The position numbers were made by a program, and so were the translations under genes. From Gemmatimonadaceae bacterium (GTDB lineage: Bacteria > Gemmatimonadota > Gemmatimonadetes > Gemmatimonadales > Gemmatimonadaceae), in NCBI GenBank assembly GCA_019637355.1, contig JAHBVT010000001.1, forward strand, positions 1,891,192 through 1,955,191: 64,000 nucleotides of DNA, given 5' to 3'. The notes beneath the pieces are model-generated. The model ran no database searches. It had not been told where the DNA came from and saw nothing but the letters and a program-made list of their open reading frames with translations. Positions within the stretch are counted from its first letter, which is position 1. The number at the start of each line of letters is the position of its first letter. Positions 1 to 64,000 of the stretch are shown here, in pieces.

Positions 1-240
1 ACGACCTACACCACCGAGGAGTACGACCACCACCGCGGTTGGGGGCACTCGACCTACGCGGAGGCGGTGCAGTTGGCGCTGGATGCCGGGGTGCAGACCT
101 TGGTGCTCTTTCACCACGAGCCCCGGCGGACGGATGACCAGCTCGACCAGCAACTGGCCGTGTGCCGGAAGCTGGTGCAGGACCGCGGGGCCACGCTGCA
201 GGTGGTGGCGGCCGCGGAGGGCTTGACCCTGACTCTCTAA
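1..240 (+). CDS. Metallo-beta-lactamase-fold hydrolase, C-terminal end (partial)
   Basis: The open frame runs from the first base to a TAA at 238-240; the start lies outside the window. The 79 visible residues include GWGHSTYAEAVQLALDAG followed by LVLFHHEPRRTDDQLD. This matches the final metal-ligand strand and C-terminal helix of MBL-fold proteins (RNase Z / phosphodiesterase-like), where a His-Ser-Thr loop and an LFHHxP motif close the active site. The substrate cannot be told from this fragment. It ends 17 bp before the next gene on the same strand, so the two are probably co-transcribed. The family call rests on this C-terminal motif only. Confidence 0.6.
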   Translation, partial: TTYTTEEYDHHRGWGHSTYAEAVQLALDAGVQTLVLFHHEPRRTDDQLDQQLAVCRKLVQDRGATLQVVAAAEGLTLTL

Positions 241-257
241 CCTCCCCGGAGGCTGTG

Positions 258-971
258 ATGTTGAAGCAGATCGTGCGTACCACGGCGGTGCTCGCCCTCG
301 CGGCGATGCCGCTCTTCGCCCAGGAGGACACGCGCCCGACCGTCGCGGTGCTGCCCTTCGTCAATAGCGCCATCGGCGACGCGCAGAACGAGCTGGCCCC
401 GCTGTCCAAGGGCATCGCCGACCTGCTCATCATCGAGCTGGCGCAGAACACGGGCATCCGCCTCGTGGAGCGCGAGAACATCGAGGCCATCCTGCGCGAG
501 CAGAACCTGGCCCGCGACGGCCGCGTGGACGACGCGACGGCCGCCCGCATCGGCCGCATCCTCGGTGCCAAGCACATCATCACGGGATCCTTCGTGACCG
601 ACCGCTCGGGCACGATGGTCGTGACGATCAAGTCCATCGACGTCGAGACCACGCGCATCGCGTGGACGCATATGGACCGCGACCGCACCGACAACTTCCT
701 CGCGCTGGTGAGCAAGGTGGGCCAGGCGACCAACCGCGGCCTCAACCTGCCGGCCCTCACGCCGGCGGCGCGTCAGTCCAGCGAGGCCCGCAACCAGGCG
801 CAGGCCCGCGTGCCCTTCCGCGCGGTGATGATGTACTCGCGTGCGATCAGCGCGCAGGACTCGGGCAATCGCCAGGAAGCGCTGACGCTGTTCAACCAGG
901 TGGTCCGCGAGTTCCCGGACTTCGAGGACGCCAAGACCGCGCTGGGCCGCCTCCAGGGCGCCGGCGGTTGA
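258..971 (+). CDS. CsgG-like secreted protein with a C-terminal TPR-like segment
   Basis: A 237-residue protein. The ATG at 258 is chosen because CCGGAGG sits just upstream and it gives a clean signal peptide (LALAAMPLFAQ) ending near residue 20. Residues about 22-150 follow the CsgG/LpoB fold: VAVLPFVNS, then KGIADLLIIELAQN, then LVERENIEAILREQ, then ITGSFV. The last 60 residues (SRAISAQDSGNRQEALTLFNQ and on) look like one or two TPR helices, which curli CsgG lacks. Members of this fold act at the outer membrane in secretion or as activators of penicillin-binding proteins. No curli genes are nearby, so a specific role cannot be assigned. The fold call is firm, the function open. Confidence 0.75.
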   Translation: MLKQIVRTTAVLALAAMPLFAQEDTRPTVAVLPFVNSAIGDAQNELAPLSKGIADLLIIELAQNTGIRLVERENIEAILREQNLARDGRVDDATAARIGRILGAKHIITGSFVTDRSGTMVVTIKSIDVETTRIAWTHMDRDRTDNFLALVSKVGQATNRGLNLPALTPAARQSSEARNQAQARVPFRAVMMYSRAISAQDSGNRQEALTLFNQVVREFPDFEDAKTALGRLQGAGG

Positions 972-1010
972 GTCCTCACTGGCGAGCGTCACCGCTCGCA
1001 GGGTAACCTT

Positions 1011-1045
1011 GAGCCGCCGGCGCCCCCTCGGGGCACCGGCGGCTC
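1011..1045 (+). terminator. Long GC hairpin between CsgG-like and HD-GYP genes
   Basis: A 10-bp perfect stem (GAGCCGCCGG with CCGGCGGCTC) continues through one mismatch into a GCCCC/GGGGC inner stem with a 3-nt loop. It sits 40 bp after the stop of the CsgG-like gene and just before the next start. There is no real T-run behind it, so it is either a weak intrinsic terminator or a structured 5' leader. Confidence 0.45.
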
Positions 1046-1067
1046 TGGTTCCTCCCCTCCCCCGCAC

Positions 1068-3059
1068 GTGAACCCACTCGTCCTGCTCCCCGAAGGGCGC
1101 GCCCTGCCCTCGCTGCCCACGCTCGGCGCCGACGCCGGTCTCGAGCTGCGCCGCGTCGCCGTGTTGCCGCAAGTGCACGATCTGCCGGCCGACCGCCCGG
1201 TGGTGGCCTTCGTGGACGCCGCGCTGGCCGCAGGCCGCTCGGCGCTGCTGTCTGCGCTGGCTGAACGCAGCGCGCTGGTGGGCATCGGGGAGGCCGGTGA
1301 GCGTGGCCCGTCAGGTACGTTGGCTGAAGCCGGGCTGATTGGCTGGCTGCCCGCCGATGCCGACACGTCGCTCGGGCGCGCGGTGCTGCAAGGCGCCCTG
1401 CGGCACGCCGCGGCGCTGGTGGCGGCCGCCCGCGCCTCCGAGGCGCAGCAGTCGTCGGCCTCCGACCTGCGCGAGCTCTCACGCGTCGGCGCGGCGCTGG
1501 CCACCGAGCGCGACCTCGACACGCTGCTGGGGATGATCCTGACGCAGGCGCGGCGCCTCTCGGACGCCGACGCCGGTTCGCTGTACCTCGTGGAGAAGGA
1601 CGAGGCCGGCAACCCGGCCACGCTGCGCTTCAAGCTCTCGCAGAACACCACGCTGCCGGAGCTGCCGTTCAGCGAGTTCAGCATCCCGATCGACCACAGC
1701 TCGCTCTCCGGCTACGTGGCGGCCACCGGCGAGCGCCTGATGATCGGCGACGTGTACCTGCTGCCGGAGCACGTGAGCTACCGGCAGAACCGCTCTTTCG
1801 ACGACAAGTTCGGCTACCGCACCAAGTCGATGCTGGTGCTGCCGATGTTCACGCTCAAGGATGAGATCATCGGCGTGCTGCAGTTGATCAACCGCAAGCG
1901 CGACTTCGCGACGGTGCTCTCGTCGGCCGCGGTGGTGGACCGCGAGGTGATCGCCTTCGACGAATACGTGACCGAGGTGGTCTCGGCGTTGGCGGCGCAG
2001 GCGGCGGTGGCGATCGAGAACTCACATTTGTACGAGGACATCGAGCGCTTGTTCGAAGGCTTCGTGACCGCGGCGGTGACGGCGATCGAGTCCCGCGACC
2101 CGACGACCTCGGGTCACTCCTTCCGCGTGGCGACGCTGACGACGGGGCTCGCCGAATCCGTGGACCGCGCCGGCGAGGGCCCCTACCGCGGCCTCACGTT
2201 CACCAAGGACCAACTGCGCGAGCTGCGCTACGCCGGCCTCTTGCACGACTTCGGCAAGGTGGGCGTGCGCGAGCAGGTGCTGGTGAAGCAGAAGAAGCTC
2301 TACGGCCACGACCTGGCCCTGCTCCGCTCGCGCTTCCAGTACCTGATGCAGCAGGCGGACCTCGAGTACGAACGCGAGCGCGCCGAGTACCTGGCCGAGC
2401 ACGGGCAGGCCGACTACCTCGAGGCGACGGCGCGGCTGGAGGATTACCGGCGCGGGCAGCGCGACCGTCTGGCGCGCTGGCTGGACGCCATCGGCCGGGC
2501 CAACGAGCCGACGATCCTGCCCGAGGGCACCTTCCACGAGCTGGAGGAGATCCACCGGCAGACCTACGTGGACTTCGACGGCGTGGTGCGGCCGCTGCTC
2601 ACCGACGACGAGCTGCGCTTCCTGACGATCAACAAGGGCAACCTCGATCCGCGCGAGCGCCAGGAGATCGAGTCGCACGTGACGCACACGTATCGCTTCC
2701 TGCAGCAGATCCCGTGGACGCGCGAACTGAAGGGCATCCCGGAGATCGCCTACGGGCACCACGAGAAGCTCAACGGGATGGGCTACCCGCGCGGCGTGGC
2801 GGAGCCGCAGATCCCGGTGCAGACGCGGATGATGACGATCGCGGACATCTACGACGCGCTGACGGCGACGGACCGTCCGTACAAGCGCGCGGTGCCGGTC
2901 GAGCGGGCGCTGGACATCCTGCACGCGGAGGCGAAGGGGGGGTTGGTGGATGCGCATCTGCTCGCGACGTTCACGGCGGCGCAGGTGTGGACGCGGGTGA
3001 CGCCGTCGGAGGGGACGCGGCGGAGGAGCGGGTTGACGGGGCAGTTCCAGGTTCCCTGA
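1068..3059 (+). CDS. GAF and HD-GYP domain protein, putative cyclic-di-GMP phosphodiesterase
   Basis: A 663-residue protein with a GTG start and no obvious ribosome-binding site. Residues 1-115 resemble a degenerate receiver-like module. Residues about 135-320 are a GAF domain (ATERDLDTLLGMILTQARRL and on). Residues about 325-640 are HD-GYP: HDFGK at 393-397, a downstream ESHVTHTYRFL segment, and GHHEKLNGMGYP at 563-574. HD-GYP enzymes open cyclic-di-GMP to pGpG or GMP using a metal centre; the key His, Asp and GYP residues are all present. About 144 residues separate HDFGK from the next metal His segment, where the family usually has around 50, so the domain carries a helical, Glu/Arg-rich insertion. 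The protein is soluble, without membrane segments. Domain calls are firm; the ligand of the GAF domain is unknown. Confidence 0.87.
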   Translation: MNPLVLLPEGRALPSLPTLGADAGLELRRVAVLPQVHDLPADRPVVAFVDAALAAGRSALLSALAERSALVGIGEAGERGPSGTLAEAGLIGWLPADADTSLGRAVLQGALRHAAALVAAARASEAQQSSASDLRELSRVGAALATERDLDTLLGMILTQARRLSDADAGSLYLVEKDEAGNPATLRFKLSQNTTLPELPFSEFSIPIDHSSLSGYVAATGERLMIGDVYLLPEHVSYRQNRSFDDKFGYRTKSMLVLPMFTLKDEIIGVLQLINRKRDFATVLSSAAVVDREVIAFDEYVTEVVSALAAQAAVAIENSHLYEDIERLFEGFVTAAVTAIESRDPTTSGHSFRVATLTTGLAESVDRAGEGPYRGLTFTKDQLRELRYAGLLHDFGKVGVREQVLVKQKKLYGHDLALLRSRFQYLMQQADLEYERERAEYLAEHGQADYLEATARLEDYRRGQRDRLARWLDAIGRANEPTILPEGTFHELEEIHRQTYVDFDGVVRPLLTDDELRFLTINKGNLDPRERQEIESHVTHTYRFLQQIPWTRELKGIPEIAYGHHEKLNGMGYPRGVAEPQIPVQTRMMTIADIYDALTATDRPYKRAVPVERALDILHAEAKGGLVDAHLLATFTAAQVWTRVTPSEGTRRRSGLTGQFQVP

Positions 3060-3066
3060 ACGGCGG

Positions 3067-3275
3067 TTCACCACAGAGGGCACAGAGAACTGCACACTGC
3101 CAACTGCCTTTCAACGCAGAGGCGCAGAGGGCGCAGAGAACTGCAACCACAAATGCTTGGGGGGTCCGCGCCGAATTATCGGTGCGGGCCCCCTAGTCTT
3201 TGTTGTTCTTGTTGCAGTTGTAATTCTAGTTCTAAGTGCAGTTCTCTGTGCCCTCTGTGCCCTCTGTGGTGAATA
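3067..3275. repeat. CACAGAG-type inverted repeat element between convergent genes
   Basis: The left arm begins TTCACCACAGAGGGCACA at 3067. The right arm, ending near 3275, is its reverse complement with an extra 9-bp CCCTCTGTG unit. A second, degenerate direct copy starting TTCAACGCAGAGGCGCAGAG lies at 3112-3149. The element fills almost the whole gap between the HD-GYP gene and hyuB and contains a strong internal hairpin. It looks like a dispersed non-coding repeat, not a gene. Confidence 0.75.
3159..3212 (+). terminator. Strong intrinsic terminator inside the CACAGAG repeat
   Basis: A 16-bp stem (3159-3174 with 3179-3194, including G-U wobbles and possibly one end mismatch) closes an ATTA tetraloop. 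It is followed on the plus strand by the T-rich stretch CTTTGTTGTTCTTGTT. It is placed to stop transcription from the HD-GYP gene before it reaches convergent hyuB. Confidence 0.7.
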
Positions 3276-3280
3276 AGCAG

Positions 3281-4798
3281 TTACCCCCACCCACCACCAC
3301 CCGGCGTACGGATCTCAAGGCAATCCCCGGGCCTCAGCTCTCTCCTGCACTTGGCGGGAAGGGGTTGGCCGTTAAGGAGATTCTGCCCGCGCGCTCCCTC
3401 TCCCCCACCTCCGGCGCCCTGGGGCGCACGGGTGCGGCGTTCGGTGAGGAGGGTGACGGTGCAGGCCTCGAGCACCCGGTAGCGCCGCAGCACCCCCTTT
3501 CCACCCCGGTGCTTCCCCTCTCCCCCGCTACCGGCGCGCAGCGCGTAGCGCTCGATCACGATCGGGTACGCGCGCTCGAGGCTCTCGATGGGGGTGTTGC
3601 GCGTGTTGCTCATCCCGACGTGCACGCCGCTGGGGCCGTGGCCGAGCGCGCTGGCGCCTTGGCCGCCGCCGAGCGTTTCGTAGAAGGTCCAGCCGGCGCC
3701 GCCGAAGGTGATGTTGTTCATCGTGCCCTGTCCCTGCGCGGGCACCTCCACGCCGGCGGCGGCGAGGGCCGCGAAGAGCAGGTCGGTGATGCGCTGGCTC
3801 ATCTCGACGTTGCCGGCGGCCACGGCGGCGGGGCTGCGCGCGGCGAGGCAGCAATCGTCGGGCGTCACGATATGGATCGGGCGAGCGATGCCCTCGTTGG
3901 TCGGCACGTCGTCATCGAGCAGCGAGCGCAGCACGAACAGCGCCGCCGCCCGCGTCACCTGGATGGGGCAGTTCACGTTGCCCGCGACCATCGGCGAGGT
4001 GCCGGCGAAGTCCAGGTGCAGCGCCCCATCGCGCACCGCGAGCGCGACGCGCAGCGGCACCTCCGCATCACTCACGCCATCGCCTTCGAGCACATCCTCG
4101 GCGCTGGCTCGCGCACCCTCGAGCAGGCGCAGCCTTGCCACGGCGCGACGCTCAGCGTAATCGAGCAGCGCGGCTCCGGCATCCTCCACCGCGCTGAGTC
4201 CGTGCCGCGAGATGAGCGCGCGCCAGCCGTTGGCCCCGGCGGCGCAGGCGGCGCGCTGCGCGGCGAGGTCGCCGCGGCGCTCCTCCGGCGTGCGCACGTT
4301 GGCCAGCACCAGCGCGAGCAGTTCGTCGTCGGTGACGCCCTCGCGCACGAGCCGCACCGGCGGCAGCACGAGGCCCTCCTGCACGAGCTCCGTCGCGCCT
4401 TGGGGCATCGAACCGGGACTCATCCCACCGACGTCAGCGTGGTGCGCGCGCACCACGGCGTAGCCGGCCACGCGGCCCTCGTGCGCGATGGCCTCGACCA
4501 TCGTGAGGTCCGGCAGGTGCGAGCCGCCCTGCCAGGGCGAGTTGAGCAGGAACACGTCGCCCGGGCGCGGACCGGCGGCGCGCACGGCGCGCACGGCCTC
4601 GGGTAGCGCGCCGAGGTGCACGGGGATGTGCGCGGCCTGCGCGACCATCCGGCCCTCGGCGTCGAACAAGGCGCAGCTCGCGTCGCGGCGCTCGCGGATA
4701 TTGGGCGAGAGCGCGCCGCGGATGAGGACAGAGCCCATCTCTTCGGCGACGGTCGCGAAGGCGGAGGACCAGACGGCGAGGGTGAGGGCGTCGGTCAT
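3281..4798 (-). CDS. hyuB: Hydantoinase B / 5-oxoprolinase, ATP-independent subunit
   Basis: A 505-residue HyuB-family protein, the usual length being 500-600. It starts at the ATG that overlaps the hyuA stop (ATGA). Characteristic stretches are [21 protein letters not shown] at the N terminus, the central [12 protein letters not shown] and RAHHADVGG metal-binding segment, and the C-terminal RTPGGGGWG tail. With HyuA it forms an ATP-driven amidohydrolase that opens five-membered cyclic amides such as hydantoins, 5-oxoproline or N-methylhydantoin. The substrate cannot be read from sequence. The 4-nt overlap supports co-translation at equal amounts. The 3' end abuts the CACAGAG repeat with its plus-strand terminator. 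Confidence 0.9.
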
Positions 4799-6873
4799 CG
4801 GGCGGCCTTGGGGCTTTGGTGCGAATTGTCGCTGACCGTTGCCACGGGCCGTAGCCGCCAGCCGCCGATTTCCATCGCCTCTGCTTTCCAACCCGCGGCA
4901 ACAAATAGGGTCGCGTCGGGAAGCGCGATGGTCGCAGGGCCTTCGAGTACCGCCCCCACCGCCGGCCCGCCATCATCGACACGCTCCTCCGCGTTGTAGC
5001 CCGCGCGATCCGGATCGCGCGCGAGCGTGGCCTGCCGCGCGGGTTCGCCGAGCTCGTGGCGCAGCGCGACCATCTCCACCGGCACGTCGAGCGTGAAGCC
5101 GTAGCGGGACTGGTGGACCTGGGCAAAGCGCTGCGCGACCGCAACGCCATCGTCGCCAGTGAGGACCGGCACCTCCAGCTCGTGCCCCTGCCCGCGGTAG
5201 CGCACTCGCGCGAAGCTGCGATGCTGCGCCGCGCCGGGCGTGCGGCGGGCATCGCGCGGACGCGGGCCGAGCAGGCCGCGCGCCAACGCTTCCAACTGCG
5301 ACCGCAGCCAGTCGGCGTCGATCGCCTCGCAGATGCGCAACACACTGGCCGCGCGCTCGTGGCGCTCGGGCGCGAGTGCGAGGCCCACCGCACTCAGCAC
5401 ACCGGCGAAGGGCGGCACGATGACCTCACGCATCTGCAACGCATCGGCCAGCGCGCAGGCGTGCAGCGGCCCACCGCCGCCGAAGGCCACCAGCGCGCAA
5501 TCACGCGGGTCCACGCCGCGCTCCACGCTCACGCGCCGCAGCGCGCGCGCCATCTCGGCGTCGGCAATCGCGACGATGGCCTCGGCGGTGCGCTGCGCAT
5601 CGCTGCCGAGAGACTCGGCCAGTGCGGCGATGGCCTTTTGCGCCGCCTCGACGTTGAGCGTGATGCCGCCGCTCATCGCGCGCGCAGTGATGCGGCCGAG
5701 CACGAGCTGTGCATCGGTGACGGTGGGTTCCGTGCCGCCGAGTCCGAAGGCCACGGGCCCGGGCCGCGCGCCGGCGCTGTGCGGCCCCACGCGCAGCGCA
5801 CCGCCGTCGTCACGCCAGGCGATGCTGCCGCCGCCGGCGGAGACGGTCTCCACGAGCACGCGCGGCAGCGCGATGGGCACACCCGCGACGTCGCCACCGG
5901 CTTCGACCAAGGGTTCGCCGCCGAGGATGAGGCCGGCGTCGGCGCTGGTGCCGCCGATGTCGATGGTCAGCGCGTTCTGCAGGCCCAGCGCGCCAAGCAC
6001 CGCTGCCGCGCCGACCACGCCACCGGCGGGGCCGGAGAGTGCCAGCGCGGCGGCGTGCTGCGCTGCCGTCTGTGCGGGCTGCATTCCCCCACCGCTGGTC
6101 ATCACCGACGCGGCGGGGTGGCCGGCCTCGGCGAGCCGCGCCGAGAGCCGCTCGAGATAGCTGCGCACCGCCGGACGCGCGTAGGCCTCGGCCGACGCAG
6201 TGGAGATGCGCTCGAACTCGCGGATCTCCGGCAGCACCTCGGCGCTTGTGACGACTTCGAGCGAGGGCCGCGCCGCGCGCAGCGCCGACGCAATCGCCTG
6301 CTCGTGCGAGGCATCGGCGTAGCTGTGCAGCAGCGCGACGAGCACCACCTGCGGCTCGCGCGCGAGCACGTCGGCGACGACGCGGGCGATCTCGTCGGAG
6401 GTGAGGCTGCGCTCGACGCGCAGGCCTGGCGTCGCGGCAGCGGGCTTCGTGGTCGCAACCTTCCCGCTTGCAGACCTCGCGCGCACCGGCGACGCTGCCT
6501 CCGGCACGAGTCGCTCTCCGACGCCGACGATATCCGCGCGACTCACGAGAGGCGCTGGGTGGTGGCGCGACAAGTCGTAGAGCGCCGCGCGATCCTGCCG
6601 CCGCAACTCCAGCACATCCTCGGCGCCGGCCGTGGCGCAGAGCACCACGCGCGCGCCGCGCCGCTCGAGCAGGAGGTTCGTGACAACCGTCGTGCCGTGC
6701 ACGATGGCTTCGACGCCGCGCAGTCCCGTGAGCGAGTTGACGACGCCTTCGCCTTGGTCGTTGGGCGTGGAGAGCACTTTGTGGGCGACGATGCGCCCGT
6801 CTGCGCTGAGGGCGGCGCGGTCGGTGAACGTGCCGCCCACGTCCACGCCGGCGCGCCAGCGCGGCTGGCTCAG
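4795..6873 (-). CDS. hyuA: Hydantoinase A / 5-oxoprolinase, ATP-dependent subunit
   Basis: About 692 residues. The N-terminal phosphate-binding motif DVGGTFTD lies near residues 11-18, a second actin-fold motif DIGGTSAD near 303, and [14 protein letters not shown] near 462. This is the normal HyuA layout (ATPase fold of the acetate-kinase/Hsp70/actin class). The most likely start is a CTG at 6873 overlapping the upstream TGA by 4 nt (CTGA), giving [17 protein letters not shown] at the N terminus. The only in-frame GTG close by would cut into the motif. It supplies ATP-dependent activation of the cyclic amide hydrolysed with HyuB. Position 6473 onward encodes a short Ser/Pro/Ala-rich insert of unknown meaning. 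Confidence 0.88.
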
Positions 6874-8168
6874 GGGGCCGGCTCCGGCATCGGGCGCGTG
6901 TGCCGCCAGATGGCCACGGCGAGGCCCAGGTGCGCGGGCAGGAGGAACATCAGCGGGCCCGACATCCGCTGCGCGACGAAGGGCGCCACGAGCAGGGCCA
7001 GCAACGCCGAGCCCGTCACCACGCCCACCGTGATCAATGCCACGCGCGACATCTCGCCGCGCCACACCGCGCGCGTGCCCGTCACCGCCGCGACCAGCGC
7101 GAGCGGCGAGCAGAGCAGCAGCGTGTAGTTGCCGTACCAGAACACGTGCGCCGAGCCGACCCACATCAGCGCAATGACGCTGCCGATGAGTCCGGTGAGC
7201 CCGTAGAACAGCGCGGTCATCACGGCCGCGGGGATTCGGCGCTTGCGTCGCGCGGCGGCATTCAGCGGGATGAGCATCAGCGTCCAGATGCCGAGCACCG
7301 GCCCCAGCGCGCCGAGCGTGAGTCCGCGGCGCACTTCCGGCTCGGCCGGACGCTGCACCGGCGTGTGCAGCACGCGCTCGTTGATAACCAGCGGCATCGT
7401 GCCACCGTCCGGCGCGGGAATCGTGACCTCGCGCAGGAAATCGCGAAGGCGCATCGGGATGAACATCGCATCCCAGGCACTAAGCGGCGCGTCGGCGCGC
7501 GGCCCGAGCGCGAGCTCAATGCCGAGCTGCGAGTAGTACGTGGGTCCGGTGAGGCGGATGGACTCGTTGCGGTAGGTCCATTCCGTGCGGATGGGCTCGA
7601 AGCGGCGCCGCAGCGCCCCGCCGAGCACGTCGTCGACGGCATCGCGCAGGCGCGTGGAGCAGTTGTCGCGGAAGTAGTCGTAGCGGTAGTAGCGATTGGC
7701 TTCGAGCGCCTGCTCCGCCACCGCCGCCGCCAGCCGTTCGCGCTGCACCGGCGTGAGGTTGAGCTCCTGCTCCACCGCGCTGCGGTCGTGCGCGATGTAG
7801 AAGTCGATCAACGGCTGCGTGTGGAACGCTTCGACCCAATACTTGGTGTCGCCGGAGAGGAAGCGCCCGAGGAAGTTCGGCTGGTCGAAGTCGAACATCC
7901 CCCAGTTGTAGGCGATGTCGAGTCCGCGCGCGGGGTCGACGATGCGAAGCGCGTTGTGGCCGAAGCGTTCGAAGACGAGGTCGCCGGGGCCAAAAGTGAG
8001 GACGGTAATGCGGAGGTTCGAGGCTTGAGCGGACTGGGCGGATAGCGGACGGATGACGGATGACGGATGCAGGGCGAGCATAGCCACCAGCGCGAAGGCG
8101 ACTCCCCGACGGAATCGGCAACGTGCGGCGGCACGCGTAAGTGCCGCGAGGCATCCGTCATCCGTCAT
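6870..8168 (-). CDS. DUF4105 (Lnb-type) periplasmic domain with C-terminal membrane region
   Basis: About 432 residues. The first domain after the signal sequence carries the DUF4105 marks: FGHNALRI, the YNWGMFDF block and RDNCSTRLRD, whose Cys and the FGH His are consistent with a papain/NlpC-like catalytic pair. The C-terminal third has four to five hydrophobic segments (TLGALGPVLGIWTLMLI and on), so it is membrane-anchored. The ATG at 8168 has GGAG nine bases upstream; a GTG at 8207 overlapping the previous stop (GTGA) is an alternative. Unusually, both the start codon and the end of the signal peptide lie inside copies of the GACGGAT repeat, giving MTDDG and HPSSVIRP in the protein. The biochemical activity is unproven. 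Confidence 0.72.
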   Translation of the reverse strand: MTDDGCLAALTRAAARCRFRRGVAFALVAMLALHPSSVIRPLSAQSAQASNLRITVLTFGPGDLVFERFGHNALRIVDPARGLDIAYNWGMFDFDQPNFLGRFLSGDTKYWVEAFHTQPLIDFYIAHDRSAVEQELNLTPVQRERLAAAVAEQALEANRYYRYDYFRDNCSTRLRDAVDDVLGGALRRRFEPIRTEWTYRNESIRLTGPTYYSQLGIELALGPRADAPLSAWDAMFIPMRLRDFLREVTIPAPDGGTMPLVINERVLHTPVQRPAEPEVRRGLTLGALGPVLGIWTLMLIPLNAAARRKRRIPAAVMTALFYGLTGLIGSVIALMWVGSAHVFWYGNYTLLLCSPLALVAAVTGTRAVWRGEMSRVALITVGVVTGSALLALLVAPFVAQRMSGPLMFLLPAHLGLAVAIWRHTRPMPEPAP

Positions 8169-8174
8169 CCGTCC
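8047..8174. repeat. Perfect 24-bp inverted repeat made of GACGGAT heptamers
   Basis: The arms are 8047-8070 (three ACGGATG units in tandem) and 8151-8174, exact reverse complements, enclosing 80 bp. The enclosed DNA encodes the hydrophobic core of the DUF4105 signal peptide, and the arms encode its flanks. The same 24-mer recurs at 12255-12278, so this is a dispersed element. Confidence 0.9.
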
Positions 8175-8203
8175 CCGCTCCGGCCCCCAATGACGCTCCG
8201 AAA

Positions 8204-9226
8204 TCACAATCGAATTTCCTTCGCCTCGTCCGCCGCCTTGTAAATCACGTCGAGCAGCTTGTACACGCGCAGTTGGTCCTTGGGCGGCTCATACTTGCTC
8301 TCGCCGCGCACGACGGACATAAAGTGCGCCAGCTCGGACCGATAGCTCTGGATGGTCACCGAGTCGCGCTGCGAGGCGCCGCTGGGGGAGACGTCGACGG
8401 CGTTGCCGTGCAGCTCCTTCGTGATGCGCAGCGGCGAGAGACGAGCCGAGCCCTGCGTGCCGATGACCTCGAACCACCAGCGGTCTTCGTCGCTCACATA
8501 GTTCCAGCGCGTATCTACCGTCACGCTGAAACCGCCCTGGCACTCGATCATCACGACGGCGGCGTCCTCGACGGCATTGGCGCCGCGGGCCCGCTCCATC
8601 GCCGCGCTCACGCGGGTGACGCGCGGGAAGTCCGTGAGCCAGCCGGCGAGGTCGAGCAGCGGGAGGCCGAGTTCGAGGAAGGCTCCGCCGCCCGCTTCCG
8701 CGCGGCGCTGACGCCACGGGGCCGTCGGGCCGCGGCGACGATACGCGCCGGCGCGCACGGCCATCAGCTTGCCGAGCTCGCCGCCACGCAGGAACGCATC
8801 GAGCGTCTGCGCATCGTGCCGAAAGCGATGGTTGTTGGCCACGGCCACGGTGCGACCCGCCTTCTCCGCGGCCGTCAACAGCCGCTCGACGCCGCGCGCG
8901 TTGAGCGCGAAGGGTCGCTCCACGAGCACGTGCAGCCCCGCCTTCAGCGCCGAGAGCACGTGCACCTCGTGCAGGTGGTTCGGCGAGCAGATCACGAGGG
9001 CGTCCAAACCCTCGACCTCAAGCAGCTCCTCGATGTCCGTACACCAGTTCTTGACGCCGAAGCGCTGGGCGATGCCGCGGGCCTTGGCGGCATCGTTGTC
9101 GCAGAGGGCGGCGATCTCGGCGCCGCGCATCTTGCCGAGCACCGGCAGGTGCGCTGTCTGGGCGATGGCACCGAGGCCGAGGACGCCGAAGCGGATGGGG
9201 CCGGACTTCGTGCTGATCGGAGGCAC
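8204..9226 (-). CDS. Gfo/Idh/MocA-family NAD(P)-dependent oxidoreductase
   Basis: A 340-residue protein of normal family length. The N-terminal Rossmann fold shows FGVLGLGAIAQ at residues 13-23, then VICSPNHLHEVHVLSALKAG. The usual EKP catalytic motif appears as ERPFALN, with Lys replaced by Arg. The C-terminal half (VRAGAYRRRG through the WNYV and WWFEVIGT segments) is the GFO_IDH_MocA sheet domain. Family members oxidise or epimerise sugars or cyclitols. The Lys-to-Arg change makes catalysis uncertain and no sugar gene adjoins to hint at a substrate. The gene lies 12 bp downstream of the SpoIID-like gene in the same minus-strand run. Confidence 0.85.
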   Translation of the reverse strand: MPPISTKSGPIRFGVLGLGAIAQTAHLPVLGKMRGAEIAALCDNDAAKARGIAQRFGVKNWCTDIEELLEVEGLDALVICSPNHLHEVHVLSALKAGLHVLVERPFALNARGVERLLTAAEKAGRTVAVANNHRFRHDAQTLDAFLRGGELGKLMAVRAGAYRRRGPTAPWRQRRAEAGGGAFLELGLPLLDLAGWLTDFPRVTRVSAAMERARGANAVEDAAVVMIECQGGFSVTVDTRWNYVSDEDRWWFEVIGTQGSARLSPLRITKELHGNAVDVSPSGASQRDSVTIQSYRSELAHFMSVVRGESKYEPPKDQLRVYKLLDVIYKAADEAKEIRL

Positions 9227-9238
9227 GGGAGACGTGGG

Positions 9239-10342
9239 CTACAGGGCGGGAGTCGGACCGATGGTCGTGCCGGGAAAATACGTGCGGAGGATGCTGCGGG
9301 CACTCTGGCCGGCGCGTGCGCGGCCAATCGCCCCCCACTGGCACATCCCGACGCCGTGTCCGAATCCGTTCCCCTGGATCACGACGCGGACCAGGCCAGC
9401 GGGTCCGTCCTCCGGTGCTACTGAAAAATAGGAACTGGGCAACGGCTCGCCACCGGCGCGCAGCACGCCGCGGGCGTCGTTGCCCCGCACGTCGAAGGTC
9501 CCGCGGGCGGTGCGCAGCTCCACGATGCGCACGCGGCCGCTGGGAAAGCGCTCGGCCACGCGCAGGCGCTCGACGGCGCCGGGCCCACCCGGGGGCACCG
9601 GAGTGTAGGCCGCGAGGTAGCGGGCCACGGCCTGGTCCAGCTCGGTCTTGGCGATGCTCCGCTCCCAATAGAAGCGCGGCGCGATGTCGCAGTAGTAGCG
9701 CTCCCCGCGTCCGGGCACGCGGTCGCTCACCCGCACGAGGTAGGGCTCGCCTGTGCCCTGCCAGGCCTCCTGCGCGTTGGCCGTCTCGCCACCGCAGACC
9801 GAGGAGTAGGGCGCGGTGATCACCCGCGAGCCATAGCGCAGCACGAGGCCGCGGGTGGCGCGCACGGCGGCCGAGGCGTTGGGGCGCTCGACGTCGGCAC
9901 CGCCGTAGACTTGGTCGGAGGTCGTCGGGACCATATCGAAGTGCTCGCTGCGGCCGCGGCCGGCGCGCGAATTCACGAGTCTCGCCACCGTGTATGAGCG
10001 CGCGGCGATGGCCTGCGCCTCGAGCGCCGCGCGCTCAGCGGCTGGACGCTCCCCCAGCTCCAGCGGTACCACGCCGAGCAGGTAGTCCTCGAGGCCCACG
10101 TAGTTGACCACGAGCACACCCGAGTCGGTGGGCACCGTGCGCAACGTGCCGCGGTAGCGCTTGCCGGCGAACTGCACGAGGTCGCCGCCTCGCGGCGTGA
10201 GCTGGGTGGGCGCCTGCGCGCGCGGCACGACCGCCAGCGCGACACGGACCATCGGTTGGCGGCCACCGGCGCGGGGCCCGCTCGGCACGCAGGCGAGGGT
10301 GGCGGCGAGCGCGAGCAGCAGCGTCGCGCCGGCGCGCCGCAT
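9239..10342 (-). CDS. SpoIID/LytB-domain lipoprotein
   Basis: A 367-residue protein. The ATG at 10342 shares one base with the rimO stop (TGATG), so translation is probably coupled. The N terminus has a lipobox (LLALAATLAC), predicting a lipid-anchored protein. The SpoIID signature follows: DYLLGVVPLELGE, EAQAIAARSYTVA, YSSVCGGETANAQEAW and the closing GHGVGMCQWGA. SpoIID proteins are lytic transglycosylases acting on stem-peptide-free peptidoglycan. In non-sporulating diderms the homologues are presumed to act in cell-wall remodelling or division. The visible match spans the whole domain. A sporulation role is not implied. Confidence 0.85.
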   Translation of the reverse strand: MRRAGATLLLALAATLACVPSGPRAGGRQPMVRVALAVVPRAQAPTQLTPRGGDLVQFAGKRYRGTLRTVPTDSGVLVVNYVGLEDYLLGVVPLELGERPAAERAALEAQAIAARSYTVARLVNSRAGRGRSEHFDMVPTTSDQVYGGADVERPNASAAVRATRGLVLRYGSRVITAPYSSVCGGETANAQEAWQGTGEPYLVRVSDRVPGRGERYYCDIAPRFYWERSIAKTELDQAVARYLAAYTPVPPGGPGAVERLRVAERFPSGRVRIVELRTARGTFDVRGNDARGVLRAGGEPLPSSYFSVAPEDGPAGLVRVVIQGNGFGHGVGMCQWGAIGRARAGQSARSILRTYFPGTTIGPTPAL

Positions 10343-11748
10343 CACCGTCCGAAGCTCCCCGTCGTGGGGCTCGATGCCGCGAGACCCATCATCGGCAGCG
10401 CGCGGCTGCGTGCAGCAGGTTGCGATGACGGCGGCGCAAGCAGCACTCGGCGGAACGTCGCCTCGAAGTCATAGTCGTCCACGACCGCCTGCACTTCCAC
10501 CTCGATGATGCTGCCGGCCGCGGCGTCCGTCGCGACCCAGGTGACGCCGTCGATGTCATCGGCCTGCCAGGGGAGACGGGCGCGCGCCGGTTCGTCGGCC
10601 GTGGCGGCCGCCTCGACCAACGCCGGCACCACGCTGCCGATGCGGGACTCGTAGCGTTCGGCCGTGATGTGGCGCTGCAGTTCCTGCACGATCTCCAGGC
10701 GCCGCAGCTTCTCGCCCTCGGGGACGTCGTCGTGCAGCTCCGCGCCGCGGGTGCCCTCCTGCGGTGAGTAGGTGAACACGCCCACGCGCTCGAACTGGAT
10801 CTCCTGCAGGAACTCCACCAGCTGTCGGAAGTCCGCTTCCGTCTCGCCCGGGAAGCCGACGATGCAGGTCGTGCGGATGGCCACGCCCGGCACCGCCTCG
10901 CGGAAGCGAGCGACCTTGTCGCGAATCGTGCGCTGGCGCTCGGGACGCCGCATCCGTTCCAGCACGGCATCGCTGGCGTGCTGGATGGGCATATCGAGGT
11001 ACGGCAGGATGCGCGGGTTGTTCGCGATGACCTCGAGCAGGCGCGGCGTGATGCCGGCCGAGTAGAGGTACATATTGCGGATCCACGGGATGGACGTCTC
11101 GCGCAGCAGCGCCTCGAGCAGCTCGGGCAGGCGCACCGACTGCTCGCGCAGGTCGCGGCCATAGTGCGCGAGGTCCTGCGCCACGAGGTTCACCTCGCGG
11201 GCGCCCTGCAGCTCGAGCAACTGCGCTTCCTTGACCACGTCGTCCGGCGCGAAGCTGCGGTGCTTGCCGCGCATCAACGGGATGGCGCAGAAGGCACAGC
11301 CGTGGTCGCAGCCTTCGCTGACCTTGAGGTAGCGCACGAAGGGCGTGCCGCCGGCGTGCACGCGAAGCCCCGGATGCGCGACGACCGGATCGCCGAGCAG
11401 GCCGCGCTCGCGCAGCCTGGGCACGAGCTGCTCCATCTCCGAGGCGCCGAGGAAGAGGTCGACTTCCGGCAAGGCGTCCACGAGCTCGTCCTTGTGCCGC
11501 TCCACCATACAGCCCACGGCGACCACCGCCTGCGCCGCACCCGCGCCCTTCAGGCGTCCGGCGGCAACGATGGCGTCGATGCTCTCGGCCTTGGCGGCGT
11601 CGATGAAGCCGCAGGTGTTGACGATGACCAGCTCCGCCTGCTCGGCGTCGTGCACCTGCTCCGCCCCGTGGTCGAGCAGCTGCGCGAGATAGCGTTCGGA
11701 ATCGACGGTGTTCTTGTCGCAGCCGAGCGTGACGAGCTTGACTCTCAC
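10342..11748 (-). CDS. rimO: Ribosomal protein uS12 methylthiotransferase RimO
   Basis: A 468-residue radical-SAM methylthiotransferase. The N-terminal UPF0004 domain gives its three cluster cysteines in TLGCDKNTVDSE, VNTCGFI and VGCMV. The radical-SAM CxxxCxxC is at about residues 147-154 (EGCDHGCAFC), followed by the family-typical IPLMRGKHRS. A TRAM-like domain occupies roughly residues 370-435. RimO adds a methylthio group to the conserved aspartate of ribosomal protein uS12. The GCDKN form of the first motif separates RimO from MiaB. It starts with GTG overlapping the yajQ stop (GTGA). The C-terminal 30 residues past the TRAM domain look like a low-complexity extension. Confidence 0.93.
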   Translation of the reverse strand: MRVKLVTLGCDKNTVDSERYLAQLLDHGAEQVHDAEQAELVIVNTCGFIDAAKAESIDAIVAAGRLKGAGAAQAVVAVGCMVERHKDELVDALPEVDLFLGASEMEQLVPRLRERGLLGDPVVAHPGLRVHAGGTPFVRYLKVSEGCDHGCAFCAIPLMRGKHRSFAPDDVVKEAQLLELQGAREVNLVAQDLAHYGRDLREQSVRLPELLEALLRETSIPWIRNMYLYSAGITPRLLEVIANNPRILPYLDMPIQHASDAVLERMRRPERQRTIRDKVARFREAVPGVAIRTTCIVGFPGETEADFRQLVEFLQEIQFERVGVFTYSPQEGTRGAELHDDVPEGEKLRRLEIVQELQRHITAERYESRIGSVVPALVEAAATADEPARARLPWQADDIDGVTWVATDAAAGSIIEVEVQAVVDDYDFEATFRRVLLAPPSSQPAARSRALPMMGLAASSPTTGSFGR

Positions 11749-12248
11749 CGGTAGTTGCCGAAGGAGAGCGAGACCTTGAAGTCCTGGGTGCGGAGGAAGG
11801 CGATCACCGCCTGCAGCTCATCGCGGTCCGGCGCGGACACGCGCACCGTGTCGCCCTGGATGCTGGCCTGCACCTTCTTGAACTTCTGCTCCTTGATGGC
11901 GGCGACGACCTTCTTGCAGGTGTCGCCGTCGAGGGCCTGCTTGAGCTTGATGTCGCGGTGCCAGGTGTCGCCGCCGCCCGGCGTGGGCTCACCGGCATCG
12001 AGATTCGCCACCGGCACGCCGCGCTTGATGAGCTTGGACTGCACGATGTCCCACATCGCGCGCAGCCGCATATCGGTGTCGGAGGAGAGCTTCACGAGGC
12101 CTTCGGCGCGCTTGAACTCCACGGTCGCCAGCTTGGCGTCCTTGAAGTCGTAGCGCTGCGCGATCTCCTTGGACGCCTGGTTGACGGCGTTGTCGACTTC
12201 CTGGAGGTCGACGGAGGTGGTGATGTCGAATGATGCGTCTTTGGCCAT
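11745..12248 (-). CDS. yajQ: YajQ-family nucleotide-binding protein
   Basis: A 167-residue protein of standard YajQ length, beginning MAKDASFDITTSVDLQEVDNA and ending in the FKVSLSFGNYR tail. The two ferredoxin-like RNP repeats are visible (AQRYDFKDAKLATVEF and KKVVAAIKEQKFKKVQASIQGD). Family members bind nucleic acid or nucleotides, and the Xanthomonas and Stenotrophomonas members bind cyclic-di-GMP. Whether this one does cannot be told, though the window also holds an HD-GYP enzyme. The start at 12248 lies just outside a GACGGAT inverted repeat, so the upstream in-frame residues are read-through of the repeat and were excluded. Confidence 0.93.
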   Translation of the reverse strand: MAKDASFDITTSVDLQEVDNAVNQASKEIAQRYDFKDAKLATVEFKRAEGLVKLSSDTDMRLRAMWDIVQSKLIKRGVPVANLDAGEPTPGGGDTWHRDIKLKQALDGDTCKKVVAAIKEQKFKKVQASIQGDTVRVSAPDRDELQAVIAFLRTQDFKVSLSFGNYR

Positions 12249-12254
12249 ATCGCT

Positions 12255-12404
12255 GGACGGATGACGGATGACGGATGCTGAGGGCATCGGTCCGACCCGA
12301 AATCTCGCCGATTTCGGCTGGGCGGGCTACCGCCATACGCGAATGGCGCGCCGGAGCCAAGCCCGAGCGCGCCACCCTGTGCATCCGTCCTCCGTCATCC
12401 GTCC
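12255..12404. repeat. GACGGAT-type inverted repeat between the sigma gene and yajQ
   Basis: The left arm 12255-12278 is identical to the 24-mer at 8047-8070. The right arm 12381-12404 is its reverse complement with one mismatch. The 102-bp centre contains a perfect 8-bp hairpin (CCGAAATC, loop TCGCC, GATTTCGG, at 12297-12317) and a GCCAT/ATGGC stem. It could act as a terminator or processing site after the sigma gene. Confidence 0.85.
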
Positions 12405-12409
12405 CGTGT

Positions 12410-13270
12410 TCACTCTCCTAGATACGACTCGAGCGCGCGGGCCCGTGAGACGTGACGGAGCCGACTGAGTGCCTTCTCCTTGATCTGCCTCACCCGCTCC
12501 CGCGTGATGTTCAGCACCGCACCGATCTGCTCCAGCGTCATCGGCTCGGAGCCGTCGAGCCCGAAGTACAGGCGCAGGATCTTGGCCTCGCGCTCCTTGA
12601 GGCCGGCGAGGGCTTCGTGCACCGAGTCGGCGAGGGCCTTCTCGAAGGTCTCCTCGTCGGGCGAGGCGCTCTCGATGTCGGGAATGTAGTCGAGCAGGCG
12701 GCTGTCCTCGCCCGGCGACATCGGCGCGTCGAGCGAGAGATGGGTCTGCGAGATCGCCATCGTCTTGGCGACCTCCTCCTCGGTGATCTCCATTCCCTCG
12801 GCGATCTCGGCGTGCGTGGCCTCGCGGCCGAGCTCCTGCAGCAGCGCCGAGGCGCGCTTGCCGATCTTGTGCAGCGTCCCGGCGCGGTTCAGCGGCACGC
12901 GGACGATGCGGCCCTGCTCGGCCAGCGCCTGCAGGATGGCCTGGCGGATCCACCACACCGCGTACGAGATGAACTTGATGCCCTTGGTTTCGTCGAACTT
13001 ATGCGCGGCGCGGATGAGGCCGAGGTTGCCCTCGTTGATGAGGTCCGAGAGGGCCACGCCTTGGTTCTGGTACTTCTTGGCGACGCTGACGACGAAGCGC
13101 AGGTTGCTGCGCACGAGCGTGTCGAGGGCCTCTTGGTCGTTCTTGCGGATGCGCTGGGCGAGGCTGACCTCCTCCTCGCGCGAAATCAGCGGATAGATGC
13201 TGATGTCCCGCAGGTATTGGTCGAGCGAACCTTCGTCGAAGCGAGGCTTCTTGTGCGACGCGCCAGCCAT
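12410..13270 (-). CDS. Sigma-70 family RNA polymerase sigma factor, principal (RpoD/SigA) type
   Basis: A 286-residue sigma factor. The ATG at 13270 is preceded by GGGAG at good spacing. Region 1.2 is LDQYLRDISIYPLISREEEVSLA; region 2 includes DLINEGNLGLIRAAHKFD and KFISYAVWWIRQAI, the -10 recognition and melting segment. Region 3 spans about residues 125-200, and region 4 ends with the -35 reading helix EQIGAVLNITRERVRQIKEKAL. Region 1.1 and the long non-conserved insert of proteobacterial RpoD are absent. That short form is typical of principal sigma factors in Bacteroidota-like lineages and of group-2 factors. Which of the two this is needs the rest of the genome, so no symbol is given. 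It lies 89 bp downstream of lepB. Confidence 0.9.
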   Translation of the reverse strand: MAGASHKKPRFDEGSLDQYLRDISIYPLISREEEVSLAQRIRKNDQEALDTLVRSNLRFVVSVAKKYQNQGVALSDLINEGNLGLIRAAHKFDETKGIKFISYAVWWIRQAILQALAEQGRIVRVPLNRAGTLHKIGKRASALLQELGREATHAEIAEGMEITEEEVAKTMAISQTHLSLDAPMSPGEDSRLLDYIPDIESASPDEETFEKALADSVHEALAGLKEREAKILRLYFGLDGSEPMTLEQIGAVLNITRERVRQIKEKALSRLRHVSRARALESYLGE

Positions 13271-13359
13271 CGAGTCTCCCGGGGTGATGCGCTGCTTCGG
13301 GGTCGGGCAGAATGTGCAGACGGTGCGCGGCGGAGGGAAGCGCCCCGCCGCGACCGCGG

Positions 13360-14163
13360 TCAGTGAATCAAGTCGCCGAGGCGCTGCCAGCGCACGCGGG
13401 TGAGCCAGTCGAGCGCCTTGCCGCTGTCGGGTTCGTAGCTGTAGTACACGAAGATCGGACTGCCGCGCATCAGCGAATCCGGCACGAAGCCCCAATAGCG
13501 GCTGTCGAGCGAGTTGTCACGATTGTCGCCGAGCACGAAGTAGTGCCGCCCGGGGACGACCAGCGGTCCCCAATCATTGCGCGTCGGGTGATATCCGCGC
13601 AGGTCGGCGGCGGGCGCGAGATAGTCGCGCTGCCAGCGGAAGTCGTCGCTGGAAATTTCGCGCGTCACCGGCGAGCGCTGCGCGTAGGGCTCCGGCAGCT
13701 CCTCGCCGTTGCGCCAGAGGACGCCGGCCCGCATCTCGAGCGTGTCCTGCGGCAGGCCGACGAGGCGCTTCACGAAGTGCTTGTTGCGATCCTCGGGCCA
13801 CTGGAACACGACCACGTCGCCCAGCGCCGGCTCGCGCACCGCCGGCAGATGCTTGCGGATGAACGGCACCTCGGCGCCGTACACGAGCTTGTTGACGAGC
13901 AGGAAGTCGCCGACGAGCAGCGTGCCTTCCATCGAGCCGCTGGGGATCTTGAACGCCTCGACGAAGAAGGCGCGCACCAGCAGGAAGAGGATGATGGCCA
14001 ACTGCAGCGACTTCGCCCATTCCCAGCCCGCCCGCAGCACGCTGAAGCGGCGCGGGGGGGCGGCGGGAGCCTGGTCGGGGACAGCCAAGGGGTGCGACTC
14101 GGACGCGCCTGCTGGCGGCGGCGCGGCGTCGGGTTCCCCTAGCGGTCTGGTTGGGTCGGCCAT
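13360..14163 (-). CDS. lepB: Signal peptidase I
   Basis: A 267-residue type I signal peptidase. A proline/alanine-rich cytoplasmic N terminus of about 45 residues leads into one membrane segment (LQLAIILFLLVRAFFVEAF). The catalytic Ser is S77 in PSGSMEG and the general-base Lys is K132 in VKRLVGLPQD. Boxes C to E follow, closing with GDNRDNSLDSRYWG. It removes signal peptides from exported proteins at the outer face of the inner membrane. The long insertion between the Lys box and the GDNRDNS box is common in diderm LepB. It heads the minus-strand run that includes the sigma factor, yajQ and rimO. Confidence 0.94.
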   Translation of the reverse strand: MADPTRPLGEPDAAPPPAGASESHPLAVPDQAPAAPPRRFSVLRAGWEWAKSLQLAIILFLLVRAFFVEAFKIPSGSMEGTLLVGDFLLVNKLVYGAEVPFIRKHLPAVREPALGDVVVFQWPEDRNKHFVKRLVGLPQDTLEMRAGVLWRNGEELPEPYAQRSPVTREISSDDFRWQRDYLAPAADLRGYHPTRNDWGPLVVPGRHYFVLGDNRDNSLDSRYWGFVPDSLMRGSPIFVYYSYEPDSGKALDWLTRVRWQRLGDLIH

Positions 14164-14230
14164 TCGGTCCCTCTTGCGGGGTCAATCTCAGGTTACCCGG
14201 GGGTGGGGCTGGCGGGCAAGTCGGGCAAAT

Positions 14231-14310
14231 CGCGAGATGGGAGAGGGGGAGGGGGGTGACGGCGGGGAGACGGGAGAGGAGGCAGGACGGGGGAGACGCA
14301 AGACGGCCTT
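14231..14310 (+). repeat. G-rich purine tract with G-quadruplex potential
   Basis: About 80 bp on the plus strand are almost pure purine (GATGGGAGAGGGGGAGGGGG and similar runs, then GGCGGGGAGACGGGAGAGG), with at least six runs of three or more G. It changes abruptly into a pyrimidine tract at 14308. It occupies the leader side of lepB on the opposite strand. No coding potential is seen. Confidence 0.6.
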
Positions 14311-14322
14311 ACTTCTCACCGC

Positions 14323-14394
14323 CCTTCTTCCCACCCCTCTCCCAACCCTTTTCCCCACCCTTCTCCACGCCCTTCTCCCCGCCCTTCTCCCCGC
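14323..14394 (-). repeat. Six 12-bp tandem repeats, C-rich on plus strand
   Basis: Six consecutive 12-bp units end one codon-length before the aldehyde dehydrogenase stop. The last two are identical CCTTCTCCCCGC and the earlier four differ by one to four bases. Read as mRNA of the dehydrogenase this is a repeating GCGGGGAGAAGG just after the stop codon, a strong candidate for an RNA G-quadruplex. Confidence 0.9.
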
Positions 14395-14397
14395 CCC

Positions 14398-15879
14398 TCA
14401 GTAATTGTCGATCTGGGCGCGCTGCAGGGAGCCCGAGTAGTCCACGTAGCCGACCTTCGTCTCCGAATAGAACTCATACACCTCCCAGCCGCCTTCGCGG
14501 TGGCCGTTGCCCGTTGCCTTTACCCCGCCGAAGGGCAAATGCGCCTCGGCGCCGATGGTCGGGGCGTTCACGTAGGTGATGCCGTTATCCAGGTGCTGCA
14601 GGGCCTGGAAGGCCAGGTTCACGTCCTGCGTGTAGAGCGAGCTCGAGAGGCCGTACTTCACGCCATTGTTCACCTTGAAGGCCTCGGCGGCATCCTTCAC
14701 CCGGATCACGCTGAGCACGGGGCCGAAGATCTCCTCCTGCTCCAGCCGGCTGCCGGGCTTCACGCCAGTGAAGATGGTGGGCTCGAAGAAAAAGCCGTTG
14801 CCCAGCCCCGCGCCGGTGGCGCGGCGGCCGCCGAGCGCGAGCGTCGCGCCCTCGCTGAGACCGATCTCCACGTAGCGCTCCACCTTGGACACGCTCTCGG
14901 CGTGGATGAGCGGGCCCACGTCGGTGCCGGGCTTGCGGCCGTCGCCGAGCTTCAGGGCCTTGGCGCGCTCGACCAGCATCGCGACGAACCTGTCGTGAAT
15001 GCCGTCCTGCAGGATGAGGCGGCTGGTGGCGGTGCAACGCTGGCCGGTGGTGCCGAAGGCGCCCCAGAGCACGCCGTCGAGCGCGAGGTCGAGCTTGGCG
15101 TCGTCGAGGACGATCTGCGCGTTCTTGCCGCCCATCTCCAGCGAGAGCCGCTTGTGCAGGCGCCCGCAGGTCTCGCCGACCTTGCTGCCGGTGTCGGTGG
15201 AGCCGGTGAACGACACCAGCGCCACGTCCGGATGCTCGACGATCGCCGCGCCGGCCACTCCGTCGCCGTGCACGAGCTGGATCACCTCGGGCGGCAGGCC
15301 CGCTTCCAGCAGGATCTCGACGAACACGTGCCCGGTGTGCGGCACGTCCTCGCCGGGCTTGAAGACGACGGCGTTCCCGCAGACCAGCGCCGGGAAGATC
15401 TTCCAGGTGGGAATGGCGAGCGGGAAGTTGAACGGCGTGATGATGCCCGCGACGCCGATCGGGCGACGATAGCTCATCGCCCACTTGTCCTTGAGCTCGC
15501 TGGGCACGGTGTGGCCGAAGAGCCGGCGCCCCTCGGTAGCGGCGTAGAAGGCGGTGTCGATGCCTTCCTGCACGTCGCCGCGGGTCTCGGCCAGCGGCTT
15601 GCCCATCTCGCGGGTCATCAGATCTGCAAGCTCTTCCTTGCGCGCCGTGAGGATGTCGCCGACGCGGCGCAGCACATCGCCGCGTGCGGGGGCCGGCGTG
15701 CGCTTCCAAAGCTCGAACCCGCGCTGCGCCGAGGCGACCGCGGCCGCGACATCGTTGGCCGCCGAGAGCGGGAACTTGCCGATGACGTCCGTGGTATCGG
15801 CAGGATTGACGTTGTCGCGATACTTGCCGGTGGACGGCTCGACCCACGCCCCGGCGATGTAATTGAGAAAGGTCTTCAT
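14398..15879 (-). CDS. NAD(P)-dependent aldehyde dehydrogenase
   Basis: A 493-residue enzyme of normal ALDH length, with start ATG at 15879. Catalytic features are N151 in TPFNFP, E248 in LEMGGKNAQ and nucleophile C282 in TTGQRCTA, plus the FTGSTDTG cofactor loop and EEIFGPVLSV. The GQRCTA form occurs in semialdehyde-type families such as alpha-ketoglutarate semialdehyde and piperidine-6-carboxylate dehydrogenases, so a semialdehyde substrate is likely but not provable. It converts an aldehyde to the acid with reduction of NAD(P). The gene is divergent from the GNAT gene with only 21 bp between starts, so at least one mRNA is probably leaderless or starts inside the other gene. Confidence 0.92.
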   Translation of the reverse strand: MKTFLNYIAGAWVEPSTGKYRDNVNPADTTDVIGKFPLSAANDVAAAVASAQRGFELWKRTPAPARGDVLRRVGDILTARKEELADLMTREMGKPLAETRGDVQEGIDTAFYAATEGRRLFGHTVPSELKDKWAMSYRRPIGVAGIITPFNFPLAIPTWKIFPALVCGNAVVFKPGEDVPHTGHVFVEILLEAGLPPEVIQLVHGDGVAGAAIVEHPDVALVSFTGSTDTGSKVGETCGRLHKRLSLEMGGKNAQIVLDDAKLDLALDGVLWGAFGTTGQRCTATSRLILQDGIHDRFVAMLVERAKALKLGDGRKPGTDVGPLIHAESVSKVERYVEIGLSEGATLALGGRRATGAGLGNGFFFEPTIFTGVKPGSRLEQEEIFGPVLSVIRVKDAAEAFKVNNGVKYGLSSSLYTQDVNLAFQALQHLDNGITYVNAPTIGAEAHLPFGGVKATGNGHREGGWEVYEFYSETKVGYVDYSGSLQRAQIDNY

Positions 15880-15900
15880 AGCTCGCAATCTAACCCCGCA

Positions 15901-16404
15901 ATGACCGTCACTCTCCGCCCTGCCCTGCCCGCCGACCTCCCGCTGCTCAAGCGCTGGGACGAGGATCCGGCCGTGCTGGAGTCCGACCCCAACGACGATT
16001 GGCACTGGGCAGACGAGCTCGCGAAGTCACCGCCCTGGCGCGAGCAGCTCATCATCGAGCACGACGGCGTCCCGGTGGGCTTCGTCCAGATCATCGACCC
16101 CGCCGAGGAGGACAGCCACTACTGGGGCGACTGCGGGCCGAACCTGCGCGCGGTGGACATCTGGATCGGCGAGCCCGCGCATCGCGGCGGCGGCGTGGGC
16201 ACGCAGGCGATGCGACTCGCGATCGCACGCTGCTTCGCCGCCGAGGACGTGACCGCGATCGTCATTGACCCGCTCGCGACGAACACCGCCGCGATCCGCT
16301 TCTACGAACGGCTCGGCTTCAGGTTCGTGGAGCGCCGGCTGTTCGGGGAGGATGATTGCTTTGTGATGCGGCTTGAAGACGGAAGACTGAAGACGGAAGA
16401 GTGA
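15901..16404 (+). CDS. GNAT-family N-acetyltransferase (AAC(6')-like)
   Basis: A 167-residue protein. The acetyl-CoA loop is RGGGVGTQAM (about residues 98-107), followed by DPLATNTAAIRFYERLGF, the standard motif B region. The overall pattern (DIWIGEPA, glycine loop, NTAAIRFYE) resembles aminoglycoside 6'-acetyltransferases and related chromosomal enzymes, but drug acetylation is not shown by sequence. There is no ribosome-binding site before the ATG. The last seven residues (DGRLKTEE) are encoded by a GACGGAA-type repeat that also forms the hairpin behind the gene, so the C terminus has been rewritten by the repeat. Confidence 0.8.
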   Translation: MTVTLRPALPADLPLLKRWDEDPAVLESDPNDDWHWADELAKSPPWREQLIIEHDGVPVGFVQIIDPAEEDSHYWGDCGPNLRAVDIWIGEPAHRGGGVGTQAMRLAIARCFAAEDVTAIVIDPLATNTAAIRFYERLGFRFVERRLFGEDDCFVMRLEDGRLKTEE

Positions 16405-16458
16405 AGGGACGGATGCGACGCACCCGGTAGTTCCCTTCCGTCTTCAGTCTTCCGTCTC
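16375..16458. repeat. GACGGAA-type inverted repeat, likely bidirectional terminator
   Basis: 16378-16399 and 16435-16456 are perfect 22-bp reverse complements composed of GACGGAA, GACTGAA and GACGGAA units. The left arm lies inside the 3' end of the GNAT gene and the right arm ends 7 bp from the stop of the convergent membrane-protein gene. It is suited to stop transcripts from both sides. Confidence 0.85.
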
Positions 16459-16464
16459 AGCCCC

Positions 16465-16943
16465 TCACTCGCAGGTCCAGGTTGCCGGATGCTCCACCGT
16501 CGGCTTCGCATAGCCCACGCGCGGGAGCACGTCGAGTGCGGCGAGGATGAGGCCCCAGAGCACGAGCAGCAGCGACAGCACGTGTGCGCGGCCGGCGCGG
16601 TGGCGGAAGGTCCAGATGGCGCTCCAGCCGCCGGCGACGATGACGCCGCCCACCGCGGCCAGATAGCCACCCAGTCCCCAGCCGCAACGATTGGCGTAAG
16701 GCCAGAAGACGATGCCCACGGCGACGGCGACGGCGAGCGTGAGGCGGGCGTACACGCCGAAGCCCGTGGTCGCGGGCGGCAGTCCGAGACCGCCCGCCAG
16801 CGGCGCGGACGCACTCGGCGCCCCGGCACCCGGCGCGGGTGCGGCCGCAGGAGCCGCGGCCGGACGTGCCGGCGGCGGCTGGTTCGCGGCCTTCGCCATC
16901 TCGGCGTCGATCTTGCGCAGCTCGGCGTCCCAATCGCGCTCGC

Positions 16944-16947
<4 letters not shown>
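16465..16947 (-). CDS. Small membrane protein, function unknown
   Basis: A 160-residue protein starting MSERDWDAELRKIDAEMAKA; its ATG overlaps the stop of the upstream NtrC-type gene by 4 nt. An amphipathic N terminus and an Ala/Pro-rich linker (about residues 25-60) precede three hydrophobic segments: ARLTLAVAVAVGIVFW, GGYLAAVGGVIVAGG, and VLSLLLVLWGLILAA. I do not recognise a family. The tight overlap suggests it is made together with the response regulator. Confidence 0.65.
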
Positions 16948-18313
<1,366 letters not shown>

Positions 18314-18317
<4 letters not shown>

Positions 18318-18451
18318 AGCCACTGTTGCACCATCGGCGGCAGGTGCGGCTTCACCTTGGGAATCCAGAGGTCCTTGGTGGCGTAGCCCACGGCGCCCGC
18401 GAGGATGAGGATGATGGCGCAGCCGATGCGCCCGATGAGCCCGAAGAACAT
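18314..18451 (-). CDS. 45-residue single-pass membrane protein
   Basis: A short gene starting MFFGLIGRIGCAIILILAGA: one hydrophobic helix, then YATKDLWIPKVKPHLPPMVQ and a C-terminal end of QWL. Its ATG shares a base with the larE stop (TGATG) and its stop overlaps the GTG of the response regulator. It is therefore embedded in a translationally coupled run, which is the main argument that it is real. The function is unknown. Confidence 0.65.
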
Positions 18452-19335
18452 CACGCCGCTCCTTGCACGCCGGCCAACACGTTGAGGGCGCCCGAGCGGA
18501 ACCCTCGAGGATCGATCTCCACTGCCGTGAACCCGGCCTCGCGCAGCGCCGCCTCCACCGCCGCGCGCTTGGGCTCCGCGTTCCACTCCGCCAGGACCTC
18601 GCGCGCGAATTCCACCTTCGCGGTCTCGCCGAAATGGCGCACCCGCAGGTCACCCTCCACACCGAGGGCGCGCAGCGCGGACTCGGCGCGTTCCACCATT
18701 CGCAGCCGCTCGGGCGTCACCGCCGTGCCGTACGGCAGTCGCGACGAGAGGCAGGGCGAACTCGGCTGCGCCCAGGTCGGGATGCCGCGGGCGCGGCTCA
18801 GGGCACGAATGTCGTCCTTGCTGAAACCGAGCGCGGCCAGCGGCGAGTGTACCTCGCGCTCACGGGCCGCCTGCGCGCCCGGGCGATGGTCGTGCAGGTC
18901 GTCGGCGTTGCTGCCGTCGACGACGGCGGCGAGCCCGCGCTCAGCGGCAATCGGCAGCAGCCGTGACCACAGCTCGCGCTTGCAGAAGTAGCAGCGGTTG
19001 GTGGGATTGGCGGCGTACTGCGGGTCGTTCATCTCGTCGGTGTCCACCTCGAGCACCGGCACGCCGAAACGATCTGCCACGGCGCGCGCCGTGGCCCACT
19101 GCGCCGCCGGATACGAGGCGCTGCGCCCGATCACCGCCAGCGTGCGCTCGGCGCCGAGCGCATCCACGGCCACGCAGGCGAGGTATGCGGAGTCCACGCC
19201 GCCCGAGAAGCCCACCAACACCGAGCCCTGCGCGCGCAGCCACGCCAGCAGGGCGTCTTCCTTCGCGCGCTGGGCGGCGGTCGGGGCCGCCGCGTCGGGC
19301 GACCCAGCATCGATGGGCGAATCGATCTCGGGCAT
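18451..19335 (-). CDS. larE: LarE-type ATP-dependent sacrificial sulfur transferase
   Basis: A 294-residue PP-loop protein. The ATP-binding motif is SGGVDS at 44-49. The LarE-typical RCYFCKREL follows near 114-122, and the sulfur-donating cysteine is C195 in QPSSPCLSSR. LarE adenylates and thiolates a pyridinium dinucleotide while building the nickel-pincer cofactor of lactate racemase-type enzymes, in the founding enzyme giving up its own cysteine sulfur. No larB, larC or larA is visible in this window, so the cofactor path, if present, is elsewhere, or this belongs to a related thiolation branch. The ATG at 19335 overlaps the upstream stop by one base. Confidence 0.85.
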   Translation of the reverse strand: MPEIDSPIDAGSPDAAAPTAAQRAKEDALLAWLRAQGSVLVGFSGGVDSAYLACVAVDALGAERTLAVIGRSASYPAAQWATARAVADRFGVPVLEVDTDEMNDPQYAANPTNRCYFCKRELWSRLLPIAAERGLAAVVDGSNADDLHDHRPGAQAAREREVHSPLAALGFSKDDIRALSRARGIPTWAQPSSPCLSSRLPYGTAVTPERLRMVERAESALRALGVEGDLRVRHFGETAKVEFAREVLAEWNAEPKRAAVEAALREAGFTAVEIDPRGFRSGALNVLAGVQGAA

Positions 19336-21092
19336 CACCGAGGAATACTACCCGACTCCTCGCGCTCCGGGGCCGTCGAGAGCGCGGGCACGGGTTGCAG
19401 CGACGCTCCCGGCCGATACGCCGGCCCGCGGACGGCGCGCCCGGGCTTGGCGCCCGTGTGGTTCCCGTTCCTCCACACCGGCACGCCGTTCACGATGGTG
19501 TAGAGCACGCCCGTGCTCACCTGGTGCGGGCGCTCGAAGGTGGCGCGGTCGTTGATCGTGGCCGGATTGAACACGACGACGTCGGCGAAGAAGCCCGGCG
19601 CCAGCAGGCCGCGCTCCTGGATGCCCAGGCGGCGCGCCGTGGACCAAGTCATCTTGCGGACTGCCTCCTCCAGCGGAATCACGCCCTGGTCGCGCACGTA
19701 CAGCCCGAGCACCCGCGTGAAGGTGCCGTAGGAGCGCGGGTGTACGAGGCCCGATGCCGCGCGCGGGTTCGGACCGCCGGCATCGGAGCCGATCTTCATC
19801 CACGGCTGGCGCAGGTTGAGCTGCACGTTGTACTCGTCCATCAGGAAGTAGATCGTCTCCACGCGCGCACGCTCGGAACGGATGAGCGTGAAGGCGGTCT
19901 CGATCCAATCTTCCCCGCGCGCCGCCGCGATCTGCGACAGCCGCTGCCCCGAGTAGCGCCGCAGCGAGTCCGTGCCGAGCCGCTGGATGAGCACGCCCTC
20001 CGGGCCGGCCAGCGCACAGAGATTCTCCCAGGCCGAGGTGGGCTGCTCGATCTCGGCGCGGATGCGCGCCCGCTCGGTGGGGTTGGCGAGGCGCGTGTAG
20101 AGCTGCGCGCCTTGGGCGAAGGGCGGGATGCACGAGGTCAGCCCCGTCGCCGCCGCCACATACGGATACATATTCGCTTCGATGTCGAGCCCCGTGGCGC
20201 GGGCGTCCTCGATGCGCGCGATGCTCTCCGGCCCCTTGTTCCAGTTGCGACGGCCGGCCGCCTTCAGGTGCCAGATCTCCACGCGCACGCCGGCTTCGCG
20301 GCCGATGCGGATGGCTTCGTCGAGCCCGTCGAGCAGTCCATCGCCTTCGGAGCGCAGGTGCGTGACGTAGAGGCCGTCGTATTCCGCCATCGCCTTGGAG
20401 ACTTCGATCAGCTCGTCCGGGCCGGCGAAGGTGCCCGGGGCGTAGATGAGCGCCGTGCCCATTCCGAAGGCTCCGTCGAGCATCGCACGCTGCAAGGCTC
20501 CCTGCATCTCGCGCACCGCCGCGGCGGGCGCGGGGCCGGTACGCGTGCTCATTCCGTACTGGCGGATCGTATGCCCGCCCACGAAGGCCCCGACGTTCAC
20601 CGACGTGCGGCGGCGTTCCATCGCCTCGAGGAAGTTCCCGAAGCCGTTGGGCTGCGAGAAGCGGCGGGCCAGCGAGTCCGGCCGCGTGCCGATGTTGCGT
20701 GGGTTCAGCGGCGCGTAGGTCGTGCCCTCGCCGATGATCTCGGTGGTGACGCCCTGCGAGACCTTGGCGATGAGCCGCGTGTCGCCGTAGAGGAAGTACC
20801 AGCCGCTCTGCCCGAGGATGTCGATGAAGCCCGGCGCGATCACCAAGCCGGTCGCGTCGATGGTGTCCTTCGCGACGCGGTCGGAGAGCAGGCCAGCCGG
20901 CGCGACCATCGCGATGCGGTCGCCGCGGATGGCGAGGTCGCCGTAGAACGACGGGCCGCCCGAGCCATCGACGAGGCGGCCGTTGAGGATCAGGATGTCG
21001 TAGGGTGGGATCGCGTCCTGCGCGCCGAGCGAGGGCGCCAGCAGGGCTGCAGCAAGGAGAGTCCGAATGAGGCGTGCGGCAGTGTTTTGCAC
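19335..21092 (-). CDS. Secreted D-aminoacylase-like amidohydrolase
   Basis: A 585-residue protein with a GTG start and a signal peptide (LLAAALLAPSLGAQ), so probably periplasmic. It follows the N-acyl-D-amino-acid deacylase family: DILILNGRLVDGSGGP, GDRIAMV, VIAPGFIDI, GVTTEIIGEG, VTHLRSEGDG, EIWHLKAAG and KIGSDAGG, ending in GFFADVVVFNPATI. The first metal-binding HxH after PGFIDI is missing and reads LGQSG. The later His residues and the Asp are kept. Some family members use a single tightly bound zinc that does not need the HxH, so activity is possible. The substrate is uncertain. It lies 18 bp downstream of comM. Confidence 0.82.
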   Translation of the reverse strand: MQNTAARLIRTLLAAALLAPSLGAQDAIPPYDILILNGRLVDGSGGPSFYGDLAIRGDRIAMVAPAGLLSDRVAKDTIDATGLVIAPGFIDILGQSGWYFLYGDTRLIAKVSQGVTTEIIGEGTTYAPLNPRNIGTRPDSLARRFSQPNGFGNFLEAMERRRTSVNVGAFVGGHTIRQYGMSTRTGPAPAAAVREMQGALQRAMLDGAFGMGTALIYAPGTFAGPDELIEVSKAMAEYDGLYVTHLRSEGDGLLDGLDEAIRIGREAGVRVEIWHLKAAGRRNWNKGPESIARIEDARATGLDIEANMYPYVAAATGLTSCIPPFAQGAQLYTRLANPTERARIRAEIEQPTSAWENLCALAGPEGVLIQRLGTDSLRRYSGQRLSQIAAARGEDWIETAFTLIRSERARVETIYFLMDEYNVQLNLRQPWMKIGSDAGGPNPRAASGLVHPRSYGTFTRVLGLYVRDQGVIPLEEAVRKMTWSTARRLGIQERGLLAPGFFADVVVFNPATINDRATFERPHQVSTGVLYTIVNGVPVWRNGNHTGAKPGRAVRGPAYRPGASLQPVPALSTAPEREESGSIPR

Positions 21093-21110
21093 GCGAGAAA
21101 CCTACGCACC

Positions 21111-22631
21111 TCACCCACCTTGTTGGGAGTCACCCCGGAACAACAGCGCCTCGGCCACCGCGCTGGTCGTGATGTCGGCGTCGCCATCGAGGTCGGCCAC
21201 GGTGCGTGCCACCCGCAGCGCGCGGTGGAAGGACCGCGCCGAGAGCCGCAACCGCTCCGCCGCCTCGGCCAGCAGCGAGCGTGCCTCGCCCACGAGACGC
21301 CCGTGCTGTTGCAGCCATCGCCCCGGCGCCTCGCCGTTCATCCGTACGCCGGGCAGCGCGGCGTAGCGCTCCGCCTGACGCGCGCGCGCCACCAGCACCC
21401 GCTGCCGAATCCGCGCACTGGTCTCCTCGGCCGCCATCGCGCCCAGCGAGGCCAGGGCCACCGCGCCGATGCGCACGTGCAGGTCGATTCGGTCCGCCAG
21501 CGGGCCGGAGAGCCGCGCGCGGTAGCGTTGGATCTCCGCCGCGGCGCAGCGGCAGCGGGCCGTCGGTTCGCCGTCGTGCCCGCAGGGACAGGGATTGGCC
21601 GCACCGACGAGCAGGAAGCGCGCGGGGAACGAGACGCCCTGTGCCGCGCGCACGATGGTCACGCGGGCATCTTCGATCGGCTGGCGCATCGCGTCGAGCA
21701 CGTAGCGCGGGAGTTCGAGCAGTTCGTCGAGGAAGAGCACGCCGCGGTGCGCGAGGGAGACTTCGCCCGGACGAGGCCCGGGCCCGCCGCCGATGAGACC
21801 CGGCAGCGAAATGGTGTGGTGCGGCGCGCGGAACGGCGGCACGCGCGTGGGCGGCCGGTCGGTCGGCAGGATGCCGCCGACACTGTGCACAGCCACCACC
21901 TCGAGCAACGCGTCGTCGTCCAGCGGCGGCAGGATGCTCGGGAGGCGGCGCGCGAGCATCGTCTTGCCGGCGCCGGGCGGACCAATCAGCAGCAGGTTGT
22001 GCCCGCCCGCGGCGGCGATCTCCAGCGCCCGCTTGGCCACGGGCTGCCCGACCACCTCGCTGAAGCAGGTCTCCGGCGCGTGCGGCGCCGCCTCCAGCGG
22101 CAGCGCGGCCTGGGGCAGCGTGCCGCGTCGCAACTGCGCCACCAGCGTCGCCAGCGAATCGCAGGGCGCGAGGCGCACGCCTCGCAGCAAGGCCGCCTCG
22201 GCCGCGTTGGCAGCGGGCAACACCAAGGCCCGCGCGCCGGAGTCTCGCGCCGCCTGCGCCAGCGGCAAGGCGCCGCGGATGGCACGGATGCTGCCGTCCA
22301 GCCCGAGTTCGCCGACGCAGAGCAGCCCGTCCACGGCAGAGGCCTCGAGCTGACCGCTCGCGACGAGCGCGCCCAACGCCACTGGCAGGTCGAAGGCCGT
22401 ACCGTCCTTGCGCACATCGGCCGGCGAGAGGTTCACGGTCCAGCGCCGCGGCGGCAGTTGCAGCCCCGCGTTGGCCAGCGCCGCACCGACGCGTTCGCGC
22501 GCTTCCTTCACGCTGCCGCTGGGCAGCCCGACCATCGTCCACCCGGGCAGGCCGGACGCGGCGTCGACCTCGACCGTGACGGGATAGGCATCGACGCCGA
22601 GCACGGCGGCAGAGCGGATGGCTGCGAGCAT
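21111..22631 (-). CDS. comM: YifB/ComM-family Mg-chelatase-like AAA+ ATPase
   Basis: A 506-residue protein of standard length. It starts MLAAIRSAAVLGVDAYPVTV, followed by the N-terminal ChlI-like fold (GLPGWTMVGLPSGSVKEARERV). Walker A is GPPGAGKT at 217-224, Walker B is GVLFLDELLE, and a cysteine-rich NPCPCGH...CRC element and a C-terminal Mg_chelatase_C helix bundle complete it. ComM is a hexameric helicase promoting branch migration during natural transformation; wider family members are of unsettled role. The ATG at 22631 is the conserved family start, and the upstream in-frame extension has no matching sequence. Confidence 0.9.
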   Translation of the reverse strand: MLAAIRSAAVLGVDAYPVTVEVDAASGLPGWTMVGLPSGSVKEARERVGAALANAGLQLPPRRWTVNLSPADVRKDGTAFDLPVALGALVASGQLEASAVDGLLCVGELGLDGSIRAIRGALPLAQAARDSGARALVLPAANAAEAALLRGVRLAPCDSLATLVAQLRRGTLPQAALPLEAAPHAPETCFSEVVGQPVAKRALEIAAAGGHNLLLIGPPGAGKTMLARRLPSILPPLDDDALLEVVAVHSVGGILPTDRPPTRVPPFRAPHHTISLPGLIGGGPGPRPGEVSLAHRGVLFLDELLELPRYVLDAMRQPIEDARVTIVRAAQGVSFPARFLLVGAANPCPCGHDGEPTARCRCAAAEIQRYRARLSGPLADRIDLHVRIGAVALASLGAMAAEETSARIRQRVLVARARQAERYAALPGVRMNGEAPGRWLQQHGRLVGEARSLLAEAAERLRLSARSFHRALRVARTVADLDGDADITTSAVAEALLFRGDSQQGG

Positions 22632-22666
22632 TGGCCGAGGATGCGCGCAGAGGCGGCGGCGCTCGC

Positions 22667-22701
22667 CATCCTGCGATTTCCCCGTGCATCCTGCGATTTC
22701 C
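22667..22701 (+). repeat. Two direct copies of CATCCTGCGATTTCC
   Basis: The 15-mer at 22667-22681 recurs at 22687-22701, a 20-bp period, in the gap between divergent comM and the next plus-strand gene. It may be a paired binding site in the shared promoter region; nothing more can be said. Confidence 0.6.
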
Positions 22702-22719
22702 GTGCTTAGCTTCTGGACG

Positions 22720-23265
22720 ATGCCCCGGCCGCTCTCCGTCCCCCTCGCCCTGATCCTCATCCTCGCCGCTACGCCGCCGCTCTTCGCGCAGGTGCGGCGA
22801 CCTCCCCCCGAGGAGCGCGAACGGGCGGCGGCGCGACAGGCGGCGCTGGCCGCTGGCACCTTCGTGGCCGAGCGCATCGACCGCGAGCCGCTGCCCCAGA
22901 CCGACGAGGTCGTGGATGATGAGGGCACCACCTACATCATCGAGTTCGACCGGCTGGTGCTCTCACTGCGCGACGACCGGCGCTTTCGCGCGTCCGTACG
23001 GTATCGCCGCACGCTGTACTCCGCCGATCCGCGCGGCCGCAGCCGCCGCATTCCGTTGCAGACGATGACCGTCACCGGCACCTACGCCGTGATCGACAGC
23101 GAGATTCTCTTCAATCCAGACCCCAGCGAAGAGACGCGCGGGCTGCGAATGCTTGCGGGCAGGGTCGTCGGCCCGCGCGAGATTTCCCTGCCCTTTCAGT
23201 ACCGCAACGGCACTCGCCAGCGTGATCGAACGCTGGTGATGCGCCGCGACGACAACATCCTCTGA
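22720..23265 (+). CDS. Secreted protein of unknown function
   Basis: A 181-residue protein. The start ATG at 22720 gives a clear signal peptide (LALILILAATPPLFAQ). The mature part is arginine-rich (RRPPPEERERAAARQAAL) and then beta-strand-rich with alternating hydrophobic residues (TYIIEFDRLVLSLRDD, MTVTGTYAVIDSEILF), suggesting a small lipocalin- or sandwich-like fold. No family is recognised. It is followed after 5 bp by the cyclophilin gene and likely shares its transcript. Confidence 0.65.
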   Translation: MPRPLSVPLALILILAATPPLFAQVRRPPPEERERAAARQAALAAGTFVAERIDREPLPQTDEVVDDEGTTYIIEFDRLVLSLRDDRRFRASVRYRRTLYSADPRGRSRRIPLQTMTVTGTYAVIDSEILFNPDPSEETRGLRMLAGRVVGPREISLPFQYRNGTRQRDRTLVMRRDDNIL

Positions 23266-23270
23266 CGCCC

Positions 23271-23942
23271 GTGCGCTTCGCCCCGACCCTCTCGCTGCTG
23301 CTCGTTGCGTGTTCCGCGGGCACGCGCGCCACCGCCCCGGCGCCCGACGCCGTCCCGCCGTTCACCGCCGGCGTGGTTCCCGATTCCTTCGTCGTGCGCC
23401 TCGCCACGTCGCAGGGAGAGGTCGATGCGATGATCCGTCGCGCCTGGGCACCCCACGGCGCCGACCGCTTCTATGAACTCGTCTCCGTCGGTTTCTACGA
23501 CCGCGCGCGCTTCTTCCGCACGCTGCGCGGCTTCGTGACGCAGTTCGGCCTCGCGGCCGACTCGGCCACCAACGCCGAGTGGCGCGGCAAGCGCATCCCG
23601 GACGACTCCGTGCTGCAGAGCAACCGGCGCGGCACGCTGGTGTACGCCGCGGGCGGCCCCAACACGCGCACCACACAGCTCTTCATCAACCTGCGCGACA
23701 ACGCGCGCCTCGACGCGATGGGCTTCGCCCCAATCGGCGAAGTCGTACGCGGCATCGAGGCCGTGGACGCCTTCTACACGGGCTACGGTGACGGCCCGCA
23801 GGGGCCGCAGCAGGACAGCATCGCGCGCGGGGGCGAGCGCTATCTCGCCGCGAACTTTCCGCGGCTCGATCGGATTGAGACGGCACGTGTCGTGCGGGCC
23901 TGGTTCCCGCCCGCTGCTGCCGCCTCTCAATCCGACCGATGA
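23271..23942 (+). CDS. Cyclophilin-type peptidyl-prolyl isomerase, lipoprotein
   Basis: A 223-residue protein with a GTG start. The N terminus has a lipobox (LSLLLVACS). The cyclophilin core runs from FVVRLATSQGEVDAMIRR through DRFYELVSVGFYDRARFFR, GFVTQFGL, GTLVYAAGGPNTRTTQLFINL and FAPIGEVVRGIEAVD. The FFR and QFG catalytic elements and the QLFI strand are present. It would speed proline isomerisation in periplasmic proteins. The tail beyond residue 190 is a short unconserved extension. Its stop overlaps the esterase start (ATGA). Confidence 0.88.
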   Translation: MRFAPTLSLLLVACSAGTRATAPAPDAVPPFTAGVVPDSFVVRLATSQGEVDAMIRRAWAPHGADRFYELVSVGFYDRARFFRTLRGFVTQFGLAADSATNAEWRGKRIPDDSVLQSNRRGTLVYAAGGPNTRTTQLFINLRDNARLDAMGFAPIGEVVRGIEAVDAFYTGYGDGPQGPQQDSIARGGERYLAANFPRLDRIETARVVRAWFPPAAAASQSDR

Positions 23943-24574
23943 CCGACCTCGGCTTCACGCATCGCTGGGACCCGCGTCCCGGCAGCCCGCACACGCTGTT
24001 GCTGCTCCACGGCACCGGCGGCGACGAGAACGACCTCGTCCCGCTCGGCGACCTGATCGACCGCGAGGCCAACCTGCTCTCCCCCCGCGGGCAAGTGCTG
24101 GAGCACGGGATGCCGCGCTTCTTCCGTCGGCTCGCCGAGGGCGTCTTCGATATGGACGACCTCAAGGCGCGCACGCAGGGCCTCGGTGATTTCGTGCAGG
24201 CGGCCAGCGCCGAGTACGGATTCCCGACCGACGGCGTCACGGCGGTGGGCTTCTCCAATGGGGCCAACATCGCGGCCGCGTTGCTGCTGCTCCGGCCTGG
24301 CCTCGTGCGTCAGGCGGTGCTGCTCCGCGCGATGGTGCCGCTGGAGCCCGAGCCGCTGCCAGACCTCAGCGGCACGCGCGTATTCATCGCCGCCGGCGAG
24401 CAGGATCCGATCATCCCGCCGAGCAACAGCCAGCGGCTGGCCGAGTTGCTGCAGTCTGCCGGCGCCGACGTGACGCTCCACTGGAGCCCCGTCGGCCACC
24501 AGCTCACGCGCGCTGACGTTGACGCGTCCCGCGCTTGGCTGCTTGCTCCCGCTGACGCGCCTCGAACGCGCTGA
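23939..24574 (+). CDS. Phospholipase/carboxylesterase-type alpha/beta hydrolase
   Basis: A 211-residue protein. HGTGGDENDL provides the oxyanion segment near residue 24. The nucleophile is S106 in GFSNGAN, the acid D156 in GEQDPII and the base H187 in VGHQLT, a complete catalytic triad in correct order. The length and motifs match the YpfH/MhqD-like branch of carboxylesterases. The natural substrate is unknown. No signal peptide is seen, so it is cytoplasmic. The last 71 bp overlap, tail to tail, with the SET-domain gene on the other strand. Confidence 0.88.
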   Translation: MTDLGFTHRWDPRPGSPHTLLLLHGTGGDENDLVPLGDLIDREANLLSPRGQVLEHGMPRFFRRLAEGVFDMDDLKARTQGLGDFVQAASAEYGFPTDGVTAVGFSNGANIAAALLLLRPGLVRQAVLLRAMVPLEPEPLPDLSGTRVFIAAGEQDPIIPPSNSQRLAELLQSAGADVTLHWSPVGHQLTRADVDASRAWLLAPADAPRTR

Positions 24575-25022
24575 CTGGCTCCATAATCGAGCCGCGGCAC
24601 TTGTCGGTGCCGCAGAGGCACTTGTAGCGCTGTTCGTCCTCGTCGGTTTCGTCGCCGCTGCGCTCGTAGCCATAGTCGTAGTGCAGTTCCTCGCCGGCTG
24701 CGATGTCGCGGATGGCCGAGATCCACACGCGGCCGCGCACGATCTCGGCCTCGCAGTTGGGGTCGCAGGAGTGATTGATGTACCGCGACTCGTTGCCGTC
24801 GTAGGTGGCGTCGATCACCGTGCGCGACGAGATCGTGAAGAGGAACGTGTGGTGCTCGTCCATCGACTCGTCGTCATAGCGACGGTCGGCCTCCTCGTGC
24901 GTGATGCGCTCCCCGACGTATTCGATGAGACGCTCACCCTTGGCGATGGAACGCAGGGCAAAGGCGCCCCGACCGGCGATCACGGAATCGCGGATCTCGA
25001 ATGCAAGATTCTGGTTGGACAT
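24504..25022 (-). CDS. SET-domain protein-lysine methyltransferase with post-SET motif
   Basis: A 172-residue protein. SET motifs appear in order: AGRGAFALRSIAKGERLIEY, then ESRYINHSCDPNCEAEI (the knot and S-adenosylmethionine site), then GEELHYDYGY with the catalytic Tyr. A post-SET zinc cluster YKCLCGTDKCRGSI follows; the NHSC cysteine and the three downstream cysteines are all present. Such proteins methylate lysines; bacterial targets are mostly unknown. The Arg/Gln-rich C-terminal tail (EARQREQAAKRGTRQRQR) is encoded by DNA that is also the 3' end of the esterase gene. No other chromatin-type gene is nearby. Confidence 0.88.
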   Translation of the reverse strand: MSNQNLAFEIRDSVIAGRGAFALRSIAKGERLIEYVGERITHEEADRRYDDESMDEHHTFLFTISSRTVIDATYDGNESRYINHSCDPNCEAEIVRGRVWISAIRDIAAGEELHYDYGYERSGDETDEDEQRYKCLCGTDKCRGSIMEPVSAFEARQREQAAKRGTRQRQRA

Positions 25023-25055
25023 AGCCTAGGAATCTAAACGGCTGCCGCCGCGGAT

Positions 25056-27182
25056 TCAGCGGATCAGGGCACCCGAAAGCTCGAGGCCCACGTACCAGTT
25101 GCGTCCCGGTGCCGGCTCGAGCACACGGCCGAAGGAGCCGTTGAGCGTCACCGCGCCGACGTAGGACGCGCCGAGGGCGTTCTGCACGCTCACGAAGGGC
25201 TCGGCCCGCCAGCCGAGCCAACGCGTCTGCGTGGACGCGCGCAGGTTCAGCTGACCGTCGCCCCAGCCACGTACACGCAGCGTGTTGCGGTCATCAGCGA
25301 ACATCCGCGACTGCACCGTGTGGTCCGCATCCAGCGCCCACGCGCCAAACTGCATCCGCGCGCCGAGCCGGATGAAGCGGTCGGGCACGCCGGCCAACCG
25401 GTTGCCGTCCAGCGTGTCGGTGGTGGTTGGCGTCAACGGGAGGATGTAGTTCACGAAGCGGTAGTCGGCCGCCGTGAACGCTCCCTGCAACTCGAGCCAC
25501 TGCGCGGCGCGCGCCGTCACGCCCAGTTCGGCGCCGCGGCTGCGCGTACGCCCGGCATTGCGGAAGAAGGCGCGGCCAGTCGTCTCGAGGTACTGCACGA
25601 TGGCGTCCTCGGCATCCACTTGGAACAGCGAGGCCTCATAGCCGATGCGACGCCCGAGGTGCCCGCGCGCGCCGAACTCCATCGTGCGCAGCCGCTGCGG
25701 TCCCAGCTCGGGGTTGAAGCCGCCCTGCCCGTCCGGACGCACCTGCAACTCGGTGGTCGTCGGCGTCTCGAAGGCCGTGGACACGTTCGCGTAGGGCGCA
25801 AACGCATCGGACGCGCGCCACACCACGCCGATGTGGCCGGTGGTGGCGGTCATCAAGCGGCTGCCGGTGTTGTCGTTGCCGTCGCTGAGGAAGTTGTCCT
25901 TCACCGAAAAGTTCAAACGATCCCAGCGCGTGCCCACGCTCGCCGTGACGCGCGGGTGCGGGTCCCACTGCAACTGCGCAAAGGGGCCGAGACTGGTCAC
26001 GATTTCGTTCTGGTTGAGCAGCAGCGTGTCCTCGGGCGCAGTCGGGCGCCCGCCGGTGGCCGCTTGGTTGCGACGCACGTCGAAACTGCGCTGCAGATCC
26101 AGCCCAACGGCCAACCGCGCCGTCTCGCCAAGACGCTGGCTGGCATCCAGCCGCGCGCCGGTGACGCGGCGGTCGAGCGTCGAGAAGGTCCCGCGCGGCG
26201 ACGTGGCCGCGGTCGGCGCACCCGGCGGCGGCACTGCCAGCGCATTGTCCACGAAGCGCCGCTGCCCGAACAGCGCCGCGCTCCACTCGCGGCGCTCGCC
26301 TGCCCCGCGCAACCGCATCGACAGGTAGCGCTGCGAGACCTCGCGACTGGCCCCGCGGTTCCGGTTGGCCAGCGCCGCGGTATCGGGATTCAGCGCGTAC
26401 TCCGCCGCCGTCAGCGCACCGGGATTCAGCGCGTGCGGCGTCTCCGCTGCGCCAGCGCGCAGTTGCAGCGTCATCGAGGGCGAGAGGGCGTGATCCAGTG
26501 CCGAGAGCAGTTGGCGCGTGTCGGCCGAGCTGTATTGCCTGAAGCCGTCCAGCGTCGTCCGCGATGCGCTCACCATCCCGACGGAGTTGCCCGCCCGCCC
26601 GGCCACCCGCGCCTGCGTCTTCTGCAAGCCGAAGCTGCCGCTGGTCTGCCGCAGCGTGAGGCCCAGCGGCGTTGGCGCGCTCAAGTCGGTGGTAAACGCG
26701 ATCACGCCACCGGAGCCGTTTCCATAGAGCGACGATGCCGAGCCACGCAGTACCTCGACCTTGGCGACGGCGCCGAGGTCCACGTTCGTGAGCTGGCTCT
26801 GGCCGTCGGGGAGGGACTGCGGAATGCCGTCGAGCAGCACCTTCACGCCGCGCAGGCCGAAGTTGGCGCGGCTGCCGGCCCCGCGAATCGAGACGCGCTG
26901 GTCCAACGCGAAGTTATAGCGGTTGGCGACGACGACGCCGGGGATGTTCGCCAGCGCCTCGTCGATGCCCACCGTCGCCTGGCCGCGGCGGACCTGCTCC
27001 GTGCTCTGCATCCCCACGGCCCACGGGACCCGATCGAGCGTCGCGTCACCACGAGTCACGTCCACGCGCACGGTGGCCAGCCGCTGGACGCGGGTGGAGT
27101 CGGCGAGGGAATCGGCCGGCGGTGCCCCCTGCCCGGAGGCGACGGCGGGAGCAAGCAGGAGGGCAACGCAGCAGGCTTTCAT
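25056..27182 (-). CDS. TonB-dependent outer-membrane receptor
   Basis: About 708 residues with a signal peptide (MKACCVALLLAPAVASGQ). An ATG nine bases further upstream at 27191 is equally possible. The plug domain is clear: GIDEALANIPGVVVANRYN, VSIRGAGSRANFGLRGVKV, DGIPQSLPDGQ and KVEVLRGSASSLYGNGSGGVI. A long barrel region follows with alternating aromatic strands and an ETPTTTELQVRP segment, as in siderophore and vitamin receptors. It ends in a hydrophobic strand (RNWYVGLELSGALIR, no terminal Phe). The ligand cannot be read from sequence. No TonB/ExbB genes or regulator adjoin; it is divergent from a hybrid histidine kinase. Confidence 0.92.
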   Translation of the reverse strand: MKACCVALLLAPAVASGQGAPPADSLADSTRVQRLATVRVDVTRGDATLDRVPWAVGMQSTEQVRRGQATVGIDEALANIPGVVVANRYNFALDQRVSIRGAGSRANFGLRGVKVLLDGIPQSLPDGQSQLTNVDLGAVAKVEVLRGSASSLYGNGSGGVIAFTTDLSAPTPLGLTLRQTSGSFGLQKTQARVAGRAGNSVGMVSASRTTLDGFRQYSSADTRQLLSALDHALSPSMTLQLRAGAAETPHALNPGALTAAEYALNPDTAALANRNRGASREVSQRYLSMRLRGAGERREWSAALFGQRRFVDNALAVPPPGAPTAATSPRGTFSTLDRRVTGARLDASQRLGETARLAVGLDLQRSFDVRRNQAATGGRPTAPEDTLLLNQNEIVTSLGPFAQLQWDPHPRVTASVGTRWDRLNFSVKDNFLSDGNDNTGSRLMTATTGHIGVVWRASDAFAPYANVSTAFETPTTTELQVRPDGQGGFNPELGPQRLRTMEFGARGHLGRRIGYEASLFQVDAEDAIVQYLETTGRAFFRNAGRTRSRGAELGVTARAAQWLELQGAFTAADYRFVNYILPLTPTTTDTLDGNRLAGVPDRFIRLGARMQFGAWALDADHTVQSRMFADDRNTLRVRGWGDGQLNLRASTQTRWLGWRAEPFVSVQNALGASYVGAVTLNGSFGRVLEPAPGRNWYVGLELSGALIR

Positions 27183-27235
27183 CTGGGGCATACCGAAGGG
27201 TAACGAACGGACCGTCCGGACCGCTGGCACAAGTG

Positions 27236-27264
27236 TTGACGGAACGTGGTCCCGGCGGCACAAT
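27236..27264 (+). promoter_or_regulatory. Putative sigma-70 promoter of the hybrid kinase gene
   Basis: TTGACG at 27236-27241, a 17-bp spacer and CACAAT at 27259-27264. This is five of six and four of six consensus positions at ideal spacing, about 28 bp before the chosen start codon. It lies in the only gap between divergent genes here. Confidence 0.45.
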
Positions 27265-27291
27265 GTCCAAGACCCCCGCCCCGTGTCCCGC

Positions 27292-29579
27292 ATGGCCGCT
27301 CTCGGCAACGACGTGCCGCAGAACCCGATCGTTCAAGCACTTGAGCGCTGGCGCCGGGTGCTGTCGGGCGCCGTGGCGGTCATCGCGGTTCTCGTCATCG
27401 CCGCGTTCGTCCTCGAGCGCAGCACGACGCGCTGGGTCACGCACTCGGGCAATGTGCTGCGGCTCGCAACGACGGCGCAGCGCGAGATCTGGGTAGCCGA
27501 GGCCGCCGTGCGCGCGCTGCTGTTGCGTCCCGAGGTGGACTCCGCCGAGGCCCTGCGTCGTGTGGCGCGAGTGGACATTGCGCAGTCGATGCTGCGTGCC
27601 CTGCGGGACTCCGTGGCCGACCAGCCCGACCAGCTCGCCCGCGTGGACAGCATCCTCATCGGGCTCGACCGCTGGAACCGGAGTTTCGTCGTGCCCGTGC
27701 GCGAAGGCGGGATCCTGAGCCGGACCCTCGCGCTCGAAGGCACGCTGGCCTTCGACCAACTCGCGCACCCCTTCGAGAACCTAATCGAGGTTGAGGCCGA
27801 CCTGCGCGTCGAGCGCTTCCGGCGCCAGGGCGAGATGCTGTGGACCGCGTTCGTGATCTGCCTGCTCGCGCTCGCCGTCGCATTCGTCGCCGGGCGACGG
27901 TTGACTGCCGGCCTCGCCGAGAAAGCCCGCCTTGCCGCCGAGCACCAGCAGACCATCGAAGAACAAGCCGCCGAACTCGAGCAACAGACTGCCGTGCTCG
28001 AGGAGCAGGCCGGACAGCTTGAGGAGCAAGCCGCGGCGCTGGAAGAGAAGGTCGCCGAGCAGGAGGCGACGCTGGCGCTCCTGGACGAAACGTCGCGTTT
28101 CCTCGATTCCGCCATCGAGAGTTCGCCCTATGGCATCGCGTTCTACGACCGGCAACTGCGCTTCCAGCGCATCAACGGCGCCCTGGCCGCGATTAACGGC
28201 TACCCCGCCGCGGAGCACATCGGCAAGAGCATCGAACAGATCATCCCGGCGCTGGCCCCGACCATCAGGCCCCACCTCGAGCGCGTGACGAACAGCGGCA
28301 TCGCCGAGACGGACGTGGTGGTCGAGGGCACCACCGCCGCGCACCCCGATGTGCCGCGGCGCTGGCTCTGCACCTACTACCCCATCCGCGCACCCGGACT
28401 GCCGGCGGTGGGCGTCGGCTGCATCGTGATGGACGTGACCGAGCAACATCGCCTCGAACAGCAGTTGCGGCAGGCGCAAAAGCTGGAGGCCGTCGGACGC
28501 TTGGCCGGCGGCATCGCGCACGACTTCAACAATGTGCTCACGGTGATCCAGAGCTACGCCGAAGTGCTGGCCTTCGAGCTGGAAGAGGATGGCAAGGGCC
28601 GCGAGGAAGTGGACGCCATCCGCGCCGCCGCCGACCGGGCCGCGGGCCTCGCGCGTCAACTGCTGGCCTTCAGCCGCCGCGACGTCATCATCCCCCGCGA
28701 CGTGGACCTGCGCGAGGTCATCCTCGGGATGCAACTCATCTTGCGGCGGCTGGTGCCGCCGTCAGTCGAACTCACCCTCGACCTCGCCGACGAAGACCTC
28801 GTGGTGCGGATGGACGCCGGGCAGCTCGAGCAGGTGCTGATGAACCTCGCCATCAACGCCGTCGACGCGATGCCCGTCGGCGGTGCCCTGCGCATCCGCA
28901 CCGCAGCCGGCACGCCGGCCGACGACGGCGTGCGCACCGCCCTGCTCGCGGTGGAAGATTCCGGCACGGGAATGACGCCCGAGGTGATCGAACGGCTCTT
29001 CGAACCCTTCTTCACGACCAAGCCCGCCGGTCGCGGCACCGGACTCGGCCTCGCGACGACCTACGCGATCATCACTGAGGCGGGCGGTAAGATCAGCGTC
29101 AGCAGCAAGATGGGCTCGGGCAGCCGCTTCGACGTGTTGCTGCCACGGACGCAGGGGACGGATGCACGCGAACGCCGCAAGAGCCCCGTGCGGGGATTCG
29201 ATGTGCCCGGCGGCAGCGAGCGCATCCTGCTGGCCGAGGATGAACCCGCCATTCGCACCGCCATCTCGCGCATCCTCCGCGCGGCCGGCTACGACGTGCT
29301 CGAAGCCTCCAACGGCGGCGAGGCCCTGCGCCTCGCTGACGCGGAGTCCCGCCCGATTCACCTGTTGCTCTCAGACGTGATGATGCCTGGCGTCGGCGGC
29401 AAGGAACTCGTGCAGCGCCTCGGGGCCGTCCGTCCCGAGGTGCGCATCGTGATGATGTCAGGCTACACAGATGACGACGCGTTGCGCGCCGACCTCGGTG
29501 CCGCGCGCTATGCCTTCCTGCAGAAGCCCTTTACGGCGCGGGACGTGCTGCTCGCGGTGCGGACCGCGCTCGACACAGA

Positions 29580-29583
<4 letters not shown>
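27292..29583 (+). CDS. Membrane hybrid histidine kinase with PAS and C-terminal receiver
   Basis: A 763-residue protein (a GTG nine bases upstream is an alternative start). Two membrane helices (about residues 25-40 and 184-200) enclose a 140-residue helical sensor domain. A coiled coil of repeated EEQAAELEQQ-type heptads (about 212-265) leads to a PAS domain (about 270-385). The phospho-acceptor is H410 in GGIAHDFNN, the HATPase follows (NLAINAVDAM, GTGLGLATTYAI), and the receiver phospho-acceptor is D695 in LLSDVMMPG. HDFNN kinases usually pass phosphate through an attached receiver. The output is not encoded next to it. The signal is unknown. Its stop codon shares CTAG with the stop of the convergent kinase gene. 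Confidence 0.92.
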
Positions 29584-31364
<1,781 letters not shown>

Positions 31365-31380
31365 CGCGCTCGGAAGATAC

Positions 31381-34300
31381 TCAGCCCGGTTCTGCCGGAG
31401 CCAATCGCACCGTCAGTTGCGCCCCGCCGCCCGGGCGGTTCTCGGCCTCGATGCTCCCGCCCCACGAATCGATCAGGCGTCGGCTGATGGCCAAGCCGAG
31501 CCCGCTACCGCTGGTGCGGGTGGAGAAGTGCGGATCGAAGATGCGCGCGACCAGGTGCGGCGGGATGCCGCTGCCGTCGTCGAGCACCCGCAGCAGCGCA
31601 CCCCCACCCACCCCCGCCGCAACCTGCAACGTCACCCGGCGCGCACCGGCGAGCCGCGCGTTCTCGAGCAGGTTGAGCAACACCTCGCGCAGCTCGCGAC
31701 CCCGCGCGGCGGCCCACAGCGTGCCGGCGGGAATCTCTCCCACCCACTCCAGCTCCGCCTGCCCCATACGCTCCAGCTCCAGCACGTCGCGGGCGATTGC
31801 GGCAACGTCCACGGATTCAGGCGGCAGTTCCCGTTCGGGCGCCGTCCCGTAGCGACTGAAGGCCCGCGCGATCTCATCAAGGCGGTCGATCTCCGCCAGG
31901 ATTCGCGCCGTGTTCAGCTCCAGCACCTGGTCAAAGTCCACCCGGCTGTCGTGACGGGCCCGGCGCAGGTGCTGCATTCCGAGACGCATCGGCGTCAACG
32001 GGTTCTTGATTTCGTGCGCCACCTGCCGCGCCATCTCACCCCAAGCCAGCACGCGTTCCGCCCGCGCCACCTCGGTCACGTCGTCAAGCGTCACCACCAA
32101 TCGCGTCGATCCGGGCGCGAGCCGCGTGAGGCGCACGCTGAGCCGTCGCCCGCCGAACTCCGCCTCGAACGCCGCATCCTCGCGCGCCTCGCTGCGGAAG
32201 TCGGCCAACGCTGCGCCGAGCAGCCTGCGCACCGCCTCCGGCAAGCGCGACCCCACCGGCAGCGGTACGCCGAGCAGCAGTTCCGCCGTGGGGTTGGAGA
32301 ATGTCAGGCGGTCGCCCTCGTCCACGGCAAGCACGCCCGAGGCGACGCTGCGGAGCGTCGCCGCCAGCCGGCGCTCGGCGGTCTCCAGCGCCTCGCGGCT
32401 CTCGGCAAGGTCAGACGTCATCGTACGGAACGCCCGGAACACCGGCGCAAACTCCAGCGGCGGATCCTCGCGCAACGGCGGCACCGCGCCCCCGCGCGCC
32501 AGCGCCAACGCCGCGCCCTGCAACTCGCGGATCGGCCGCGAGAGCTGCCGCGACGCCGCCCCGCTGGCCCAGAGCGCGCCGAGCGCGCCCAGCGCCAACG
32601 CGAAGAGCAAGAAGGCCGTGAGGTCGTTTCGGCGCCGATCGAGCAGACGGTCATCCAGCCGCGCCGGCGCCGCCAGCACGTACTGCACGCCGGCCGTGTC
32701 GAGCGCGGCGCGGTACCCCAGCCGCACCGACGCGGAGCCGACCGTGGCCCCGCTCCCGGCGGTGTTCTCGTCCACCTCGGCCATCGCCATCACCACCGTC
32801 GGCGGCAGCAGACGGCCGATCGGGGCAAGGGCGTCGAGCAGCGGGTCACTCGTCCCCACCAGCATCCCGCCAGCGTACAGAAAGAGCGGCGTCTCGAAGC
32901 GCTGCGCCGATTCCGCGAGCCGCACCGACTCCGCCGAAGCACCGACCGCGCGCAGCGTCTCGCGCACGAGCAGGTCGCGCGCCTGGCGGTCATCGGCATT
33001 CAGACGGCCGAAGGACCACAGGCCAAACAGAAGCGACGGTACGAGGAAGCAGACGAACAGCGCCGCCGAGAGCCGTGCGCGGTAGCTCGCGAACAGGGCG
33101 CGCCGCCGGCGGCGCCACCAGCGCGGCAACGCCCCCTCTGCGGCGACGATCAGTACCCAGATGCCGCCGAGTACCGCGAGATCGACCAACACCAGCAGCA
33201 CGCCGCGTGTGATCAGTGCATCGAACGACCGCAGGTCCACCACCGCGTGGAGCCGGCGCGTCATTCCCCCCAGGCTCGGCGTCTGCCAATCGCCGTGCAG
33301 TTCGCTGCCGGTGCGCGACCACACGCCGCGTCCGCCCATTGCCGCCGCCAGTCCCTCGCGCGAGGCGTCACCGATTCGCAACTCGTATGGCGGTTCCGGC
33401 GCCGGTGGCGGCGCGAAGCCGAGAAATGCGCCAAAGGGATCCTGCGCCACGAGCCGCGAGCGCGGCGCCACCACCACCGTCGTCACGCTGCCGTCCGCGT
33501 GCGGCACGGCTAGCACCAGGTGCACACCGGGATTGCCCTCCGCCTCCGAGAACAGCGGCACGTTGCGAATCCGCGCCTCGGCCGCGACGAGGTTCAGCCC
33601 CGGCGTCACACCCGCCGACCGCCCGACGGTCAGCTCCGCCAGCAGGCGCCCATCCGGCCCCCAGGTCGAAATCTCCGTCGGATACTCGGCGCGAGCGAGA
33701 TCTGTCCGTGCCAGTTGCGAGAGCAGTTCCACGCGCGACCGCGCCGCCCGCACCGGGTCCAGCGCCTCGGTGAACCGGTCGAGCAGCGTCGCCGCCGCCG
33801 GGTCCGACCGCTGCAGGCCCTGCACGTCGCGGACCGCGAGATCCACGCGCTCGCGCACCGCCGAGAACCACGTGAGCGTCGTCGCACCGCAGGCGGCCAC
33901 CAGCGCCACCGGCAGGACGATGCCTCGCGCGCGTCGCGTGATTGCCAACGCCGCAATCGCCGAGGCCCACAGCGCCGTGTACGCGCCCGGGAACCGGCCG
34001 GGCGCCTCCAGCAGCACCGGCGCCAGCGCTGCGGCGGCCACGGCGAGGGTCGGCGCTCCCCAGACGGGAAGGCCGCGGTCGCGTCCGAGCGCGCTCTGGC
34101 CTGCGGTGACGCCAAGCAGCAGCACCGTCACCGACGCGAGGAACAGCGTGACCTGCCACGAGAGCCAGAGCTCCGTCGGCACGCCAATGCTCGGCACCTG
34201 CACTCCGCCTGCGAGCTCGCGCAGCAGGAAGGGCCCCAGGCCCGCGATGACGACCACAGCCACCGCGCCCTGCGCGCGCGTCATCAGTCGCGGACGGGCA

Positions 34301-35388
34301 CGCCGCAGGGTCAGGAGCGCGAGGAGCAGCAGCGCCGATGTCACCGCCAGCGAGGCGGCGTTGGCCGTGAACGGCCCACCCGAGCGCACGTGGTAGAAGG
34401 TGGGGTCGAACCAGCGGCTCAGGTTCGAGAACACGCTCAGCGGAAGCACGATCGGCACCGCCGCGTTCGCCGCCAACGCCAGGAATCGCGGCCGCAGTCC
34501 GAGGTCACGGCGCCAGGCCATCGCCACCAACGCCAGCATCATTGCCGCCAGCGCCAGTCCGGCCCACGGCAGCACGCGCTCCCACGCGCGGTCGTGGAGG
34601 GCTTCGATGGACGGCGTCACCGCGCGCGTCGCGAGAATCGGTACCCCGCCCAAGCTCAGCAGCGCGGCGTCACCGACCGCCGCAGCGGCCTCCGGAGGGC
34701 CGAACTCGAACCCGAGCACGCCGTGCGCTGCCGCCACCTCCGCCGCGATGCTGTTCGTCAGGGCATCCGCCGGCGCTTCGGCGTGGATAACGCTCGTAGC
34801 CACCGCGAGCGCGTTCCCGCGCTGCTCGACCGCGTAGGCCACGAGGTAGAACGACGTGCCGATCATCCCGCTGGCCGTCGGCAGGGAGTCCAAGGCGAGG
34901 ACCAAACGCCCGCTCCACGCCTCGGGTGCCCCGTTGCGGGCGAGAATCACCGCACGCCGCCCATCGGCTGGCACGAGGCCGCCAAGCGCGGCAAAGGCCG
35001 CCTCGCCTGCCGGTGCGTCGAGCGCCGCGCGGGCGATGCGGCGGAGTTCCTCGCCTTCGGCGCGTGCCGCATCGGCGAGCCCGATGGCGGCAGCGCGCGC
35101 CAGCGCATCTCGGATAGCAGGCCCCTCGGCGCGCAGGCGCGTGGTCCGCAGGTGGAAGCCCATCGCGGCCACCACAAGCACGGCCGCCGAGACCGCAAAG
35201 GCGATGCGGCGCAGCGCCGCGAGCCGGCCGACCCGTGCGAGCGGCACCGCCAATCCGAGTACGCCGGCGAGAAGTGCCAGCGCCAGCGGCATCGAGGGAC
35301 TGCGCAGCCACACGGCCGCCGCGACCGTCAGGACGGCTGCACCCCACAGCCACGCTTCGCCGCGCCGGGCGGCAGTGCGCGGCGTCAT
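31381..35388 (-). CDS. Very large multi-pass NtrY-like sensor histidine kinase
   Basis: A 1335-residue protein. The N-terminal half has about ten hydrophobic segments in several blocks, with extracytoplasmic loops of 100-250 residues between them. A later pair of helices (ARLSAALFVCFLVPSLLFG and LLFALALGALGALWA) brackets another sensor loop. HAMP-like (SRPIRELQGAALALA), PAS (ATLRSVASGVLAVDEGD), HisKA with H1125 in VAHEIKNPLTPM, and HATPase (LLNLLENARLAG, GSGLGLAISRRLIDSWGG) follow. The VAHEIKNPLTPM motif and domain order are those of NtrY, but NtrY is about half this size. It probably phosphorylates an NtrC/NtrX regulator. The signal is unknown. A perfect TATAAT lies 38-44 bp upstream of its start. 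Confidence 0.9.
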   Translation of the reverse strand: MTPRTAARRGEAWLWGAAVLTVAAAVWLRSPSMPLALALLAGVLGLAVPLARVGRLAALRRIAFAVSAAVLVVAAMGFHLRTTRLRAEGPAIRDALARAAAIGLADAARAEGEELRRIARAALDAPAGEAAFAALGGLVPADGRRAVILARNGAPEAWSGRLVLALDSLPTASGMIGTSFYLVAYAVEQRGNALAVATSVIHAEAPADALTNSIAAEVAAAHGVLGFEFGPPEAAAAVGDAALLSLGGVPILATRAVTPSIEALHDRAWERVLPWAGLALAAMMLALVAMAWRRDLGLRPRFLALAANAAVPIVLPLSVFSNLSRWFDPTFYHVRSGGPFTANAASLAVTSALLLLALLTLRRARPRLMTRAQGAVAVVVIAGLGPFLLRELAGGVQVPSIGVPTELWLSWQVTLFLASVTVLLLGVTAGQSALGRDRGLPVWGAPTLAVAAAALAPVLLEAPGRFPGAYTALWASAIAALAITRRARGIVLPVALVAACGATTLTWFSAVRERVDLAVRDVQGLQRSDPAAATLLDRFTEALDPVRAARSRVELLSQLARTDLARAEYPTEISTWGPDGRLLAELTVGRSAGVTPGLNLVAAEARIRNVPLFSEAEGNPGVHLVLAVPHADGSVTTVVVAPRSRLVAQDPFGAFLGFAPPPAPEPPYELRIGDASREGLAAAMGGRGVWSRTGSELHGDWQTPSLGGMTRRLHAVVDLRSFDALITRGVLLVLVDLAVLGGIWVLIVAAEGALPRWWRRRRRALFASYRARLSAALFVCFLVPSLLFGLWSFGRLNADDRQARDLLVRETLRAVGASAESVRLAESAQRFETPLFLYAGGMLVGTSDPLLDALAPIGRLLPPTVVMAMAEVDENTAGSGATVGSASVRLGYRAALDTAGVQYVLAAPARLDDRLLDRRRNDLTAFLLFALALGALGALWASGAASRQLSRPIRELQGAALALARGGAVPPLREDPPLEFAPVFRAFRTMTSDLAESREALETAERRLAATLRSVASGVLAVDEGDRLTFSNPTAELLLGVPLPVGSRLPEAVRRLLGAALADFRSEAREDAAFEAEFGGRRLSVRLTRLAPGSTRLVVTLDDVTEVARAERVLAWGEMARQVAHEIKNPLTPMRLGMQHLRRARHDSRVDFDQVLELNTARILAEIDRLDEIARAFSRYGTAPERELPPESVDVAAIARDVLELERMGQAELEWVGEIPAGTLWAAARGRELREVLLNLLENARLAGARRVTLQVAAGVGGGALLRVLDDGSGIPPHLVARIFDPHFSTRTSGSGLGLAISRRLIDSWGGSIEAENRPGGGAQLTVRLAPAEPG

Positions 35389-35426
35389 CGCGGGCGGCGG
35401 TGGCAGGCGTTCTCGCTCACGCGGGG

Positions 35427-35432
35427 ATTATA
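35427..35432 (-). promoter_or_regulatory. TATAAT -10 box of the NtrY-like kinase operon
   Basis: The minus strand reads GGGTATAATCC, a perfect -10 hexamer, with the start codon at 35388 about 32 bp beyond the expected transcription start. No good -35 is seen. It is one of very few consensus -10 boxes in this GC-rich window. Confidence 0.45.
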
Positions 35433-35463
35433 CCCGCTCCGCAGGCCCCGGGCAGGTACTGAT

Positions 35464-35469
35464 TATAGA
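35464..35469 (+). promoter_or_regulatory. TATAGA -10-like box before the secreted-protein gene
   Basis: ACTGATTATAGATTGCGCGCG leads directly into the ATG at 35479. Transcription from this box would begin within a few bases of the start codon, so the mRNA would be leaderless; no ribosome-binding site is visible. Confidence 0.35.
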
Positions 35470-35478
35470 TTGCGCGCG

Positions 35479-36174
35479 ATGCGGTTGCTGCTCGCCCTCT
35501 CGCTTGCGCTCCTGGCCCTGCCCCTCGGTGCCCAAGTCACGGTCCTCGACGAGGGGACCTTTTCGCATCTCGTCAACGGCGTCCGCGCGGGGCGAGAAGA
35601 CTTCAGCATCCGCGCGGCGCGCGCGGCGCCCGGCGCCACCTTCGTGGCCCAGGCCAACGTGCTCGCCGGCGAGCGCCGCCGGACGGTGGTGCTGAATGCC
35701 GACTCGCTTGGGGGCCCGGTGCGCTTCCAGCTCGAGCTCCGCGAGGCGAACCAGGTGGTGAGCAACGTCTCCGGCGACCGTCAACGGATGGTGTGGTCCG
35801 GACGTATTCTCACGGCCACCCGAGAGTCGGCACGGGAGGTTCGGCTGACCGATGGGTCCTTCCTCGCAGAGCCCGGCGTGGTACACCAGCTGTGGTTCGT
35901 GCTGCGGTTTGGACAGGGGCGAGCCATCGAGCTGTTCTCGCCAAGCGGCCTCTCGCTGGAGAGCGTCCGCTTGGCGTCGGCCGGTCCGGACAGCGTTCAG
36001 GTGGCCGGCCGGGCCCTCGCGGCAACCCGCTGGACCCTGCTCCGCACGTCCGACGACGCCGTGGCGTGGGAATTCTGGGCCGACCGATCCGGCCGCATCC
36101 TGCGCGCCCGGCATCCTGCCTCGGGACTCGAGGCGCTCAGGGACGATCCACCCGCTGAAACCACTGGTCGCTAG
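35479..36174 (+). CDS. Secreted protein of unknown function
   Basis: A 231-residue protein with a signal peptide (LLLALSLALLALPLGAQ). The mature part is predicted beta-rich: EGTFSHLVNGVRAGREDFSI, TVVLNADSLGGPVRFQLEL, and VHQLWFVLRFGQGRAIELFSP. Repeated amphipathic strands suggest a lipid- or polymer-binding fold. I do not recognise the family. It lies 50 bp before the TolC-like gene on the same strand and may be the first gene of the export operon. It is divergent from the NtrY-like kinase. Confidence 0.65.
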   Translation: MRLLLALSLALLALPLGAQVTVLDEGTFSHLVNGVRAGREDFSIRAARAAPGATFVAQANVLAGERRRTVVLNADSLGGPVRFQLELREANQVVSNVSGDRQRMVWSGRILTATRESAREVRLTDGSFLAEPGVVHQLWFVLRFGQGRAIELFSPSGLSLESVRLASAGPDSVQVAGRALAATRWTLLRTSDDAVAWEFWADRSGRILRARHPASGLEALRDDPPAETTGR

Positions 36175-36224
36175 CGGGCGTACACCCCGCTAGTGCACGT
36201 CACCAAATCCTGACAAGGAATCCG

Positions 36225-37571
36225 TTGATGCGTCTGCTTCTGACCCTCCTCTGCCTGGCCGTGGCCTCGCTGCCCGCGCAGGCGCAGTCCGCGCCGCCGA
36301 CCACCCTGACGCTGGATCAGGCCCTCGAGATCGCGGCCAAGAACAACCCGGTGTACCAGCAGTCCGTGCTGGGCCGCCGCCGCGCCCAGGCCCAGGTCCG
36401 CACCGCCTACGGCCAGTTCCTCCCCAGCGCCGACGGGTCCTTCGGCCTCGGTTTCCGCGAGGGCCGTCCCCAGAACTTCGGCGGCATCAACCTCGGCGCC
36501 ACCTCGGACATCCTCTCGTCCAGCTGGAACCTCAGCGCCAGCCAGCGCCTCTCCTGGAACACGTTCAACCGCATCAAGCAGGCCAATGCCTCGCTCGATG
36601 CCGCGGACGCTGAAGTCGATGCGGCGCGGTTCAACCTCGGCGCGCAGGTGACGCAGCAGTTCCTGCTCGCCCTCCAGACCCAGGCCCGCGCCGCGCTCCA
36701 GGACACGCTTGTCCTGCAGCAGCGCCTGCAGCTCGAACTGGCCAACGCCCGCGCCGGCGTCGGTGCCCTCACCTCGCTCGACGTCAAGCGCGCCGAGGTG
36801 GGCCTCGGTCAGCAGGAAGTGGCCGCCCTGCGCGCCCGCAACGCCGCCGACGTCGCCAAGCTGCAGCTCTTCCAGCAGCTCGGCGTGGCGATGCCGATGG
36901 CCACCGCGCTCGTGGCCGACCTGCAGGTCAGCGCCCCGACCTTCACCGCCGACGAACTGCTCGACGCGGCTCGCCAGGGCAATCCGTCCCTGCAGGCCGT
37001 GAAGGCCCGCGAGGTGGCCTCGGCCGCCGCGCTGCGGTCGGCGCGCGGCGACTACACGCCGACCCTGGGCTTCAACGCCAGCGTCAGCGCGTTCACACAG
37101 AAGTTGGTGGACCTGCCGGCGACGGCCACGCCGGAGCAGCGCGCCGAGAACGCGCGCTATCCGTTTGACTTCACGCGCAACCCGTACAATCTGTCGGTCG
37201 GGCTGTCGATTCCGATCTTTGATGGCCTCGGGCGTGAGTCGCGGCTGCAGGAAGCCGGCGCCGCGCGCGAAGAGGCGGCCTACAACGTGCGCCGCCAGGA
37301 GCTGCAGCTGACGGCCGACGTGACGTCGGCCTACGTGACGCTGGTCGCGGCCCACCGGGCGGTGGAGCTGCAGCAGCGCACGGCCGCCACCGCGCGCGAG
37401 GCGCTGGACCTGGCCCAGGAGCGGTACCGCGTCGGCGCCAACACCTTCGTGGACCTGACCACGGCGCGCGCCGAGTACGAGCGCGCGGAGACGGACCGCA
37501 TTGATGCGGTGTACGAATTCCACCGGGCGTTCGCGGCGCTGGAAGGCGCCGTCGGCCGCTCGCTTCGCTGA
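36225..37571 (+). CDS. TolC-family outer-membrane efflux protein
   Basis: A 448-residue protein with a signal peptide (LLTLLCLAVASLPAQAQ) and AAGGAA upstream of the ATG. The internal duplication of the family is visible. Each half has a long helical hairpin (KNNPVYQQSVLGRRRAQAQV; AQERYRVGANTFVDLTTARAEY) and a beta-barrel strand pair (SADGSFGLGF; NLSVGLSIPIFDG). It forms the trimeric outer-membrane duct of a tripartite exporter. With the adaptor, ATPase and permeases downstream it makes up a MacAB-TolC-like machine. The 15-bp gap to the adaptor gene supports one transcript. Confidence 0.9.
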   Translation: MMRLLLTLLCLAVASLPAQAQSAPPTTLTLDQALEIAAKNNPVYQQSVLGRRRAQAQVRTAYGQFLPSADGSFGLGFREGRPQNFGGINLGATSDILSSSWNLSASQRLSWNTFNRIKQANASLDAADAEVDAARFNLGAQVTQQFLLALQTQARAALQDTLVLQQRLQLELANARAGVGALTSLDVKRAEVGLGQQEVAALRARNAADVAKLQLFQQLGVAMPMATALVADLQVSAPTFTADELLDAARQGNPSLQAVKAREVASAAALRSARGDYTPTLGFNASVSAFTQKLVDLPATATPEQRAENARYPFDFTRNPYNLSVGLSIPIFDGLGRESRLQEAGAAREEAAYNVRRQELQLTADVTSAYVTLVAAHRAVELQQRTAATAREALDLAQERYRVGANTFVDLTTARAEYERAETDRIDAVYEFHRAFAALEGAVGRSLR

Positions 37572-37586
37572 TCCCCTGAGGACGCA

Positions 37587-38858
37587 ATGACCAAGAAGAC
37601 CAAGATCGGAATCGCTGTAGGCGTCCTCGTGGCCGTCGTCGCCGTGGTGGCGTCCGGCGCCGCGAAGGGCCGGAACAAGGGCACGCTGGTGCGCGTCGAG
37701 GCCGTGGAGGCCCGCGACCTCGTGTCCTCGGTCACCGCGAGCGGGCAGGTGCTGCCGACGCGCAAGGCCGATCTCTCCGCCGACATCACCGGCCGCATCA
37801 CGCGCATCGCCATCAAGGAAGGCGACAACGTGCGCGAGGGGCAGTTCCTGCTGCAGATCGACCCGCAGCAGTTCGAGGCCCAGGTGCAGCGTGCCGAGGC
37901 GTCGCTGGCCAACGCCCGCGCGGGCTTGGCGCAGGCCCGGGCCAATGAGCTGCAGGCGCGGCGCAACTTCGAGCGCCAGGCCGAGATCCGGAAGACCAAC
38001 GCCGCGTTGGTGTCCGAGGCCGAGCTCGAGCAGCTCGAGACGCAGTACGAGGTGAATCAGGCGCTCGTGGTCGCGGCGCAGGAGAACGTGAAGCAGGCCG
38101 AGGCGTCGCTGACGGACGCGCGCTGGCAGCTCTCGCGGACCAACATCTACGCCCCGATGACCGGCAAGGTGACCCGCCTCAACGTCGAGGTCGGCGAGAC
38201 CGCGATTATGGGTACGCTGAACCGCGACGCCGCAATCCTGATGACGATCTCGGATATGTCGATGCTCGAGACCAAGGTGAAGGTGGACGAGACGGACGTC
38301 TCGCGCATTCACGTCGGGGACTCGGCCGTCGTCCAAATCGATGCCTTCCCCGACACGACCTTCATCGGCCGCGTCGTGGAGATCTCCAACAGCTCGGTGC
38401 GCCGTGCCGCGACCGGCACGACGGACCAGGCCATCGACTATGAGGTGACGGTGCGCATCCTCAACGCGCCGCCCGAGACCCGCCCGGACTTCAGTTCCAC
38501 CGCCAAGATCGTGACGGATACGCGCACGCAGGTGCTGTCCATCCCGATCATCGCGCTGACCGTGCGCGAGAACGAACAGTTGCAGTCCAATGACGGTCCG
38601 GCCAACGCGGCCCAGTCGACGCAGCCGCAGATCGGTCGGCGCGACGTCGAGGGCGTGTTCGTGATCGACGCCGACAACAAAGTCAGCTTCCGGCCCGTAA
38701 AGGTCGGGATCGCCGGCGAGAAGCACTTCGAGGTGCTGTCCGGCCTCGAGCCCGGCACGCGCATCGTCGCGGGCACGTACCAGGCGATCCGCGAGTTGAA
38801 GGACGGGCAGCTCATCCGCGAGCAGCCCGCCGCCACTACCCCGACCAAGACGCCGTAA
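37587..38858 (+). CDS. MacA/HlyD-type periplasmic adaptor protein
   Basis: A 423-residue protein with GAGGA before the ATG. One N-terminal membrane anchor (IGIAVGVLVAVVAVVASGA) is followed by the biotinyl-lipoyl half (LSADITGRITRIAIKEGDNV). A helical hairpin of about 100 residues (AQVQRAEASLANARAGLAQAR and on), the second lipoyl half (IYAPMTGKVTRLNVEVGETA), a beta-barrel domain and a membrane-proximal domain complete it. It links the inner-membrane permease to the TolC-like channel. It belongs with ABC-type exporters because the next gene encodes the ATPase. Confidence 0.9.
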   Translation: MTKKTKIGIAVGVLVAVVAVVASGAAKGRNKGTLVRVEAVEARDLVSSVTASGQVLPTRKADLSADITGRITRIAIKEGDNVREGQFLLQIDPQQFEAQVQRAEASLANARAGLAQARANELQARRNFERQAEIRKTNAALVSEAELEQLETQYEVNQALVVAAQENVKQAEASLTDARWQLSRTNIYAPMTGKVTRLNVEVGETAIMGTLNRDAAILMTISDMSMLETKVKVDETDVSRIHVGDSAVVQIDAFPDTTFIGRVVEISNSSVRRAATGTTDQAIDYEVTVRILNAPPETRPDFSSTAKIVTDTRTQVLSIPIIALTVRENEQLQSNDGPANAAQSTQPQIGRRDVEGVFVIDADNKVSFRPVKVGIAGEKHFEVLSGLEPGTRIVAGTYQAIRELKDGQLIREQPAATTPTKTP

Positions 38859-38867
38859 GGAGCCCCG

Positions 38868-39671
38868 GTGAATACCGACCACGACGAGATCCCACTCAGT
38901 ACGACCGCCGAACGCCAGGCCGTCGTCACCTCCGCAGGCGATGCCCCGGGCAAGGAGTGGGTGATCGTCACCCGCGGCCTCAAGCGCGAGTACGATATGG
39001 GCGGCGAGATCGTGCGCGCGCTGCGCGGCGTGGACTTGGCCGTGAAGCGCAACGAGTACGTCGCCATTATGGGACCGTCCGGCTCCGGCAAGTCGACGCT
39101 GATGAACATCGTCGGCTGCCTCGACACGCCGAACGCCGGCGAGTACTGGCTCAACGGCCAGCTCGTCTCGACGATGAAGGACGACGAGCTCGCCCGCGTG
39201 CGCAACAAGGAGATCGGCTTCGTCTTCCAGACCTTCAACCTGCTGCCCCGCGCCTCGGCGCTGCACAACGTGGAGCTGCCGCTGGTCTACGCGGGTGTCT
39301 CGGCCTCGGAGCGCCGGGAGCGCGCGATGGAGGCGCTCACCAAGGTGCAGCTCGGCGAGCGCGTGCATCACCGCCCCAACGAACTCTCCGGCGGCCAGCG
39401 CCAGCGCGTGGCCATCGCGCGCGCGCTGGTGAACCGCCCGTCGATCCTGCTGGCTGACGAGCCCACCGGCAACCTCGACTCGCAGACGTCGGAAGAGATT
39501 ATGCGCGTCTTCGAGCACCTGGCCGACACCGGCCAGACGGTGATTATGGTGACGCACGAGCCCGACATCGCCGCGCACGCGCGTCGCGTCGTGGTGCTGC
39601 GCGACGGCCAGATCGCCAGCGACGAACGTCGGGCGGCGTTCACCGAGAAGCTCGGCATCTCGCTCGGCTGA
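38868..39671 (+). CDS. ABC exporter ATPase, MacB/LolD type
   Basis: A 267-residue protein starting with GTG behind AAGGAG. Walker A is GPSGSGKST, the Q-loop region reads [21 protein letters not shown], the signature is LSGGQRQR, and Walker B is [14 protein letters not shown] followed by the switch His in MVTHEPD. The [19 protein letters not shown] form is typical of MacB/LolD/FtsE-type ATPases. The N terminus is about 35 residues longer than usual. It is the only ATPase gene in the 15-kb locus, although six permease genes follow. Confidence 0.93.
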
Positions 39672-39685
39672 CCCGGAGTCGCCCC

Positions 39686-40930
39686 GTGCCGCTCCTCGAG
39701 GCCGTGCGCCTCGCCCTCGCGACCATCCGGGTGCAGAAGCTCAAGAGCTTCTTCACCCTGGCGGGCGTGTGCATCGGCGTGATGTTCCTCATCACGGTGG
39801 TGAGCATCATCGAGGGAATGGGGCGCTATATGAAGGACGACCTCGTGGGCAAGCTCATCGCGGTCAATTCCTTCGAGCTGCGGCGCTTCCCGAACATCAA
39901 TATGGGCGAGAGTTCGCCGGCCACCTGGGATGAATACCGGCGCCGGCCGCGGCTCTACATCTCGGACCTGCTGCCGGTGGTGGAGGCCCTGCCCGAGGGC
40001 ACACGCTGGGCGCAGGAGTCGGATGCCAACGTGCGCCTGGTCAGCCGCTACGCGCGGCCGCGCGCCGCCGAGGCCATCGGCATCGACGGTGACTGGTTCG
40101 CGATCAAGAACCTCGCCCTGCGCGACGGCCGGGAGTTCACGGCGCAGGAGATGACCAACGGCGAGAACGTGCTGATCATCGGGCCGGACGTGGTGGACCG
40201 TGTGTTCCCCGGCGTGGACCCCATCGGCCGCGAAGTGCGCATCGGCACCACGCCCTACCGGGTCATCGGCATCACCGAGTCGCGCGGCAGCGCCTTCGGC
40301 ATCTCGTTCGACAACTTCGTCATCGCCCCCTGGCGCTCGCCCATCCGCAAGCTGCTCAACCCCGCCCCGCAGATGATCGACGCGGTCATCATCCAGGCGG
40401 AGAACCAGGCCGTGATGATGGAGGCGCAGGAGCGGGTGCGCAGCGTGATGCGCACCACCCGCAAGCTGCGGCCCAGCCAGAAGGACAACTTCTCGATGCA
40501 GACCTCCGACTCGGCGCTGGAGTTCTGGAACAAGATCGAGGGCTACCTGATCGTCGCCGGCGTGGCCTTGCCGGCCATCGGACTGGTCGTGGGCGCGATC
40601 GTGATTATGAACATTATGCTCGTGGCCGTCGCCGAGCGGACGCGGGAGATCGGGATCCGCAAGGCGCTGGGCGCCAAGCGGCGCGACATCCTCGCGCAGT
40701 TCCTCGTGGAGTCGGCGACGCTGAGCACCGTCGGCGCGATGCTGGGCATCGCGATGGGCATCGGTTTCGCGCAGGCCATCGCGGCGGTGACGCCGCTGCC
40801 GGCCAGCGTGGCGCCCTGGAGCATCATCGTGGGGGTGAGCGTCGGGATGGGCGTGGGCATCGTGTCGGGCGTGTATCCGGCCAGCCGCGCCTCGCGGCTG
40901 GACCCGGTTGTCGCCCTGCGACAGGAGTAG
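39686..40930 (+). CDS. MacB/FtsX-type ABC permease, type A, first copy
   Basis: A 414-residue protein with a GTG start. One N-terminal helix (KSFFTLAGVCIGVMFLITVV) precedes a large periplasmic MacB-like core domain of about 230 residues. Three C-terminal FtsX helices follow, including a conserved NIMLVAVAERTREIGIRKALGAKRRD cytoplasmic loop split across residues about 300-335. It lacks its own ATPase domain, unlike E. coli MacB, and must use the separate ATPase just upstream. It is most similar to the proteins starting at 42191 and 48670 in this window. The following gene starts 3 bp after its stop. Confidence 0.9.
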   Translation: MPLLEAVRLALATIRVQKLKSFFTLAGVCIGVMFLITVVSIIEGMGRYMKDDLVGKLIAVNSFELRRFPNINMGESSPATWDEYRRRPRLYISDLLPVVEALPEGTRWAQESDANVRLVSRYARPRAAEAIGIDGDWFAIKNLALRDGREFTAQEMTNGENVLIIGPDVVDRVFPGVDPIGREVRIGTTPYRVIGITESRGSAFGISFDNFVIAPWRSPIRKLLNPAPQMIDAVIIQAENQAVMMEAQERVRSVMRTTRKLRPSQKDNFSMQTSDSALEFWNKIEGYLIVAGVALPAIGLVVGAIVIMNIMLVAVAERTREIGIRKALGAKRRDILAQFLVESATLSTVGAMLGIAMGIGFAQAIAAVTPLPASVAPWSIIVGVSVGMGVGIVSGVYPASRASRLDPVVALRQE

Positions 40931-40933
40931 CGG

Positions 40934-42187
40934 ATGAGCCTCTCCTCGAAGGTGTACAACCTCACCGAAGGGGTGCGCATCGCCGTCGAGAGCATCGTCG
41001 GCAACAAGGTGCGCGCCTTCCTGACGATTCTGGGTGTGGCGGTGGGCGTGTTCGTGGTCGTGGTGATCTCGGCGGCGATCCACGGCATCAACACGAGCGT
41101 CACCAAGGAGTTCGAGGCGACCGGGCCGACGACGTTCTTCGTGTCGCGCTATCCGATTTCCTTCGAGGCCTGCGACGGCACCGAGGACACCTGCAAATGG
41201 CTGCGCAACCCCCCCATCACCTGGGACGAGGTCGCGCGCCTCGCGGCGCTGGACGATGCCGCCGCCGTCGGCGTGCGGATGGACTGGACGGGCGCGTTCA
41301 AGTACCGCGACCAGTTGCTGCCCGCGGCGCAGATCGAGGCGTACACGGCCAACTGGAGCCAGTTCGGTGCGCCGGAGATGCTCCCGGGCGGGCGGGTGTT
41401 CACCGAGCAGGAGTTCCGCTCGGCCGCACGGGTGATCGTGCTGAACACCACGGCAGCGGAGCGCCTCTTCGGCGAGTCTGATCCGCTGGACAAGATGATG
41501 ACGGTGAACGGCAACCAGTTCCAGGTCATCGGCGTCTACAAGGACAAGGCCAGCTTCCTCACGGGCGCCGATCGCGCCAAGGGCGTGATGCCGGTGACCA
41601 CGCTGCAGCGGGCGCTGAACGTGCGGCGCGGGGATATGGGCTTGGTGGTCAAGCCGCGCGGGGCGGTGGCGCGCGATGACCTCGTGGACCAGGTGACCGC
41701 GACACTGCGTGGCGCACGGGGCCTGCGCCCCAGCGAGGAGTCGAACTTCTCAATCATCACCCAGGACAAGCTGATGGAGACCTGGGGGCGCATCACCACA
41801 GCGTTCTTCGCCGTGATGATCGCGCTCTCGGCGGTGGGCCTGATCGTCGGCGGCGTCGGGGTGGTGGCGATTATGATGATTTCGGTCACCGAGCGCACCC
41901 GTGAGATTGGCGTGCGCAAAGCGCTGGGCGCGACGCGGCTGACGATCCTCTGGCAGTTCCTGATCGAAGCGGTCACGCTCACGGGCATCGGGGCCGGCAT
42001 CGGGCTCGCCGGCGGCTGGGCGGTGTCGTTCCTGATCCGCAGCGGCACGAGCATCGAGGCCGCGATCCCGCCGGGCGCGGCCGTCGCCGCCCTGCTCGCG
42101 AGCGCCGTGACCGGCATCGTGTTCGGGATGGTGCCGGCCTTCCGCGCCGCGCGGCTGGATCCCGTCGAAGCGCTCCGCCACGAGTAG
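40934..42187 (+). CDS. MacB/FtsX-type ABC permease, type B, first copy
   Basis: A 417-residue protein. N-terminal helix NKVRAFLTILGVAVGVFVVV, periplasmic core, then three C-terminal helices around GVGVVAIMMISVTERTREIG. The periplasmic domain carries a close cysteine pair (EACDGTEDTCKWLRNPP, 8 residues apart) that could form a disulfide; the type A proteins lack it. It is most similar to the proteins at 43433 and 49908. It probably pairs with the preceding type A permease as a heterodimer. Confidence 0.9.
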   Translation: MSLSSKVYNLTEGVRIAVESIVGNKVRAFLTILGVAVGVFVVVVISAAIHGINTSVTKEFEATGPTTFFVSRYPISFEACDGTEDTCKWLRNPPITWDEVARLAALDDAAAVGVRMDWTGAFKYRDQLLPAAQIEAYTANWSQFGAPEMLPGGRVFTEQEFRSAARVIVLNTTAAERLFGESDPLDKMMTVNGNQFQVIGVYKDKASFLTGADRAKGVMPVTTLQRALNVRRGDMGLVVKPRGAVARDDLVDQVTATLRGARGLRPSEESNFSIITQDKLMETWGRITTAFFAVMIALSAVGLIVGGVGVVAIMMISVTERTREIGVRKALGATRLTILWQFLIEAVTLTGIGAGIGLAGGWAVSFLIRSGTSIEAAIPPGAAVAALLASAVTGIVFGMVPAFRAARLDPVEALRHE

Positions 42188-42190
42188 CGA

Positions 42191-43429
42191 ATGCCCTTCT
42201 TCGAAGCGGTCCGGCTGGCCTTGCAGACCATCCGCGTACAGAAGCTCAAGAGCTTCTTCACGCTCATCGGCGTGATGATCGGCGTGATGTTCCTGATTGC
42301 GGTGGTGAGCATCGTCGAGGGGATGAGCGACTACGTCGAGAATGACTTCGCCGCCAAGATCATCGGCGTGAACACCTTCGACGTGCGACGCTGGCCGAAC
42401 TTCACGCCCAACGAGTCGGACGACGAGTGGCGGGCCTACCTGCGCCGGCCGCGCGTGTTCCAGCCCGAGGCGGACGTGGTGGCCGAGGCGCTGGGTCCGT
42501 CGTTCCGCATCGCGCGCGTGAACGAGACCTTCCTGCAGGCCTTCGTGACCGGCGTGCGGCCGCAGAGCGTGCAGGCGATCGCCACCGACGAGAGCTACTT
42601 CGAGATCAAGAAGTTCGGCATTTCGAGCGGCCGCGCGTTCAACGCGCAGGATGTGGCCGCGGGCGCCAAGGTGGTCGTGATCGGGGACGAGCTGGCCAAG
42701 TACTACTGGCCGGGCCTCGACCCCATCGACCGCGAGATGCGGATCGCCGGCCAGACCTACCGCGTCATCGGCGTGATCGAGCCCCAGGGCTCGGTGTTCG
42801 GCTTCTCGATGGACCGGATGGCGATCGCGCCGTTCTCGACGCCGCTGTCGCGGGCCATCCGCCCGCGCGGCGACCTCGGCCGCATCACCGTGCAGGCGAC
42901 CAGCCGCGAGATCCTCGACGACGGAATGGAGTCGGTGCGCGAGGCCCTGCGCGGCTTCCGCCGCCTCGGCCCGGCCGATGGAGATAACTTCGCGCTCGAG
43001 ACCTCCGACGCGGCGCTCGGGTTCTTCGATGCGCTCAAGGGCAAGCTGATCCTGTTCGGCACGGCCCTGCCGGCCATCGGCCTCGTCGTGGGCGCGATGG
43101 TGATTATGAACATTATGCTCGTGGCGGTGGCCGAACGCACGCGCGAGATCGGCGTGCGCAAGGCGCTCGGCGCGCGGCGGCGCGACATCATCTCGCAGTT
43201 CCTCGTCGAGGCGGCGACGCTGTCGGTGATCGGCGCCGCCATCGGCGCGCTGATGGGCATCGCCATCGCGCAACTGATCGCGGCGGTCACGCCCCTGCCC
43301 GCCTCGGTCGCGCCGTGGTCGCTGGTGATGGCGCTGGTGGTCGGCGCGGGCGTGGGCATCGTCGCCGGCATCTATCCCGCCAGCCGCGCGGCGCGGCTGG
43401 ATCCCATCGCCGCCCTGCGCCAGGAGTAG
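42191..43429 (+). CDS. MacB/FtsX-type ABC permease, type A, second copy
   Basis: A 412-residue protein. The first 40 residues (EAVRLALQTIRVQKLKSFFT) are nearly identical to the first type A copy. The C-terminal FtsX region repeats the same LPAIGLVVGAMVIMNIMLVA block, while the periplasmic core is clearly diverged. This pattern suggests a shared docking apparatus with different periplasmic partners or cargo. It starts 3 bp after the previous stop, with the last GAG codon of the previous gene acting as a possible ribosome-binding element. Confidence 0.9.
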   Translation: MPFFEAVRLALQTIRVQKLKSFFTLIGVMIGVMFLIAVVSIVEGMSDYVENDFAAKIIGVNTFDVRRWPNFTPNESDDEWRAYLRRPRVFQPEADVVAEALGPSFRIARVNETFLQAFVTGVRPQSVQAIATDESYFEIKKFGISSGRAFNAQDVAAGAKVVVIGDELAKYYWPGLDPIDREMRIAGQTYRVIGVIEPQGSVFGFSMDRMAIAPFSTPLSRAIRPRGDLGRITVQATSREILDDGMESVREALRGFRRLGPADGDNFALETSDAALGFFDALKGKLILFGTALPAIGLVVGAMVIMNIMLVAVAERTREIGVRKALGARRRDIISQFLVEAATLSVIGAAIGALMGIAIAQLIAAVTPLPASVAPWSLVMALVVGAGVGIVAGIYPASRAARLDPIAALRQE

Positions 43430-43432
43430 CCG

Positions 43433-44695
43433 ATGCGTCTCTGGGACCGTTTGGCGATGACCTTCGAGGGCGTGCTGATGGCCCTCGAGTCGCTCAAGGC
43501 GAACAAGGTGCGTGCCGCGCTGACCATCTCGGGCGTTGCCGTCGGCGTGTTCGTCGTCGTCGCGATGGGCGCGACGGTGCACGGCATCCGCAACTCCTTC
43601 CAGTCTGATATGGACGAGTTCGGCACGGCCACCTTCCAGATCCGCCGCCGCAACCCGGGCTTCAGCAACTGCAACCCGACGACGGACTGCCCCGACCGCC
43701 GGAATCCGGGCGTGTCGCTCGCCGAGTGGCGCGCCGTGCGGCAACTGCCGGAGGTGGAGAGCGCAATGGCCTGGCTCTTCGGCGGCGGCACGGTGACGTA
43801 TCGCGACCGCATCGTCAAGAACGTGGGATACGACGCGCAGAGCACGGAATGGATCCGCACGGACCAGGCGGACATCGCGCCCGGCCGGACGTTCACCGAG
43901 TCGGAGCACGACGCGGCGGCGCTGGTGACGCTGGTGAACGCGAAGCTGGCCGAGGAACTCTTTGGCGACTCCGACCCGATCGGCAAGGAGATCGACCTGT
44001 CGGGCACGCGCTTCACGGTGATCGGCGTCTACCATACCAAGGCGGGCTTCCTGAAGTCGCTGGACGGTCGCGGCCCGGACACGCCCCGGATGGTCCTCCC
44101 GATGATGACGGCGTACCGCCGCCTCGGCGTCTGGCGCAACTCGATGATGGTGATGGTGAAGCCGCAGGCCACGGTGAGCCGCGACGACGCGATGGACGCG
44201 GTGACGGCGACGCTACGCGGGATGCGCGGCCTGCGCCCCAGCCAGCCCAACACGTTCTACCTGGTCGGACAGGACAAGATGATGGAGACCTTCGACCAGC
44301 TCTTCGGTGCGATCTTTATGGTCGGCCTCGGGCTCTCGGCCGTGGGCCTGCTGGTGGGTGGCGTCGGCGTGGTGGCCATTATGATGATCTCGGTCACGGA
44401 ACGCACGCGGGAGATCGGCGTGCGCAAGGCGCTGGGCGCGACGCGCGGCATCATCCTCTGGCAGTTCCTGGTCGAGGCGGCGACGCTGACGACGCTGGGC
44501 GCGACAATCGGCCTCGTGCTGGGCGGCGGGCTGGCCTGGGTGATCCGCGCCAATTCGACCATCCCCGCGACGATCCCCCTCGGCGCCATCGTCGCGTCGC
44601 TGCTCGGCGCCGCGATGACCGGCATCGTGTTCGGGATGCTTCCGGCGTCGCGGGCGTCGCGGCTGGACCCGGTCGAGGCACTGCGGCACGAGTAG
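43433..44695 (+). CDS. MacB/FtsX-type ABC permease, type B, second copy
   Basis: A 420-residue protein. N-terminal helix NKVRAALTISGVAVGVFVVV matches the first type B copy. The periplasmic core has a cysteine pair (SNCNPTTDCPDRRNP, 6 residues apart) in the same place. The C-terminal region keeps GVGVVAIMMISVTERTREIG and ends RLDPVEALRHE, identical to copy one. It completes the second A-B pair. The 51 bp after its stop precede the binding-protein-like gene. Confidence 0.9.
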   Translation: MRLWDRLAMTFEGVLMALESLKANKVRAALTISGVAVGVFVVVAMGATVHGIRNSFQSDMDEFGTATFQIRRRNPGFSNCNPTTDCPDRRNPGVSLAEWRAVRQLPEVESAMAWLFGGGTVTYRDRIVKNVGYDAQSTEWIRTDQADIAPGRTFTESEHDAAALVTLVNAKLAEELFGDSDPIGKEIDLSGTRFTVIGVYHTKAGFLKSLDGRGPDTPRMVLPMMTAYRRLGVWRNSMMVMVKPQATVSRDDAMDAVTATLRGMRGLRPSQPNTFYLVGQDKMMETFDQLFGAIFMVGLGLSAVGLLVGGVGVVAIMMISVTERTREIGVRKALGATRGIILWQFLVEAATLTTLGATIGLVLGGGLAWVIRANSTIPATIPLGAIVASLLGAAMTGIVFGMLPASRASRLDPVEALRHE

Positions 44696-44746
44696 CGCGT
44701 GCCGCCGCCCCTCGCGGTGGCGGCGTAGGCGTAGCATCCTTCGAGG

Positions 44747-45907
44747 GTGCGCCTTCTCTCACGATGCCCTGCGCGTCCGATGTGCGCGGTCGCTGTTGCC
44801 GCAGTGCTCGCGGCCGCCTGCTCCGACGGCGTGGCACGCCCGGCCATCGGCTTCACCTACAACTGGGGTGACTCCCCACTTGAGCGATTCGTGGAGCACG
44901 CGCTCAATGACGGAGTGCGGCCGCGCGACTCCCTGCGCCTGGTGTTCGAGTCGCGGGGCGGTTGGCAGCAGTACGGCAGTTCCACGATGGCGGCCGAGGT
45001 GCGGCGCGCGAGCCTGATCGCGGCCGACTCGGAGGTGCTGGCCGTGATCGGGCCGGGTGGCAGTCGCGAAGCCCTGCAGGTGGCCCCCATCTACGCCGAA
45101 GCCGGTGTGGCGATGATCGTCCCGACGGGGACCAGTCGACTGCTCGCCGGCGCGGGCGACCACGTGCTCCGGTTGGCCCCAGACGATTCGGTGCAGGGCG
45201 AGTTCATCGCGGCCTTCGCCGACACGGCTCTGGGCGCGAAGTCATTGGCCGTCTTTCACGTGCCCGACGAATATGGCATCGGATTGGCGGCCGGGACGGC
45301 ATCGACCGCGGCCGCCCGCGGGCTGCAGATCCTCGTGCGCACGCCGATCGCCTTGGTGCGAGCCTGCGGCGATCGCGGGGATGGTGATGCCTACTATGCG
45401 CGACTCGCCACCGATCTGGCGCGCCGCGGACGTCCGGACGCCGTGGTGCTGGCGATGCGCACGGTCGAGGCCGGATGCCTCGCCACTGCGCTGCGGGCCC
45501 GCTGGCCTGGCATCGTCTTGATCGCCGGTGACGGGGTGTATCTCGACACGCCGCTGTTCAACAGCGCCGGCACGGCCGTCGACGGGATGTACCTCGTGGC
45601 GTTCTGGCATCCGGAGATCCCGTCGGCGCGGGCCCGGGAGTTCGCGGTGGAGTACCGGCGGGTGACCGGCCGCGAACCGCGCCACGGCGATGCCGTGTTC
45701 GTGGACGGCGCGCTGTTGGTCGCGCAAGCCATCCGCGGCGGCGCACGCTCGCGGCCCGCGCTGCTGCGCGCGCTGCGCGAGACCGGGACGCGGCGTCCGG
45801 CCTTTGAGGGCTACAGTGGCACGATCAGCTTCGCGTCGGACGCGCGGCGCCCGCTGTGGATGACGCGCATCGTCGGCCGCGGCTCCGTCCTGCTCGCCGG
45901 CCGATGA
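44747..45907 (+). CDS. Periplasmic-binding-protein-like lipoprotein (Leu/Ile/Val type)
   Basis: A 386-residue protein with a GTG start and lipobox AAVLAAACSD. The fold is that of type I periplasmic binding proteins: SEVLAVIGPGGSREALQVAPIY, GVAMIVPTGTSRLL, a DEYGIGLAAGTASTAAARGL strand-helix block, PDAVVLAMRTVE and VDGMYLVAFWHPE. Such proteins bind amino acids, amides or small organic acids. No LIV-type permease is nearby. Its stop overlaps the start of a hybrid histidine kinase (ATGA), so the likely role is ligand sensing at the membrane, like other binding protein-kinase pairs. That role is inference. Confidence 0.82.
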   Translation: MRLLSRCPARPMCAVAVAAVLAAACSDGVARPAIGFTYNWGDSPLERFVEHALNDGVRPRDSLRLVFESRGGWQQYGSSTMAAEVRRASLIAADSEVLAVIGPGGSREALQVAPIYAEAGVAMIVPTGTSRLLAGAGDHVLRLAPDDSVQGEFIAAFADTALGAKSLAVFHVPDEYGIGLAAGTASTAAARGLQILVRTPIALVRACGDRGDGDAYYARLATDLARRGRPDAVVLAMRTVEAGCLATALRARWPGIVLIAGDGVYLDTPLFNSAGTAVDGMYLVAFWHPEIPSARAREFAVEYRRVTGREPRHGDAVFVDGALLVAQAIRGGARSRPALLRALRETGTRRPAFEGYSGTISFASDARRPLWMTRIVGRGSVLLAGR

Positions 45908-48660
45908 GCCGGCCGCGGCGGGCGCTGCCGCTCCGCGTCCTCCTGTCGCTGTTCGCGGCGACCACAGTCGTGTACGTCACCATCGTCGCGGCGCAGCTCA
46001 TCCGGACGATCGTGCCGCTGGCCCAGGACCTGCGTGGCCGGTCGCGGGACCTGCTCGACGATCACGACCGGGTGTCGGCCAGCCTGGTTGCGCTGCACGA
46101 GGCGCGGCGGCAGCTCGCGCGCCTGGCGCCGCCGCTCGTGCCCGGCGCCGAGCCCCTGCCCGACCGCGACCGGCTGCGCGACTCGCTGTTGGCCTTGCTC
46201 GACCGCAGCGCCTCCATGCGGGCCAGCATCGACCGCGCGGACGTCCCGCTCGAGATGCGCCTGCTGCTCGCCGACGCAGTCGGTGCGGAGGCGGCGATTG
46301 CGGTGACGCTGCTCGAGGCCGAGCGCGCCATCGCGGTGAACCAGCCGCAGGCGGCCGTCGTGGCGTTCCGGGCGTCGGGGATCCTCTCGGACTCCGCCCG
46401 CAGCCTCCTCTCGCGCGCGCAGCGCGTGGCCATCGCGCACACGCTGGAACGCCAGGAAGGCCTGGCCGCCGAGCTGACGGAGCTCGAGCGATTCTCGCTG
46501 GCGTTCGCGCTGCTGGGCACGGTGTTGCTCGTGATCGGGGTGTGGATTGCGCGCACGCGGGTCTACCTCCCGGTGCAGGCGATGGCACGGGCCGTCCAGC
46601 GTGTGTCGTCGGGCGACCTCGATGCCGACGTCCGGGTGACGCACGACGACGAGCTGGGCCAGCTCGGCCAGCACCTCAACGAGATGACGGCGGTGCTGCG
46701 GGAGCGGGCCGCGGACGAGACCCGACGCCGGGAGAACCTGACTGAGCGCTTCGGGCGCATCCTCGACTCCTCCGCCAGCGCGATCTGCGTGTTCGACGGG
46801 ACGAGCCTGCAGGTGGTACTGGCCAACCGCGGCGCGTCTGAGATCTTCGGGTGCAGTGCCGACGCGCTGCGACAGCGGCGCCTGTCCGACCTACTCGGGG
46901 GACTCTCGCCGGAGCGCCTCGAGGCCCTGCTGTCCGAATTGCAGGGCCCGGAGGCCCCGCGCGTCCTGCTGACAACGTGGCTGACGCGCGCCGACGGCCG
47001 TCTGCGCGCCGCCGAGGTCGCGCTGCAGGCCTCGCGGGACGAGGATGCCAGCGTGATCGTGCTGGTCGCCGAGGATGCGGCGGCGCGGGAGCAGATGCGC
47101 GACTTCGACGCGCGCCTGCGAGAGTTCGCGCTCGAGCACGAGCGGGCAATCGGCCGCGGCGACGTGGTCGGGACGATGCGGCTCCTCACCGCCTTCGTCT
47201 GCGACACGCTGGACGCGGACCGCTGCGGCGTGTGGCGGGTCGGCGGAGGCGGCGCCGAGGCCGTCGCCGTGTTCGACGCCGTCAGCGGCGCGCACCGCGA
47301 CGACCTGCCGCTCGACGCTGGCTCCGACGGACCGGAGACCTATCGCTGCGCCATCCGCGTCGGCGGCCGCGAGACGGCGATGCTGGCCGTCCGCCGCGAT
47401 AGCCGCGCCTTCTCGATGGACGAACGCAGCTTTGTGGGCGCGGTGGCGGATCTCGCCGTGCGCACCTTCGAGGCCGCGGCGCGCAGCACGCTCGAGCAGG
47501 CGCTGGCCCGTGCGCACCGGATGGACTCGATCGGCCAACTGGCCGGCGGCGTGGCGCACGACTTCAACAACCTGCTGACGGCGATTCTCGGGAACCTCGA
47601 GGCCAGCCGCGCCGGGCTGGAGCGGGGCTCCGAGCTCGACGTCGCGCTGGGGGAGGCGGAACACGCGGCCCTGCGCGCCGCCGATCTCACGCGCCAGCTG
47701 CTGACCTTCGCGCGGCAGCAGGTGGTAGAAACGCGCGCCGTGCGGGTGGAATCACGCGTCAGTGACGCCGAAGCGATGCTCCGGCGTCTCGTCGGGCCCG
47801 AGCGCGCGTTGCGCCTCGCACTGGAACCGCCCGTCGGCAGCGTGCGGCTGGGATCCGGGCAGCTGGAGCAGATCCTCGTCAACCTGGTCGTGAATGCGCG
47901 CGACGCGACGCCGGCCGGCGGCGCGATCGACATCGAGGCCCGCCGTCGCACGCTCAGCGAGGCCGAGCTGGTGCAGTTCCCGGGACTGCAGGCCGGGGAG
48001 CACGTGGAGCTCGTGGTGCGCGACACGGGGGTCGGGATGGACCAGGCCACCCTGGAGCGGGTGTTCGAGCCGTTCTTCACCACCAAGGGGGTCGGCGCGG
48101 GCACCGGCCTCGGCCTCGCGGTGTGCTACGGCATCGTCCGCAACGCGGGGGGCGTGATCTCCGCCACGAGCACGCCCGGAGCGGGCACGACCTTCCGCAT
48201 CCTGCTGCCCAGCACCCCGGAGCGGGACTCGCCGCGGCCCGGGTCGGCGACGACGGCCGAGACGCGCGGCGTGACCGTGCTGGTGGCGGAGGACGAACCC
48301 GCCATCCGTGCGCTGGTCTCGCGGATGCTGGCCGCTCGCGGGTTCCGCGTGCTGACCGCCGCCGATGGCGACGAGGCCCTCGGCGTCGCGTCGCGCGAGC
48401 CGGGTCCGATCGAGCTGCTCGTCACGGACGTGGTGATGCCCCGCCTCGGCGGCGTGGAGCTGGCGCGCGGCCTGCGGGCCATCCGGCCGGACGTCCGGAT
48501 CCTGTTTATGTCGGGCTACGCGGCCACGGCGCCGATCGAGGACGGCGAGTTCGGGGATGCCGCCTTCCTCGCCAAGCCCTTCAACACGCAGGAACTGCTG
48601 CGGCGGGTGCAGGAGCTGCTGCGTGGCGACACCGAATCCGCACGCGCGACACCCCACTAG
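45904..48660 (+). CDS. Hybrid histidine kinase with HAMP, PAS and GAF domains and a receiver
   Basis: A 918-residue protein. Membrane helix one (about 12-32) and helix two (about 200-218) enclose a helical sensor domain. HAMP (VYLPVQAMARAVQRVSSGDL), PAS (about 280-395) and GAF (about 420-525) follow. The phospho-acceptor is H552 in GGVAHDFNN, the HATPase has NLVVNARDATPAGG and GAGTGLGLAVCYG, and the receiver phospho-acceptor is D842 in LVTDVVMPR. It is co-translated with the binding-protein-like lipoprotein, the obvious candidate for its ligand receptor. No DNA-binding output gene adjoins; permease genes follow after 9 bp. Confidence 0.92.
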   Translation: MSRPRRALPLRVLLSLFAATTVVYVTIVAAQLIRTIVPLAQDLRGRSRDLLDDHDRVSASLVALHEARRQLARLAPPLVPGAEPLPDRDRLRDSLLALLDRSASMRASIDRADVPLEMRLLLADAVGAEAAIAVTLLEAERAIAVNQPQAAVVAFRASGILSDSARSLLSRAQRVAIAHTLERQEGLAAELTELERFSLAFALLGTVLLVIGVWIARTRVYLPVQAMARAVQRVSSGDLDADVRVTHDDELGQLGQHLNEMTAVLRERAADETRRRENLTERFGRILDSSASAICVFDGTSLQVVLANRGASEIFGCSADALRQRRLSDLLGGLSPERLEALLSELQGPEAPRVLLTTWLTRADGRLRAAEVALQASRDEDASVIVLVAEDAAAREQMRDFDARLREFALEHERAIGRGDVVGTMRLLTAFVCDTLDADRCGVWRVGGGGAEAVAVFDAVSGAHRDDLPLDAGSDGPETYRCAIRVGGRETAMLAVRRDSRAFSMDERSFVGAVADLAVRTFEAAARSTLEQALARAHRMDSIGQLAGGVAHDFNNLLTAILGNLEASRAGLERGSELDVALGEAEHAALRAADLTRQLLTFARQQVVETRAVRVESRVSDAEAMLRRLVGPERALRLALEPPVGSVRLGSGQLEQILVNLVVNARDATPAGGAIDIEARRRTLSEAELVQFPGLQAGEHVELVVRDTGVGMDQATLERVFEPFFTTKGVGAGTGLGLAVCYGIVRNAGGVISATSTPGAGTTFRILLPSTPERDSPRPGSATTAETRGVTVLVAEDEPAIRALVSRMLAARGFRVLTAADGDEALGVASREPGPIELLVTDVVMPRLGGVELARGLRAIRPDVRILFMSGYAATAPIEDGEFGDAAFLAKPFNTQELLRRVQELLRGDTESARATPH

Positions 48661-48669
48661 ATTTCGGGC

Positions 48670-49911
48670 GTGCGCCCTTCGGACGTCGTCGGCATCGCCG
48701 TCGCGCAGATTCGCGGGAATCCCCTGCGGACCTTCTTCACGCTGCTCGGGATCATCGTCTCCGTCGCGTTCCTGATTGCGGTGGTGGCGATCATCCAGGG
48801 AATGAACGCGTACGTGAAGGAAAACATCGCCGACGCGATGGTCGGGACGAACGCGTTTCAGGTACGCCGCACGCCGATCCAGGTGGGACTGATCGACGAC
48901 GAGTTGATGGCGCGCATCCGCCGGCGCCCGGTGATCTCTCCCGAGGACGCCGAGGCCGTGCGCGCGGCGCTGCCGGAGGCGATCGCCGTGTCACGGCAAT
49001 CGGGCTGGCCGACGCCGATCACCGAGGTCTTCTGGCGCGGCCGTTCGGTGGGCGGCATCCTGATCTTCGGCATCACGCCCGAGTTCCAAGTCGTGCAGGA
49101 CTATCGGGTCCGCGCCGGTCGCCCGATCTCGCCGGTGGACGTGTCGCAGCGGATGAACTCGGTGGTGCTCGGCACCGAGCTCGCGGAGAAGCTCTTCGAG
49201 ACGGTGGACCCGATCGGCCAGGAAGTGCGCCTCGCCGGCGAGCGCTTCGTCGTGGTGGGCGTCAACGAGCCCAAGGGCCGCGTGCTCGGCCAGTCCTTCG
49301 ACGCCTACGTGCTGATCCCGATTTCGCGCTTCGAGATGCGCTTCGGGCGGCGGCTGACGACGACGATCTCGGTGAAGGCGTCGGACACGTCGGACGTGGA
49401 CGGGATGATGGCGCGCGCCGAAGAGGCGATGCGCGTGGCGCACGGCCTGCGCCCGGGCCAGGAGAACGACTTCTCGATCGAGACCTCCGAGGCCTTGGTG
49501 GCCTTCTGGAAGAGCCTGACGCAGATCCTGTTCGCGGTGATCCCGGCGGTGGTCGCCATCGGCATCGTCGTCGGCGGCATCGTGATCATGAACATTATGC
49601 TGATGGCGGTGAACGAGCGGACGCGCGAGATCGGCATCCGCAAGGCCGTCGGCGCGCGCGCGCGGGACATCGAGCGGCAGTTCTTGGTGGAGACGGTAAT
49701 GCTCTCGGCGTTGGGCGGCGTGATCGGCGTGCTGGCGGGCTGGGCCTTCGCGTTCCTGATCTCGGTGGTGTCGCCGCTGCCGGCGCGCATCACCTGGTGG
49801 TCGGTGGCGGTGGCGCTCGGGCTCGGGGCGGGCATCGGCGTGGTCTTCGGCGTGTACCCGGCGCGGCGCGCGGCGCGACTGGATCCGGTGACGGCGATGC
49901 GGGCGGAATGA
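48670..49911 (+). CDS. MacB/FtsX-type ABC permease, type A, third copy
   Basis: A 413-residue protein with a GTG start. N-terminal helix NPLRTFFTLLGIIVSVAFLI, periplasmic core, and the GIVVGGIVIMNIMLMAVNERTREIGIRKAVGA block cut across the last three helices. It is more diverged than the first two type A copies. Its start lacks the VQKLKSFF stretch. No ATPase gene accompanies it, so it should depend on the ATPase at 38868 or one elsewhere. Its stop overlaps the next start (ATGA). Confidence 0.88.
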   Translation: MRPSDVVGIAVAQIRGNPLRTFFTLLGIIVSVAFLIAVVAIIQGMNAYVKENIADAMVGTNAFQVRRTPIQVGLIDDELMARIRRRPVISPEDAEAVRAALPEAIAVSRQSGWPTPITEVFWRGRSVGGILIFGITPEFQVVQDYRVRAGRPISPVDVSQRMNSVVLGTELAEKLFETVDPIGQEVRLAGERFVVVGVNEPKGRVLGQSFDAYVLIPISRFEMRFGRRLTTTISVKASDTSDVDGMMARAEEAMRVAHGLRPGQENDFSIETSEALVAFWKSLTQILFAVIPAVVAIGIVVGGIVIMNIMLMAVNERTREIGIRKAVGARARDIERQFLVETVMLSALGGVIGVLAGWAFAFLISVVSPLPARITWWSVAVALGLGAGIGVVFGVYPARRAARLDPVTAMRAE

Positions 49912-51167
49912 TGCGGCGCCTCCTGCGGTACCTCGAGCAGTACAAGGAGAATCTCGCCATTGCGATGGAGACGCTACGCGTGGCCAAGCTGCGCAGTGCG
50001 TTGACGATTCTCGGAGTGGTCATCGGCGTGGCGACCGTGATGACGATGGCCTCGCTGGTGGAAGGCCTGCGCGCGCAGATCATCCGCACGGTGGAGATTG
50101 CCGGCCCGACGACCTTCTATGTGCTCAAGGTCTACTCCAGCACGCCGATCAATCCGCAGAACCCGCCGGCGTATGTGCGCATCCGGCCGGACCTGACCAT
50201 CGACGAGGCCGAGCTGATCGCGCGGTTGCCTGAGGTAGCGTACGCGTCGATCTGGGGGCAGACGGTGCAACGGCTCTCCGTCGGCGGCGAGCGCACGCAA
50301 CCGACGGCCATCTTCGGCGCGGATGCCGGCTACCCGTTGGTGCAGGGCGGTGAGCTCAGCGCCGGACGCTGGTTCACACGCAACGAGATCCTGGGCGGCG
50401 CGGCGGTGGTCGTCCTCGACGAGGCGAAGGCGCGGCAGCTCTTCGGCCGCGCCAACCCGCTCGGCAAGACGGTCCGCGTCGGGAGCCGACCGATGGAGGT
50501 GATCGGGCTGTACCAGCCGCCGGAGAATATCTTCGCGCCGCAGGGTTCCGAGACGGGTGCGATCATCCCATTCCGCCTCCTGGACGTGCAGTTCGAGATC
50601 GACCGGACGAATGCGCTCTGGATCCCAGTGCGGCCGCGCAGCGGCGTCAGCGTGGAGGCGGCGCAGGAGGCGGTGACGATCGCGCTACGCGAGCACCGGC
50701 GCCTGCGGCCGGCGCAGCGCAACAGCTTCGATCTCGTCACGCAGGACCAGATCCTCGATGTGTTCAACCAGCTGACGGGCGTGTTCTTCGTGGTGATGCT
50801 GGTGCTAGCGTCGGTGGCCCTGCTGGTGGGCGGCATCGGCGTGATGGCCATTATGATGGTCTCGGTCACCGACCGGACGCGAGAGATCGGCATCCGGAAG
50901 GCGCTGGGCGCGACCCGCGGCGACATCGCGGTGCAGTTCTTGATCGAAGCCGCCACGCTCACAGGCATCGGGGGCGCGGTCGGCATTGCGGTGGGACTCG
51001 GCACGGGCCAACTGGTGACGCGACTACTGGGCATCGAGGCGTCACCGCCCTTGGCCTACACGCTCGTGGCCGTCGTGGTCTCGGTGGGGATTGGCGTGGT
51101 GTTCGGCGTCCTGCCGGCGCGGCGGGCGGCACGTCTCGATCCAATCGAAGCGCTGCGCTACGAGTAG
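49908..51167 (+). CDS. MacB/FtsX-type ABC permease, type B, third copy
   Basis: A 419-residue protein (a second ATG follows at once at 49911). N-terminal helix AKLRSALTILGVVIGVATVM, periplasmic core, then GGIGVMAIMMVSVTDRTREIGI and a C-terminal end RLDPIEALRYE. It aligns with the other type B proteins, but the cysteine pair is replaced by a proline-rich stretch (STPINPQNPPAYVRI). It forms the third A-B pair with the preceding gene. It is the last gene of the locus; a helicase gene with its own repeat-flanked context follows. Confidence 0.88.
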   Translation: MMRRLLRYLEQYKENLAIAMETLRVAKLRSALTILGVVIGVATVMTMASLVEGLRAQIIRTVEIAGPTTFYVLKVYSSTPINPQNPPAYVRIRPDLTIDEAELIARLPEVAYASIWGQTVQRLSVGGERTQPTAIFGADAGYPLVQGGELSAGRWFTRNEILGGAAVVVLDEAKARQLFGRANPLGKTVRVGSRPMEVIGLYQPPENIFAPQGSETGAIIPFRLLDVQFEIDRTNALWIPVRPRSGVSVEAAQEAVTIALREHRRLRPAQRNSFDLVTQDQILDVFNQLTGVFFVVMLVLASVALLVGGIGVMAIMMVSVTDRTREIGIRKALGATRGDIAVQFLIEAATLTGIGGAVGIAVGLGTGQLVTRLLGIEASPPLAYTLVAVVVSVGIGVVFGVLPARRAARLDPIEALRYE

Positions 51168-51250
51168 CGGCAGGCAGAACGGGCGGCAACCCGATAGCTT
51201 TCAGCAGCGCCGCGGACTGCGGCGCGCAGCCGAGCGCGAACACCGCGCTC

Positions 51251-51272
51251 CTTCAGTCTTCCGCTTTCCGCC
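51251..51272 (-). repeat. GACGGAA-type repeat, single arm before the helicase gene
   Basis: CTTCAGTCTTCCGCTTTCCG is the reverse complement of degenerate GACGGAA and GACTGAA units. It lies immediately upstream of the TTG start of the helicase gene; other arms lie in and behind the 3' end of that gene. Confidence 0.65.
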
Positions 51273-51275
51273 ATT

Positions 51276-52658
51276 TTGTCTTCATTCGCTACGCTCGGCC
51301 TCGCCGACCCGCTCCTCCGCGCCGCCGCCGACCTCGGCTGGACCAAGCCGACCCCCATCCAAATCGACGCCATCCCTCCCGCCCGCGACGGGCGTGACGT
51401 GCTCGCCTGCGCCCAGACGGGCTCCGGCAAGACGGGGGGCTTCCTGCTGCCGTTGCTGCACCGTCTGCTAGCCAACCCCACGCGCGCCACGCGCGCGCTG
51501 GTGCTGACACCGACACGCGAGCTGGCGGCGCAGGTGCACGCCGACCTCGTGGACCTCGCCAAGTTCACCTCCCTGCGCGCCGCGCCTGTGTTCGGGGGCG
51601 TCGGGATGGGCCCTCAGGAGACGGCCTTCCGGCAGAAGGTGGACGTCATCATCGCCACGCCGGGACGCCTGCTCGACCATCTCGGACAGCCCGGCAAGTA
51701 CGTCGATTTCTCGACGCTCGAGGTGCTCGTGCTCGACGAAGCCGACCGGATGCTCGATATGGGCTTCCTGCCGGCCATCAAGCAGGTGCTGCGGCAGATC
51801 CCGACCAAGCGGCAGACGCTGTTCTTCAGCGCCACGCTGCCGGCGCCGATCGTCGAGCTCTCCAAGCAGATGCTGCAGGATCCGGCGCGCCTCAACGTGG
51901 AGCGCGTGGCCAAGCCGGCGGCGAAGATCGAGCAGGCGGTGTGGCCGGTGAAGGAGGCGCTCAAGCCGGACCTGTTCCTCGCGTTGCTGCGAGCCAACGT
52001 CATCGGCAACGTGATCTGCTTCACGCGCACCAAGCATCGCTCCAACCGGCTCGCCGAGATCCTCACGAAGGCCGGCGTGCCCAACGCCCGCATCCACGGC
52101 AACCGCTCGCAGGCACAGCGCACCGAGGCCCTGGCCCACTTCAAGGACGGCAAGATCCGCGTGCTCGTGGCGACAGACATCGTCGCCCGCGGCATCGACG
52201 TCGAGGCGCTGGAGCACGTGGTGAACTTCGACGTGCCGCACGTGCCGGAGGACTACATCCACCGCGTGGGCCGCACCGCGCGCGCCGAAGCGACGGGCGA
52301 GGCCTTCACCCTGGTCTCACCGGAGGAAGAAGCCGACCTGCGGCAGATCGAGAAGGCCATCCACAAAAAGCTGGCGCGGCGCACGCTCGAGGGCTTTGAC
52401 TACAACCACGTGCCGGTGGAGCGCTTCGAGGTGCCGCTCGCCGAGCGCATCGCGGCGATCCGGGCGCGCAAGAAGGAAGAGCGGGAACGGGCGAAGGCCA
52501 AGTTGGAGCGAAAGGCGGTCGGGGCTACAGGACGGAAGACGGATGACGGAAGTGGCGCAGCACCCAAGCGGCGGCGACGTCGGGGAGGCTCAGGCCGCGG
52601 TGGCTCTGGGCGCGGGCCCGGTGGCGGGTCGTCCGGCGGGAACCCGTACCGCGACTAG
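51276..52658 (+). CDS. DEAD-box ATP-dependent RNA helicase
   Basis: A 460-residue protein with a TTG start. Helicase motifs in order: PTPIQIDAIP (Q motif), AQTGSGKT (I), PTRELAAQ (Ia), TPGRLLDHL, DEAD in VLDEADRMLDMGF (II), SAT (III), ARIHGNRSQAQR, VATDIVARGID (V) and HRVGRTAR (VI). It belongs to the RhlE-like branch. The C-terminal tail of about 90 residues is basic and Arg/Gly-rich (KRRRRRGGSGRGGSGRGPGG), typical for RNA contact. The segment GRKTDDGS in the tail is encoded by a GACGGAA-type repeat inside the gene. It unwinds short RNA duplexes in ribosome assembly or decay. Confidence 0.93.
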   Translation: MSSFATLGLADPLLRAAADLGWTKPTPIQIDAIPPARDGRDVLACAQTGSGKTGGFLLPLLHRLLANPTRATRALVLTPTRELAAQVHADLVDLAKFTSLRAAPVFGGVGMGPQETAFRQKVDVIIATPGRLLDHLGQPGKYVDFSTLEVLVLDEADRMLDMGFLPAIKQVLRQIPTKRQTLFFSATLPAPIVELSKQMLQDPARLNVERVAKPAAKIEQAVWPVKEALKPDLFLALLRANVIGNVICFTRTKHRSNRLAEILTKAGVPNARIHGNRSQAQRTEALAHFKDGKIRVLVATDIVARGIDVEALEHVVNFDVPHVPEDYIHRVGRTARAEATGEAFTLVSPEEEADLRQIEKAIHKKLARRTLEGFDYNHVPVERFEVPLAERIAAIRARKKEERERAKAKLERKAVGATGRKTDDGSGAAPKRRRRRGGSGRGGSGRGPGGGSSGGNPYRD

Positions 52659-52738
52659 CGGCTCCGCGGGGGAAGAGGAAAGGGGCGCGAGTCTATTCGA
52701 CTCGCGCCCCTTCCGTCTTAAGTCTTCCGTCTTCCGTC
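52530..52738. repeat. GACGGAA-type inverted repeat spanning the helicase 3' end
   Basis: The left arm 52530-52552 (units GACGGAA, GACGGAT, GACGGAA) is inside the helicase reading frame. The right arm 52710-52738 (CTTCCGTC units in inverted orientation) lies just before the convergent M28 peptidase stop. The arms enclose the end of the gene and a strong hairpin. Confidence 0.75.
52681..52720. terminator. Bidirectional terminator between helicase and M28 peptidase genes
   Basis: A perfect 13-bp stem (52681-52693 with 52699-52711, AGGGGCGCGAGTC) with a TATTC loop, followed on the plus strand by TCCGTCTTAAGTCTT. It sits between convergent genes, 22 bp from the helicase stop. Confidence 0.75.
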
Positions 52739-52739
52739 T

Positions 52740-54398
52740 CTATTGCCTACACGCCGCCCGCGGATCCGGCTTGGGTCCATCCAAGCGTGGGCGCTGCGCG
52801 CGGTTGGCCAGCTCCAGCGTCACGTCGTGCACCAGCATCGCGATGCGCGCCATCTTCGGATAATCGATGTACTGCGGCTCGTCCGTGACTTGGTGGTAGT
52901 CGGGGTGCAGGCCGGTGTGGAAGAACGTCACCGGCACGCCGTAGCGCGCGTACATCGCGTGGTCGGAGCGGCAGTAGATGCGCTCGGGGTGGCCGTCGGC
53001 GTCGAAGCTGTAGTCGAACGTGAACGGCTGCGGCTGCCGCGCGTTGACGGCTTCGACGAGATCGCCGAGCTCTCGCGAGAGACGGCGCGAGCCGACGAGC
53101 TGGATGTAGTCGGGGCCACCGCCGGCGATGTCGTCGGCGCCGCCGCGGCCGACCATATCCATATTCAGCTGCGCGACGATGGAATCCAGCGGCACCGTCG
53201 GGTTTGCGGTGTAGTGATCCGCGCCGCGCAGGCCAATTTCCTCGGCGGCGTGCCAGACGAAGAGGATCGAGCGCTTCGGCTTCACCGGCATCGCCGCCAG
53301 GGCTTCGGCGAGTTCGAGCATCACCACCGTGCCCGAACCGTCGTCGTCGGCACCGTTCTTGATGGAATCCGAGCGCGCCGGGCGCAGGGCGCGCAGCGAG
53401 TCGACGTTCACGCGCACCTGGGCGAGCTGCTGCGGTGAGGGGCGCCGCGCGCCGGTGGCGCGGGCCACCCGCTCGCGGGCGAAGTTGAACGCGCGCAGCG
53501 AATCGTGGTCCACGCCGCGAGAGACCAGCGGATCGTGGTCGGTGTGCGAACCCAGCGCCACGTACTGCCCGCGCAGCGTGGCATCGCTCCCCGGCAGCAC
53601 CGCGACGACGTTGCGCGCTGCCGCCTGCGTGACGTCATAGCGCAGCGCGAGGCCGGCGCGACGCCCTGCTCCGGCGATGAGCGCGTCGACCATCTCCTGC
53701 GAGGCGATCAAGGTCGGCGGGAGCTCCGGACCGCTGAGTTCACGACCCATCACGAGCGAAGGTTGGCTGAGCTGCGCCCGTGCCGGTGCCGCGAGCTGCT
53801 CCCAGGCCGGCACCACGACCGCGGCCGCGCCGGCGAAGCGCGCGCCGGGCCCCACGGCCAGGAAGCGCTGGTCCAGCTGCAGCAGATTCGGATTCGGCCG
53901 CAACACCACGATGTTGCCTCGCGCTTCATCCGCGCTGATCCAGGTGCTGGAGTCGCCGTGGACGCCGCCGACGACCACCGTGGCCGCCTCGGTCAGGCGG
54001 GGCTGGCCGCCGCGCGCCACCATCGGCGCGAAGTCGGTGCCGAGCGTGAAGCTGCGGGCGCCGACTAGCACGCGGGAGCCGGCGGCAAAGCCACGGCTCG
54101 TCATCGGCAGGTCTTGGAAGTAGCCGCCGTTCTCGCCGGCCGGCTGGAGGCCGAGCCGACGCATCTCGTCGGCGATGTACTGCGTGACCTTGAGGTGGCC
54201 TTCGGAGCCGGTGGGGCGACCGCCCATCGAGTCGTCGGCGACGCGGTAGAGTCGCGTCATCAGGTCAGCCGCGCTGATCGGCGCCGAGGTCGGACGGGGG
54301 GCCAGCGTCATCGGCAGGGGTTGCTGGGCCCCGAGGGCCACAGGCAAGGCCAGCAACGCCGCGAGCGCAGGGCGCGCGGCAATTCGGACTGCGGACAT
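52740..54398 (-). CDS. Secreted M28-family zinc metallopeptidase
   Basis: A 552-residue protein with a signal peptide (ALAALLALPVALGAQ). A PA-like insert (ARFAGAAAVVVPAWEQL) lies in the first half. The M28 zinc ligands are present: SHTDHDPL, NGADDDGSGTVVMLE, HAAEEIGLRGADHY and the distal His in FFHTGLHPDYHQVTDE. A D residue in LNMDMVG completes the set. Family members are aminopeptidases or glutamate carboxypeptidase-like enzymes in the periplasm. The exact cleavage specificity is unknown. The ATG at 54398 is chosen because it opens the signal peptide. Confidence 0.9.
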   Translation of the reverse strand: MSAVRIAARPALAALLALPVALGAQQPLPMTLAPRPTSAPISAADLMTRLYRVADDSMGGRPTGSEGHLKVTQYIADEMRRLGLQPAGENGGYFQDLPMTSRGFAAGSRVLVGARSFTLGTDFAPMVARGGQPRLTEAATVVVGGVHGDSSTWISADEARGNIVVLRPNPNLLQLDQRFLAVGPGARFAGAAAVVVPAWEQLAAPARAQLSQPSLVMGRELSGPELPPTLIASQEMVDALIAGAGRRAGLALRYDVTQAAARNVVAVLPGSDATLRGQYVALGSHTDHDPLVSRGVDHDSLRAFNFARERVARATGARRPSPQQLAQVRVNVDSLRALRPARSDSIKNGADDDGSGTVVMLELAEALAAMPVKPKRSILFVWHAAEEIGLRGADHYTANPTVPLDSIVAQLNMDMVGRGGADDIAGGGPDYIQLVGSRRLSRELGDLVEAVNARQPQPFTFDYSFDADGHPERIYCRSDHAMYARYGVPVTFFHTGLHPDYHQVTDEPQYIDYPKMARIAMLVHDVTLELANRAQRPRLDGPKPDPRAACRQ

Positions 54399-54516
54399 CA
54401 GGTCTCCGGTGGGGGTCGGATGGGACCGCACGACTTCCTTAAGCTAACGCGGAGCGCCTGCCGGACGTTTATCCCACGGCGGGCGCGTGGGCGCCCCAAT
54501 CACCCTCGGAGGCACG

Positions 54517-54912
54517 ATGCGGGCGTTGCGCGCAGGACTCGGCTTGGCAGCATTGCTGGTAGTGGCACCCCTCGGCGCGCAGCAGGGTCCGCCTGGCGGC
54601 CGCGGAATGGGTGGCGACCCGGCAGCGATGCAGGCGCGCCAGAACGAGATGCTGTTCCGTGGCATCACGCTGACGGCCGAGCAGCAGGCCAAGGTCGACT
54701 CGATCCAGACGGCGAGCCGCGCCCGCCAGCAGGAGCTGATGCAAGGCGGCGGGATGCGCGACCCGGAGACGCGGACCAAGATGCAGGAGCAGCGGCAGGC
54801 GATGATGGCGGCCGTGCGCGGCGTGCTGACGCCGGCGCAGCAGGCCACCTTCGACCAGAACGTGGCGAGTATGCCGGCGATGCAGGGCGCTGGGCGACCG
54901 CCGGAGGCGTAG
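54517..54912 (+). CDS. Spy/CpxP-like periplasmic protein with LTxxQ motifs
   Basis: A 131-residue protein with GGAGG upstream of the ATG and a signal peptide (GLAALLVVAPLGAQ). Two LTxxQ motifs (ITLTAEQQAKVDSI and GVLTPAQQATFDQNV) mark the Spy/CpxP fold. The mature protein is Gln/Met/Arg-rich and helical. The family includes periplasmic chaperones and metal or envelope-stress sensors. The motif spacing of about 50 residues is as in Spy. The stop codon lies inside the first unit of a 14-bp tandem repeat. Confidence 0.78.
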   Translation: MRALRAGLGLAALLVVAPLGAQQGPPGGRGMGGDPAAMQARQNEMLFRGITLTAEQQAKVDSIQTASRARQQELMQGGGMRDPETRTKMQEQRQAMMAAVRGVLTPAQQATFDQNVASMPAMQGAGRPPEA

Positions 54913-54942
54913 CGCCGGAGGCGTAGCGCCGGAGGCGTAGCG
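54901..54942 (+). repeat. Three perfect 14-bp tandem repeats over a stop codon
   Basis: CCGGAGGCGTAGCG is repeated exactly three times with a partial fourth unit (CCGGACGG). The first unit supplies the last codons and the TAG of the Spy-like gene. Because 14 is not a multiple of three, loss or gain of a unit would not extend the protein. Confidence 0.95.
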
Positions 54943-54959
54943 CCGGACGGCGCGCCAGC

Positions 54960-55523
54960 CTACGCCCCGAGCGGGCGCGGGTCGCTCGCCAGGATTGCGT
55001 AGAGGTCGAGGTCACGGGGGACGCCGTCGCGCCAGACCATCGCGCGCACGCGTCCCTCGTACTGCATTCCCAGCTTGCGCATCACGGCGCCGGAGGAGGG
55101 ATTTTCCACGTAGTGGTGCGCATCCACGCGGTAGAGGCCCAGCGTGTCGAAGGCGTACGAGACGAATGCGCGCGCGGCCTCGGTCGCGAGGCCGTTCCCC
55201 CAGCGGTCCTGCGCGATCCAGTAGCCGAGCTCGGCGCGGCGGTGGGCCGCGGTGATCGTAAGGCCGGCGCCCCCGACCAGCCGGCCGCCGTGCCGCTCCG
55301 TGACGGCCCAGTGCATCGCCTTGCCGGCGGCGTGCCGTTCGGGCAGCATCGCGAGGAACTCGGCGGCGCGTTCCGGTGGATACGGATGCGGTACGCGCAG
55401 CGTGCCGTCGGCGACGGCTTTCACGCCCAGCTCGCGCACGAGGGCCGGGGCGTCGTCATCGCGGAAGGGCCGCAGGACAAGACGCGCGGTCTCGATGGTC
55501 GGTACGGCAGGCAGGGGCTGCAT
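54960..55523 (-). CDS. GNAT-family acetyltransferase, RimJ/RimL type
   Basis: A 187-residue protein from the ATG at 55523; an ATG at 55556 is possible. IETARLVLRPFRDDDAPALV opens the family. AELGYWIAQDRWGNGLATEA is the acetyl-CoA loop, and YRVDAHHYVENPSSGAVMRKLGMQYEG is motif B. This is the pattern of ribosomal-protein or small-molecule N-acetyltransferases of the RimJ group. The substrate is unknown. It is divergent from bshB1 with about 100 bp between, where TATATGGTATAC offers a weak promoter-like stretch. Confidence 0.86.
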   Translation of the reverse strand: MQPLPAVPTIETARLVLRPFRDDDAPALVRELGVKAVADGTLRVPHPYPPERAAEFLAMLPERHAAGKAMHWAVTERHGGRLVGGAGLTITAAHRRAELGYWIAQDRWGNGLATEAARAFVSYAFDTLGLYRVDAHHYVENPSSGAVMRKLGMQYEGRVRAMVWRDGVPRDLDLYAILASDPRPLGA

Positions 55524-55621
55524 TGCGGACACGGGGTGATGGGCTTCGGCGCGCATTCTATATGGTATACGCAGGCCGTCGCCGCTACCCGACACGCCCC
55601 AGAGGGCCCAGATTAGGAGCG

Positions 55622-56341
55622 ATGAGCGCCCCCGTGGACATCCTGGCCATCGCCGCGCACCGCGATGACGTCGAACTCACCTGCGGCGGCGTGCTCGTGA
55701 AGCACGCGTGGCGCGGCCATCGCACCGGCATCATCGACCTCACGGCAGGCGAGATGGGGACCAGGGGCTCGGCCGAGCTGCGGGGCAAGGAAGCCGCCGC
55801 CGCCGCTGACGTGCTCGGCGTGGCCCTGCGCGAGAACCTCGGGCTCCCCGATGCCGGGATCACCAACACACCCGAGACGCGCCTGGCGCTGGCCCGCCGG
55901 ATTCGCGAGCTGCGCCCGCAGGTGGTCATCGCCCCCGCCCCGCGCGGTCGGCACCCGGACCACCGCGTCGCCTCCCAGCTCATCCGCGACGCTTGCTTCC
56001 TGGCCGGCCTGACCAAGCTCGACGCCTCGCCGCCGCATCGCCCCAGGAAGGTCCTCCACGCGATCGCCTACCGCGAGGACCACGTGAAGCCGACGTTCGT
56101 CGTGGACATCAGCAAGGAGTTCGATACCAAGCTCGAGGCCATCAAGTGCTACGCCTCGCAGTTTGACGGCGCCACCTGGGCGGGCGAGGTGTATCCGAAC
56201 GGCGAGCCGCTGTACGATATGGTCCGGCACCAAGCCGCACATTACGGCTCGCTGATCCGCACGCAGTACGGCGAACCGTTCTTCACCTACGAAACCACCC
56301 GCGCGGACGACCTCCTCGCGCTCGAGGTATCCACGTTTTGA
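55622..56341 (+). CDS. bshB1: Bacillithiol biosynthesis deacetylase BshB1-like
   Basis: A 239-residue PIG-L/LmbE-fold protein. The zinc and catalytic motif is AAHRDDVELTCGG near residues 11-23, where the family usually has HPDD; here Pro is replaced by Arg. The GEMGTRGSAELRGKEAAAAADVLG segment, in two parts, is typical of BshB1, as are APRGRHPDH and AIKCYASQFDG. It removes the acetyl group from N-acetylglucosaminyl-malate on the way to bacillithiol, a low-molecular-weight thiol. No bshA or bshC is in the window. Its stop overlaps the kynA start (TTGA), so it is co-translated with the tryptophan genes. Confidence 0.82.
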   Translation: MSAPVDILAIAAHRDDVELTCGGVLVKHAWRGHRTGIIDLTAGEMGTRGSAELRGKEAAAAADVLGVALRENLGLPDAGITNTPETRLALARRIRELRPQVVIAPAPRGRHPDHRVASQLIRDACFLAGLTKLDASPPHRPRKVLHAIAYREDHVKPTFVVDISKEFDTKLEAIKCYASQFDGATWAGEVYPNGEPLYDMVRHQAAHYGSLIRTQYGEPFFTYETTRADDLLALEVSTF

Positions 56342-57084
56342 GCAAGTCCGAGATCTCCTACCCGACCTATCTCGAGCTGGACTCGCTGCTGAAGCTGCAG
56401 CGTCCGCAGAGCCAGCCCGAGCATCCGGACGAACTGATCTTCATCGTCGTGCACCAGGCCAGCGAGCTGTGGTTCAAGGTCATCCTGCACGAGTTCGACC
56501 AGCTCATCGCGCGGCTGGAGGCCTTCGACGTGGCGGGGTCGCTGACGTCGATGCAGCGCATCAACACGCTCGTCGAGCTGGTCTCGCACGAGCTCAGCGC
56601 CCTCGACACGCTGCCGCCGCAGCGCTTTGCGCAGTTCCGCGGCTACCTCGGCAGTTCCAGCGGCTCGCAGAGTGCGCAGTTCCGCGCCATCGAGGCCACG
56701 AGCGGCCTGCGCGAAGCCCACTTCATGGCCGCCCTCAAGGAGCACGGTGAGATCCCGGCGGTGGTGCAGCGTGCGCTCGACCGCCCGACGCTGCAGGACC
56801 TCTACCTCAAGCTGCTCGCGCACGAAGGCGTCACGCTGGACCAGGTGTACGCCGAGCCCAGGCACGCGATGCTGCATATGCTCGCGGAGTCGTTCCTCGC
56901 GTACGAGCAGGGCTTCGGGCGCTGGCGCTTCCTTCACGTGCAGATGGTGGAGCGCATCATCGGCCCGGACACCGGCGGCACAGGCGGCACGCTCGGCTCC
57001 AAGTACCTGATGAAGACGGTGGGCCAGCGCTTCTTCCCGGAGCTTTGGGCGCTGCGCGCGCGGCTCTACGGGCGCCCCGGCTGA
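56338..57084 (+). CDS. kynA: Tryptophan 2,3-dioxygenase
   Basis: A 248-residue haem enzyme with a TTG start overlapping the upstream stop. Family blocks: YLELDSLLKLQRPQS, VVHQASELWFKVILHEF (haem-distal and substrate region), RGYLGSSSGSQSAQFR, and HVQMVERIIG plus GTGGTLGSKYL, carrying the proximal His. It opens the indole ring of L-tryptophan to N-formylkynurenine. The next gene encodes the formamidase that acts on this product. No kynureninase is in the window, so the path beyond kynurenine is unknown. Confidence 0.93.
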   Translation: MSKSEISYPTYLELDSLLKLQRPQSQPEHPDELIFIVVHQASELWFKVILHEFDQLIARLEAFDVAGSLTSMQRINTLVELVSHELSALDTLPPQRFAQFRGYLGSSSGSQSAQFRAIEATSGLREAHFMAALKEHGEIPAVVQRALDRPTLQDLYLKLLAHEGVTLDQVYAEPRHAMLHMLAESFLAYEQGFGRWRFLHVQMVERIIGPDTGGTGGTLGSKYLMKTVGQRFFPELWALRARLYGRPG

Positions 57085-57091
57085 TCGGCGC

Positions 57092-57751
57092 GTGACCGAG
57101 CCGAGCGGTCCACTGGACGCGCGCGCACTGCGCGACATCTCCATCGCGTTCGACGCGGCCACCCCGCCCTGGCCCGGCGACACGCCTTTCTCCTGTGGCT
57201 GGGCCTGGGCGATGGCCGATGGTGCCAGCGTGAACGTCTCGAAGTGGGAGACCAGCCCGCACGTGGGGACGCACGCCGACGCGCCGCTCCACGTGATGCG
57301 TGATGGCGACGGCGCGGACCGCCTGCCGCTGGAGCCGTTCATCGGGCCCTGCGGCGTGGCCGATGTCCGCGACCTGCGCGGCGACATCACGCTGGCGCAA
57401 TTGAAGGCCGGCGGCTGGCGGCCGGGCACGCGGCGCCTCTTGCTGCGCACCGGGCAGTCCACGGCTGACGGGTCCTTCCCGGTGGAGTGGCCGGTGCTGG
57501 CGTCCGACACCGCACGGGCGCTGGTGCAGGACGGTCTCATCCTGCTCGGCGTGGATGCGCCCAGCGTCGATGCGCGGGAGAGCAAGGCGTTGGAGATTCA
57601 CCACGCGCTGTTCGGAGCACGATGCTACGTGCTCGAGAACCTCGACCTCCGCGGCGTGCACGCGGGGGCCTACCAACTGCTCGCGCCTCCGCTCAAGGTC
57701 GGCGGCTGCGACGCGGCGCCGGTGCGGGCGTTCCTGCGCGCGCTGCGGTAG
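57092..57751 (+). CDS. kynB: Kynurenine formamidase, cyclase family
   Basis: A 219-residue protein with a GTG start 7 bp after kynA. It begins RDISIAFDAATPPWPGDTPF. The metal motif is HVGTHADAPLH (HxGTHxDxPxH) near residues 57-67. VLLGVDAPSVD... appears as ILLGVDAPSVDARESKALE, and HHALFGARCYVLENLDLRGV, in two parts, closes the active site. It hydrolyses N-formylkynurenine to kynurenine and formate. The length and motif order match bacterial KynB, and the kynA neighbour makes the assignment secure. Confidence 0.92.
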   Translation: MTEPSGPLDARALRDISIAFDAATPPWPGDTPFSCGWAWAMADGASVNVSKWETSPHVGTHADAPLHVMRDGDGADRLPLEPFIGPCGVADVRDLRGDITLAQLKAGGWRPGTRRLLLRTGQSTADGSFPVEWPVLASDTARALVQDGLILLGVDAPSVDARESKALEIHHALFGARCYVLENLDLRGVHAGAYQLLAPPLKVGGCDAAPVRAFLRALR

Positions 57752-57878
57752 CGCGATTCCTCGCGGATCCGCGAAACGCCTCGCGGCGCGGCGTCCGACA
57801 GCGGTCCTCGGGCATCCCGCGTAAGCTAGGGGATGGCGCCCACTGCGCCTGCTGCTGGCTCCGAACCCCGACCACCCG

Positions 57879-60428
57879 ATGATGCGCCTCCTGACCCGCA
57901 CGCTCGTTCGCGCCGCCGTTGTCGTGGCCGCCGCCCCCGCCCTGCTGCTCGCGCAGGCGGGCGATCCCTGGACCATCTTGCGCGCCGAGTCGTGGCAGAA
58001 GCCCGCCGCGCACATCGAGCGGATGGTGATGACGCCGCGCACGGACATCTCGTTTGACGCGATGAGCCCGGACGGGCGCTTCGCGATGCGCCTGACGGGC
58101 CCGGGGCGCGGCGCCATCGCCCAATACGGCGCGCCGCACCTCTGGCTCGGCGGCCTGCAGGTCGACCACCTCGCCAACCGGGCGCGGGCGCTCACCACCG
58201 CCCAGCACACGGGCATCTCGCTGGCGGATCCGCGCACTGGGCAGGTGCGTGCGCTGCAGACGCCCGCGGGCGAGCGCGTGAGCGGCGCGGTATGGTCGCC
58301 GGACGGCAGCAAGATCGCCTTCCTCGGACACACGGCGACGGCGACGCACCTGTACGTGGCGGACGTGCGCACGGGCCGCTTTACGCGCCTGACGCGCACG
58401 CCGTTGCTCGCGACCTTGGTGACCGAGCCGCGCTTCACGCCGGATGGCCGGCACTTGATCGTGGTGCTGCCGCCGGCCAACCGCGGCCCGGTGCCGGTGC
58501 GCGGGAATGCCGGCGTGGCCGACGGACCGCAGGTGCGCTTCACCGAGAGCATCAAGAAGCCGCAGCGGGTGCACTTCTCCCTGCTCGAGGATCCGCACGA
58601 CAAGAACCTCTACACCTACTACACCCGCGGCCAGTTGGCCTTGGTGGATGTCAGCTCCGGCAACACGCGCAGCGTCGGTGCGCCGGGACTCATCCGCAGC
58701 GCCGACGCCTCGCCCGACGGGCGCTACCTGCGCGTGACGCGCACGGTGGAGCCGTTCTCCTACATCGTGCCGCACAACCAGTTCGGCACGGTGACGGAGC
58801 TCTGGGACGCCACCGGCCGCGTGATCGCGACGCTGGCCACGCAGCCGCTGCGCGAAGGCGCCATTGACGACGACGCACCGCGCGGGCCGGCGGCGCCGGA
58901 CACGAGCCGACGCAACTTCGCGTGGCATCCGGAAGGCGGGCTCACCTACCTTCGCACCACGCTGGGCAGCGACAATCGCGCCAACGGCGTGCGCTGGATG
59001 CACTGGAAGGCGCCCTTTGGCGAGGGGGACACGGCGTTGGTCTTTGCCGGTAGCGCACGCTTCACGTCGGCGGCCTGGGGGAGCCAGCCGGGCACGATCT
59101 TCGTGAATGACAGCGGCGCGGTGGCGGCGCTGCGCCTTGCCGACCTGACCAAGAAGTACCCGTTGGGCCGCGGCGTGACCCTGCCGGGCGGCGGCTTCGG
59201 TGGCTTCGGCGGCGGTGGCTTCGGTGGTGGCGCGCAGATGGATACCGTCGGCACGGGCGGCGCCCTGCAGACCACGCGCGCCGCTGACGGCGGGATGCGC
59301 GTGCAGATGAGCCGTGACGGCAGCGGCGTGTACGTGAGCGGCGTGCGGCGCTACGGCAACGAGTGGCACCGGCGCGCGCCGCGTCCGTGGCTGGACCGCA
59401 TCAACATCGAGGACGCGTCGCGCCGACGGCTGCTCGACTCGCCGGCCGACGTGTACGAGAGCTTCGTGACGGCCCTCGACGCCGACTTCACGCAGGTGGT
59501 CGTGACGCGGCAGTCGGCGACGATGATCGAGGACGCCTATCTGCGCGACCTTGGCGCCAACACCGAGCGCAAGCTCACCGCGGCGGTGGACGTCGGCCCC
59601 GAGATCACCGGCGCCGTGCGCAAGCGCGTGCAGGTGACGCGTCCCCGCGACGGGACCGACATCTGGGTGGACGTCGTGCTGCCGCGCGGCTGGCAGCCCG
59701 GCCGGCGGATGCCGGGCGTGATCTGGTTCTACCCGCGCGAGTATGCCACGGTCGAGGCCTACCAGCGCTCCAAGTGGAACACCAACATCAACAGCTTCCC
59801 TGCCGTGCCGCCGCTGCGCCCCGCCAGCTCCACCGAGTTGTGGGTGGCCGGGGGCTACGCCCTCATCACGCCGGACATCCCGATCTTCGGCGATAGCGGC
59901 CGGATGAATGACAACTACGTGCGCGACCTCACCGAGAACCTCGCCGCGGTCGTGAACGCGATGGTAGACTCCGGCTTCGTGGACCGCAACCAGATGGGCA
60001 TCGGCGGCCACAGCTACGGCGCGTTCAGCACGGTGAACGCAATGACGCGGATGGACATCTTCAAGGCCGGCATCGCCGGCGACGGGATGTACAACCGCAC
60101 GCTGACGCCCTTCGGCTTCCAGAGCGAGCGCCGCAACTTCTGGGAGGCGCAGTCGATGTACCTCGACCTCTCGGCCCTGCTGCGCGCCGACCAGCTCTCG
60201 GGCGCCCTGCTGCTCTACCACGCCACCGAGGACCAGAACGTCGGCACGCATCCGATGTCGTCCATCAAGATGCACCAGGCGCTGCAGGGCCTGGGCAAGA
60301 CCTCGGCGCTCTTTATGTACCCGTACGAGGACCACAGCGTGGCCACCTACGAGAGCGACCTCGATATGTGGGCGCGCTGGATCGCCTGGTTTGACGTCTA
60401 CGTGAAGGCCGGCGGCACCGCGCGCTGA
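57879..60428 (+). CDS. Secreted S9-family (prolyl oligopeptidase-like) serine peptidase
   Basis: An 849-residue protein with a signal peptide (AAVVVAAAPALLLAQ). The first 560 residues are a seven-bladed propeller (SPDGSKIAFLGH and similar repeats). They include a glycine-rich loop at about 438-453 (GGGFGGFGGGGFGGG). The C-terminal alpha/beta hydrolase has S712 in GGHSYGAF, D785 in ATEDQNVG and H819 in YEDHSV, a full triad. Such enzymes cleave short peptides, often after proline, in the periplasm. It has 127 bp of upstream sequence with no clear promoter but a perfect 14-bp palindrome at 57761-57774. Confidence 0.9.
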   Translation: MMRLLTRTLVRAAVVVAAAPALLLAQAGDPWTILRAESWQKPAAHIERMVMTPRTDISFDAMSPDGRFAMRLTGPGRGAIAQYGAPHLWLGGLQVDHLANRARALTTAQHTGISLADPRTGQVRALQTPAGERVSGAVWSPDGSKIAFLGHTATATHLYVADVRTGRFTRLTRTPLLATLVTEPRFTPDGRHLIVVLPPANRGPVPVRGNAGVADGPQVRFTESIKKPQRVHFSLLEDPHDKNLYTYYTRGQLALVDVSSGNTRSVGAPGLIRSADASPDGRYLRVTRTVEPFSYIVPHNQFGTVTELWDATGRVIATLATQPLREGAIDDDAPRGPAAPDTSRRNFAWHPEGGLTYLRTTLGSDNRANGVRWMHWKAPFGEGDTALVFAGSARFTSAAWGSQPGTIFVNDSGAVAALRLADLTKKYPLGRGVTLPGGGFGGFGGGGFGGGAQMDTVGTGGALQTTRAADGGMRVQMSRDGSGVYVSGVRRYGNEWHRRAPRPWLDRINIEDASRRRLLDSPADVYESFVTALDADFTQVVVTRQSATMIEDAYLRDLGANTERKLTAAVDVGPEITGAVRKRVQVTRPRDGTDIWVDVVLPRGWQPGRRMPGVIWFYPREYATVEAYQRSKWNTNINSFPAVPPLRPASSTELWVAGGYALITPDIPIFGDSGRMNDNYVRDLTENLAAVVNAMVDSGFVDRNQMGIGGHSYGAFSTVNAMTRMDIFKAGIAGDGMYNRTLTPFGFQSERRNFWEAQSMYLDLSALLRADQLSGALLLYHATEDQNVGTHPMSSIKMHQALQGLGKTSALFMYPYEDHSVATYESDLDMWARWIAWFDVYVKAGGTAR

Positions 60429-60449
60429 GCCGCTGGGGTATCTTTGGGT

Positions 60450-61109
60450 ATGCGCCTGCGTTCCCTGATGCTCGTCCTGACCGTCGCCGCCGGGTGTCGC
60501 CCGGCGGCGACGGTCGCGTCATCCCCCGCTGCACCGGCGGCCGTCACCATCCAACCCGGCGTGCCGGGGCAGGCCGGACGCGTGCTCAGCGCCGAGCAGG
60601 CCGACGCCCTCCCGCAGCCGAAGCACACGGCGGCCGACGTGGCGTTTATGACGGGGATGATCCCCCATCACGAACAGGCCCTGGTGATGACGGCGCTGGT
60701 GGCCGAGCGGACCGAGGCGCGTGACGTGCGGCTCGTGGCGCAGCGCATCGCGCTCTCGCAGTCGGACGAGATCACCCTGATGAAGACCTGGCTGCGCCAG
60801 CGCGGCGAACCGGTGCCGGGCGAGGGCGCACACGCCGGCCACGAGATGCACGCAGGGCACCTGATGCCCGGGATGCTCAACGCCGCCGAGCTGGACACGC
60901 TGCGCAACAGTCGCGGCGTGGAGTTCGAGAAGCACTTCCTGCGGTATATGATCAAGCATCACGAGGGGGCCGTCGCGATGGTGGCCCAGCTCTTCCGTTC
61001 CCAGGGTGGCGGGCAGCAGTCCGAGATTTACGCCTTCGCCGCCGACGTGGACGCCGACCAGCAGATGGAGATCGAGCGGATGCTCCGACTCCTCGCGGCG
61101 CGCCCCTAG
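60450..61109 (+). CDS. DUF305 lipoprotein
   Basis: A 219-residue protein. The ATG at 60450 gives a lipobox (LVLTVAAGC). Two ferritin-like DUF305 halves are visible: DVAFMTGMIPHHEQALVMT and FLRYMIKHHEGAVAMVAQLF, each with an HH(E) pair. A His/Met-rich linker lies between them (GHEMHAGHLMPGM). DUF305 proteins are often found with copper-handling genes, and the His/Met linker would suit copper binding, but this is inference. The next two genes downstream encode an LVIVD-repeat protein and an NlpE-like lipoprotein. Confidence 0.85.
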   Translation: MRLRSLMLVLTVAAGCRPAATVASSPAAPAAVTIQPGVPGQAGRVLSAEQADALPQPKHTAADVAFMTGMIPHHEQALVMTALVAERTEARDVRLVAQRIALSQSDEITLMKTWLRQRGEPVPGEGAHAGHEMHAGHLMPGMLNAAELDTLRNSRGVEFEKHFLRYMIKHHEGAVAMVAQLFRSQGGGQQSEIYAFAADVDADQQMEIERMLRLLAARP

Positions 61110-61137
61110 CCTGTCTCTCTCCCGAGGGTCTCTCCCA

Positions 61138-62943
<1,806 letters not shown>

Positions 62944-62951
62944 CGAATCCT

Positions 62952-64000
62952 ATGTCCCCTGCATTGCAGTCCGTGGGTCGCTGGTCATTGCTGCCGTTCG
63001 CGCTCGCGGCGCTCGCCGCCTGTGGGTCCAAGGCCGAGAGCGCGGAACTCCCGGGAGAGCGTGTGCGGAACCTCGAGGCGGGGGACTCCCTGCCCCGCCT
63101 CGAGCGCCCTGCCGGGTTTGCCGGGACCTTGCCCTGCGCCGACTGCCCTGGCATCGAGACCTGGTTGCAACTGAACCCGGACGGTTCGTATCGCCTGCGC
63201 GAGCGTTGGCTGGATCGCAGTGCGGCGGCGCGCCTGCGCGTCGGGCGCTGGACCATCTCGCGCGACTCCATCCCGCAGGTGGCGCTGCTGGGCAGCGACA
63301 GTACGCCGCGGCGCTTCGCGATGACCGGCGCGCTCACTTTGCGGGAACTGGCGCAGGACGGCTCGGCGATCGAGAGCCAACTGCCGCTGGACCTCGCGCG
63401 CGTGTCGCTGCCGGCCGACTGGAACGCTTCACTCCAGATGCGCGGCGAGTTTCGCTATTTCGCCGACGCGGCGACGATCGTCGCCTGCGACGGCGGGATG
63501 CAGTACCCGGTCGCCGGGGACTCGGCGTTCATCCGGCTGCAACGGGCGTACGTGCAGGAGAACCTCGGCACGCTCTCGGCGATCCTCGTGGATGCCAGCG
63601 GCCGTCTCGAGGTCCGCCCCGGAATGGAGGAGGGCACGCGCGCTGAGACCTTCGTCGTGGATTCGTTCCGCGTCGTCGATCGCAAGGCGCCCTGCAATGC
63701 CACCACCGTGCACGCGCTGCTCGCCATCGGCGACTGGCAGCTCGGCGCGCTCGACGGCGTGGCGCTGGGCGACGTGCCGCGCGAGCAGCAGCCGACGCTG
63801 CGCTTCGTGCTCAGCGAATCGACGATGTTCGGCAACGCCGGGTGCAATCGCTTCACCGGGCGGGCGGTGCTGCGCGGAGCCGCGTTGATGCCTGCAGCGC
63901 CGGCCGTGACCAAGCGAGCCTGCGCCGACGAGGCGACGACTCGGCGCGAGTTGCGTTACACTGAGGTGCTGGGAGCCGGCGGCTGGTTCCGACTCGACGG
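62952..64000 (+). CDS. NlpE-like / META-domain lipoprotein (truncated by window end)
   Basis: The frame is open for 349 codons from the ATG at 62952 to the window edge. The lipobox is FALAALAACGS. Residues about 52-125 match the NlpE N-terminal domain, with its CxxC in FAGTLPCADCPGI and GSYRLRERWLD. From about residue 255 a META (HslJ-like) domain begins: WQLGALDGVAL, FGNAGCNRFTGRAVL and MPAAPAVTKRAC. NlpE senses surface contact and copper stress in E. coli; META domains are of unknown role. The pairing of both domains in one lipoprotein occurs in other bacteria. It begins 8 bp after the LVIVD gene. Confidence 0.85.
   Translation, partial: MSPALQSVGRWSLLPFALAALAACGSKAESAELPGERVRNLEAGDSLPRLERPAGFAGTLPCADCPGIETWLQLNPDGSYRLRERWLDRSAAARLRVGRWTISRDSIPQVALLGSDSTPRRFAMTGALTLRELAQDGSAIESQLPLDLARVSLPADWNASLQMRGEFRYFADAATIVACDGGMQYPVAGDSAFIRLQRAYVQENLGTLSAILVDASGRLEVRPGMEEGTRAETFVVDSFRVVDRKAPCNATTVHALLAIGDWQLGALDGVALGDVPREQQPTLRFVLSESTMFGNAGCNRFTGRAVLRGAALMPAAPAVTKRACADEATTRRELRYTEVLGAGGWFRLD

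Follow-up and report, generated by a model that had tools for sequence, protein, structure and literature searches.

The window, by which we mean the whole 64,000-nucleotide stretch of DNA analysed here, comes from a Gemmatimonadaceae bacterium; Gemmatimonadales is the order that contains this family. Our subject is one run of genes within it:

36228..37571, + strand, outer membrane efflux protein, TolC-like (OEP; profile search)
37587..38858, + strand, membrane fusion protein (MFP), HlyD_D23/HlyD_3 (Pfam)
38868..39671, + strand, ABC ATPase (Pfam)
39686..40930, + strand, MacB/FtsX-type permease 1 (Pfam)
40934..42187, + strand, MacB/FtsX-type permease 2 (Pfam)
42191..43429, + strand, MacB/FtsX-type permease 3 (Pfam)
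43433..44695, + strand, MacB/FtsX-type permease 4 (Pfam)
44747..45907, + strand, Peripla_BP_6 lipoprotein, predicted type I periplasmic-binding-protein fold, putative ligand-binding subunit (Pfam, modelled fold)
45904..45907, + strand, ATGA stop/start overlap of the lipoprotein and kinase genes (sequence)
45904..48660, + strand, hybrid histidine kinase: TM1, predicted four-helix-bundle outer domain, TM2, HAMP, PAS, GAF-like, HisKA, HATPase_c, REC (Pfam, model)
48670..49911, + strand, MacB/FtsX-type permease 5 (Pfam)
49908..51167, + strand, MacB/FtsX-type permease 6 (Pfam)

The exporter is an operon of OEP, MFP, ATPase and six permeases, all six of which match both MacB_PCD and FtsX above cut-off. 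Every component of a MacB-type tripartite system is present (a MacB_PCD plus FtsX permease, an MFP and an outer membrane factor); the ATPase is a separate gene of 267 aa beside permeases of 412-420 aa, and the fusion of ATPase to permease found in MacB itself is absent. The lipoprotein and kinase genes lie, just as the initial annotation had placed them, between the second and third permease pairs, with permeases 1-4 upstream and 5-6 downstream. Because only 51 nt separate the stop of permease 4 (44695) from the lipoprotein's GTG (44747), and only 9 nt the kinase stop (48660) from the start of permease 5 (48670), the spacing makes it likely that pair and exporter are transcribed together. The operon showed neither a response regulator nor an HPt gene; HPt domains occur at three places in the genome and nowhere in the window. 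A sigma-54-type response regulator gene is encoded on the other strand at 16944-18317, about 27.6 kb from the pair. An Rfam scan of 35000-52000 gave zero matches at gathering scores, and plasmid records gave four weak matches, none with 80% coverage.

The lipoprotein gene, read from its GTG to the stop at 45907, encodes 386 aa and belongs to Peripla_BP_6 (PF13458, E 2.5e-19, 70.6 bits against a curated cut-off of 31.7). By eye and by script, a lipobox-like LAAA^C is placed at residue 25, downstream of a stretch bearing Arg2, Arg6 and Arg10; Cys25 is the probable lipid anchor, with 7 residues between it and the first strand. Structure comparison of the predicted model finds it like LivJ and LivK (LivJ, Z 39.1; Atu2422, Z 34.8). 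In an alignment of 51 family proteins, the positions matching LivK S79, T102, Y150 and E226, which we take to be ligand contacts, hold S in 51, T or S in 50, Y in 46 and D in 50. Because a LivJ/LivK-like model thus retains its ligand positions, model and alignment suggest a ligand that is amino-acid-like; an acidic amino acid would suit Arg238.

The kinase begins at an ATG (45904) inside the final lipoprotein codons (..CGATGAGC..), so that the two genes overlap by 4 nt, and its product runs to 918 aa. HAMP, PAS, HisKA, HATPase_c and REC all score above their Pfam cut-offs; the GAF match of the window kinase is weak, with 18.7 bits (E 0.0027) against a cut-off of 22.4, but that of the G015 orthologue passes with 25.7 bits. 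Pfam and the ATGA motif thus uphold the earlier description of a binding-protein-fold lipoprotein overlapping a HAMP-PAS-GAF kinase, save that the GAF of the window falls below cut-off. Roughly residues 40-195 are modelled as a four-helix outer bundle like those of Tar and LytS (pLDDT 78). The model matches PcaY with Z 14.1 and the LytS of the XylFII-LytS complex with Z 13.2 (rmsd 2.2 over 120 residues), values close to the tool's stated background for helical models, with a best Foldseek E of 3.4e-3 and with four-helix-bundle matches frequent among proteins. At about 150 modelled residues, this domain is not the short loop of a BceS-like kinase.

What, then, do relatives of the lipoprotein do elsewhere? 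We read 53 Peripla_BP_6 genes in the source genome and its relatives in the order. In 46 of them the next gene is a transducer on the same strand, evenly divided between kinases (23) and chemoreceptors (MCPs; 23), labels that come from phmmer against a few probes with a Pfam check on a subset (5 kinases and 7 MCPs besides the window kinase). Thirty-three overlap the transducer by 4 nt, and 44 of the 46 lie within 100 nt of it, the remaining two at 155 and 572 nt. The next gene is not a transducer in seven of the 53, one of the seven being a tandem copy ahead of a pair. All three Peripla_BP_6 genes found in the source genome are paired with a transducer, each by a 4-nt overlap. We also considered whether the window kinase group and ten MCP partners have outer domains of shared origin, and dropped the idea; hhalign detected no kinship between the two sets (probability 1%).

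Gene calls come from codon usage, scored by a script for which ten genes of the window were the training set. Of 56 initial matches, four without a lipoprotein-labelled gene were omitted from the 53 (G018, and one each in G027, G026 and G058); the omitted place in G027 adjoins a hybrid kinase, and that in G058 has a Peripla_BP_6 gene followed by a phosphodiesterase. Besides the 53, a family gene that the probes missed (L109) precedes a phosphodiesterase gene. The binding-protein tree and the site counts cover the 51 of 53 proteins with at least 280 aa; a lipobox script was positive in 39 of these, and several others look lipoprotein-like by eye. The whole-family alignment was too divergent to serve as a search query.

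Starting from what is directly seen (gene order, overlap, family membership, transducer neighbours, clade and modelled folds), we think it probable that lipoprotein and kinase form one binding-protein-dependent receptor, of a known kind, that entered the operon of a core exporter on a single occasion. Outside the inner membrane, the lipoprotein would bind a small ligand resembling an alpha-amino acid and dock on the four-helix-bundle domain of a kinase dimer; the signal would travel by way of HAMP, PAS and GAF, reach the HisKA/HATPase core and then the kinase's own REC, and from there would have to go to an HPt or response regulator encoded elsewhere. The module belongs to an order-wide family whose Peripla_BP_6 members would act as the receptor subunits of kinases or chemoreceptors. 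A pair of this kind would have entered the operon directly ahead of permease 5 in the ancestor shared by five of the genomes sampled, and it is probably transcribed with the exporter. The earlier suggestion of a sensory pair for an extracellular ligand gains support from the relatives' neighbours, the model and the conserved pocket positions. On the other side, a functional link between neighbouring binding-protein and kinase genes is not universal, according to the accessible part of PMC11113362.

The history of the proposed insertion can be read in related genomes. The exporter MFP is present in 59 of 61, and the pair lies inside the operon in five, four of them sharing with the window the order permease 4, lipoprotein, kinase, permease 5. 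Recurring as it does in four further genomes, the arrangement is not chance. The four other in-operon lipoproteins are 54-56% (three) or 48% (one) identical to the window's. In a quick exporter tree the five genomes form one clade (SH-aLRT 99); in a quick binding-protein tree the five lipoproteins group with a support of only 26. None of the 12 other exporter loci read in the genus has the pair between permeases 4 and 5, and elsewhere that slot holds an MFS gene (G028) or a TonB receptor and GAF kinase (G022). Lipoprotein and kinase stay adjacent in all seven nearest pairs, two of which sit beside a fatty-acid hydroxylase gene and not beside an exporter. A DEAD-helicase neighbour is also retained at most loci of the genus, so gene order appears conservative here in general.

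Two versions of the receptor reading differ in what the kinase would control. In one, with which it is compatible, an independent receptor merely borrows the exporter's promoter and governs something else, behaviour or metabolism for example. That related pairs exist without an exporter, that the slot admits other genes and that the operon has no response regulator all speak for this, and the uninterrupted survival of the pair in five of five clade genomes speaks against it; we regard it as nearly an even call.

In the other version, a special case of the receptor reading, what the lipoprotein detects would be the substrate of the exporter, or a cue for that substrate, and exporter expression would be adjusted through the kinase. 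This tuning of the exporter, which the initial annotation had proposed, is plausible but less likely than not. On its side are the spacing, like that of one transcription unit, and an order retained in five genomes of one clade though the other four lipoproteins have diverged so far. Against it stand the 12 loci that have the exporter and not the pair, in a group where the MFP is nearly universal, the unrelated occupants of the slot, the general conservatism of gene order and the want of a response regulator in the operon. The annotation had looked to conservation beside permeases, naming a family found mostly away from them as a reason to give the idea up, and away from them is where the family mostly lies: 48 of the 53 genes have no MacB/FtsX-type permease within four genes, and the hydroxylase-linked pairs agree. 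A closed loop, in which the lipid-anchored, amino-acid-type receptor reads the exporter's product in the periplasm and the co-translated kinase sets the expression of its own operon, would make this a binding-protein-gated exporter; we consider that unlikely.

Might the lipoprotein act on the pump directly, as a periplasmic subunit that captures substrate? Its gene is within the operon, and two other family members lie directly behind ABC exporter-like genes (at L051 an NHLP bacteriocin exporter by NCBIfam, at L066 one checked by Pfam), but at the five exporter loci the lipoprotein is always accompanied by the kinase and at the 12 others the exporter does without it, which leaves the idea very improbable.

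The remaining question is uptake. LivH and LivM probes drew no match at any of the loci read, the window included, in keeping with the earlier remark that no uptake permease is present. These probes rule out close LIV-type permeases only, as they also miss the genome's own BPD_transp_2 pair; outside the order they placed LivH or LivM beside 7 of 20 Peripla_BP_6 genes, in a comparison set made of the 30 best-scoring loci, not a random sample, and with five of its ten order loci repeating earlier places; at one of those ten (L116) the next gene encodes a Ser/Thr kinase. The genome's only two BPD_transp_2 matches are at 2965-2967 kb, about 1 Mb from the pair and beside a 484-aa ABC ATPase, and no LivK-like gene was found in that stretch. 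We therefore disfavour an uptake role: that the lipoprotein is an orphan uptake protein with a kinase for a neighbour by accident is scarcely credible, for although its sequence and fold match LIV-type uptake proteins, the loci read have no LivH or LivM match, the only BPD_transp_2 matches lie far off and transducers stand downstream of 46 of its 53 relatives.

Binding proteins are commonly read as uptake proteins. Much of this order's Peripla_BP_6 family seems to have been recruited into receptors as their binding subunits, and the outputs are of two kinds or more: kinase, chemoreceptor and, in one further case, an overlapping Ser/Thr kinase gene. Labels taken from branched-chain amino acid uptake would therefore be misleading. 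The relatives suggest that bacteria of the order use such proteins mainly to sense and not to take up food, and the window pair offers a ready test case for a receptor that governs an exporter.

How does the pair compare with known systems? In BceRS-BceAB and MacRS-MacABC, two-component systems within exporter operons, the kinase gene sits beside an FtsX/MacB-type transporter, as in the window. No binding protein is known from these systems, and kinases of the Bce type typically have, in place of a large outer domain, only a very short loop between two helices; the window operon differs in having a binding protein and in that no response regulator was found there. TorS of Escherichia coli is a hybrid kinase with a HAMP domain. 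Unlike the window kinase, it also carries an HPt domain, its outer domain is larger and its signal is TMAO; models of the TorS family cover no more of the window kinase than the catalytic/REC part, and score far under their cut-offs there.

The initial annotation knew of no described system with such a coupling. In a narrow search we too found no paper on a binding protein-kinase pair inside a MacB-type operon, but receptors built from binding protein and kinase are already described: the available part of PMC6321045 covers XylFII-LytS, TorT-TorS and LuxP-LuxQ, and notes a complex structure for TorT-TorS, which like our pair joins a binding protein to a membrane kinase. Of 11 characterised couples of this sort, 10 have their genes side by side or nearly so, as far as the accessible text of PMC11113362 goes. 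BasB-BasT and CosB-CosT of Halobacterium salinarum, in which binding proteins serve a chemotaxis transducer and BasB detects branched-chain amino acids (accessible parts of PMC2857822 and PMC3579733), share the plan of this order's lipoprotein-MCP pairs; their output is chemotaxis, whereas the window pair has a kinase. In GlnH-GlnX of Corynebacterium glutamicum, the periplasmic domains of GlnX, the transmembrane partner of the binding protein, match 6ITS and 5XSJ (PMC9769921, in the part available), as does the modelled outer domain of the window kinase; GlnX, however, acts on the protein kinase PknG and is not itself a histidine kinase. In XylFII-LytS of Clostridium beijerinckii, finally, the binding protein docks on the kinase's four-helix outer domain, sitting on bundle helices H3 and H4 (same source), and it is LytS-N that the modelled window domain matches at the near-background Z given above; the ligand there is xylose, whereas the window pair would have an amino-acid-type pocket and has a hybrid kinase with HAMP, PAS and GAF.

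The lipoprotein and hybrid histidine kinase genes, which overlap by 4 nt, lie inside a MacB-type exporter operon laid out in the window, which spans G000:C1:1891192–1955191, as follows:

35479 (start): gene of 231 aa, first of the operon
36228 (start): OEP
37587 (start): MFP
38868 (start): ATPase
39686–44695: permeases 1–4
44747–45907: lipoprotein, Peripla_BP_6
45904–48660: hybrid kinase, with HAMP, PAS, weak GAF, HisKA, HATPase_c and REC
48670–51167: permeases 5–6
51276 (start): DEAD-box helicase, next after permease 6

The initial annotation had placed the pair between the second and third permease pairs, and the coordinates bear this out, with permeases 1–4 before it and 5–6 after. One ATPase gene is shared by three permease pairs here (39686–51167); several genus genomes have two pairs only, of the permease 3–6 types (for comparison, loci L072, L074, L080 and L081).

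Lipoprotein matches occur in 37 of the 61 genomes of the relatives sample and MFP matches (E up to 1e-30) in 59, and the loci read have the order permease 4–lipoprotein–kinase–permease 5 in the window's own genome (G000), G002, G007, G011 and G015. In the 12 other genus genomes of the sample, permeases 4 and 5 of the exporter locus are never separated by the pair; in G003 and G016 a small opposite-strand ORF occupies the position. G005 and G009 have a close pair at another place, with a fatty-acid hydroxylase gene next. Because the five genomes form one clade (SH-aLRT 99) in a permease tree of 24 genomes, a single insertion would explain the arrangement in all five. The slot before permease 5 is not reserved for sensors; it holds an MFS gene in G028 and a TonB receptor with an opposite-strand GAF kinase in G022, where permeases 3–4 are missing. 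The genes inserted in this slot at L085:5817–9419, L086:2529–3722, L073:5471–5836 and L083:844–1233 are of three kinds: TonB receptor with GAF kinase, MFS gene, or unknown small ORF.

What, then, accompanies such a lipoprotein elsewhere? We fetched 57 stretches, the places of all 56 lipoprotein matches and the third own-genome copy (one place is present twice), and obtained 53 lipoprotein-labelled genes, from 52 of the matches and the third copy, 4 matches yielding none. Histidine kinases and MCPs account for 23 partners each, the partner being taken as the next same-strand gene at any gap size; in one case it is a second binding protein with a kinase after it, and in six it is something else. 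The transducer overlaps by 4 nt in 33 of 46 cases and lies within 100 nt in 44, the remaining two standing at 155 and 572 nt. The window's own genome has three Peripla_BP_6 genes (Pfam), each with a 4-nt overlap: the one in the window, one at 368 kb beside an MCP, and one at 1379 kb beside a hybrid kinase that has HAMP, PAS and a dCache-like match under the cut-off. With 51 proteins in the best lipoprotein tree, the kinase/MCP label has to change three times, and the well-supported branches by themselves force two changes for the MCP group, so partners have probably been exchanged more than once. Just 5 of the 53 genes have MacB-type permeases no more than four genes away, and these five are the exporter clade itself; beside permeases the pair is conserved in that one clade, and most of the family is found elsewhere.

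At L046:9898–14457, one hybrid kinase is preceded by two tandem binding-protein genes, which suggests two inputs to one transducer. At L051:2497–11758 and L066:4188–10752, a family member directly follows ABC exporter-like genes; those of L051 are NHLP bacteriocin export proteins (NCBIfam), with a DUF7005 gene next and no transducer.

The pair had also been described as lacking an uptake permease, which agrees with our search: E. coli LivH and LivM probes found no relative in the loci read around family genes (E up to 1e-3). The probes also missed the own genome's two BPD_transp_2 matches (2965–2967 kb, adjoining a 484-aa ABC ATPase), and the exclusion therefore covers close LIV-type permeases only. 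As a control, we took 30 of the best-scoring Peripla_BP_6 loci from 81 genomes of the phylum sample, 20 outside the order Gemmatimonadales and 10 inside. Outside, the same probes found LivH or LivM adjoining 7 of 20 loci, so the method detects uptake operons where they are present; LivH, LivM or an ABC-type ATPase adjoins 13, four more have an upstream kinase and three have none of these. Inside, an MCP is next in 9 of 10 (5 of the 10 being places already read). The tenth gene (L116:1–2526) shares 4 nt with the gene of a Ser/Thr protein kinase, which may represent a third output type for such binding proteins.

The lipoprotein model (mean pLDDT 85.7) is closest to LivJ (4gnr, Z 39.1) and LivK (3td9, Z 37.4); the GABA receptor Atu2422 reaches Z 34.8. 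At the positions aligned with LivK S79, T102, Y150 and E226, which we take to be ligand contacts, the family has S in 51 of 51 proteins, T in 30 or S in 20, Y in 46 or F in 3, and D in 50 of 51; this retention points to an alpha-amino acid, or a near analogue of one, as the likely ligand. Arg238 stands at the LivK Tyr202 position, where Arg occurs in 14 of 23 kinase-paired vs 1 of 22 MCP-paired proteins, and would fit a ligand with an acidic side chain. In the model, seven residues separate Cys25 from the first strand, a spacer that fits a protein held at a membrane surface. Cys207 and Cys244 (44747–45907) co-occur in 11 of 51 lipoproteins, every one kinase-paired, and possibly form a disulfide.

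Kinase residues 1–275 are modelled (mean pLDDT 78, pTM 0.55) as a four-helix bundle followed by HAMP; two of the helices are long and have transmembrane ends, and the shorter pair lies between them. The best structural matches are the chemoreceptor domains of PcaY (Z 14.1), Tsr (13.5) and Tar (13.4) and LytS-N of the XylFII–LytS complex (13.2), all values that helical bundles often reach. Alignment A6 has Arg68 and Arg69 of the kinase (45904–48660) in every one of its seven rows, and alignment A4 has Arg73 in all five; the three fall near Tar's ligand-binding arginines, and the bundle might itself bind a ligand. By analogy with XylFII–LytS, as described in PMC9769921, the lipoprotein would dock on helices 3–4.

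The best scores of the kinase's catalytic and REC part are to CckA models, under those models' cut-offs. The kinase terminates in a REC of its own, and neither an HPt nor a response regulator was found in the exporter operon, so control of the exporter by the pair is no more than a hypothesis; the earlier suggestion that the pair tunes the exporter has in its favour the pair's place inside the operon in five genomes. The own genome has three HPt places, all outside the operon, and the window's sigma-54-type response regulator lies ~27.6 kb off, on the other strand.

The coupling had been presented as one not known from a described system. As to its setting, two narrow literature searches found no paper on a binding-protein/kinase pair inside a MacB-type operon; binding-protein/kinase couples as such are known. 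According to PMC11113362, the genes of 10 of 11 characterised couples are neighbours or nearly so, yet no interaction was seen for the P. aeruginosa couples examined in that study, AgtS and AruS. BasB/BasT and CosB/CosT are treated in PMC2857822 and PMC3579733, and GlnH–GlnX in PMC9769921; structures exist, according to PMC6321045, for XylFII–LytS, TorT–TorS and LuxP–LuxQ.
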